From NCBI GenBank assembly GCA_004214175.1, contig SGZH01000015.1, positions 1 to 33,137 of the forward strand: a DNA stretch of 33,137 nucleotides. The letters are read 5' to 3'. The translations under genes were made by a program, and so were the position numbers. This document shows positions 1 through 33,137 of the stretch, one piece after another (position 1 is the first letter of the stretch; each line of letters opens with the position of its first letter). The notes below the pieces were generated by a model that saw only the letters and a program-made list of their open reading frames with translations, ran no database searches and was not told where the DNA came from. Source of the stretch: Flavobacteriales bacterium. Lineage in GTDB: Bacteria > Bacteroidota > Bacteroidia > Flavobacteriales > Flavobacteriaceae.

Positions 1-119
1 TACTAGTTTGTAAAGCCCAATATATATATTAATTAATAACTGGGAAAGAAAGTTAGAATAAATGTTTGAAAGATCCTTAAATTAAATCAATATAAATATT
101 GCAAAAATTTATAGGAATG

Positions 120-150
120 TTTGCGCTGCTCTAAATTGTTGTTATCTTTG
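120..150 (+). promoter_or_regulatory. Bacteroidota-type sigma promoter of tRNA-Met
   Basis: An exact TTTG (120-123) is followed by 19 bases and an exact TAnnTTTG (TATCTTTG, 143-150). This is the -33/-7 consensus known for the primary sigma factor of Bacteroidota. Transcription would start near 156 and give a leader of about 60 bases before the tRNA at 219. Bases 1-119 upstream are AT-rich and hold no gene that I can see. Confidence 0.75.
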
Positions 151-218
151 CCACCGCTAAAAATAGCGAAATAAAACTCTTTTAGCTATCTTTCATTAAA
201 AAGGTGTTTGAGAAATAT

Positions 219-292
219 GGCGAGGTAGCTCAGCTGGTTAGAGCGTCGGATTCATAACCCGGAGGTCACGAGTTCAAGTCTCGTTCTCGCTA
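219..292 (+). tRNA. tRNA-Met (anticodon CAT)
   Basis: The cloverleaf can be drawn by eye. The acceptor stem GGCGAGG pairs with TCTCGCT, with G-U pairs at both ends. The D arm is GCTC/GAGC. The anticodon loop TTCATAA carries CAT at its centre. The T arm is ACGAG-TTCAAGT-CTCGT. The discriminator base is A292, and no CCA is encoded. The first acceptor pair is G-U and not a mismatch, and the D and anticodon arms look elongator-like, but CAT anticodons are also used by initiator and tRNA-Ile2 (lysidine), so the exact isotype is less certain than the tRNA itself. It is a single gene with its own promoter and terminator. Confidence 0.93.
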
Positions 293-297
293 CAAAG

Positions 298-327
298 GAG
301 TAATCAGAAATGGTTACTCTTTTTTTT
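298..327 (+). terminator. Rho-independent terminator of tRNA-Met
   Basis: A 9-bp stem GAGTAATCA/TGGTTACTC (one T-G wobble) closes on a GAAA tetraloop (307-310). A run of eight T follows at 320-327. It begins six bases after the tRNA 3' end. Confidence 0.85.
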
Positions 328-453
328 GCTTTAAACTCAAGTATACAAAGGGATTTAGAAAAAGTAAGAAATAGAAAAGGTAATACAGATAAACAGAATT
401 AAAATCTAATTAATAAATCTTTTACTGAATTAACAGAAGTTGAAGCATTAAGA

Positions 454-579
454 ATGATTGTACATCAAAATGATGTTGCTATTAATATTCAAAATTCAAT
501 AAAAGGTTGGGTTACATTTTTTGGTACAATGTATATATTAACTATTATAGGTTTTATTTTTATTAATATAATATCTTAA
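454..579 (+). CDS. Small single-pass membrane protein (41 aa), uncertain
   Basis: This is a short open frame. From ATG 454 it encodes a polar N-terminal stretch and one hydrophobic segment (about residues 20-41). The frame is open upstream to a stop near 400, and the upstream codons read plausibly (TELTEVEALR before the Met), so a non-ATG start further upstream is possible. It ends 13 bases before the lipoprotein start at 593. I do not recognise a family. Small Bacteroidota proteins with an acidic helix followed by a single membrane helix look like this, but in such AT-rich DNA a chance frame cannot be excluded. The rest of 328-592 holds nothing else I can identify. Confidence 0.35.
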   Translation: MIVHQNDVAINIQNSIKGWVTFFGTMYILTIIGFIFINIIS

Positions 580-592
580 ATAAAACAAAAAG

Positions 593-2368
593 ATGAAGAA
601 ATTAATATACTTATTACTCGCATTGTTAATACTTGCCTGTAGTAGTGATGATGATGGTAATCTTTGTAATTACACTCCTACACTAACTACTACTGAAGTT
701 ACCAATATAACAGAAACAGGTGCAACCTTAAATGGGGAGATAAGTATCGTTTCAGAGAACTGTGATAATCCAAATAATACAGAGCAAGGGTTTGTATATG
801 CAACTACGATACAACCTACTACAGCGAATAATAAAGTTAATGTAAATGGCACAGAAATAAGTACCACATTAGAAAACCTTGAGCCTAATACTACTTTTTA
901 TGCAAGAACTTTTTTAACCAATGATTTGGGTGAGTTTTATGGTAATGAGGTCAGTTTTATAATAAGTGAAGAGCCTATAGATTGTGAAGTGGTGTATTTA
1001 GCAGAAAATGGAATAACTATAAAGGCTTGTGATGATGCTAATGTAGGTGATACGGGAGTGATATATGGAGTTACTTATACGGTAGTAGATGAGGCTATGT
1101 TAAGAGAAATGGTGGATAACGAAGAAGATTTAACTAAAGTAGTGACTACTTTTGTGGCTGATATGAGTGATATGTTTAGTAATGCTGAAGGTTTCAACCA
1201 ACCTATTGGACATTGGGATGTAAGTAATGTTACTGATATGAGTAGTATGTTTGAGAATAGGAAATTTATTAATTCTTTTTTTAATCAAACGATTGGTAAT
1301 TGGGATGTTAGTAATGTAATTGATATGAGTTATATGTTTTTTAGAAATGATGCTTTTAATCAACCTATTGGAGATTGGGATGTGAGTAGTGTAACGAATA
1401 TGGAAGGTATGTTTTTTGATGCTGATGCGTTTAACCAACCGATTGGAAATTGGGATGTTAGTAATGTAACTAATATGTTTGGTATGTTTAGATATGGTAT
1501 TAATTTTAACCAACCTATTGGTAATTGGGATGTGAGTAATGTAACTGATATGTATGGGATGTTTTTTGGAGCTATTACTTTTAATCAACCTATTGGAAAT
1601 TGGGATGTTAGTAATGTAACTAATATGTTTGGTATGTTTGTTAATGCTAGTATTTTTAATCAACCTATTGGAAATTGGGACGTGAGTAATGTAACTGATA
1701 TGTATGGGATGTTTAATGGAGCAAATGCTTTCAACCAACCGATTGGAAATTGGGATGTTAGTAATGTAACTAATATGTTTAGTATGTTTAGTAATGCTGC
1801 TGCTTTCAACCAACCAATCGGAGATTGGAATGTTGGTAATGTAACTAATATGGCTTATATGTTTAATGATACTACTTTTAACCAACCCATTGGTAATTGG
1901 GATGTGAGTAATGTAAATATTATATATAATATTTTTTCAAATTCTTATTTTAACCAGCCTATTGGAGATTGGGATTTGAGTAGTGTAACTAATATCAGCC
2001 GAATGTTTTATAACGCATATAATTTTAACCAACCTATTGAAGATTGGGATGTGAGTAATGTAACTGATATGGGTGGTATGTTTCTTGAAGCTAATGCTTT
2101 TAATCAACCTATTGGAGATTGGGATGTGAGTAGTGTAACTACTACGAGACAAATGTTTGAGAGTGCTGATGCTTTCAACCAACCAATTGGAGATTGGAAT
2201 GTCATTAGTGTGACTAATATGAGAGAGATGTTTGAAAATGCTTCTACCTTTAATCAGGACATAAGCACCTGGAGTGTAGATGTTGTTACTACTTGTTATT
2301 ATTTTAGTGATAATTCACCACTAACAGAAGAAAATAAACCCAACTTTACAAGCTGTGACCCCTTATGA
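593..2368 (+). CDS. DUF285/BspA-like repeat surface lipoprotein
   Basis: This 591-aa protein has a lipoprotein signal peptide with lipobox LILAC and lipidated Cys16, then an SDDDG run of the kind that often marks surface-exposed Bacteroidota lipoproteins. Residues about 30-125 look like a fibronectin-III-like domain (TNITETGATLNGEI). From about residue 201 there are 15 copies of a 25-residue unit centred on FNQPIGxWDVSNVTxM and preceded by MF..A..; this is the DUF285 (PF03382) repeat of BspA-like proteins. The last copy (FNQDISTWSVDVVTTC) has drifted, as capping repeats do. There is no T9SS sorting domain. Known BspA-like repeats mediate adhesion or protein binding; that role here is inference. 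The start at 593 puts the signal peptide in the right place. Confidence 0.9.
   Translation: MKKLIYLLLALLILACSSDDDGNLCNYTPTLTTTEVTNITETGATLNGEISIVSENCDNPNNTEQGFVYATTIQPTTANNKVNVNGTEISTTLENLEPNTTFYARTFLTNDLGEFYGNEVSFIISEEPIDCEVVYLAENGITIKACDDANVGDTGVIYGVTYTVVDEAMLREMVDNEEDLTKVVTTFVADMSDMFSNAEGFNQPIGHWDVSNVTDMSSMFENRKFINSFFNQTIGNWDVSNVIDMSYMFFRNDAFNQPIGDWDVSSVTNMEGMFFDADAFNQPIGNWDVSNVTNMFGMFRYGINFNQPIGNWDVSNVTDMYGMFFGAITFNQPIGNWDVSNVTNMFGMFVNASIFNQPIGNWDVSNVTDMYGMFNGANAFNQPIGNWDVSNVTNMFSMFSNAAAFNQPIGDWNVGNVTNMAYMFNDTTFNQPIGNWDVSNVNIIYNIFSNSYFNQPIGDWDLSSVTNISRMFYNAYNFNQPIEDWDVSNVTDMGGMFLEANAFNQPIGDWDVSSVTTTRQMFESADAFNQPIGDWNVISVTNMREMFENASTFNQDISTWSVDVVTTCYYFSDNSPLTEENKPNFTSCDPL
1193..2296 (+). 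repeat. Tandem 75-bp coding repeat (15 units)
   Basis: Most units are 75 bases (25 codons); the spacing between the first two is 87 bases. Neighbouring units are nearly identical at the DNA level in the core encoding NQPIGNWDVSNVTNM. Units ending NVTNMFGMF and NVTDMYGMF alternate at about 1440-1730, which suggests duplication of two-unit blocks. The repeat also opens long antisense frames that are not genes. Confidence 0.92.
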
Positions 2369-2479
2369 ACCATTAACAGAGCAAATTAAAGAAATATCTA
2401 AGTATTTAGTATTAGTCAAACTTAAACCATAGGCATATCTTATTCTTTTAATTCAGCTATTTCTAAACCTCTTGTTTTT

Positions 2480-2740
2480 CTAATCACACGGAAATTCATT
2501 TGGAGCAATAGTATGATTGGAGTAAGAAGTTTGACCATCACCAACATATGTTAATTGCAAAGCATTTCCTCCACTACTTACAGTACAAGTTATGCTTCCA
2601 GTTGATGTGGGATTTCCATTAGTGTAGATCCCTTCAAGATACAAAACCATACTATCCTCAAGTTCACTTTGAATTGTATAAGTTGCATATCCTATTATTA
2701 TTTCATTACCATCTTTATCATATTCTGTAATTGGTTGTTT
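2480..2740 (-). pseudogene. 3' fragment of a truncated gene (unknown family)
   Basis: On the minus strand an 86-codon frame with protein-like composition ends at the TAG at 2480-2482. Its last residues are APNEFPCD. It has no start: the frame meets a TAA at 2741-2743, next to a run of A/T that abuts the end of the phzF-like gene. The text (GYATYTIQSELEDSM, VLYLEGIYTNGNPTSTG, SGGNALQLTYVGDGQ) reads like the C-terminus of a secreted beta-rich protein, but I cannot name the family. Its 5' part appears to be lost where the G+C-rich gene pair begins. The other bases of 2369-2750 hold no further gene that I can support. Confidence 0.55.
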
Positions 2741-2750
2741 TTAAAAAAAA

Positions 2751-3539
2751 TTATTCCGTCCACAAAGTTCCTATTGCATAGGTTCGGGCCTGACCTAACA
2801 ACAATACCTGATCGCCTAAAAGACTGCATTTTAAAACCCCACCGCGTTGTGAACGTTGCTTTGCATCCAGTTCCTTTTTTTGGAGCCGTTCTGCCCAAAA
2901 AGGTACCAACGAACAGTGAGCCGATCCGGTAACAGGATCTTCTAAAATAGTGGCTTGTGGGGTAAAAAATCGTGATACAAAATCGCAATGGTCCCCTTTT
3001 GCTGTGACCACCAACCCACCCGGATCCAGATTGATTTGATCGAGCTGAGCTCGGTTAATTTGAAGGTCCAAAATTTCCTGTTCGTTTTGATAAACCAGCA
3101 CATAATCCCGAGCTTTATAAACTTCCTGGGGAGCAATACTCAGTGCCTTTTTAATTGGATTGGGAAGTGGAGCAGGAACAGGCATTCTTGCAGGAAGTTC
3201 CATTTGGTAAGCATCTTTTGTAGCAGTTACACGAAGCAGCCCACTCTTAGTTTTAAAAAGAAAGTGAGGTCGAGAATCTTTTAAAAGAGTTTTTAAACAA
3301 TGTGCAGTCGCAAGGGTGGCATGGCCACAAAGATCCATCTCGATGTCTGGGGTAAACCAACGCAGGTGAAAACTAGCGTCTTCTTCTACAAAAAAAGCGG
3401 TTTCTGGTACTGCATTTTCTTTAGCAATTTTTAACAAGAGTTTATCGGGCAACCAACACTCTAAGGGGACTACACAGGCGGGATTTCCTTTAAAAAGGGT
3501 ATCAGTAAAAGCATCGATTTGATAAAAGCGGAGTTCCAT
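2751..3539 (-). CDS. PhzF-family isomerase-like protein
   Basis: This 262-aa protein matches the PhzF fold along its whole length. It opens with the family signature QIDAFTDTLFKGNPACVV (8-25). PETAFFV (45-51) carries Glu46, the position of the catalytic Glu of PhzF. CGHATLATAH (71-80) is the middle signature, and EDPVTGSAH (200-208) ends the second half. Most PhzF-like proteins outside phenazine operons have unknown substrates. No phenazine genes are present, so a role in phenazine synthesis is not claimed. It starts 3 bases after the upstream hydrolase stop, so the two are cotranscribed. The G+C content is clearly raised (32 of 60 bases at 2881-2940), which suggests recent arrival from a richer genome. 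Confidence 0.88.
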   Translation of the reverse strand: MELRFYQIDAFTDTLFKGNPACVVPLECWLPDKLLLKIAKENAVPETAFFVEEDASFHLRWFTPDIEMDLCGHATLATAHCLKTLLKDSRPHFLFKTKSGLLRVTATKDAYQMELPARMPVPAPLPNPIKKALSIAPQEVYKARDYVLVYQNEQEILDLQINRAQLDQINLDPGGLVVTAKGDHCDFVSRFFTPQATILEDPVTGSAHCSLVPFWAERLQKKELDAKQRSQRGGVLKCSLLGDQVLLLGQARTYAIGTLWTE

Positions 3540-3542
3540 AAA

Positions 3543-4499
3543 TTATTTGCTGGGAAGGTTTAAAAATTGTAGTACTGGTTCGATGCTTCGCTCAGGGTCT
3601 TCCTCCATGGGTACATGTCCTAAATTATCGAAAACCACCAGGGTGCTGTTGGGGAGATCTTTATGAAACTGCTGCGCCACCTCCAAAGGGATTAATCGAT
3701 CCTCAGCGCCCCATAAAATAAGGGTCGCCTGTTGGACCCCCGTTACTTTTTCCCTAGAAAAAGGGGCTGATGGAGTATTGAGTTTATCTACAAAGGCCTG
3801 CCGGTTACCCGATCGAAGGGTGAGTTCAAAATAACGATTGATTACTTCCGGTGATACTTTTTGAGGATCGGCGTAAACATTTTTAACACTGGAGGCCGCA
3901 ACAAAGCGAGGCGTGATAAAAGTAAAGATTTGTTTTACCACCGGTAGTTGCGCTAACTGAAAAGCGATAGGAATACTATTGGAACCTGTTGGATAGCCAG
4001 AGGCATCGATTAAAATTAGCCGGTCGACCCGATCGGGATAAGCACTCGTATAGTTCCAAGCGATTTTTCCCCCTAAAGAGTTTCCGGCCAAAACACAGTA
4101 CTCAACTCCCAGTTCTTGTAAAAAGGCTGCAATAAATTCGACATAATGTTGGGTGCTATAATTACGATCCATAAAAGGCCCCGTAAGCCCATAGGCCGGT
4201 AAATCCATACGGAGTACCCGTCGATAGTTCGACAATGAGTCCGTCCAGTCATCAAAGGTGTGTAAACTAGCTCCGGTTCCATGAATCAATACAATAGGAA
4301 TGGAATCGGTCTTGGGCCCTTCATCGCGATAATGCACCTCCATTCCCTCCAAGTTTAAAAATTGTGAATTGTTATTTGCATAGGTTTCTTTGAGGGTTTC
4401 CAGAGGAATATCTTGGTATCCAAAAAGAATCACAAGCACCCCCATTAATATCCCAAAAACCATAATAATTAGAAGTACCATTTTTTTTAAAAACTTCAT
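3543..4499 (-). CDS. Membrane-anchored alpha/beta hydrolase
   Basis: This 318-aa protein has an N-terminal hydrophobic anchor (about 7-27) followed by an alpha/beta-hydrolase domain. HGTGAS (73-78) is the oxyanion-loop signature. GNSLGG contains the nucleophile Ser141. WGAEDRLIP contains Asp267 and LGHVPMEED contains His295, which completes the triad. The domain most resembles the haloalkane dehalogenase/MhpC-type group, but a Ser nucleophile points to an esterase or C-C hydrolase and not a dehalogenase. The substrate is unknown. It lies 15 bases downstream of the PETase-like gene and 3 bases upstream of the phzF-like gene. Its G+C is high (29 of 60 bases at 3601-3660), unlike most of the window. 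Confidence 0.88.
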   Translation of the reverse strand: MKFLKKMVLLIIMVFGILMGVLVILFGYQDIPLETLKETYANNNSQFLNLEGMEVHYRDEGPKTDSIPIVLIHGTGASLHTFDDWTDSLSNYRRVLRMDLPAYGLTGPFMDRNYSTQHYVEFIAAFLQELGVEYCVLAGNSLGGKIAWNYTSAYPDRVDRLILIDASGYPTGSNSIPIAFQLAQLPVVKQIFTFITPRFVAASSVKNVYADPQKVSPEVINRYFELTLRSGNRQAFVDKLNTPSAPFSREKVTGVQQATLILWGAEDRLIPLEVAQQFHKDLPNSTLVVFDNLGHVPMEEDPERSIEPVLQFLNLPSK

Positions 4500-4514
4500 T
4501 TAAAAACTTGAAAT

Positions 4515-5612
4515 TTAATTTGTTTTAATTAATTTAATAACTTGATTGTCAACATTTAAGTAGTATATACCTAAAGCATAAGTTGATAAATCAATATAGG
4601 GCTGAGAATTACTTAATTGTCCACTTTGTAAGCGCTGGCCATAGGGTGAATAAAGTTCAAAATTTAGTTCTTGAACAATCTCAAAATACACCCGATCTTG
4701 AGTTGGGTTAGGATAATAATTAAGTGCAAGTTCTGGGCTGTTATTAGCCAACAATTCGCAAATAAAATCTTGTTCTACCTTCGAGGCCGCCGGTGGATCT
4801 ACCAATAAATTATCTGTTAATAATGGGCAATAACAATCGTTTTGCTCTACATACAATTTTAACCAAGATAAGGCAATTTTACCAACCGAGTAGTCACCTC
4901 CAGTTGGCGAATTAGCAACCGAATGATCTCCATTTTCAACTTCAAATAATAATTTATTGGTGCTTACAGGAGTCGCTTCGTAGTGTAAATCTGCATGTAA
5001 AAAAGGAGGGGCTACCGTATCGTCTTGTCCACTAAATATAAGCGCAGCACTGTCATGGTTAAAATTGGGGTTTGGAAGCCAAGGACACAAAGCTACCACT
5101 CCAGCGATAGTTGGATCCAACACGGCTGCTCTTTGAGCACCACCACCACCCATAGACCAACCACTAACCGCCATTTGTTCTAGATTAAGATCACCCAGCA
5201 ATGGCGATGCAGGTCGGATATTTTCTTGCTTTATGGTTTCCAAGGCATCAATGAGCGCATAGGCTCTAGCCTCTGGAAAATCTATCGGGGAATTAGTTCC
5301 TATAATAATGGTAACGATACCGTGTGATGCGTAAAAAGGGCCCCATGCCTCTACACTGGAGGGTGCTGAGACAAAACCTGGAACAATAGCAATGCTTGCA
5401 TAGGGAGGAATTCCGTTAGTAGGATAATAGATTGTGGCACCATTATAATCAGGCCCATTTCGAATGCCATCCTCCTCGTTGAGAGCTGCTACTGAATAAG
5501 GTCCCGGAATGCTGAGGCTTTCTAAAGTCACCTCCTCGCATTGTCCATAAACCGAATGGAACATCAGTGACATTAAAAAAATAAATAAATTGACTAGGTA
5601 TTTTTTTTTCAT
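4515..5612 (-). CDS. PETase-like secreted polyester hydrolase with T9SS sorting domain
   Basis: This 365-aa protein has a signal peptide (cut near residue 23), a dienelactone-hydrolase/cutinase-like domain (about 50-265) and a C-terminal T9SS type A sorting domain (about 297-365, opening NYYPNPTQDRVYF). The catalytic domain follows Ideonella PETase closely. PGF (78-80) places Phe80 where PETase has Tyr87. GWSMGGGG (151-158) holds Ser153 and Met154. PW at 177-178 places Trp178 at the Trp185 position. DDTVAP gives Asp198 and DHSVAN gives His230. Ser231 follows the His, as in PETase. Both cysteines of the PETase-specific disulfide near the active site are absent. Established relatives in Bacteroidota are PET27 and PET30, which also carry this sorting domain and hydrolyse PET. 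Activity on polyester is inference; a natural ester polymer such as cutin or PHA, or a lipid, is equally possible. Confidence 0.88.
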   Translation of the reverse strand: MKKKYLVNLFIFLMSLMFHSVYGQCEEVTLESLSIPGPYSVAALNEEDGIRNGPDYNGATIYYPTNGIPPYASIAIVPGFVSAPSSVEAWGPFYASHGIVTIIIGTNSPIDFPEARAYALIDALETIKQENIRPASPLLGDLNLEQMAVSGWSMGGGGAQRAAVLDPTIAGVVALCPWLPNPNFNHDSAALIFSGQDDTVAPPFLHADLHYEATPVSTNKLLFEVENGDHSVANSPTGGDYSVGKIALSWLKLYVEQNDCYCPLLTDNLLVDPPAASKVEQDFICELLANNSPELALNYYPNPTQDRVYFEIVQELNFELYSPYGQRLQSGQLSNSQPYIDLSTYALGIYYLNVDNQVIKLIKTN

Positions 5613-5715
5613 TAAATAGCGGTATTATCAGGTTTTATTAACAATTAATACAAGATACTATTATTTTTAAATTTATCGTTTTATAAAAATAAATTTTCTC
5701 TCACCACAACTCTTT

Positions 5716-6687
5716 TTAAAGCGGAAACCTTTCGTGTATACGTCCTATCTTAAAACCAAGTGCCAAGACATTTTTACTGGCTTCACTCTCCCTATTTAAT
5801 AAAGGATTGGTATGATTAAAATGAGTAAATATCACCCTAGCACGCTGCTCTATAGAAATGTCTTTTAAAGCTTCCATAGTCTCTAATACAGACGGATGAG
5901 GAATTTGTGTCATATCTCGATTCCCCAATTCTTTAGCACTATAAAAAGTAGCATCTAAAAAGGCGTAATCTACTTTTTTTAGTTCTGTTTTAAGGTCCAA
6001 CTCCCATTGATTCCATTTATCAATATCTGGAATAAATAAGGCTTTCTTATTGGGCCCTTCAATTAAGTAACCTACAGTCTCTGAATATTCGTCGCGATGT
6101 GGAACTATAAAAGGAGTGACTTGTAGTGATGGTGATAAAGAAATTGCTTGGTTGGCAACTAAAGATTGGATCTGTATATTACGATTAGCTACCAACTGGC
6201 TCCAAGGACCATTATTGCTTAAAAAGGAACTCATTTTAGGCATGGCAAAAACCGATATTTCACTAGCATTAACAGCTTCTTTACCCAGATACATCAATCC
6301 AGTATAGTGCCCAATGTGTGCATGTGTTAAAAAAATACCATCCACGATACTAGAGGGTGCAATCTTAGAAGCTTTTTTAAGAGCATGTAGCTGTGAACTG
6401 ATATCGGGAGTGGCATCAAAAATATATTTTTTTTGAGTATTAAAATCTAACAAACCCAAAGAGCTTACTTTCCTAGATGAATTAGCTTGCTCAAACAAAC
6501 CTTGACAACATTTTTTGTTGCAGTTTAATTGTGGAGCCCCTGCATCTTGAAGAGTTCCTAGTAAAATTAAAGAAACTCCTACCCCCTTAGTTGTTGTAGA
6601 TATCTCATTTGGATGGGATTCCTTATTTATCTTTTTTTCTTGACAAGAAAAAAAAACGAGTACCATAACTAAATAAAGAAATCGCAT
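5716..6687 (-). CDS. PqqB-like metallo-beta-lactamase-fold lipoprotein
   Basis: This 323-aa protein has a lipoprotein signal (VFFSC, Cys15). The mature part begins with ILLGTLQDAGAPQLNCNKKC, the PqqB-like opening with a Cys cluster (56, 60, 61). THAHIGHYTGL (121-131) is the metal-binding HxHxxH of MBL-fold hydrolases in its PqqB form. Later DATFYSAKEL and FTHFNHTNPLL supply the further Asp and His ligands. PqqB proper acts in PQQ synthesis in the cytoplasm, but here there is no pqqA, C, D or E, and the protein is predicted to be lipid-anchored outside the inner membrane. It is therefore a paralogue with another hydrolase or oxygenase role, substrate unknown. It is transcribed away from the HAD remnant. 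Confidence 0.85.
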   Translation of the reverse strand: MRFLYLVMVLVFFSCQEKKINKESHPNEISTTTKGVGVSLILLGTLQDAGAPQLNCNKKCCQGLFEQANSSRKVSSLGLLDFNTQKKYIFDATPDISSQLHALKKASKIAPSSIVDGIFLTHAHIGHYTGLMYLGKEAVNASEISVFAMPKMSSFLSNNGPWSQLVANRNIQIQSLVANQAISLSPSLQVTPFIVPHRDEYSETVGYLIEGPNKKALFIPDIDKWNQWELDLKTELKKVDYAFLDATFYSAKELGNRDMTQIPHPSVLETMEALKDISIEQRARVIFTHFNHTNPLLNRESEASKNVLALGFKIGRIHERFPL

Positions 6688-6767
6688 TGGTTTTATATTG
6701 GAGCGTTTAAAAGGTTAATTTTTATAGTAACTGTTTATTAATATAAAGATAATGAAACATAATTTAA

Positions 6768-6986
6768 TTCATTATCAAGGTTGCAAAGGTAAGTGGTTAC
6801 GATCAAAAATACTGCGTTGTTATTGAGGATTCAACTAATGGAATAGCTGCTGCAAATGCTGCAGGTATTTACTGTATTGGTTTTAAAAGTCCACATTCTA
6901 AAAATCAAGACTATACAAAAGCTTCCAAGATTATTACTAATTTTTCTGAAATCAGCTATCACAAATTGCAGGCATTAAAAAATTAG
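6768..6986 (+). pseudogene. 3' remnant of a HAD-family phosphatase/phosphomutase
   Basis: The plus frame 6768-6986 has no start codon and begins just after a TAA at 6765. From VAKVSGYDQKYCVVIEDS onward it reads as the C-terminal third of a HAD subfamily IA (beta-phosphoglucomutase-like) protein. IEDSTNGIAAANAAG is HAD motif IV with its conserved acidic residue, and CIGFKSPHS follows as in the family. Motifs I-III and the nucleophile Asp are missing, so it cannot be active. The intact ancestor probably stood upstream of the SDR gene at 7013, 26 bases away. The rest of 6688-7012 holds only leader sequence for the divergent MBL gene. Confidence 0.8.
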
Positions 6987-7012
6987 TAATTTGCTTATCT
7001 TTAAACCTACGA

Positions 7013-7993
7013 ATGGGTATGGATAAAAGTCAAACAATTAGTATTACTGGTGGGACAGGTCACTTAGGTCACTGCCTACTAGTTAAGTTACTAGAGCAAG
7101 GGCACCGCTTAAAAGCACTTTACAATCGTCAATTACCTGTATTAAAACACTCTAATTTAACCTGGATCAAAGGGAACATTACTAAAACCAATTCATTTGA
7201 AGAGTTTCTAAAAGACTCTGATGTGCTGATCCATAGCGCAGGCTTAATTTCTATTGGAAATCAAAACTCCAAATTAGTTTTTCAAGTAAATGTTGTAGGT
7301 ACTGAAAACCTTATAAAAGCTTGTATAAGTTATCAGGTAAAAATGGTGTATGTTAGCTCTTGCACGGCAGTACAAGAAACGTTAAAAAATGAATTATTTA
7401 AAGAAGACCGACCCTACAAATCAAAAAATGATTTTACCTACGGTTATACCAAGGCATTAGCAGAGCAAAAAGTATTAGCTGCTGTTAAAGACGGAAAGCT
7501 AGCCGCTTGTATTGTTCGTCCCTCATCAATTATAGGGCCTCCGGATTACAGACCCTCTCCTTTTGGAAAAACGATTCTGGACTACGCCAATAATAAAATG
7601 CCGATTATCACCAATGGAGGCTATAATCTCGTTGATGTTAGAGATGTTTCACAAACAATTATCAATAGCTTACAAAAAAAATTAACGGGCGAAATATACC
7701 TACTTAGTGGTACTTATTTATCTATAGAAGAAATTGCAAAAATTGCAAATCCTTCTAAATCCTTTTTCAAAATTTCAATTGATCTACTATTGGTTTTATT
7801 ACCTATCATTAAGCTCTATGATTACTTAGTTGGAATGCCTTGGCCACTCACTAAAGAAAGCCTTATAACGCTAAAATTAGCACCGCTCCATATGGATCAT
7901 GGTAAGGCGACTAAAGAATTAAATCACCAAAGTAGACCCCCCTCAGAAAGTATTCTTGATTTGTTATCTTGGTATAAAAAACAACAACAATGA
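7013..7993 (+). CDS. Extended SDR, 3-beta-HSD/dihydroflavonol-reductase-like
   Basis: This 326-aa NAD(P)-dependent short-chain dehydrogenase has TGGTGHLG (12-19) as the Rossmann loop, VYVSSCTAV with the catalytic Ser (115 or 116), and Y143-x3-K147 as the catalytic pair. RPSSIIGPPD and YNLVDVRDVS are typical of the 3-beta-hydroxysteroid dehydrogenase / dihydroflavonol reductase / HpnA group of extended SDRs. Family members oxidise or reduce hydroxyl groups on sterols, flavonoids or sugar nucleotides. The neighbouring 5-alpha-reductase favours a sterol-like ring substrate, which is inference. The stop overlaps the next start (ATGA, 7990-7993), so translation is coupled. A second ATG at 7019 is a possible alternative start. 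This is probably the first gene of the 7013-11786 operon. Confidence 0.88.
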   Translation: MGMDKSQTISITGGTGHLGHCLLVKLLEQGHRLKALYNRQLPVLKHSNLTWIKGNITKTNSFEEFLKDSDVLIHSAGLISIGNQNSKLVFQVNVVGTENLIKACISYQVKMVYVSSCTAVQETLKNELFKEDRPYKSKNDFTYGYTKALAEQKVLAAVKDGKLAACIVRPSSIIGPPDYRPSPFGKTILDYANNKMPIITNGGYNLVDVRDVSQTIINSLQKKLTGEIYLLSGTYLSIEEIAKIANPSKSFFKISIDLLLVLLPIIKLYDYLVGMPWPLTKESLITLKLAPLHMDHGKATKELNHQSRPPSESILDLLSWYKKQQQ

Positions 7994-8742
7994 TAAGCTT
8001 AGAAACCCTTTACAACATCTGTATAATATGGTCACTAATTGGCATAGGATCTTTTATTTTATTACAATTTGTAAAAGCACCCTACGGTAGACACATTCGA
8101 AAAGGTTGGGGGCCTGAAATCCCAAATTATTTAGGATGGATATTGATGGAACTTCCTTCTTTTTTAATTATTTTTTACTTCTATTATTTTTACACACAAA
8201 GTACTTATGCTAGTATGTTAAGCTTACTGTGGCTATTGCATTATTTTAATAGAACATTTATTTATCCCTTTAGAATCCGTACAAAGAAGAAAAAAATGCC
8301 TATGACCATTGTTCTATCCGCCATTGGTTTTAATTTTATGAATGCCGGTTTAAACGGTTACTTTTTAGCATTTTTTGATACCTATAGCACAGCTAGTTTT
8401 GAATCTTGGAATTTTTATACAGGATTGGTTTTGTTTGGTCTTGGATTGATTGTAAATCAAGTAAGTGACAATCTCCTGATTAATTTAAGAAAACCCGAAG
8501 AAATAGGTTATAAGATACCTCAGGGGTTTTTATTTAATTATATTTCATGTCCTAATTATTTGGGAGAAATTGTTCAATGGATAGGTTTTGCATTAATGGC
8601 TTGGAATTTTCCAGCATTTACTTTTTTAATTTGGACCGCTGCTAATTTACTCCCGAGAGTTTCTGGGCATCACAAGTGGTATCAAGATCATTTTAAAGAC
8701 TACCCAAAAAACCGAAAAGCATTAATTCCAAAAATATGGTAA
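7990..8742 (+). CDS. 3-oxo-5-alpha-steroid 4-dehydrogenase (SRD5A-like)
   Basis: This 250-aa polytopic membrane protein (six to seven hydrophobic segments) matches eukaryotic steroid 5-alpha-reductase over its full length. KAPYGRHI (29-36) is an opening motif. MELPSF holds Glu54, and LHYFNRTFIYP holds Tyr85; these correspond to the steroid-contacting Glu57 and Tyr91 of human SRD5A2. LRKPEEIGYKIPQGFLFNYI (166-185), then NYLGEIVQWIG, form the NADPH region. DYPKNRKALIPKIW is the C-terminal signature, almost as in human SRD5A1. The known reaction is NADPH-dependent reduction of the delta-4 double bond of 3-oxosteroids. Related enzymes reduce polyprenals or enoyl-CoA, but the C-terminal signature favours the SRD5A branch. 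It overlaps the SDR by 4 bases. Confidence 0.9.
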   Translation: MISLETLYNICIIWSLIGIGSFILLQFVKAPYGRHIRKGWGPEIPNYLGWILMELPSFLIIFYFYYFYTQSTYASMLSLLWLLHYFNRTFIYPFRIRTKKKKMPMTIVLSAIGFNFMNAGLNGYFLAFFDTYSTASFESWNFYTGLVLFGLGLIVNQVSDNLLINLRKPEEIGYKIPQGFLFNYISCPNYLGEIVQWIGFALMAWNFPAFTFLIWTAANLLPRVSGHHKWYQDHFKDYPKNRKALIPKIW

Positions 8743-8797
8743 TCCTCTCAAAAAACATTAAATTAGCATTTACTAAGTCATTTTTAATAAGTTATCC

Positions 8798-11056
8798 GTG
8801 TTAAATTTAACCAAGCTATCAAAAAATATTTTAGCCAAAAAATGGCTCATTATTGTTTTGGTGTGTTTGGGAACCTTATTTTTTGGAAATGAATTGAAAA
8901 AACTTCAAATTGATGCAGATATTGTTAGGTCATTACCCGATGATGATGTTGATGCGAGGCTTCTAAAAAAAATTGGAGAAAACTTTGGAAGCAATAACAT
9001 GGGCGTTATTATCCTAGAAACAGATAACATATACCAACCTTCAGTCATAGAACACATTCAACTGATTACTGATACCCTTTCAGGAATTAGCGGTATTTCA
9101 TCTGTATCTAGTTTAACGAATATCATCAATATTAAAGGAAGTGATTACGGTATTGAAATTGGAAAATTAGTAGACGAATACGAGCTTCCTAAAACAGCTT
9201 TAGAATTTGAAAAACTCCGTAACAATATATTAAATAACCCCATGTACAAGGGTTCCATTGTATCGGAGGATGAAACCGCCTCCTTAATTGTATTTAATAT
9301 TGAAAATGAAGCAAATGTAAATCTCATAGCTAAAGAGGTTATTGAAAAAACAACTACACTACAAATTCCAGAAAAACTATATTATATCGGTTCTCCTATG
9401 CTGGTGACTTATATATCTGATTTGATGCGAAAGGATTTAACAACACTTTTACCCATTGCATTTTTAGTAATTGCTATAGTGTTATTATTGAGTTTTAGAT
9501 CTTTAACTGGTGTTATACTACCTCTTTTAATTGCTGTTATTAGTATAGTATGGAGCTTGGGAAGTATGGCTTTTTTAGGGATTAAAATGTCAATGATTTC
9601 AAATAATATTCCCATTATCATATTAGCAATTGGAAGTGCCTATACTATCCACGTTATAAATCGAGTGAATAAAGTTCGTCTAGAAGAACAGCACTCGGAT
9701 ACCATAAAAACAGCATTGGTTTATGTGCTAATTCCTATTATTCTGGCTGCATTAACAACCATCATCGGTTTTATTTCTTTTATTTTTGGATCGTACCTAG
9801 ATATGATTGTAGATTTTGGAATCTTTACCGCACTAGGAACATTATTTGCTTGTCTCCTATCGATCTTTTTTGTTCCAGCTATTTTGAGTGTATTCAATCT
9901 AAAAAATAAAACTTCTAAAGCTCCCAAAGACGATTCATTTATAACGAATTACCTGTTAAATCCCTTACACCAACTTATCGCTAACAAACCTAAAGCGGTG
10001 TTACTATTTTGGATAGTATTGATTGGCTTTAGCGTGTTCCATCTTTTTTCTATTAAACGAAGTGTCGATATCCAAGAATACTTTAAAAGCGATAATCCTA
10101 CTCGGTTTGCAGAACAAATTATGGTAGAAAAATTTGGAGGAACTAAACCTATATTTGTTTATTTTAAAGGGAATATGCAAAGCCCTGCAGTGCTTAAAAA
10201 AATGTTAGAAACTTCTGCCTATATGGAAGAAAGTCCTGAGGTATATACGTCCATGTCGATTGCAAAATTAATTGATGAAATTAATTATAATTTCACCAAT
10301 TCCAGAACGTTTCCCCAAGAGATAGAACAAATTGAGCAATTGTGGTTTTTATTAGATGGTAATGAGGTACTCCCCCGTTTTGTCAATGAGGAGCTTACGG
10401 AAGGAATCATCATTTCAAAATTTAAATCTCCTGATAACAAATCAAAAATCGAGTTTGCAAAGTACATGAACCGCTTTATTGCTGAAAACTCTACCGAAGA
10501 ATGTCAAATACAAATTACAGGTATGCCCTTTGTAGACATTACGATGGACCAAAGTCTTATTAACAGTCAGATTGGTAGTATTGCCATTGCTGTTTTTTTT
10601 GTTATCGTGCTCGTAGGAGCTATCCTACGATCATTAAAAAGCGGGATTTTTGCTGCTATTCCGATCATCGCTACGATTATACTCTTATTTGGGTTTATGG
10701 GATTAACTGGGATATCTTTAAATATAGCAACCGTACTTGTGGCTAGCGTTGCCTTGGGGATTGGTATTGACTATGCCATCCATATTATATCTCATTTTAA
10801 GGCTTCTTTTAAAAAAAATAACGATGTATACGCTGCTGTACAGGAATCAATATTCGTGAGCGGTAAGGCAATTATTATTAATGTAGTTTCGGTATCTGCG
10901 GGATTCTTGGTTTTAGTATTCTCCGACATGGTACCCCTCCAATATTTTGGTTTATTAATTGCCTTAAGTATGGTAAGCTCCTGTCTAGGGGCTTTAACAT
11001 TACTCCCTTCTTTATTAATATTAATGAATAAAAAAAACAGTCAAAATGAAAATTAA
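8798..11056 (+). CDS. RND/MMPL-superfamily lipid exporter
   Basis: This 752-aa protein has the duplicated RND layout. TM1 is at about 14-30, followed by a periplasmic domain and five helices (about 213-370). A second TM near 400-417 is followed by another periplasmic domain and a final helix bundle (about 586-745). The second half carries GIGIDYAIH; the first half has AIGSAYTIHV without the Asp, as is usual in the 'predicted exporter' group (COG1033, MMPL domain PF03176). This superfamily includes HpnN (hopanoids), MmpL3 (mycolates) and sterol-sensing NPC1/Patched. The start is GTG 8798, because no ATG lies in frame nearby. It overlaps the LolA-like gene by 11 bases, so they are expressed together. 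The cargo is probably a hydrophobic lipid, perhaps the product of the two upstream enzymes. Confidence 0.88.
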   Translation: MLNLTKLSKNILAKKWLIIVLVCLGTLFFGNELKKLQIDADIVRSLPDDDVDARLLKKIGENFGSNNMGVIILETDNIYQPSVIEHIQLITDTLSGISGISSVSSLTNIINIKGSDYGIEIGKLVDEYELPKTALEFEKLRNNILNNPMYKGSIVSEDETASLIVFNIENEANVNLIAKEVIEKTTTLQIPEKLYYIGSPMLVTYISDLMRKDLTTLLPIAFLVIAIVLLLSFRSLTGVILPLLIAVISIVWSLGSMAFLGIKMSMISNNIPIIILAIGSAYTIHVINRVNKVRLEEQHSDTIKTALVYVLIPIILAALTTIIGFISFIFGSYLDMIVDFGIFTALGTLFACLLSIFFVPAILSVFNLKNKTSKAPKDDSFITNYLLNPLHQLIANKPKAVLLFWIVLIGFSVFHLFSIKRSVDIQEYFKSDNPTRFAEQIMVEKFGGTKPIFVYFKGNMQSPAVLKKMLETSAYMEESPEVYTSMSIAKLIDEINYNFTNSRTFPQEIEQIEQLWFLLDGNEVLPRFVNEELTEGIIISKFKSPDNKSKIEFAKYMNRFIAENSTEECQIQITGMPFVDITMDQSLINSQIGSIAIAVFFVIVLVGAILRSLKSGIFAAIPIIATIILLFGFMGLTGISLNIATVLVASVALGIGIDYAIHIISHFKASFKKNNDVYAAVQESIFVSGKAIIINVVSVSAGFLVLVFSDMVPLQYFGLLIALSMVSSCLGALTLLPSLLILMNKKNSQNEN

Positions 11057-11786
11057 ACAATTCCTTGTTTTCCTTTTTTTTAGTACTTTGATTTATGGAC
11101 CTATACAGGCTCAAAATGCGGAGACTTTATTACAAAATATGGACTTTTTAATTGCCGCCCCAAAAGATAAAGAAGCGAATGTTTTAATGATTATTAAAGA
11201 TAAAAATGGAACTATTAAAGAACGAGAGGCTAACTTAAAACAAAAAGGAAAGTATAAAAAATTATACCGATATACCAAACCAGAAAAACAAGCTGGAATT
11301 GCTACGTTATCCCTGCCAAACAATGTGATTTGGTTGTATATGCCTGCCTTTGGCAAAGCGATTCGAATCTCTTTGTTAAGTAAGAGTCAGGCTTTTAATG
11401 GAACCGATTTTTCTCAAGAAGATATGAGTGGTATTCCTTACAGCGAACGTTATAACCCAGTTTTAATTAGTGAAAAAAATGATCCCAATTATCAATTAGC
11501 ATTAAGTCCAAAATCAAAAAAATCAAAGTATTCAAAAATTATTTTAACCATGGATAAAACCAACTATTATCCGATAAAAATGGAGTACTACGAGAAAGGA
11601 GATAAATTAATAAAGATTGCCAATTATAACTATCAAAAGCAAGGTGCCTACTGGTTTGCTAAGGAAGTAGAGATGACTACGGTTTTGAAAAAACATGCTA
11701 CCACTATTGTGTTATCGGATGTAAAGTTTGATCAAGGACTAAGTGATGCTATTTTTACGATTGAAAATCTAAAACTAGAAAACTAA
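11046..11786 (+). CDS. LolA-like outer-membrane lipoprotein-sorting protein
   Basis: This 246-aa secreted protein has a signal peptide cut near Ala22 (PIQA-QNAE). The mature part is a LolA-like half-barrel (PF17131 type): YRYTKPEKQAGIATLSLP, then VIWLYMPAFGKAIRI, then KMEYYEKGDKLIKI and FAKEVEMTTVLKKHAT. Proteins of this family are regularly encoded next to COG1033 RND exporters and are thought to accept lipid in the periplasm. It is therefore the likely carrier partner of the exporter at 8798-11056, not the general lipoprotein carrier LolA. Last gene of the plus-strand operon; it converges on the START gene with 6 bases between the stops. Confidence 0.88.
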   Translation: MKIKQFLVFLFFSTLIYGPIQAQNAETLLQNMDFLIAAPKDKEANVLMIIKDKNGTIKEREANLKQKGKYKKLYRYTKPEKQAGIATLSLPNNVIWLYMPAFGKAIRISLLSKSQAFNGTDFSQEDMSGIPYSERYNPVLISEKNDPNYQLALSPKSKKSKYSKIILTMDKTNYYPIKMEYYEKGDKLIKIANYNYQKQGAYWFAKEVEMTTVLKKHATTIVLSDVKFDQGLSDAIFTIENLKLEN

Positions 11787-11792
11787 AAATTC

Positions 11793-12431
11793 CTAGTCGA
11801 TAAAAGTATAAAAGCTAATATTAGCTTTATTTTGATCGATACTTTTTTTAATTTTTGTTAAGGTGTTAAATGGAGTGTCAACAACAAATAAATTTGCTAA
11901 CCACGAAGGAACAGCACCTCCCGGATCTACTTGCATTAAAAAAGTAACCTCTAATTCATTTTTAGCAGCTACTTTTACCTTCCAATAGCCATATCCACTT
12001 ACACGAATGTATTTATCGTTTTCCTCTAAGTAGTTGTCTAATACCTCGATAGTCACGTTCAATTCTTTTTTGTCTTTGTCCCAAGTAAACCTGTTACGAT
12101 AGACCCCATCTCTATTTTTATAGGGAAATGGTGCTTTTGCTACAGAGTAATAAATCTGTAAGGTGTCTCCTTTTCGTTCTAATAATGATGCAGATTTAAC
12201 ATTATGTCCCCAATCTTCATAGCTATTTAGATCAAAAATGGTATCAATAAAATCATGGATGGATGCCTCAATGGTGGTTGTACCCTTAAATGTTTTAAAG
12301 GCATAGGTGCCTTCTTCTTCCAAATATACTTGTATTCCATCTTTATCTTTTATCAATTCCCAATGTTCTTGGGCATTTAGAGTAAGAACCGTAAATAAAA
12401 AAAGTAACGTAATGTAGCTAATTGTTTTCAT
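11793..12431 (-). CDS. Secreted START-domain lipid-binding protein
   Basis: This 212-aa protein has a signal peptide cut near Ala20. The rest is one START domain: HWELIKDKDGIQVYLEE at the start, a FKTFKGTTTIEAS strand, DLNSYEDWGHNVKSASLL, PFPYKNRDGVYRNRF, and MQVDPGGAVPSWLANLF (166-182) as the C-terminal signature. START domains hold one hydrophobic ligand, such as cholesterol, phospholipid or ceramide, in a closed cavity. A secreted bacterial form would be a periplasmic carrier; the ligand here is unknown. It follows the sulfotransferase by 8 bases and converges on the RND-LolA operon, which suggests that the two sets handle the same lipid. Confidence 0.88.
   Translation of the reverse strand: MKTISYITLLFLFTVLTLNAQEHWELIKDKDGIQVYLEEEGTYAFKTFKGTTTIEASIHDFIDTIFDLNSYEDWGHNVKSASLLERKGDTLQIYYSVAKAPFPYKNRDGVYRNRFTWDKDKKELNVTIEVLDNYLEENDKYIRVSGYGYWKVKVAAKNELEVTFLMQVDPGGAVPSWLANLFVVDTPFNTLTKIKKSIDQNKANISFYTFID
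11803..11849 (+). terminator. Probable terminator between the converging lipid genes
   Basis: A perfect inner hairpin AAAGCTAA/TTAGCTTT (11811-11828) sits inside an outer pairing AAAGTAT/ATACTTT (11803-11809 with 11839-11845), and a T run follows to 11849. It lies within the last codons of the START gene on the other strand. On the minus strand the inner hairpin is followed by a weaker T-rich tract, so it may act in both directions. Confidence 0.5.
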
Positions 12432-12439
12432 AAATAATT

Positions 12440-13573
12440 TTATTCAACGACAACATTTTCAGGTATTTTATAGGTATACAGATCCATGAAAAAACGCCAT
12501 TCTTTAATGATAGTGTCTAATTGAGCCTTGCTAATAGAATGATTGTTTTTGTGATAACTCTTCATTTTATCGATATAGTGTTCAAATTTTGAAAATGCCT
12601 GTTCAAAATTATCAAGACCCAAATGAGTATAGATATGTTGCAAAACAGCGAGTGGTGATTTTTCGAGTTCTTTATAAGAAATCTCTACCAGGTTTTTGGT
12701 TGGTATGTTTTTTTTATCTTGCAAATAATCACTCATAATTTTTTTATAAATTGAGATGATATTAATATCGATTTCATCTTCAGATATACCTTGTAATTGG
12801 AGTGGTGGCAACATCTTTCTATAAAAATTTTGAGTGGACAAAAATACCTCTACAGGATTTCTATGGATAAAAATAAATTTAGCATTGGGAAACATTGCTA
12901 ACAACGTATTTATTCGACCAGTATTTGGAGGATTTTTAGAAAGGTATAGATCTCCGCTCGTATTTTTAATTGCTTTTTTTATAAACAAGTGGTAGTCTGC
13001 TTTCCATCGATCTATTTTTTTTATTTCAACGGTATCAAAACGAATATAGCGATCATAAAATTGAATCATTTTTTTGGGAAACATCCAAAAAAAGTAAAAA
13101 CTAAGTGGAATTTTAGCACCTAATGCAAATTCTTCTTCCTGAGGTAAAGATGAACCTAAGCTTACATTATCACCTTTTCTAGTCCCAGGAATTAATAAAG
13201 AAGAAAATCCTTTAAATAAAAATCTACCTAACTTATTAAATAAGGTATCTGGAAATACACTTTGATACGTAGAGGCGTATGCCATTTGAGGGTCTTGACA
13301 AAGTAAATTGTGCAAATGTGTAGTACCGCTTCTCCAATGCCCAATAATAAAAACTGGTGCTTTTGTTACTTTTTTATTTTTAAAATGAGGATTTATAAAT
13401 AAACGCTCGTAAGTTCTAAAAGGAAAATTAATTAAGTTGATCAAGACTAATATAAAAACTCTTAAAAAATATTTTAGAGATAGGTTATTAGTTGTAAATA
13501 AACTAAAGATCACCGAGACGGAATAGCCAATAGCTGGCGGGAATAGCATTCCTCTTTTACTTTTTTTTGTCAT
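12440..13573 (-). CDS. PAPS-dependent sulfotransferase (Sulfotransfer_3)
   Basis: This 377-aa protein has FIIGHWRSGTTHLHNLL (75-91), the 5'-phosphosulfate loop for PAPS, and IFIHRNPVEVFLS (234-246), the 3'-phosphate site. LSKNPPNTGRINTLL precedes the latter as in Sulfotransfer_3 (PF13469). A hydrophobic stretch near 34-50 suggests membrane association. These enzymes move sulfate onto hydroxyl groups of lipids, glycans or small molecules. From memory, a gut Bacteroides sulfotransferase (BT0416) sulfonates cholesterol and other steroids; whether this is an orthologue needs a comparison. It is 29 bases after hisS and 8 bases before the START gene, so it is probably transcribed with both. Confidence 0.88.
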   Translation of the reverse strand: MTKKSKRGMLFPPAIGYSVSVIFSLFTTNNLSLKYFLRVFILVLINLINFPFRTYERLFINPHFKNKKVTKAPVFIIGHWRSGTTHLHNLLCQDPQMAYASTYQSVFPDTLFNKLGRFLFKGFSSLLIPGTRKGDNVSLGSSLPQEEEFALGAKIPLSFYFFWMFPKKMIQFYDRYIRFDTVEIKKIDRWKADYHLFIKKAIKNTSGDLYLSKNPPNTGRINTLLAMFPNAKFIFIHRNPVEVFLSTQNFYRKMLPPLQLQGISEDEIDINIISIYKKIMSDYLQDKKNIPTKNLVEISYKELEKSPLAVLQHIYTHLGLDNFEQAFSKFEHYIDKMKSYHKNNHSISKAQLDTIIKEWRFFMDLYTYKIPENVVVE

Positions 13574-13602
13574 AAATAATACGTTGAATTAAAATTAGGG
13601 CA

Positions 13603-14973
13603 CTATTTAAAAACTTCAAGTAATTGTTGAATACTATATTCTGATTGTTCACCAGATTTCATGTTTTTTAAGGTAAAAGACTGACTATTAATTTCTTTTT
13701 CACCCGCAAGAATTACAAAAGGAATTGTTCTTTTATCTGCATAACTCATTTGTTTTCCCATTTTTGCTGAATCTGGATAAAGTTCGCATGCGATGTTATT
13801 TTTCCTTAAAGTAGTCATGGCTTGCATCGCATACAGAGATTCCTTGTCGCCAAAATTGATAAATAAAACCTTTGTATTGGCCAATACCGCAGGTGGGAAT
13901 AGATTAAGTTCTTCCAAAACTAAATAAATTCGATCTAATCCAAAGGAAATTCCTACACCGCTCATGTCTTTTAATCCAAAAATACCTGTTAAATCGTCAT
14001 AGCGGCCACCACCACCAATACTTCCTAGTTGGACCTCTTTTGGGGGGCTTACTTCAACAATTGCGCCGGTATAATAATTTAGACCTCTTGCAAGTGTAAC
14101 ATCAAACTCGAGATTTGCTGTTTTTAAATTAAGGGTTTGAAAAGCTTCGTAGATAAATTCTAATTCTTCAATACCCTTTAGACCTGTAACTGAAGTTGAT
14201 AAAATTTCTTTTAAAGCTACTAGCTTTTCAACTGGAGTTCCTTTTAAACCAAGTAAAGGCTTTAATTTTTCTAGAGCTTCTTCAGTGATTCCTTTTTGCA
14301 ACATTTCTGTCTTTACCCCTTCCTCTCCAATTTTGTCGAGTTTATCTAAAGCTATTGTAAAATCAATTAATTTATCTTCAGCACCAATGACTTCGGCAAT
14401 GCCGCTTAAAACTTTACGGTTGTTCAATTTTATAATAACTCCCTCTAAATTTAATTGATTAAAAATATCATCATACAATTGGATCAATTCTACCTCCTGC
14501 CACAACGATTTAGAACCAACTACATCAGCATCACATTGATAAAACTCTCTAAATCTTCCTTTTTGAGGACGATCTGCTCTCCATACAGGTTGTATTTGAG
14601 AACGCTTAAAAGGAAACGTTAAGTCGTTTTGATATTGCACAACATATCGAGCAAAAGGTACTGTAAGATCATATTTCAGTGCTTTCTCTGAAATACTAGA
14701 AGTTACTTTTAAGCTATTTTTTTCATTTAAAAATGCTGCATCGGTTTTTTTTAAAAAATCACCACTATTTAAAATTTTAAAAATCAACCGGTCTCCTTCC
14801 TCACCATATTTACCCATTAAAGTTTCGCTTTTTTCAAAAGAAGGCGTTTCAATGGGCTGGTAACCATAATTTTTAAAACTCGTTCGCATAATGTCCATGA
14901 TATAGTTTCGTTTTGATACTTCGAGCGAAGAAAAATCTCTCGTTCCTTTTGGTATGGATGGTTTTTGTGCCAA
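13603..14973 (-). CDS. hisS: Histidine--tRNA ligase
   Basis: This 456-aa class II aminoacyl-tRNA synthetase charges tRNA-His with histidine in the cytoplasm. The N-terminus has KGTRDFSS. YDLTVPFARYV and VWRADRPQKGRFREFYQCD form motif 2 and the ATP site. LARGLNYYTGAIVEV is the HisA-type histidine-binding signature. GGGGRYDDL and GVGISFGLDRIY are the second His signature and motif 3. The C-terminal anticodon-binding domain runs from about residue 360. The length and motif order are normal, so it is intact. It is probably the first gene of the hisS-sulfotransferase-START unit. Confidence 0.97.
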   Translation of the reverse strand: MAQKPSIPKGTRDFSSLEVSKRNYIMDIMRTSFKNYGYQPIETPSFEKSETLMGKYGEEGDRLIFKILNSGDFLKKTDAAFLNEKNSLKVTSSISEKALKYDLTVPFARYVVQYQNDLTFPFKRSQIQPVWRADRPQKGRFREFYQCDADVVGSKSLWQEVELIQLYDDIFNQLNLEGVIIKLNNRKVLSGIAEVIGAEDKLIDFTIALDKLDKIGEEGVKTEMLQKGITEEALEKLKPLLGLKGTPVEKLVALKEILSTSVTGLKGIEELEFIYEAFQTLNLKTANLEFDVTLARGLNYYTGAIVEVSPPKEVQLGSIGGGGRYDDLTGIFGLKDMSGVGISFGLDRIYLVLEELNLFPPAVLANTKVLFINFGDKESLYAMQAMTTLRKNNIACELYPDSAKMGKQMSYADKRTIPFVILAGEKEINSQSFTLKNMKSGEQSEYSIQQLLEVFK

Positions 14974-15105
14974 GTCTATTTAATTTAAAATATGATACTA
15001 AGTTATGCAAATATCTTAATTTCAAATTTAATTTATTAGATAATTTAAAATAATGGTAACTTTATACATCAAATCTAGTCTAACGGTTAAACCAATCTAT
15101 ATTTT

Positions 15106-16344
15106 ATGTTTTCCCTTTTTCGAGTTAATGTACTAATAGCTATCAATTCAATAAAAACTCAACTATTGAGAACCATTTTAACCGTGGTAATAATTGGTAT
15201 TGGAATATGGGCTTTAGTGGGTATTTTAAGCTCTGTAGAGGCTATGGAAAATTCTATTTCTGGTAATTTTGCTACCATGGGCTCTAATACATTTAATATA
15301 CAACGTTATGATTTTAACTTGCAACGCCAAGGCGGTGAACGTGAAAAAGTAAATCCAATTATCAGTTATCAAAATATTCGAGAATTTATTGATATTTATG
15401 AGTTTCCTACCTCACAAACATCTATTTCATTCAGAGGAACTAGCGGAGCCGAAGTAAAGTTTGAAAACAACAAAACAGATCCCGAAGTTCAAGTATTTGG
15501 TATCAATGAATACTATCTTGAGAATACGGGCTCAGAAATTGAATCTGGTAGAAACTTAAATATTTTTGATATCCAAAATAACAACAAAGTATGTATTATC
15601 GGATCTGATTTTTTAAAAAAATTATTTGTTAACGACAATCCTATTGGAAAAAAAATTAGTATTCGAGGGGTAAAATTTAAAGTGATTGGTGTCTTGGAAT
15701 CCAAAGGAGCTACCTTTGGAAACAACCAAGATTTAAGAGTTTTAATACCTATACAAGTAGCCCGAGGAATTTTTACGGCACCTAATATCAATTATACCAT
15801 CAGTATCATGGTCAAAAACACGGAGATGCTAAATGCTGCTCAAGACGAGGCAGTTATAACCTTTAGAAATATTCGAGGTTTAAACCCTATTGAAAAAAAT
15901 GACTTTGGGATCGAACGAAGTGACGACCTAATCAATCGAATTACCAGTATCACTGGATACCTTGAAATAGCAGCTTGGATTATTAGTATTATTACCATCT
16001 TGGGTTCTTCGATTGCTCTGATGAATATCATGTTGGTTTCTGTTACAGAACGTACTCGTGAAATTGGAGTCCGAAAAGCCCTAGGTGCAAAAAACTCAAC
16101 GATTTCGACTCAATTTTTTATTGAGACGATTGTTATTGGACAAATCGGTAGTGTTTTAGGAATCTTACTTGGAATTGTTACCGGAATGATTTTTTCTTCT
16201 TTTTTTGAATCCGAATTTTCTTTACCTTGGATTCCAATGCTATGGGCAACAATTATTACTTTTATCGTAGCTATTATTGCAGGTTTTTATCCCGCAATGA
16301 AAGCCTCAAAATTAGATCCTATTGAAAGCTTAAGATATGAATAG
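15106..16344 (+). CDS. MacB/FtsX-type ABC transporter permease
   Basis: This 412-aa protein has the MacB-permease layout: one N-terminal membrane helix (about 19-40), a large periplasmic MacB_PCD domain (about 45-280) and three C-terminal helices of the FtsX domain. ERTREIGVRKALGAK, just after the second helix, is the family signature. Such permeases pair with a MacB/LolD-type ATPase and drive efflux or lipoprotein transfer by mechanotransmission from the periplasm. No ATPase or membrane-fusion gene lies beside it here, so its partners are encoded elsewhere. It is divergent from hisS, with 132 bases between the starts. Confidence 0.88.
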   Translation: MFSLFRVNVLIAINSIKTQLLRTILTVVIIGIGIWALVGILSSVEAMENSISGNFATMGSNTFNIQRYDFNLQRQGGEREKVNPIISYQNIREFIDIYEFPTSQTSISFRGTSGAEVKFENNKTDPEVQVFGINEYYLENTGSEIESGRNLNIFDIQNNNKVCIIGSDFLKKLFVNDNPIGKKISIRGVKFKVIGVLESKGATFGNNQDLRVLIPIQVARGIFTAPNINYTISIMVKNTEMLNAAQDEAVITFRNIRGLNPIEKNDFGIERSDDLINRITSITGYLEIAAWIISIITILGSSIALMNIMLVSVTERTREIGVRKALGAKNSTISTQFFIETIVIGQIGSVLGILLGIVTGMIFSSFFESEFSLPWIPMLWATIITFIVAIIAGFYPAMKASKLDPIESLRYE

Positions 16345-16415
16345 TAAGTCTAAATTTTATTTTTTGACTCCATGCAATAATTAATAATCAAATTAGTTAT
16401 TATTAAAAAATATTT

Positions 16416-17297
16416 ATGAAAAAACTGTTTTATTATTGTTTCGTTTTTATAGTAATTGCTTGTAGTAAATACAATGATAAAAATGGTTCTGATTGTTATT
16501 CAAATTCGAATACAGAACTTATATTCCATGACGGTATTGATAGAGAGTATTTGTTGTATATACCCGATTCATATGATGGTACTACTGCTGTGCCAATCGT
16601 TTTTAACTTTCATGGTTATGGAGGTAATGTAGAAGAATTTATGGAGTATGCAGACCTACGCTCGGTGGCAGAAACCAATACGTTTATTGTAGTCTATCCC
16701 CAAGGTAGTTGTCTAGAAGGTTCTTCCCATTGGAATCCCTGCCCAAACGGACCGGATAACAAAAGTGAAGCTGATGATTTTGGATTTGTTGAAGCTATGA
16801 TCAATCAGATATCCTCAGAATACAATATAGATTTGGATAGAGTTTATGCAGGGGGATACTCTAACGGAGGTATGATGGCCTATGGGCTTGCGAATTATAA
16901 AAGTGATTTAATTGCTGCAGTGGCATCTGTTTCCGGAACAATGTTAAACTGTACAGGATCTACCAATCATCCTATGCCAGTAGTACATCTTCATGGAACC
17001 TCTGATGATGTTGTTTCCTATAATGGGAGTACTGACTGGAATTCTGTACAAAATACGCTGGATTACTGGATTAATTTTAATAGCACCACAACCACTCCAA
17101 CAGTAAACTCAGAGAATAGTGGCGGAATAACTATCGAACATTATATTTATGACCAAGGTGAAAATTCTGTTTCGGTCGAACATTATAAATTTATTGGAGG
17201 AGAACACGTATGGTTTAACGAAACCTATCAGGGTCAAAATACTGCTGAATTGATTTGGAATTTTATGTCTAGATATGATCTCAACGGATTAAGGTAG
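16416..17297 (+). CDS. PHB-depolymerase-like esterase lipoprotein
   Basis: This 293-aa protein has a lipoprotein signal (FIVIAC, Cys16) and one alpha/beta-hydrolase domain of the LpqC / PHB-depolymerase esterase group (PF10503). PIVFNFHGYGGN (60-71) is the oxyanion region. GGYSNGGMMAYGLA carries the nucleophile Ser149. HGTSDDVVSYNG gives Asp197 or Asp198, and GGEHVWF gives His264. SHWNPCPNGPDNKSEADDF matches the family's lid region. Related enzymes cleave polyhydroxybutyrate oligomers or feruloyl/acetyl esters on plant polysaccharides. It probably sits on the cell surface or in the periplasm. It lies 71 bases after the permease gene on the same strand, so it could be read from that promoter or its own. 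Confidence 0.87.
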   Translation: MKKLFYYCFVFIVIACSKYNDKNGSDCYSNSNTELIFHDGIDREYLLYIPDSYDGTTAVPIVFNFHGYGGNVEEFMEYADLRSVAETNTFIVVYPQGSCLEGSSHWNPCPNGPDNKSEADDFGFVEAMINQISSEYNIDLDRVYAGGYSNGGMMAYGLANYKSDLIAAVASVSGTMLNCTGSTNHPMPVVHLHGTSDDVVSYNGSTDWNSVQNTLDYWINFNSTTTTPTVNSENSGGITIEHYIYDQGENSVSVEHYKFIGGEHVWFNETYQGQNTAELIWNFMSRYDLNGLR

Positions 17298-17339
17298 CAT
17301 AATAAGGTTTTATTAACCTCTGAGAGAATCCTGTTAGTT

Positions 17340-17813
17340 TCAGTTTACAATTTTATCAAAAAACACAAATAAGTCGCCTTTGGTAATAATAGCACCTTGT
17401 TCTATTAATGAAAAAATATCTCCTTTTTTATCTTCGGTAAAATCTTTATTAGCTGTAAAAAACTCGACTTCGTCATAAGCAAAATTTTTCTGAAGCCATT
17501 TAAAACCTTCAGGGGTTCTGAAATCAATTTTCTCATTGGTGGTTTTTACCACTATTAATTTCATATGAGCTACTTCAACTTTAAATAGAAATAATTGCAT
17601 GGCAGAAATATTTTCGAGGTAGGAAGCATTGTTCAATACCCCTTCCCAAATCAAATCACTAAAAACATCTAATTCTTCTTCGGCAACTTCGGGTTTTACT
17701 CTTTTAATTTCTTCCCACTCTTTTCCTGTGATTGATTGTGTTGCCAAAAAATTAATAAATTCTTCGTGTAATTCTTCAAATTGCTCTTTGGTAAGTCTTC
17801 TGTATTTTGCCAT
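17340..17813 (-). CDS. DUF6495 family protein
   Basis: This 157-aa cytoplasmic protein starts AKYRRLTKEQFEELHEEFI after Met and matches a conserved Flavobacteriia family that I know as DUF6495. It also contains TGKEWEEIKRVKPEVAEEE, DVFSDLIWEGVL and IEQGAIITKGDLFVFFDKIV. The frame is open for 30 more codons upstream, but that part overlaps the terminator and the end of the receptor gene, so the conserved MAKYRR start at 17813 is chosen. Function unknown. The start codon directly abuts the T run of the receptor gene's terminator, so it depends on read-through or on a very short leader. It converges on the esterase at 16416-17297. Confidence 0.8.
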   Translation of the reverse strand: MAKYRRLTKEQFEELHEEFINFLATQSITGKEWEEIKRVKPEVAEEELDVFSDLIWEGVLNNASYLENISAMQLFLFKVEVAHMKLIVVKTTNEKIDFRTPEGFKWLQKNFAYDEVEFFTANKDFTEDKKGDIFSLIEQGAIITKGDLFVFFDKIVN

Positions 17814-17838
17814 AAAAAACGCCCCGTTTAAGGGGCGT
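17814..17838 (-). terminator. Terminator of the TonB-dependent receptor gene
   Basis: Read on the minus strand, a 7-bp G+C-rich stem ACGCCCC/GGGGCGT closes on a TTAAAC loop and is followed by six T (17819 down to 17814). It begins 28 bases after the receptor stop codon and ends at the base before the ATG of the DUF6495 gene. Confidence 0.88.
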
Positions 17839-17866
17839 AAAATTAATGATATTATTGCTAATAATC

Positions 17867-20800
17867 CTAAAAAATGTAGCGTAATCCAAATTGAGCTTGC
17901 CATCTTGAAGCTAAACTCGTATCATAGCCAAATGTCTCTTTTAAATCAGGATTAAAAGTATAGGTTGGCGTGTTCGTACCCGGATCAACAGTAACACCAA
18001 TAGGTTGCACATTATTTGGTTGTTGCATAACTCCCCAGTCTGAATTGATCATATTTCCAACATTAAGTATGTCTAAACTAAACTGAAGCGTGTTGGTTCT
18101 ATTTTCATTAATTTTTATATTATAGTCTTGAAGGATTTTAAGATCCAATCGACCTCTCCATGGAGAAATCGCTCCATAACGTTCGGCATATTGACCTCTT
18201 CTTCCATTCAAATAATCATCCTGTGCAATATATGCGTCAAATGCGGCTCCTTGACCAGGTTCAGAAAATTGCATTTCTCCTATTTCTGAAGAAGTTGGAA
18301 TATAAAGAAGATCATTTAAATTTGACCCGTCCCCATTGATATCTCCACCATAGGTATAATTAAACCTTCCTCCTTTGGCATATTCAAAAAAGGCAGAGAC
18401 TGTTGTGGCCCATTTGTCATTTGCATAATTCCATTTTTTACTACCCACACCAATAATTCTGTGTTGATCGCCATATTTAGAATTAGCAAGCACATCGTCG
18501 TTAACATTACCAAGCGCTGCATTAAATGCAAATGCATCACCTGTTATTTCTGCTTCAATAGAATTTACATCTTGTGAATTTAAATAATTATAAGCCATCA
18601 TTAGATAGTATCCATCACCAAAAGTCTTTTGAGCTTTTAGTGTTGCATTCAAGGTTCTACCTTTATCAGAATTAGTAATCACATAGGCGTTATTAATTAT
18701 ATCATCTGGGGTATAAATAGGTCTGTTATCTACTCCATTCAAAGTTCCTGATGGAGGTAATAAGCCCCAATTTTGAACGTGAGCTGCATTGATATCTTTT
18801 GTGTAAGCAAGATCACCAGTTAAAATAAGACCACCGTCAAATTTGTAATCAGCACCAATATTTGTTCTCCAAACTTGTGGGAATTTAAAATCTGGATCTA
18901 CTGCGTTCAAGAAAAATATTTCAGGATTTGCAACTTGATTTCCAATCCAAACAAATGGAAGTCGTCCAGTAAAAACACCTGATCCACCTCGAAGTTGTAA
19001 TTTATCTTCTCCTTTGTGGTTGTAATTAAAACCAAACCTTGGAGAAATTAACACTTGATTTGTAGGCATTTGAGTATTATCTATTAAAACAGTTTCTCCT
19101 GTATTAGGATTAACGTATGGAATATTTGGTACATTACAACATGCATTGTCAATTACATTTTGTGCTTTTATTGCAGTATCAAAATATAGTGGTTTATCAA
19201 AACGTACTCCTAAAGTCAGCTTAAAGTTGTTTGAAACATCCCATTCATCTTGAGCATAAAAAGCCATCTGACCCACATTGGTCTCCGCCAAAGCCCAACC
19301 ACCGGGATTTCCGGTACCATTTGAGTTGATAGCTGCATCTGCTGCAATAGCTGCATCAAATGCTGCTTGTAGTGCTCCCGAGGAGGCAAATTCTCCAAAA
19401 CCTTCCATAGTGGTGGTTGGAAAGAAAACACCTTGAGCACCATATACACCGAGATTGAAAGAATTATCAAATTGAAACTTTTCAAAAGAAATTCCAACAG
19501 TAGTGGTATGCTTTCCTTTTACAAAACTAATATTGTCTGAAAATTGAAAAACCTTCTGCTGTAAATCATTATTTATTGAAAAAGGTTCGTGTCCAGCGAT
19601 TATGTAGTTAGAACCGTCTTTTGTAATTGTTAGCGAAGGAGCAGGTGTTGATTTTGGATTTCTAAAATCATTAAAATGAGTATATCCAATTTGAAATTTA
19701 TTAGATGCATTTCCTTCAAAGTCAGAATTTAATTCCATTTGGAAAGATTGCAATTTATTATTTATTTGATAACCTGCATTTTCGAATTGAAGTGTTGATG
19801 CACTTGGGCCTCTAAATCCAAGTGCTGTTGGATGTGCAGGTTTCTCTTTGGAAGCATCTAAAAAATTATAAATTAACGCTAAACGATTGTTATCATTGAT
19901 ATTCCAATCTAATTTAAAAATCCCTTTTGTAGATTCCGTTTTATGAGTAAAACCTTCGTAAGCACCTGGATCATATCCAACAGCTAATAAAGCATCTCGA
20001 ACTTCTATTAAATCTGACTCAAGTACCCTAGATTCATTAATAAGACCAGAACCTGTATTGGGTAACCAATTTTGACCTAAATCCTCTCGGTCATCTTTTT
20101 CAAAATTAGCAAAGAAAAATAATTTATTTTTAACAATTGCACCACCTAAACTAGCACCAAATTGTAATTGTTTCAAGTCTGCAACAGAAACTTCATCACC
20201 TCTAACTTCACTTCCAGTTAGACTTTCGTTTCGATAAAATCCATAAACTGTACCATGAAAATTATTTGTTCCACTTTTAGTTACGGCATTAATCAAAGCT
20301 CCTGTAAAACCAGACTGCCTAACATCATAGGGAGCCGTCGAAACTTGTATCTGTTCTAATGCATCTAATGAAATAGGTTGAGCATCTGTTTGTCCTCCGG
20401 GTGTTGCAGCATCGAGACCAAAGGGGTTATTGAAAATCGCACCATCTAAAGAATAATTATTAAATTGATCGTTTCTACCTCCAAAAGAACCATTACTAGA
20501 TGAAGGTTCTAATCTTGTAAAATCGGAAGCTGATCTTGAAATTGTAGGCAAACGTGTAAGTTCTCTCCTACCTACATTAGTTTCTGCTCCAGTACGGTCA
20601 CTCCCAAAAGTATTTTTACCACCTCCAGTAGTTAAAACGACCGCATCTAACTGCTGACTATCTTCTGTAAGGATCACATCCAAATTAAATGCCTTCCCTA
20701 AGTCAAGGTAAACATTATCAAAGGTTTGTGTGCTATACCCAACATAAGAAACCGTTATTGAGTAGGGACCTCCTACTCGTAGATTAAGTAGGTTATATCT

Positions 20801-20992
20801 TCCATCAAAATTTGTAATTGCTCCTGATTTGGTTCCAGAAGGCGTGTGCACTGCGATAATGTTTGCACCTGAGAAAGATGCTCCTGACCCATCGGTTACC
20901 ATTCCTTTGATACTTGAAGTAGTTACTTGAGCGTTAACAATACTTAGTGCAAAAAGAAAAAAACCGTAAATTAAATTTTTTAATATTTTCAT
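17867..20992 (-). CDS. Oar-like TonB-dependent outer-membrane receptor
   Basis: This 1041-aa protein has a signal peptide (to about residue 22), a carboxypeptidase-regulatory-like domain (about 25-112: SSIKGMVTDGSGASFSGANI and later TNFDGRYNLLNLRVGG), a plug (about 130-245, with NNYSLDGAIFNNPFG and ALEQIQVSTAPYDVRQSG) and a long beta-barrel. The barrel contains TKSGTNNFHGTVYGFYRNE, RFGFNYNHKGEDKLQLRGG and a C-terminal aromatic end (LRYIF). This is the Oar group (from Myxococcus Oar), which imports or exports large substrates, including peptides and proteins. There is no SusD partner, so it is not a classic glycan-utilisation pair. The substrate is unknown. It is a single gene with its own terminator. 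Confidence 0.93.
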   Translation of the reverse strand: MKILKNLIYGFFLFALSIVNAQVTTSSIKGMVTDGSGASFSGANIIAVHTPSGTKSGAITNFDGRYNLLNLRVGGPYSITVSYVGYSTQTFDNVYLDLGKAFNLDVILTEDSQQLDAVVLTTGGGKNTFGSDRTGAETNVGRRELTRLPTISRSASDFTRLEPSSSNGSFGGRNDQFNNYSLDGAIFNNPFGLDAATPGGQTDAQPISLDALEQIQVSTAPYDVRQSGFTGALINAVTKSGTNNFHGTVYGFYRNESLTGSEVRGDEVSVADLKQLQFGASLGGAIVKNKLFFFANFEKDDREDLGQNWLPNTGSGLINESRVLESDLIEVRDALLAVGYDPGAYEGFTHKTESTKGIFKLDWNINDNNRLALIYNFLDASKEKPAHPTALGFRGPSASTLQFENAGYQINNKLQSFQMELNSDFEGNASNKFQIGYTHFNDFRNPKSTPAPSLTITKDGSNYIIAGHEPFSINNDLQQKVFQFSDNISFVKGKHTTTVGISFEKFQFDNSFNLGVYGAQGVFFPTTTMEGFGEFASSGALQAAFDAAIAADAAINSNGTGNPGGWALAETNVGQMAFYAQDEWDVSNNFKLTLGVRFDKPLYFDTAIKAQNVIDNACCNVPNIPYVNPNTGETVLIDNTQMPTNQVLISPRFGFNYNHKGEDKLQLRGGSGVFTGRLPFVWIGNQVANPEIFFLNAVDPDFKFPQVWRTNIGADYKFDGGLILTGDLAYTKDINAAHVQNWGLLPPSGTLNGVDNRPIYTPDDIINNAYVITNSDKGRTLNATLKAQKTFGDGYYLMMAYNYLNSQDVNSIEAEITGDAFAFNAALGNVNDDVLANSKYGDQHRIIGVGSKKWNYANDKWATTVSAFFEYAKGGRFNYTYGGDINGDGSNLNDLLYIPTSSEIGEMQFSEPGQGAAFDAYIAQDDYLNGRRGQYAERYGAISPWRGRLDLKILQDYNIKINENRTNTLQFSLDILNVGNMINSDWGVMQQPNNVQPIGVTVDPGTNTPTYTFNPDLKETFGYDTSLASRWQAQFGLRYIF

Positions 20993-21030
20993 TGTCTATA
21001 TATTATTGGTTATTTTTTTAAAATTAGTTA

Positions 21031-21062
21031 AAAAAAAACCACTTTAAATAAAAAGTGGTTTT
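21031..21062 (-). terminator. Terminator of the rpsF-rpsR-rplI operon
   Basis: On the minus strand an 11-bp stem AAAACCACTTT/AAAGTGGTTTT with a 6-base loop ends in a run of eight T. It lies 45 bases downstream of the rplI stop and upstream of the receptor gene. Confidence 0.88.
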
Positions 21063-21107
21063 ATAATATTAACAATTACTACTAATTAGTTAACAAAATA
21101 TTAACTA

Positions 21108-21560
21108 TTATTTTTTTTCAGCAACTACCTCAAATGATAAGTTAGACACAACGTCTCTGTGGAAACGTATTTTTGCATCGTATTGGCCAGTACGCTTAAT
21201 TAAACCACCAGCAATTGTAATGTATTTTTTATCAATTATTACGCCGTTACTTTCTAGTGCATCTGCTAGGTTAATATTAGAAACAGATCCAAATAATTTA
21301 TTTCCCTCACCTGACTTAGAGGCTATTTTAATTTCTAGCCCGTTTAATTTATCTGCTTCTTTTTGAGCATCATCAATAATTTTCTTTTCTTTAAATGCAC
21401 GTTGTTTTAGAGTTTCAGCAAGTATCTTTTTAGTAGAAGGAGTCGCTAAAACTGCTAATCCTTGTGGTAATAAAAAGTTTCTTCCATAACCATTTTTTAC
21501 GGTTACAATGTCGTCAGTAAATCCTAGATTCTCAACGTCTTTCTTTAATATAAGTTCCAT
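21108..21560 (-). CDS. rplI: 50S ribosomal protein L9
   Basis: This 150-aa protein is of normal length for L9. It starts MELILKKDVENLGFTDDIV, then VKNGYGRNFLLPQGLAVLA, the conserved N-terminal rRNA-binding domain, followed by a long connecting helix and a C-terminal domain (GEGNKLFGSVSNINLADAL). It binds 23S rRNA domain V at the base of the L1 stalk. Last gene of the rpsF-rpsR-rplI operon, 15 bases after rpsR and followed by a strong terminator. Confidence 0.97.
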   Translation of the reverse strand: MELILKKDVENLGFTDDIVTVKNGYGRNFLLPQGLAVLATPSTKKILAETLKQRAFKEKKIIDDAQKEADKLNGLEIKIASKSGEGNKLFGSVSNINLADALESNGVIIDKKYITIAGGLIKRTGQYDAKIRFHRDVVSNLSFEVVAEKK

Positions 21561-21575
21561 ATCCTATCTAATTTT

Positions 21576-21872
21576 TTATTTTAATAAATCTGCTACGTAT
21601 GGCATTAAAGCTATATGTCTAGCTCTTTTGACAGCAACTGCTACTTTACGCTGATATTTTAAAGATGTACCTGTTAGTCTTCTAGGTAATATCTTTCCTT
21701 GTTCATTTATAAATCTCATTAAAAAATCTGGATCTTTATAATCCACATATTTAATACCAGATTTCTGAAACATACAATATTTTTTAACTTTTGCAGTCTC
21801 AATATTAAGAGGAGTTAGATATCTAATATCTCCCTCTTTTTTTCCTTTTGCTTGTTGTTCTATTGATGACAT
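21576..21872 (-). CDS. rpsR: 30S ribosomal protein S18
   Basis: This 98-aa S18 is longer than the 75-residue E. coli form because of an N-terminal extension ([20 protein letters not shown]) of the kind usual in Bacteroidota. The core is [20 protein letters not shown], then [20 protein letters not shown], then [12 protein letters not shown], the typical S18 text. It binds 16S rRNA as a heterodimer with S6. It lies 2 bases after the rpsF stop, so the two are translated together. Confidence 0.97.
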
Positions 21873-21874
21873 AC

Positions 21875-22213
21875 TTATGCAGTTTTTTTGTTACGATTTC
21901 TTCTTTTTTCAGCCCAAGCAATAGCATGCTTATCTAGGGCTACTGTGAGATAGCGCATTACACGTTCATCTCTTCTGAATTCAATCTCTAATTCGTTAAT
22001 AGCTTCTCCAACTACCGTATATTCAAATAAGTGATAAAAGCCACTTTTTTTGTGTTGAATTTCGTAGGCTAATTTTTTTAGCCCCCAATCTTCCTTGGAT
22101 ATCATCTTAGCACCTTTAGAAACAAGAATTTCTTCGTATTTCTTCACTGTTTCCTTTATCTGTTCTTCAGATAAAACGGGATTTAAGATGAAAACAGTTT
22201 CATAATGATTCAT
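21875..22213 (-). CDS. rpsF: 30S ribosomal protein S6
   Basis: This 112-aa protein starts [19 protein letters not shown] and continues with [20 protein letters not shown] and [18 protein letters not shown], the S6 signatures. The C-terminus is basic (EKRRNRNKK). It forms a heterodimer with S18 in the platform of the small subunit. First gene of the operon. In many bacteria the S6:S18 complex represses this operon through a leader RNA; a candidate leader hairpin is annotated just upstream. Confidence 0.97.
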
Positions 22214-22243
22214 AATATTTTAATTTAATTGTTATTTAAAATT

Positions 22244-22260
22244 CTTAGCTACAAGCCAAG
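22244..22260 (-). promoter_or_regulatory. Candidate leader hairpin of rpsF mRNA
   Basis: In the transcript CUUGGCU pairs with AGCUAAG across a three-base loop, giving 7 pairs with one G-U. It falls at or near the predicted 5' end of the rpsF mRNA. Position and stability suggest a regulatory or stabilising role, but the CCG element known from S6:S18-binding leaders is not clearly present. Confidence 0.3.
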
Positions 22261-22266
22261 AGCGGG

Positions 22267-22297
22267 CAAAAATACTACTTTTTTTACAATTCACAAA
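22267..22297 (-). promoter_or_regulatory. Bacteroidota-type promoter of rpsF-rpsR-rplI
   Basis: On the minus strand an exact TTTG (22297-22294) is followed by 19 bases and an exact TAnnTTTG (TATTTTTG, 22274-22267). Transcription would start near 22261, leaving a leader of about 48 bases. Spacing and both boxes equal those of the tRNA-Met promoter at 120-150. Confidence 0.75.
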
Positions 22298-22368
22298 CCT
22301 ATAAGAGTAAGATATTCTGTTTCTTTCAAATTAAAAAATATTGTATTATCGATAAAGAATAGTATTCT

Positions 22369-24819
22369 CTAGTAATTGTCCACATCAATGGTCAACTTTA
22401 CTCTTGAAAATTCTTTAATCGTATTAAAACTTTTTAGTATTGAACTGATATAATTCTTGGTTTTGCTTAATGATTGTTCCTTCGAAATTTTAATTAATAT
22501 ATGAGTAATGAATAGATTTCTAATTCTCCCAACAGGTGGATTCTCAGGGCCTAGCACATTTTCATTTAGCTTTAATTTCAAGGCATTAACAAGCCATATA
22601 GAAGCTCTATCCATATTTTGAAGAGATCGCTCTTTTACCGTAATTTTGATCATACGATAAAATGGTGGGTATTTAAATCTACTACGATCTTCTAATTGTT
22701 GTTGGTACATTTCTTCAAAATTATTAACACTAACCTGTTGCAGTATTTGATGAAACGGATTAAAGGTTTGAATAATTACCTTACCTCGTTTTTTTGTTCT
22801 TCCAGCTCTTCCTGCTACTTGTTGTAATAATTGATAACTTCGCTCATGTGCCCTGAAATCAGGAAAATTTAAAAGATTATCGGCATTCATTACTCCCACC
22901 AAACTTACATGTCTAAAATCTAAACCCTTTGCTAACATTTGTGTTCCAACCAAAATATCAATTTCCTTTAATTCTAGAGCTTCAATAATTTTGGTATAAG
23001 CATTTTTACGTTTCATGGTATCTTGATCCATTCTTGCAATTTGATAGTCTGGGAATAGTTCTTTTAATTCTAATTCAATCTGCTCAGTTCCAAACCCTTT
23101 ACTGTCTAAAGCTTCACTACCACAAGCTATGCAGGAGATCATTTTTGGTGTATGGTATCCACAATAGTGGCATCGTAATTGGTTTTTATACTGATGAAAA
23201 GTTAAACTTACATCACAATTGGGACATTGAGGAGAAACACCACAAGTTGTACACTCAATTATCGGTGAATACCCTCTTCTATTTTGAAAAAGTATAATTT
23301 GATCATTATTTTTTAAAGCCTCATTCATTTCCTCTAATAACCGATCGCTAAAATGACCATTCATTAGCTTTTTTCGATGCTTCTCTTTCACATCTACTAA
23401 TTCGATATCAGGCATTAAAACATTACCAAATCGTTTTTTTAAGGAAACTAATCCATATCGATTATTTTTTGCATTAAAAAAACTCTCTAATGAGGGTGTA
23501 GCGGATCCCATAAGTAGTTTAGCACTGTGGTATTTTGCCAAAACGACCGCACTATCTCTTCCATTATATCTTGGCGTTGGCGCATACTGTTTAAAAGAAG
23601 GCTCATGTTCCTCATCAACTATTAATAGGCCTAGTTTTGAAAAGGGTAAAAAAAGCGAAGAGCGTGCACCAATAATAACTTGAGCTTTTGATTTACAATT
23701 TAAAACATTATTCCAGACCTCTACCCTTTCATTAATAGAATATTTGGAATGATAGACCGCTATTTTTTCTCCAAAATAATTCTGTAATCTACTTATTAAC
23801 TGAGTGGTAAGAGCAATCTCTGGGAGCATATATAAAACTTGTTTTCCCTGTTTAATTACTAAATCAATTAACTGAACATAAATTTCGGTTTTTCCACTAG
23901 ATGTAACTCCATGTAATAAAGTGACATCGTTTTTAATAAAGGATTTATTTATTTCATTGAAGGCCAATGTTTGAGATTCACTTAAACTTTTAATTTTAGA
24001 ATTTTTATCCAAATTAAACTCAACTCTATCTTTTTGAATAAAATACTCCTCTAAAATTTCTTTTTTAACTAAACTATTGATTACTGAAGAATTAGAATTA
24101 CTCTTTTTTTGAAGCAATACTGATTCAATTGCTTGATTTTTTTGACTTGAAAGCATAAATAGAGTCATTAAAACCTTTCTTTGTTTTGGAGCTCTTGTTA
24201 AGGTATCTAATAGGTTTTTTAAATTTTCTTCTGAATTATAGTTAGATGATAACTTAATAAATCGTTTTATTTTAGGTCGATATTTTTCATAAACTTCCTC
24301 TTGAACTACAATGCACTTCTTTTGAATCAAATTATTTAAAACCCCCATAACATTTTTTCTATCCAATATGGACCGAATATCATTGATATGCAGTGATGGT
24401 TGACTCTTTAACGCTTCAAAAACTAAAAACTCTAAATCATTTAATTCAGAATAATCAATATTCTTGTTAGTATTCAATGTAATGATTGTTTCACTCTCCA
24501 ACAAAAAACCATTAGGTAAAGCTGCTTTTAATACCTCTCCTAAAGTACACAGATAATAGGAAGCCATCCATTGCCAATGTTTAATTTGGAATTCATTAAT
24601 AATTGGAAATTCATCTAATATTTGGTCGATAGATTTAGTTTGATAGCCCTTTGGTGCTTGTTGATGAATATTTAATACGATGCCTGTATATATTTTAGAC
24701 CTCCCAAACGGAACAGCAACCCGCATTCCGGACTTTAAAAAGATAGCTTCATCTTTATTTACTTCATAAGTAAAAGTTTGCTTTAAGGGAATAGGTAAAA
24801 TGACATCTATATAATACAT
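22369..24819 (-). CDS. priA: Primosomal protein N' (replication restart helicase)
   Basis: This 816-aa PriA restarts collapsed replication forks by loading the replicative helicase. The N-terminal 3'-end-binding domain starts YYIDVILPIPLKQTFTYEV. GVTSSGKTEIY (about 304-314) is Walker A and IVDEEHEPSFKQYAPTPRYN is the DEEH motif region. LLMGSATPSLES and IILFQNRRGYSP are helicase motifs. The paired CxxC zinc knots (CTTCGVSPQCPNC, then CHYCGYHTPKMISCIACG) hold the two zinc ions. ARMDQDTM and VGTQMLAKGLDF follow, and QQVAGRAGR is motif VI. The length is normal for Bacteroidota. It is 3 bases after the yihY-like gene. Confidence 0.97.
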   Translation of the reverse strand: MYYIDVILPIPLKQTFTYEVNKDEAIFLKSGMRVAVPFGRSKIYTGIVLNIHQQAPKGYQTKSIDQILDEFPIINEFQIKHWQWMASYYLCTLGEVLKAALPNGFLLESETIITLNTNKNIDYSELNDLEFLVFEALKSQPSLHINDIRSILDRKNVMGVLNNLIQKKCIVVQEEVYEKYRPKIKRFIKLSSNYNSEENLKNLLDTLTRAPKQRKVLMTLFMLSSQKNQAIESVLLQKKSNSNSSVINSLVKKEILEEYFIQKDRVEFNLDKNSKIKSLSESQTLAFNEINKSFIKNDVTLLHGVTSSGKTEIYVQLIDLVIKQGKQVLYMLPEIALTTQLISRLQNYFGEKIAVYHSKYSINERVEVWNNVLNCKSKAQVIIGARSSLFLPFSKLGLLIVDEEHEPSFKQYAPTPRYNGRDSAVVLAKYHSAKLLMGSATPSLESFFNAKNNRYGLVSLKKRFGNVLMPDIELVDVKEKHRKKLMNGHFSDRLLEEMNEALKNNDQIILFQNRRGYSPIIECTTCGVSPQCPNCDVSLTFHQYKNQLRCHYCGYHTPKMISCIACGSEALDSKGFGTEQIELELKELFPDYQIARMDQDTMKRKNAYTKIIEALELKEIDILVGTQMLAKGLDFRHVSLVGVMNADNLLNFPDFRAHERSYQLLQQVAGRAGRTKKRGKVIIQTFNPFHQILQQVSVNNFEEMYQQQLEDRSRFKYPPFYRMIKITVKERSLQNMDRASIWLVNALKLKLNENVLGPENPPVGRIRNLFITHILIKISKEQSLSKTKNYISSILKSFNTIKEFSRVKLTIDVDNY

Positions 24820-24822
24820 AGA

Positions 24823-25734
24823 TTATTTTTTTAGGCGAAGGGTTTTTAATGTAGCATTTAATTCAAAACCTAATAGTAACAAATTAGAATTAATCCAGAT
24901 ATACAGCATTAAAATTAATAAGGCCCCTATGGAACCATAAAGCTCATTATAGTTGGAGAAATTCGTGATATAAAGACCAAAAAAATAAGTTGTCAAAGCG
25001 AATAAAAAAGTAGTAATTAAAGCACCAATAGAGAAAAATTTGATACTTTTTCCTTCCTTTATTCCAAAATAATTTAATGTAGCCACTACAAAATAAATTA
25101 AAATTAATAAGATATTATATCGGATCAACTCTACCCAAAAAACACCGTTACTTAGCACTCGATCATTATTTAATTCCAAAATGAAATTTTCAGTATAAAC
25201 TATTAAAGTAATGGCAAAAAGAAGAAGAATTGCCAAAAAAACAGATACGATTAATGCAACTATATACTGTTTGAAAAAAGATCTGTTTATTGTAATATGG
25301 TAAGAATACTCAAAAGAACTAAATATGGCATTGACCCCATTCGACATTAAAAATATAGTAAGTAAAAATACAAATGACAATAAGCCTCCTCGTGGATTAT
25401 CTATTATATCTAAAATTACAGGCATAAAAAAACTAGAAGTTTCAGTAGGTAAAATATCTTGTACAAAATCAACTAAATTTTGAGGCTCAATGGGTAAGTA
25501 AGGAATTAAGTTTAGTAAAAAAAGAAGAAAAGGAAATAAAGCCATAAAAAAACTAAAAGCTATAGATCCTGCTCTTGAAGAAAAAGTTCCCTCTATTATT
25601 CCTATAAAATAAGTTTTTATAAGATCATACATAGACAATCCATTAAATCCTGGTAGTTTTATTTTACTTGGAATAGTGATTAAAAAACGAAGTCCAGGAG
25701 TTTTTAAAATAAACTTTTCAAGATCAGTGCTCAT
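24823..25734 (-). CDS. YihY/BrkB family inner-membrane protein
   Basis: This 303-aa protein has six hydrophobic segments and the YihY/UPF0761 (PF03631) signatures: GTFSSRAGSIAFSFFMALFP near residue 55, LLTIFLMSNGVNAIFSSFEY in the middle, and LYGSIGALLILMLYIWINSN at the end. The family was once called ribonuclease BN by mistake; its real function is not settled. It overlaps nadC by 4 bases and lies 3 bases before priA, so the three genes form one operon in the order nadC-yihY-priA. Confidence 0.92.
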   Translation of the reverse strand: MSTDLEKFILKTPGLRFLITIPSKIKLPGFNGLSMYDLIKTYFIGIIEGTFSSRAGSIAFSFFMALFPFLLFLLNLIPYLPIEPQNLVDFVQDILPTETSSFFMPVILDIIDNPRGGLLSFVFLLTIFLMSNGVNAIFSSFEYSYHITINRSFFKQYIVALIVSVFLAILLLFAITLIVYTENFILELNNDRVLSNGVFWVELIRYNILLILIYFVVATLNYFGIKEGKSIKFFSIGALITTFLFALTTYFFGLYITNFSNYNELYGSIGALLILMLYIWINSNLLLLGFELNATLKTLRLKK

Positions 25735-26588
25735 ATCGCTTTTAGGCTTAAATCCATATTATAAACAGAATGTGTTATTGCTCCAGTAGATATATAATTT
25801 ACTCCGCATTCAGCATATTTTTTTGCAGTTTCTAAAGTAATTCCTCCACTGGATTCGGAATAGCATTTATCTCCAATCAAAGAAACAGCTTTCCTGGTAT
25901 CTTCATAGTTGAAATTATCAATTAAAATTCTATGCACGTTAACAGATTTAAGTATTTCTTCAATTTCCTGCAAATTTCTTGCCTCAACAATTATTTTTAA
26001 ATCTAAATGATTTTCAGCTAAATATTGTTTTGTTTTATCAATTGCTTTTGTGATTCCTCCACAAAAATCAATATGATTGTCTTTTAACATGATCATATCA
26101 TAGAGAGCAAAACGATGATTTTCACCTCCACCAATTTTTACAGCCCATTTTTCAAGAGCTCTTATTCCTGGAGTGGTTTTTCGAGTATCCAGTATTTTTG
26201 TTGAAGTCCCTTTTAATACCTCTACAAATTTTTTAGTTTTAGTAGAAATAGCACTCATTCTTTGCATTGCATTTAGAATTAATCGCTCTGATTTTAATAT
26301 CGATTGTGAATTTCCAGAAACATAAAAACAAATATCACCTGATTTTACCCAACTCCCATCTTTAATTAGAACTTTTATTTTTAAATAAGGATCTACATAA
26401 TTAAAAACACGTTTAGCAAATTCAACTCCAGAAATTACCCCATCTTGTTTAACTAACAACTTAGCTTTACCAGATGCATCATAAGGTATAGATGCCAGGG
26501 AACTGTGATCTCCATCTCCAACATCTTCACGTAAAGCATTCGCAATTATGAGATCTATTTCTTTATTGAATTGTAATGTAGATATCAT
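25731..26588 (-). CDS. nadC: Nicotinate-nucleotide diphosphorylase (quinolinate PRTase)
   Basis: This 285-aa protein converts quinolinate and PRPP to nicotinate mononucleotide in de novo NAD synthesis. ALREDVGDGDHSS (18-30) is the N-terminal signature. ILNAMQRMSAISTKTKKFV and ILDTRKTTPGIRALEKWAV carry the substrate-binding Arg and Lys residues. KIGGGENHRFALYDMIMLKD follows with the His-Arg and Asp-Lys sites. EARNLQEIEEIL and ESSGGITLETAKKYA close the PRPP site. nadA and nadB are not in the window. First gene of the nadC-yihY-priA operon, divergent from rlmH. Confidence 0.96.
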   Translation of the reverse strand: MISTLQFNKEIDLIIANALREDVGDGDHSSLASIPYDASGKAKLLVKQDGVISGVEFAKRVFNYVDPYLKIKVLIKDGSWVKSGDICFYVSGNSQSILKSERLILNAMQRMSAISTKTKKFVEVLKGTSTKILDTRKTTPGIRALEKWAVKIGGGENHRFALYDMIMLKDNHIDFCGGITKAIDKTKQYLAENHLDLKIIVEARNLQEIEEILKSVNVHRILIDNFNYEDTRKAVSLIGDKCYSESSGGITLETAKKYAECGVNYISTGAITHSVYNMDLSLKAI

Positions 26589-26602
26589 AATTAGGTTTTA
26601 AA

Positions 26603-26610
26603 CAAAAATA
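26603..26610 (-). promoter_or_regulatory. Candidate -7 box of nadC
   Basis: An exact TAnnTTTG (TATTTTTG) on the minus strand lies 14 bases before the nadC start. A TTG lies 16 bases upstream, closer than the usual 19, so the promoter is only tentative. Confidence 0.35.
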
Positions 26611-26668
26611 AGAAATTAGCACTAATCAATATAAAAGATATTGTATTATTAAGTTAGTAAATTCTTTT

Positions 26669-26676
26669 TACTTTTG
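26669..26676 (+). promoter_or_regulatory. Candidate -7 box of rlmH
   Basis: TACTTTTG fits TAnnTTTG and lies 36 bases before the rlmH start. No clear TTTG is found 19 bases upstream, so support is limited to one box. Confidence 0.35.
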
Positions 26677-26712
26677 AAAAAACTAACCATTAGTAACTAA
26701 TAAGTATAAAAA

Positions 26713-27186
26713 TTGAAAATAAAACTACTAACTATTGGTAAAACAGACTCTAAGTCACTACAACTTTTGATTGATGAATATTGTAAACGTCTTGGGTTTT
26801 ACATTTCATTTAGCATGGATATGATTCCAGATATTAAAAACTCAAAAAATCTAACCAATAAACAACAAAAAATAGCTGAAGGAAAAGAGCTTCTAAAAAG
26901 AATTGAAAAATCTGATGCAGTTATTTTACTCGATGAAAATGGAAAACTTTATAACTCTGTTCAATTTTCAGCATTTCTTCAAAAAAAGATGAACAGTGGT
27001 TTAAAAAAAATAATTTTTATAATTGGTGGACCCTATGGTTTTAGTGATGAAATTTATGAACATTGTGATGAAAAAGTTTCCTTATCTCCTATGACATTTT
27101 CACACCAAATGGTACGATTATTTTTCACAGAACAATTGTATAGAAGTTTTACTATTTTAAGAAACGAACCCTACCATCATCACTAA
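26713..27186 (+). CDS. rlmH: 23S rRNA (pseudouridine1915-N3)-methyltransferase
   Basis: This 157-aa SPOUT-class enzyme is of usual length for RlmH (YbeA). It starts MKIKLLTIGKT; EGKELLKRIEKSDAVILLDE is in the middle. IIFIIGGPYGFSDEIYE forms the knotted SAM site. SLSPMTFSHQMVRLFFTEQL and the C-terminal LRNEPYHHH are hallmark motifs. It methylates pseudouridine 1915 of 23S rRNA on the assembled 70S ribosome. The start is TTG 26713, because the sequence immediately following is the conserved N-terminus and no ATG precedes it. Confidence 0.96.
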   Translation: MKIKLLTIGKTDSKSLQLLIDEYCKRLGFYISFSMDMIPDIKNSKNLTNKQQKIAEGKELLKRIEKSDAVILLDENGKLYNSVQFSAFLQKKMNSGLKKIIFIIGGPYGFSDEIYEHCDEKVSLSPMTFSHQMVRLFFTEQLYRSFTILRNEPYHHH

Positions 27187-27208
27187 TTAAACCAATATTT
27201 CTAAAATT

Positions 27209-28795
27209 TTATTTAACTATAAATTTAGTTTGGAAATAATGATTGTTATTATTAATGATTAAAATATAAAGTCCTGAATTTAAGTTATGATTTAAAGTAA
27301 GAACCTCGCTCGGATAAATAATATTTTCTACTAAAACTAGTTGACCTGAAGTATTGTAAACTGATACTTCTAAATTTGAATAATTATTATTAGATCCTAA
27401 TTTTACAATTAACTTATCATTCACAGGGTTTTCCATAAGATAAAAATTAGTATACGCTGTTTCTTCCGTACTTAAGGGTACTTCTCTAATTTCTGATAAC
27501 GCAAAGGCTACGTTTTGTTCAGTTAACTGAACATGAAATTCATTTGCATCAGGAATGTGAGCATTTACAAAAGGAGAATTATCCAAATTTGGAGAAGCAT
27601 ACCAATCGTTTTCATTTTCAATCGCCATAGCACTTACACTGGGTATAAAAGAATACTCACTTTGTTCTAAATTTTCAAAAAATTCAATAATGATAGGGTC
27701 GTCTACTTCTCCCAGGCCTGAAGCTATATCACTTTTTCCGCCTGGAGAAGAGTCAACTCCATCAGAAAAAGAGAACGACTCAGCGTCTGCTCCAAAAGAA
27801 GCAACTGGAATTCCAGCCAAAAAAGTTGAAAAACTAGTTACGTTAATAGATTCTCCTGCTGCAGGTGTAAAGCTAATTTTAATATCAGCGGTTATGGTGG
27901 CTCCTAAATCTAATGTAGTATTAATCATATCCATTCCTGGTTCACCTGTAGTGGTCCCTTGGCCGCTGCCATTAACCATGCTTACATTACGCACCGTAGC
28001 TGGAAATCCTAAATCATTCAACTCTGTTTGAAATACATCTCTAAAATTTGGAGCGCCTACCGGCAATAATATATTAGAATCTTGCTCAAAATCAGAACCT
28101 GGTAATAAATGTCCTGTATAATGGTCCACCAACATTTCTTTAGCAGCAGGACTATTTAATACATTATCAACTACCAATTGAGCTTGATCGTTATCCAACT
28201 GTTTTGCAAAATAATTGATGAGGTACTGAAAACCAATTGGAATATTTGCTCCAAGGTGGGGAGAATCAAACGAAATATAAAGCCGAGTTTCGTGTGGCAT
28301 ATTATTTTCTTCCATGTAAGCTAGCCCATATCTACTTATTAATCCACCCATACTAGGTCCAATAATCACCAATTCTTCACTACCAACTTTTTCTGAGTTA
28401 ATAAAATTAATTAATTCAATAAGCACCATTGCATTGCGTTGAATATAATCTGCGCCACCATCAATATCCTTGCCGTCAGTGGTATATAAAGGCGCATTTA
28501 ATGCAACAAAATCATAGCCTTCATCCCTCAAAATATCAGCTAGATTTTGCCCACCAATATCTAAACTATTATAAAGCATAGATAAATCTCTAGTATCTCC
28601 AGGATCAAAACCATCAACTAAAATAATAGGCTTATCTAAAATACCATCCACATTGTCCACAAAAATTTCATATTCTCCTTGCCCAAAATAAGCCTGAGAT
28701 TCATCATAACCTTGATAAGAGATAGTTGAAGTTATATTTTGAGCAGATAAGTTGATACAAAATAAAAAGACTAGTAACAGTGTAAAATTTTTCAT
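27209..28795 (-). CDS. T9SS-secreted alpha/beta hydrolase
   Basis: This 528-aa protein starts at ATG 28795 (MKNFTLLLVFLFCINLSAQ, a clean signal peptide); 12 further codons upstream are open but would spoil it. The hydrolase core has KPIILVDGFDPGD as the first strand and oxyanion region, DYIQRNAMVLIELINFIN and LVIIGPSMGGLISRYGLAYM with a GPSMGG nucleophile elbow, and FDSPHLGANIPIG. It thus resembles GPI-deacylase/PGAP1-like or lipase-type esterases. A beta-rich stretch (about 290-360) follows. The C-terminus (FYLMENPVNDKLIVKLG to the end) is a T9SS type A sorting domain, so the protein is exported to the surface or medium. The substrate is unknown. It converges on rlmH. Confidence 0.83.
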   Translation of the reverse strand: MKNFTLLLVFLFCINLSAQNITSTISYQGYDESQAYFGQGEYEIFVDNVDGILDKPIILVDGFDPGDTRDLSMLYNSLDIGGQNLADILRDEGYDFVALNAPLYTTDGKDIDGGADYIQRNAMVLIELINFINSEKVGSEELVIIGPSMGGLISRYGLAYMEENNMPHETRLYISFDSPHLGANIPIGFQYLINYFAKQLDNDQAQLVVDNVLNSPAAKEMLVDHYTGHLLPGSDFEQDSNILLPVGAPNFRDVFQTELNDLGFPATVRNVSMVNGSGQGTTTGEPGMDMINTTLDLGATITADIKISFTPAAGESINVTSFSTFLAGIPVASFGADAESFSFSDGVDSSPGGKSDIASGLGEVDDPIIIEFFENLEQSEYSFIPSVSAMAIENENDWYASPNLDNSPFVNAHIPDANEFHVQLTEQNVAFALSEIREVPLSTEETAYTNFYLMENPVNDKLIVKLGSNNNYSNLEVSVYNTSGQLVLVENIIYPSEVLTLNHNLNSGLYILIINNNNHYFQTKFIVK

Positions 28796-28861
28796 AAATA
28801 TAATTTTGAGATATTTTATTACAATATACATGATTTTGCTTTGCTTATAAATTTTTAAAAA

Positions 28862-29494
28862 TTAAAAATTTTCGTCCATTAGATTCTGAAAATATTCAAG
28901 ATATTTTGCAACATGAAAACCGTCTACCAATCCATGGTGCACATAAATTGCTATATTCATAAATTGATGCTCATCTCTAGTAAACATTTTTCCAAACGTA
29001 ATTTTAGGGGCACTTTCATCAAATTTAAATTTTCTTGCATGGGTCAATCCCGAAAAAGTATGCCAAGGTATCGATGAATAATGAACTACATCTTTTCTAG
29101 TATCGCCTTCTTTAAGTCTTATACCTGAAGAATTTTTAACCTTATTAATTTCAGTTTTTAGACCTTTATCAAAAATTTTAAAATCTAAATCAAAAAGTGT
29201 AAAAGTAAATGCAAACGTACCATCAGCTCTACCAATTGTTGCAGCAGGATGAATTTGATCATAAATTACAATTTGGTTATCAATAATTCTATATCTCATC
29301 TCTTCGATATGATTAACAGCACAAATAGATTTGTGAAGATAATTTGAAAAAAATGATTGATTTTTTAATTTAGATAGCTTATAAGCCTTGGTACAATCAA
29401 TTTCAGAAACAATTCCAAAATAAGGATCCTCATACTTAGAAAAAAAATCAAAATGTTCTTTCCGTTTCCATGAAGATTGATCAAGAATTTTCAT
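28862..29494 (-). CDS. CatA-like (chloramphenicol acetyltransferase family) acyltransferase
   Basis: This 210-aa protein is the length of type A chloramphenicol acetyltransferases. It starts MKILDQSSWKRKEHFDFF (a TTG three codons upstream is less likely). FSNYLHKSICAVNHIEEMRY and IHPAATIGRADGTFAFTFT follow the CAT fold. IPWHTFSGLTHAR and IYVHHGLVDGFHVAKYLEYF near the C-terminus hold the catalytic HHxxxDG His and the conserved Asp. CAT transfers acetyl from acetyl-CoA to chloramphenicol 3-OH. Many chromosomal family members in environmental bacteria do not confer resistance, so resistance is possible but not shown. No resistance gene or mobile element is near. Confidence 0.85.
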   Translation of the reverse strand: MKILDQSSWKRKEHFDFFSKYEDPYFGIVSEIDCTKAYKLSKLKNQSFFSNYLHKSICAVNHIEEMRYRIIDNQIVIYDQIHPAATIGRADGTFAFTFTLFDLDFKIFDKGLKTEINKVKNSSGIRLKEGDTRKDVVHYSSIPWHTFSGLTHARKFKFDESAPKITFGKMFTRDEHQFMNIAIYVHHGLVDGFHVAKYLEYFQNLMDENF

Positions 29495-29789
29495 AATACT
29501 CAATAATTTGAACCAAATATATATAATAATAATTGGTCTGTTTTTTATTTAATTTTTTTTGGTATTTTTTTTAATGCAAACAATAAATTACCAAGGGCTC
29601 TTTATTTAAAATAAATCATCATCTCTTAGAATAGAAAAATTTGTTTTTCAAGCTCCACTACAAATTAATATTAATCATAAAACCTACACCGTTGTTATGA
29701 GAACAACTGATAACGATAAGGATTTATTTCTGTGCTAGGCTAAGTAATACCCCAACCTCAAAAAAAAATATTATCACAGTTCACAAGAA
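29495..29789 (-). other. Intergenic stretch with no intact gene
   Basis: About 295 AT-rich bases between the acetyltransferase and the aldehyde dehydrogenase. Apart from a 6-bp inverted repeat GTTGTT/AACAAC (29691-29707) and short protein-like traces broken by stops on the minus strand (for example NNGVGFMININ near 29670-29700), I see no gene, RNA or clear terminator. Confidence 0.5.
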
Positions 29790-31151
29790 TTAAAGTTTCA
29801 TAAAAAGTCGAATCCATGAAAGCTTTCTATTAGAATGAGGATAATATTTTAGGGATAATTCGAATAAGTTAGATTTATCCAATATACTCTTATAGTGCGT
29901 AAAAGATTTGAAGCCTGCTTCACCATGATAAGATCCGATTCCGCTATCTCCAACTCCACCAAATGGTAATTTTGGATTTGATATATGCATAATAGCTTCA
30001 TTAATAGCTCCGCCTCCAAAGGATATTTTTCTTAAAATATTCTTCTTGATTCTCTTACTGTTAGAAAACAAATAACAAGATAATGGCTTTGGATTATTGT
30101 TAACATATGAGATTGCATCTTGTAACTTATCATATGAAATCACTGGTAAAATAGGACCAAATATTTCTTCTTTCATAACTTCATCATTATACTCAACTCC
30201 TTGAAGTATAGTTGGTTGTATTGTTCTTTGTAAAGTATCTGTACCGCCACCAAAGTATACTTTTTCAGGAGGAATCATATTTGATAAACGTTCAAAATTT
30301 TTAATATTAATAATTTGCGTATAGTTTCCATTCTCTATAGAAAATTTCTCTTTTTTAATTTCAAGCTTCAACAACTCTAAAAATTGCTTTTCAATCGATT
30401 TATCAACCAATATATAGTCTGGTGCAATACATGTTTGTCCGGCATTGATAAATTTTGCCCATACCATTCTTTTAACAGCCATTTTTAAATTGCATCCTTC
30501 TGTTACAAAAGCAGGACTTTTTCCACCTAGCTCTAAAGTAACCGGTGTTAGGTTTTTAGCTGCAGCTTGATAGACTATTTTCCCAACCTGTGGACTTCCA
30601 GTAAAAAAAATTTTATCAAATTTATTTTCTAATAAAACAGTAGTTTCAGAAACTCCACCTTCAATTACTTTTAAATATCTCGGATTAAAATTTTCATTGA
30701 TTATTTTTGCCATTAGAGCACTTGTATTAACAGCTAGCTCACTGGGTTTTATTACAACTGTATTTCCTGCTGCAATAGCAGCTACAACAGGTGATAATGT
30801 TAATTGATAAGGGTAATTCCATGCACCAATAACTAAGCATACACCAAGTGGTTCAGGAACAATATAACTCTTAGCAGGGAAGTTCAGTAAATTGGTTCCT
30901 ACTCGTTTTATTTTGGACCATTTATAGATATTCCTTTTAGCATATTTTATATCGTGGTAAATTAATGATAACTCAGTTGCATAAGTGTCAAATGTTGATT
31001 TTTTAAAGTCTTTATAAATAGCCTCATATAATAAGTTCTCATTAAATCTTAATAGCTTCTCAAGCTTGTTTAACTGTTTCAAACGATAATCTATAGATTT
31101 AGTTTGGTGTGTATAAAAAAAAGCACGTTGTTGAGAAACTATTTTATTCAT
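29790..31151 (-). CDS. Aldehyde dehydrogenase (class 3 type)
   Basis: This 453-aa NAD(P)-dependent aldehyde dehydrogenase is short, like the ALDH3 group. VCLVIGAWNYPYQLTLSP (about 104-121) is the family's cofactor-fold opening. IFFTGSPQVGKIVYQAAA is the nucleotide loop. VTLELGGKSPAFV carries the general base Glu207, and INAGQTCIAPDYILV carries the nucleophile Cys241. EEIFGPILPVISYD and FGGVGDSGIGSYHG are later signatures. ALDH3-type enzymes oxidise medium- and long-chain aliphatic aldehydes to fatty acids. A basic C-terminal tail with a hydrophobic stretch may bring it to the membrane. It is 27 bases after the DUF6122 gene, probably in one operon. Confidence 0.94.
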   Translation of the reverse strand: MNKIVSQQRAFFYTHQTKSIDYRLKQLNKLEKLLRFNENLLYEAIYKDFKKSTFDTYATELSLIYHDIKYAKRNIYKWSKIKRVGTNLLNFPAKSYIVPEPLGVCLVIGAWNYPYQLTLSPVVAAIAAGNTVVIKPSELAVNTSALMAKIINENFNPRYLKVIEGGVSETTVLLENKFDKIFFTGSPQVGKIVYQAAAKNLTPVTLELGGKSPAFVTEGCNLKMAVKRMVWAKFINAGQTCIAPDYILVDKSIEKQFLELLKLEIKKEKFSIENGNYTQIINIKNFERLSNMIPPEKVYFGGGTDTLQRTIQPTILQGVEYNDEVMKEEIFGPILPVISYDKLQDAISYVNNNPKPLSCYLFSNSKRIKKNILRKISFGGGAINEAIMHISNPKLPFGGVGDSGIGSYHGEAGFKSFTHYKSILDKSNLFELSLKYYPHSNRKLSWIRLFMKL

Positions 31152-31178
31152 AATTATTAAAATTAGTTCTCTAAAGTA

Positions 31179-31490
31179 CTAATTCATTAACAAACAATCA
31201 ATAAAATCTGTTAGCATATGAAGTAACAATCCAATTGCTATAATTCTAAATTTCTTAAAATATGATAATAGTAAGTAAATTAGAATCGCAAAGTGCGAAT
31301 GAAGAATATGAAAATTTATACTACAGCGATTTGGCAAATATATTGGATTTACAAGCAAATGATCTAGATCTACTAGCATAGTAGCAATTAATATCAACCA
31401 AGTTTTTTTCCAATTCTTTTTAAAGAATATCCAAGCGATTATACCGGGAACTAAAAAATGAAGTGAATAATGAATTGTAAACTGAAGCAT
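31179..31490 (-). CDS. DUF6122 family membrane protein
   Basis: This 103-aa membrane protein has about three to four hydrophobic segments. MLVDLDHLLVNPIYLPNRCS (about 38-57), then FHILHSHFAIL and LLLHMLTDFIDC, give Asp and His residues at membrane edges. The layout recalls YdjM/LexA-regulated membrane-bound metal-dependent hydrolases in miniature, and I know the family as DUF6122 of Bacteroidota. Activity is unproven. It starts 3 bases after the stop of the CarboxypepD_reg-like gene, so the two are translated together. Confidence 0.8.
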   Translation of the reverse strand: MLQFTIHYSLHFLVPGIIAWIFFKKNWKKTWLILIATMLVDLDHLLVNPIYLPNRCSINFHILHSHFAILIYLLLSYFKKFRIIAIGLLLHMLTDFIDCLLMN

Positions 31491-31493
31491 TAA

Positions 31494-32294
31494 CTACTTC
31501 CTCCCTCTATTAAGAACTCTGTATTGTTCGTAACATTCACTGATAGCATCCAGGATTTGAAGATCATTAGCAGTACGAATAAAACTTTTAGAATAACTAC
31601 AGTTATTTAGTATTTCATCAATATCAATCTTTTCTAATTGCAGTACAGCCATTAGAGTTTCTCTATCGTATTTAGATTGAAGCAAGTTTCTAATTTCATC
31701 ATCATCTTTCATTTTACGTAACTTTTTCATTTGCTTTGGGCGCTTACCAAAAATATTGTACAGAAAATCTGCAGGATTAAATATAGCACTTAAAACTTTA
31801 GTTACAGCACCTGGCTGACCTTGGCCACCTTCATATCCACCTCCAATACCGGCAATTCGGTATCGCTGATCATCATATATTGGAATTAATTTAGCATCGA
31901 CTTCAATATAACCAGTTAATTCAACAGGTTTTACCACTACCTCCTCCAATGCAATACTTAACTCAGTCATTTTAATTTTAATTTCTCCAAATTTCATCCA
32001 GTCATTAGTTACTCGAACACGAATCGATTTAAAACCTAGATATGAAAAGTAAATGGTATCGTTAACTGTAGCTTTTATCATAAAATTACCATCCTCATTG
32101 GTTAAGGTACCTTTTACGGAGTTTAAATTAACCACATGAACATTTTCTAAAACAACATTATTAGAAGCATTTAAAACCTTACCATTGATAGTAGAGGGAT
32201 TAACTAAAGTAGAATCTTTCTTGATGTTAGCTGTCTCTTGTGACAAAGCAACTAACGTAATAAAAAAAAAGGTCAGTAATGAGAATTTTTTCAT
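31494..32294 (-). CDS. CarboxypepD_reg-like domain secreted protein
   Basis: This 266-aa protein has a signal peptide (to about residue 18), then a CarboxypepD_reg-like beta-sandwich (about 35-120: NGKVLNASNNVVLENVHVVN, TNEDGNFMIKATVNDTIYFS, YLGFKSIRVRV). Such domains open many TonB receptors, but no barrel follows. The C-terminal half is helical and charged (FGKRPKQMKKLRKMKDDDEI, YDRETLMAVLQLEKIDIDEI). It is probably a periplasmic or outer-membrane protein of unknown function. First gene of the operon that continues with the DUF6122 and aldehyde dehydrogenase genes. Confidence 0.82.
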   Translation of the reverse strand: MKKFSLLTFFFITLVALSQETANIKKDSTLVNPSTINGKVLNASNNVVLENVHVVNLNSVKGTLTNEDGNFMIKATVNDTIYFSYLGFKSIRVRVTNDWMKFGEIKIKMTELSIALEEVVVKPVELTGYIEVDAKLIPIYDDQRYRIAGIGGGYEGGQGQPGAVTKVLSAIFNPADFLYNIFGKRPKQMKKLRKMKDDDEIRNLLQSKYDRETLMAVLQLEKIDIDEILNNCSYSKSFIRTANDLQILDAISECYEQYRVLNRGRK

Positions 32295-32365
32295 AGTAAA
32301 GGTAAATATAACCTAATCGTATCAAACTTCATATCAAAATTTTTATTCTAACAAAATTTTAATAT

Positions 32366-33137
32366 TTAGCTTCTATTTCTTCTTCTACCTCCAGTTCCAG
32401 AATTATTTGGACGTTCACTTTTTCTTCTGTTTCTCCCTTTGAAACCTGAATGTCCAGAATCTCGTCTTGAGCGACCGTTACGACCTCCTTCTTTTTTTTC
32501 ATCATCACCTCTTCTACCGTATCTTTTTCCGCTGCTTCTCAGGGAAGCATTTCTCTTACCTCTTTTCTCTCGGCCACGTCTTTTAAAACTACCACGGTCT
32601 CTTCCTCCTCTTCTTCCTCGTCCTGTATCTTTTGAAATTTCGACTGAAACTCTTCTTCCTTCCAATTCAAAATCCTTGAAGAAACTCATCACCAAATCTT
32701 GGTGTTTTGAATCGGTATTGAAAAATGAAAAACTATCTTTTACATCAACTTTATAGAGCTCATCTTTTCCTAATTGAAGCATTTCTTTCAGAAAATCTTT
32801 TAAACTCATCCAATCAAAGTCATCTTTTCCTCCAATATTGATAAAATATCGAACAGTATCTTTTGACCCCTCAGACATATCACCCGGGGATACGTTTAAA
32901 TCTTTAGCTTTTTTATAATAATTGTAGAAACGTGTAAATTCGACTGAAAAAACTTTTTTGATAAGTTCCTCCTTTGAGAAATCTGCTAATACTTCATTAA
33001 TATTTGGTAAATAGGTGTCAATTTCGTGATTAATTTCAGTCTCTTTAATTTTATTTGCTAAATGAAATAATTGAACTTCACAAATCTCTATTCCAGATGG
33101 AACTTCTTTTGCTATGAATTTTTTTTGAATTATTTTT
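32366..33137 (-). CDS. DEAD-box RNA helicase, C-terminal part (runs off window)
   Basis: The minus-strand frame is open from the window edge to the stop at 32366, so the 5' part (the ATPase core) lies beyond 33137. The visible 257 codons begin KIIQKKFIAKEVPSGIEICE, the linker after the helicase core. The next part (EVLADFSKEELIKKVFSVEF and onward) belongs to DeaD/CsdA-like proteins. A DbpA-type RNA-binding domain (MSEGSKDTVRYFINIGGKDD, FLKEMLQLGKDELYKVDVKD, FELEGRRVSVEIS) follows, ending in a long Arg-Gly-Ser-rich basic tail. It unwinds structured RNA in ribosome assembly, often at low temperature. The ATG at 32878 is internal, not the start. Confidence 0.9.
   Translation of the reverse strand, partial: KIIQKKFIAKEVPSGIEICEVQLFHLANKIKETEINHEIDTYLPNINEVLADFSKEELIKKVFSVEFTRFYNYYKKAKDLNVSPGDMSEGSKDTVRYFINIGGKDDFDWMSLKDFLKEMLQLGKDELYKVDVKDSFSFFNTDSKHQDLVMSFFKDFELEGRRVSVEISKDTGRGRRGGRDRGSFKRRGREKRGKRNASLRSSGKRYGRRGDDEKKEGGRNGRSRRDSGHSGFKGRNRRKSERPNNSGTGGRRRNRS

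Follow-up and report, generated by a model that had tools for sequence, protein, structure and literature searches.

Six adjoining genes in a flavobacterial genome raise the question of whether they form a functional unit and, if so, on which lipid it acts. They lie within a 33,137-nucleotide stretch of DNA (contig SGZH01000015.1, the whole of which is referred to here as the window) and were assigned as follows:

7013..7993, + strand: SDR of the extended 3-beta-HSD/epimerase type, 326 aa (ORF and Pfam)
7990..8742, + strand: SRD5A-type NADPH membrane reductase, 250 aa (ORF, Pfam and residues)
8798..11056, + strand: MMPL/HAE3-type RND transporter, 752 aa, GTG start (ORF and Pfam)
11046..11786, + strand: LolA-like protein (PF17131), 246 aa (ORF and Pfam)
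11793..12431, - strand: START-domain protein, 212 aa (ORF and Pfam)
12440..13573, - strand: PAPS-type sulfotransferase (PF13469), 377 aa (ORF, Pfam and tree)

All six proteins exceed the curated cut-offs in a Pfam search. The six families that the sequence-only reading had placed at 7013-13573 were thus borne out, as were the overlaps of 4 bases (SDR and reductase) and 11 bases (MMPL and LolA-like protein). We consider it close to an even chance that these genes constitute a single unit by which a ready-made 3-hydroxy sterol would be saturated, sulfated and moved through the envelope, the most likely substrate being an imported algal sterol. Specifically, the SDR would oxidize the 3-beta-hydroxyl and isomerize Delta5 to Delta4, giving a 4-en-3-one; the reductase would transfer a hydride from NADPH onto C5, giving a 5-alpha-3-ketone; the SDR would act again to convert the 3-ketone to the 3-beta-ol (a 5-alpha-stanol); and the sulfotransferase would transfer sulfate from PAPS to the 3-hydroxyl, after which the product would be moved through the periplasm. 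The substrate, step order and transport direction given here are those that we infer.

The overlap of a 3-beta-HSD-like SDR gene with an SRD5A-type reductase gene supports a sterol substrate. The SDR matches PF01370 (98.3 bits) and PF01073 (95.4 bits, cut-off 22), and its YxxxK motif (Y143/K147) is invariant among six aligned homologs. The reductase matches PF02544 with 173.2 bits (cut-off 22.6), and its best PDB matches are 7c83, which we take to be PbSRD5A, and 7bw1 (human SRD5A2). The sequence-only reading had considered a relationship to enoyl-CoA reductases; the reductase scores far higher with SRD5A proteins (201.6 and 152.8 bits versus 67 bits), which disfavours a TECR-type identity, and the top-scoring SRD5A proteins are ones with known steroid activity. 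The PDB matches of the reductase include no SRD5A3-type polyprenal reductase. In a 5AR tree built from 20 homologs, nine of 12 weak matches (the other three lacked a suitable frame and were omitted) and three PDB pieces, a 178-residue TECR piece adjoins SRD5A2, a position that is unsure because its branch is very long. Like SRD5A, the reductase has the catalytic Glu and Tyr (E54 and Y85) and all eight NADPH residues (N156, D160, R167, N189, E193, R223, H227 and Y231), the contact list (N, D, R, N, E, R, H, Y) and the QEY motif being taken from the available part of PMC7815742. It differs from SRD5A in the QEY motif, where Gln is replaced by M53; this residue is Met in all 20 aligned Bacteroidota/Rhodothermota homologs and Gln in both 7c83 and 7bw1. 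According to the same part of that paper, Q56A/L substitution abolishes the activity of human SRD5A2.

A comparable pairing of a dehydrogenase with an enone reductase is found in the gut 3-beta-HSDH/isomerase and 5-beta-reductase modules (PMC12238238) and in SpiR (PMC13079761), which, in the portions of these papers available, lead from a 3-beta-OH-5-ene to a saturated 3-beta-ol. The gut PF01073-like 3-beta-HSDH/isomerases are adjacent or fused to the 5-beta-reductases (PMC12238238, same portion). As far as these portions describe them, the gut systems differ from the unit in their hosts, in having a 5-beta-reductase rather than a membrane SRD5A-type (5-alpha) partner, and in that the unit adds genes for transport and sulfation.

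The sulfotransferase (PF13469, 120.5 bits) is 36-41% identical to those of five Bacteroidia genomes with clusters like BT_0411-BT_0416 of Bacteroides thetaiotaomicron, in which BT_0416 is a proven cholesterol sulfotransferase (PMC9417993, available part). The comparison with the BT_0411-BT_0416 cluster is one of gene neighbourhoods in these five genomes, with Pfam run on one of them. A clade with support of 96/91 joins the unit's sulfotransferase to the enzymes of the five genomes and also holds those of G760 and G828, while the sister relation between the unit sulfotransferases and the BT_0416-like group has support of 57/1. The tree has 29 rows (20 of 40 places, G154 and eight unit sequences); G931 and G933 were left out of it, as were the broken copies of G930 and G924. 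PDB hydroxysteroid sulfotransferases match the sulfotransferase profile at only about 20 bits. From what the available part of PMC9417993 describes, a PAPS sulfotransferase is common to the BT_0411-BT_0416 cluster and the unit. In the clusters like it, the sulfotransferase is adjoined by APS kinase, CysD and CysN (mostly with a permease), whereas no PAPS gene was found beside the unit in the window; tblastn over 13.5-18 kb found no MMPL, LolA-like, START, SDR or reductase gene of the unit in these clusters. Two of the five genomes, G533 and G537, also have a 5AR gene adjoining an OYE-family gene, followed in G533 by an SDR.

The transporter (PF03176, 143.2 bits) has HAE3 as its best NCBIfam match (267.6 versus a cut-off of 351.9). 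The LolA-like protein (PF17131, 151.1 bits) falls under the NCBIfam cut-offs for LolA1 (19.2 versus 100) and LolA3 (22.2 versus 83). Both it and the START protein (PF01852, 33.1 bits) begin with a stretch that, judged by eye, is signal-like. The top match of the START profile is bacterial 3qsz (163.2 bits); among named eukaryotic proteins it scores PCTP (62.0), STARD10 (59.3) and CERT (41.5), presumably of the phospholipid or ceramide class, above STARD3 (38.3), STAR (37.5) and STARD4 (24.0), presumably of the cholesterol class. The profile is therefore not closer to the cholesterol STARDs (STARD1/3/4) than to the phospholipid/ceramide STARDs. The Gln-to-Met change in QEY and these PCTP-leaning scores speak against simply transferring the eukaryotic function to the unit. 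An inner-membrane RND transporter and envelope proteins near sterol-modifying enzymes are likewise known from BstABC and the sterol synthesis operon of Methylococcus (PMC10942540); compared with what the available part of that paper describes, the unit has LolA-like and START proteins and an MMPL far below the BstA cut-off, carries out predicted reduction and sulfation rather than C-4 demethylation, and occurs in carriers without a cyclase match.

A possible, although rather less probable, alternative is that the unit acts on a different hydroxylated isoprenoid, for example a xanthophyll or polyprenol. In dolichol synthesis, an alpha,beta-unsaturated carbonyl is saturated by the DHRSX/SRD5A3 pair; the SDR and reductase would do likewise, the sulfotransferase would sulfate a hydroxyl, and the MMPL, LolA-like and START proteins would put the lipid into the envelope. 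Consistent with this, more distant homologs of the sulfotransferase in other Bacteroidia lie near phytoene-desaturase-like and other Crt-like genes (names read from the sequences, with Pfam run on L133 only), and also near AMP-ligases and FAD oxidoreductases; the QEY methionine, a START profile nearer PCTP than the cholesterol STARDs and the failure to find a cyclase in the seven carriers searched point in the same direction. Three observations argue against this alternative. First, a topology joining the unit sulfotransferases with the ten of the other clade is weakly rejected (p-AU 0.031, with groups chosen after the tree had been viewed). Second, the Pfam search, which covered 21 of the window's 27 ORFs, found no carotenoid-type family. 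Third, it is with steroid-active SRD5A proteins that the reductase scores highest.

Steroid detoxification, in which steroids of algal or animal origin that enter the cell would undergo the same chemistry but be pumped out, reduced and sulfated, as waste rather than used as an envelope lipid, is in our estimation unlikely. An RND-type transporter does adjoin conjugating chemistry, and the distribution within the genus is patchy (9/19); however, the START and LolA-like proteins, with their signal-like starts, suggest delivery to a membrane more than efflux.

The co-occurrence of the six families in relatives, which the sequence-only reading had proposed as a check, was found: the six genes have an identical order in nine of 19 genomes of the genus (that of the window counted) and in G109 of a second genus, although there the sulfotransferase gene runs off the end of its contig. 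In G025, of a third genus, MMPL-LolA and START-sulfotransferase remain together across the convergent junction, with SDR-reductase about 0.5 Mb away. A survey of 199 genomes of the family covered three of the six genes, the reductase, START and sulfotransferase; close homologs of the three occur in exactly the same four genomes (P 1.6e-8 if independent, a value that ignores relatedness). The thresholds for a close homolog were chosen after gaps were visible (reductase, identity of 64% or more; START, E 1e-70; sulfotransferase, E 1e-100), the next weaker matches being G102 (57%), G194 (9.9e-36) and G154 (3.5e-54), respectively. Within the genus, a sulfotransferase is present in all nine reductase-bearing genomes and in one of the 10 without a reductase, G924, which has no reductase match and in which the START and sulfotransferase frames are both broken. 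Two relatives have empty sites at the unit's location. Across all six genes, dN/dS is 0.07-0.19 in two pairwise comparisons. Given this dN/dS and the conservation of order, the grouping of the six genes is more than chance.

That the two convergent sets are linked, previously a conjecture, thus holds on the strength of the four shared genomes, the genus pattern and the G025 arrangement. It is very unlikely that the two sets, one an operon of SDR, reductase and transporter genes and the other a pair of START and sulfotransferase genes, are unrelated and adjoin by chance: their convergence, the distant SDR-reductase of G025 and a sulfotransferase-START pair in G828 without the other unit genes in 18 kb would fit such a view, whereas the co-occurrence (4/199 and 9/19), the junction retained in G025 and the broken frames of reductase-less G924 disfavour two independent neighbours. 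The other 5AR loci were rejected as a guide to function: tblastn over the surrounding DNA found none of the other block genes at those of G004, G102, G136, G149, G151 (only 3.4 kb covered), G055, G271, G325, G430, G511, G561, G533 and G537.

SQHop_cyclase_C had no match in any of the seven carrier genomes searched, three of which are at least 99% complete, or in the window's own genome (69.6% complete); the sole match among 13 genomes was in G102 (31.2 bits), a genome that matches neither START nor the sulfotransferase. Because of this result in the carriers, it is highly improbable that the unit modifies and transports a hopanoid or a sterol made by the cell itself, despite weak similarities of the SDR to HpnA and SdmB and of the MMPL to HpnN and BstA, which miss the curated NCBIfam cut-offs (SDR: SdmB 138.2 versus 600, HpnA 156.7 versus 367.65; MMPL: HpnN 101.6 versus 751.85, BstA 39.3 versus 1400), and despite the oxidosqualene cyclase of some Flavobacteriia (Eudoraea) described in the available part of PMC4919349. 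From the earlier list of substrates, the hopanoid is thereby made unlikely, and imported sterol, carotenoid and polyprenoid are retained. The carriers seem to be flavobacteria, apparently marine, without sterol synthesis of their own. Counted against the sterol reading overall were the QEY Met, the START scores, the 57/1 sister relation, the sulfotransferase matches of about 20 bits, the carotenoid-type neighbours of distant homologs, the other 5AR homologs, which in the surroundings examined stand without the five partner genes, and the unmet SdmB, HpnA, HpnN and BstA cut-offs.

Bacterial makers of marine 5-alpha-stanols have been inferred from geochemistry, and no genetic system for their production by marine bacteria was found in searches of the open-licence literature. 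That the unit is the first such system, making and trafficking 5-alpha-stanols or stanol sulfates from algal sterols, being gained and lost whole, equipping the envelope of a non-synthesizer with a saturated sulfated sterol and serving as one source of marine 5-alpha-stanols, is a quite doubtful proposition. In a Baltic study, water-column samples had no stanols and the stanol ratio was treated as a marker of anaerobic transformation, and an Arctic paper gives healthy phototrophs themselves as holding 5-20% stanols; both count against an open-water role. If the proposition were true, the question of bacterial stanols could be tested through six genes, and the unit would join the steroid reduction and sulfation of gut bacteria to an envelope lipid route.

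No PAPS genes were found among the adjoining neighbours run through Pfam; an APS kinase is present in all seven carrier genomes, away from the unit. HAD-like and patatin-like genes (named from sequence) were rejected as members of the unit, as both flank the site in unit-less genomes. The next genes beyond the unit, again named from sequence, are HisS and MacB.

The six open reading frames that the sequence-only reading had proposed at 7013-13573 were all recovered by ORF reading, with their coordinates and overlaps, and Pfam upheld the family given to each:

plus strand, extended SDR: PF01370, 98.3 bits; PF01073 (3-beta-HSD), 95.4 bits
plus strand, SRD5A-type reductase: PF02544, 173.2 bits
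plus strand, MMPL transporter: PF03176, 143.2 bits
plus strand, LolA-like protein: PF17131, 151.1 bits
minus strand, START protein: PF01852, 33.1 bits
minus strand, PAPS-type sulfotransferase: PF13469, 120.5 bits

The stop codons of the convergent LolA-like and START genes lie 6 bases apart. The MMPL transporter also passes the sterol-sensing model PF12349 (54.8 bits), which is weak evidence for a sterol because this domain is homologous to RND proteins. Purifying selection acts on all six genes (dN/dS 0.07-0.19 against two relatives). The window is an entire contig of a 1.33 Mb genome (69.6% complete) whose named near relatives are the Flavobacteriaceae/Flavobacteriales bins FRAM18_bin221, PACB-20200414-m8 and MED-G119, probably marine to judge from their names.

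Co-occurrence in relatives bears out the proposal that these genes belong together. Within the genus, nine of the 19 genomes, the window's own among them, contain the reductase, and all nine have the six genes adjoining in identical order and orientation (loci L026, L025 and L027 were treated as those of genomes G935, G930 and G920, and each was counted once). The sulfotransferase occurs in the same nine genomes and in G924, that is, in 9/9 genomes with the reductase versus 1/10 without it (P 1.1e-4, kinship ignored). Frames are broken in the G930 SDR and sulfotransferase genes; as its HisS frame is broken too, sequencing error is likely. G109, of a second genus, also has the block; its proteins are 43-67% identical, and its contig stops inside the sulfotransferase gene. 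In the one-contig genome of a third genus (G025), MMPL and LolA-like genes converge on START and sulfotransferase genes at 3.061-3.066 Mb, while the SDR and reductase genes lie apart at 32.6-34.4 kb. The convergent junction is therefore kept even with the chemistry pair elsewhere, which strengthens a link between the two gene sets that had previously been conjectured.

A survey of 199 family genomes covered the reductase (at least 64% identity), START (E-value 2.4e-75 or better) and sulfotransferase (1.4e-105 or better), with limits chosen after gaps were seen. Close homologs of each of the three were found in exactly the same four genomes: G000, G188, G109 and G025. An overlap of four and four in 199 has P 1.6e-8 if independent, kinship ignored. 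Weaker matches were found in 15 further genomes for START and in one for the sulfotransferase, while reductases at 43-57% identity occur in six genomes and still weaker ones in six more. Across the phylum, 8/395 genomes carry a reductase at an E-value of 1e-30 or better.

Two genomes without a reductase or sulfotransferase match, G927 and G919 (81% and 83% complete), have the site of the block unoccupied, an AHSA1-like gene directly adjoining a HAD-like gene (both named from their sequences). The full block follows the AHSA1-like gene in G932 and G934, and lies between HAD-like and patatin-like genes in G188 and G933. At the AHSA1-HAD site of G924 (L175, contig C18, 2492-7260), the MMPL and LolA-like frames are open, the START and sulfotransferase frames are broken and the SDR-reductase pair is not beside them; no reductase match was found in this genome (87% complete). 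This locus looks like a relic of the block that decayed after loss of the chemistry genes, with sequencing error also possible. In the window, a 3' remnant of a HAD-hydrolase-like gene, named from sequence, lies at about 6780-6986 on the plus strand, its 5' part being absent from this genome; in L025, L026, L027 and L029 this gene has an open frame of about 220 aa and immediately precedes the SDR.

In the reading that we favour, the SDR and membrane reductase would together saturate an imported sterol, converting a 3-beta-ol with a Delta5 bond to a 4-en-3-one, a 5-alpha-3-ketone and then a 5-alpha-3-beta-ol. The 3-hydroxyl would be the target of the sulfotransferase, and the LolA-like and START proteins would keep the lipid shielded within the periplasm. 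Step order, transport direction and the fate of the lipid are presumed. According to PMC10942540, transporters of the RND superfamily move lipids towards the outer membrane: hopanoids in the case of HpnN and, putatively, sterols in that of BstA. Each of the six families is already known, and their combination did not turn up in searches confined to open-licence full texts; what would be new is the joining of bacterial steroid modification to envelope lipid transport.

The best PDB relatives of the reductase are 7c83 (201.6 bits), which we take to be bacterial PbSRD5A, and human SRD5A2 (152.8), followed by an enoyl-CoA reductase (67.0). It keeps Glu54, Tyr85 and 8/8 NADPH residues listed in PMC7815742. 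In the QEY motif, however, Met replaces Gln in 20/20 aligned homologs, several of them closely related to each other; in human SRD5A2, Q56A and Q56L abolish activity (PMC7815742). The Met counts against the favoured reading. The unit reductases form a single clade (support 100/99). Some reductases elsewhere stand without other unit genes, which also counts against this reading. Those of G533 and G537, also with Met, each adjoin an OYE-family flavoprotein gene, followed in G533 by an SDR gene, an arrangement reminiscent of the 5AR/5BR/3-beta-HSDH (5-alpha-reductase, 5-beta-reductase) gene cluster of Odoribacteraceae. In G025, an OYE-family protein (L031, 14688-15893, minus strand) is encoded near the SDR-reductase pair and shares 38.8% identity over 389 aa with the one beside the reductase of G533. 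PMC12589954 reports 5-alpha-reductase activity for Bacteroides uniformis and several Odoribacteraceae.

Sulfotransferase homologs (E-value 1e-30 or better) were found in 39/395 genomes of the class, and 20 of the 40 matched places were fetched. In five of these 20, all Bacteroidia of two families (G871, G533, G853, G537 and G904) and presumably of gut origin, APS kinase, CysD and CysN genes directly precede the sulfotransferase (neighbours from Pfam for G533, from sequence for the others). A permease gene lies ahead in four (in G853 the contig ends first), preceded by an inositol-phosphatase-like gene in G871, G533 and G537 and a different gene in G904. PAPS supply needs APS kinase, which is present in 7/7 unit carriers searched. 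The five clusters resemble BT_0411 to BT_0416; in PMC9417993, sulfate import is proposed for BT_0412 and PAPS synthesis for BT_0413 to BT_0415, and cholesterol sulfation by BT_0416 is demonstrated with a deletion, in vitro and in E. coli. The unit sulfotransferases, these five and those of G760 and G828 form one clade (96/91). G828 shares with the window a START gene placed directly after the sulfotransferase. A sister relationship between the unit sulfotransferases and the five has support of only 57/1, and hydroxysteroid sulfotransferases in the PDB score only about 20 bits against the profile.

The main rival explanation is that the substrate is a different isoprenoid, a xanthophyll or polyprenol. 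Ten other sulfotransferases, some near carotenoid-type genes (neighbours listed for six), form a separate group (100/98); grouping of the unit sulfotransferases with these ten is weakly rejected (p-AU 0.031, with the groups defined once the tree was known). The START profile speaks against the favoured reading, ranking bacterial 3qsz best (163.2 bits), then PCTP, STARD10 and CERT above the cholesterol STARDs. So does the failure of the SDR to reach the curated cut-offs of SdmB and HpnA, and of the MMPL transporter to reach those of HpnN and BstA. A Baltic study in which water-column samples contained no stanols also counts against it. Cyclase model PF13243 gave zero matches in 7/7 unit carriers searched, including G188 (99% complete), G109 (99%) and G025 (100%), so in-house making of sterols or hopanoids is unlikely, which leaves as substrate an imported sterol or a lipid that is not cyclised. 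Among 13 genomes searched, a weak match was found only in G102, which lacks the unit, and among 14 control genomes only Bacillus subtilis and Methanosarcina acetivorans matched.

Sulfotransferase homologs also occur in other settings. At L132, L133 and L135 they adjoin genes for AMP-ligases, FAD oxidoreductases and phytoene-desaturase-like proteins (Pfam for L133 only); these may be pigment clusters that include sulfation. A distant one (30% identity) lies at L082 of G154 (3-17632) in a cluster encoding a large PKS-like protein, a condensation-like protein, an alpha/beta hydrolase, an AMP-ligase-like protein, an SDR and a membrane protein of 696 aa (all read from sequence), together with a fatty acid hydroxylase identified by Pfam. 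Elsewhere in the window are genes for a 591-aa protein of DUF285 repeats (593-2368, plus strand; 757.3 bits over 7 stretches), a PETase-like hydrolase that carries a C-terminal sorting tail for Por secretion (4515-5612, minus strand; PF12740, 167.3 bits) and a CAT acetyltransferase family protein (28862-29503, minus strand; PF00302, 95.4 bits).
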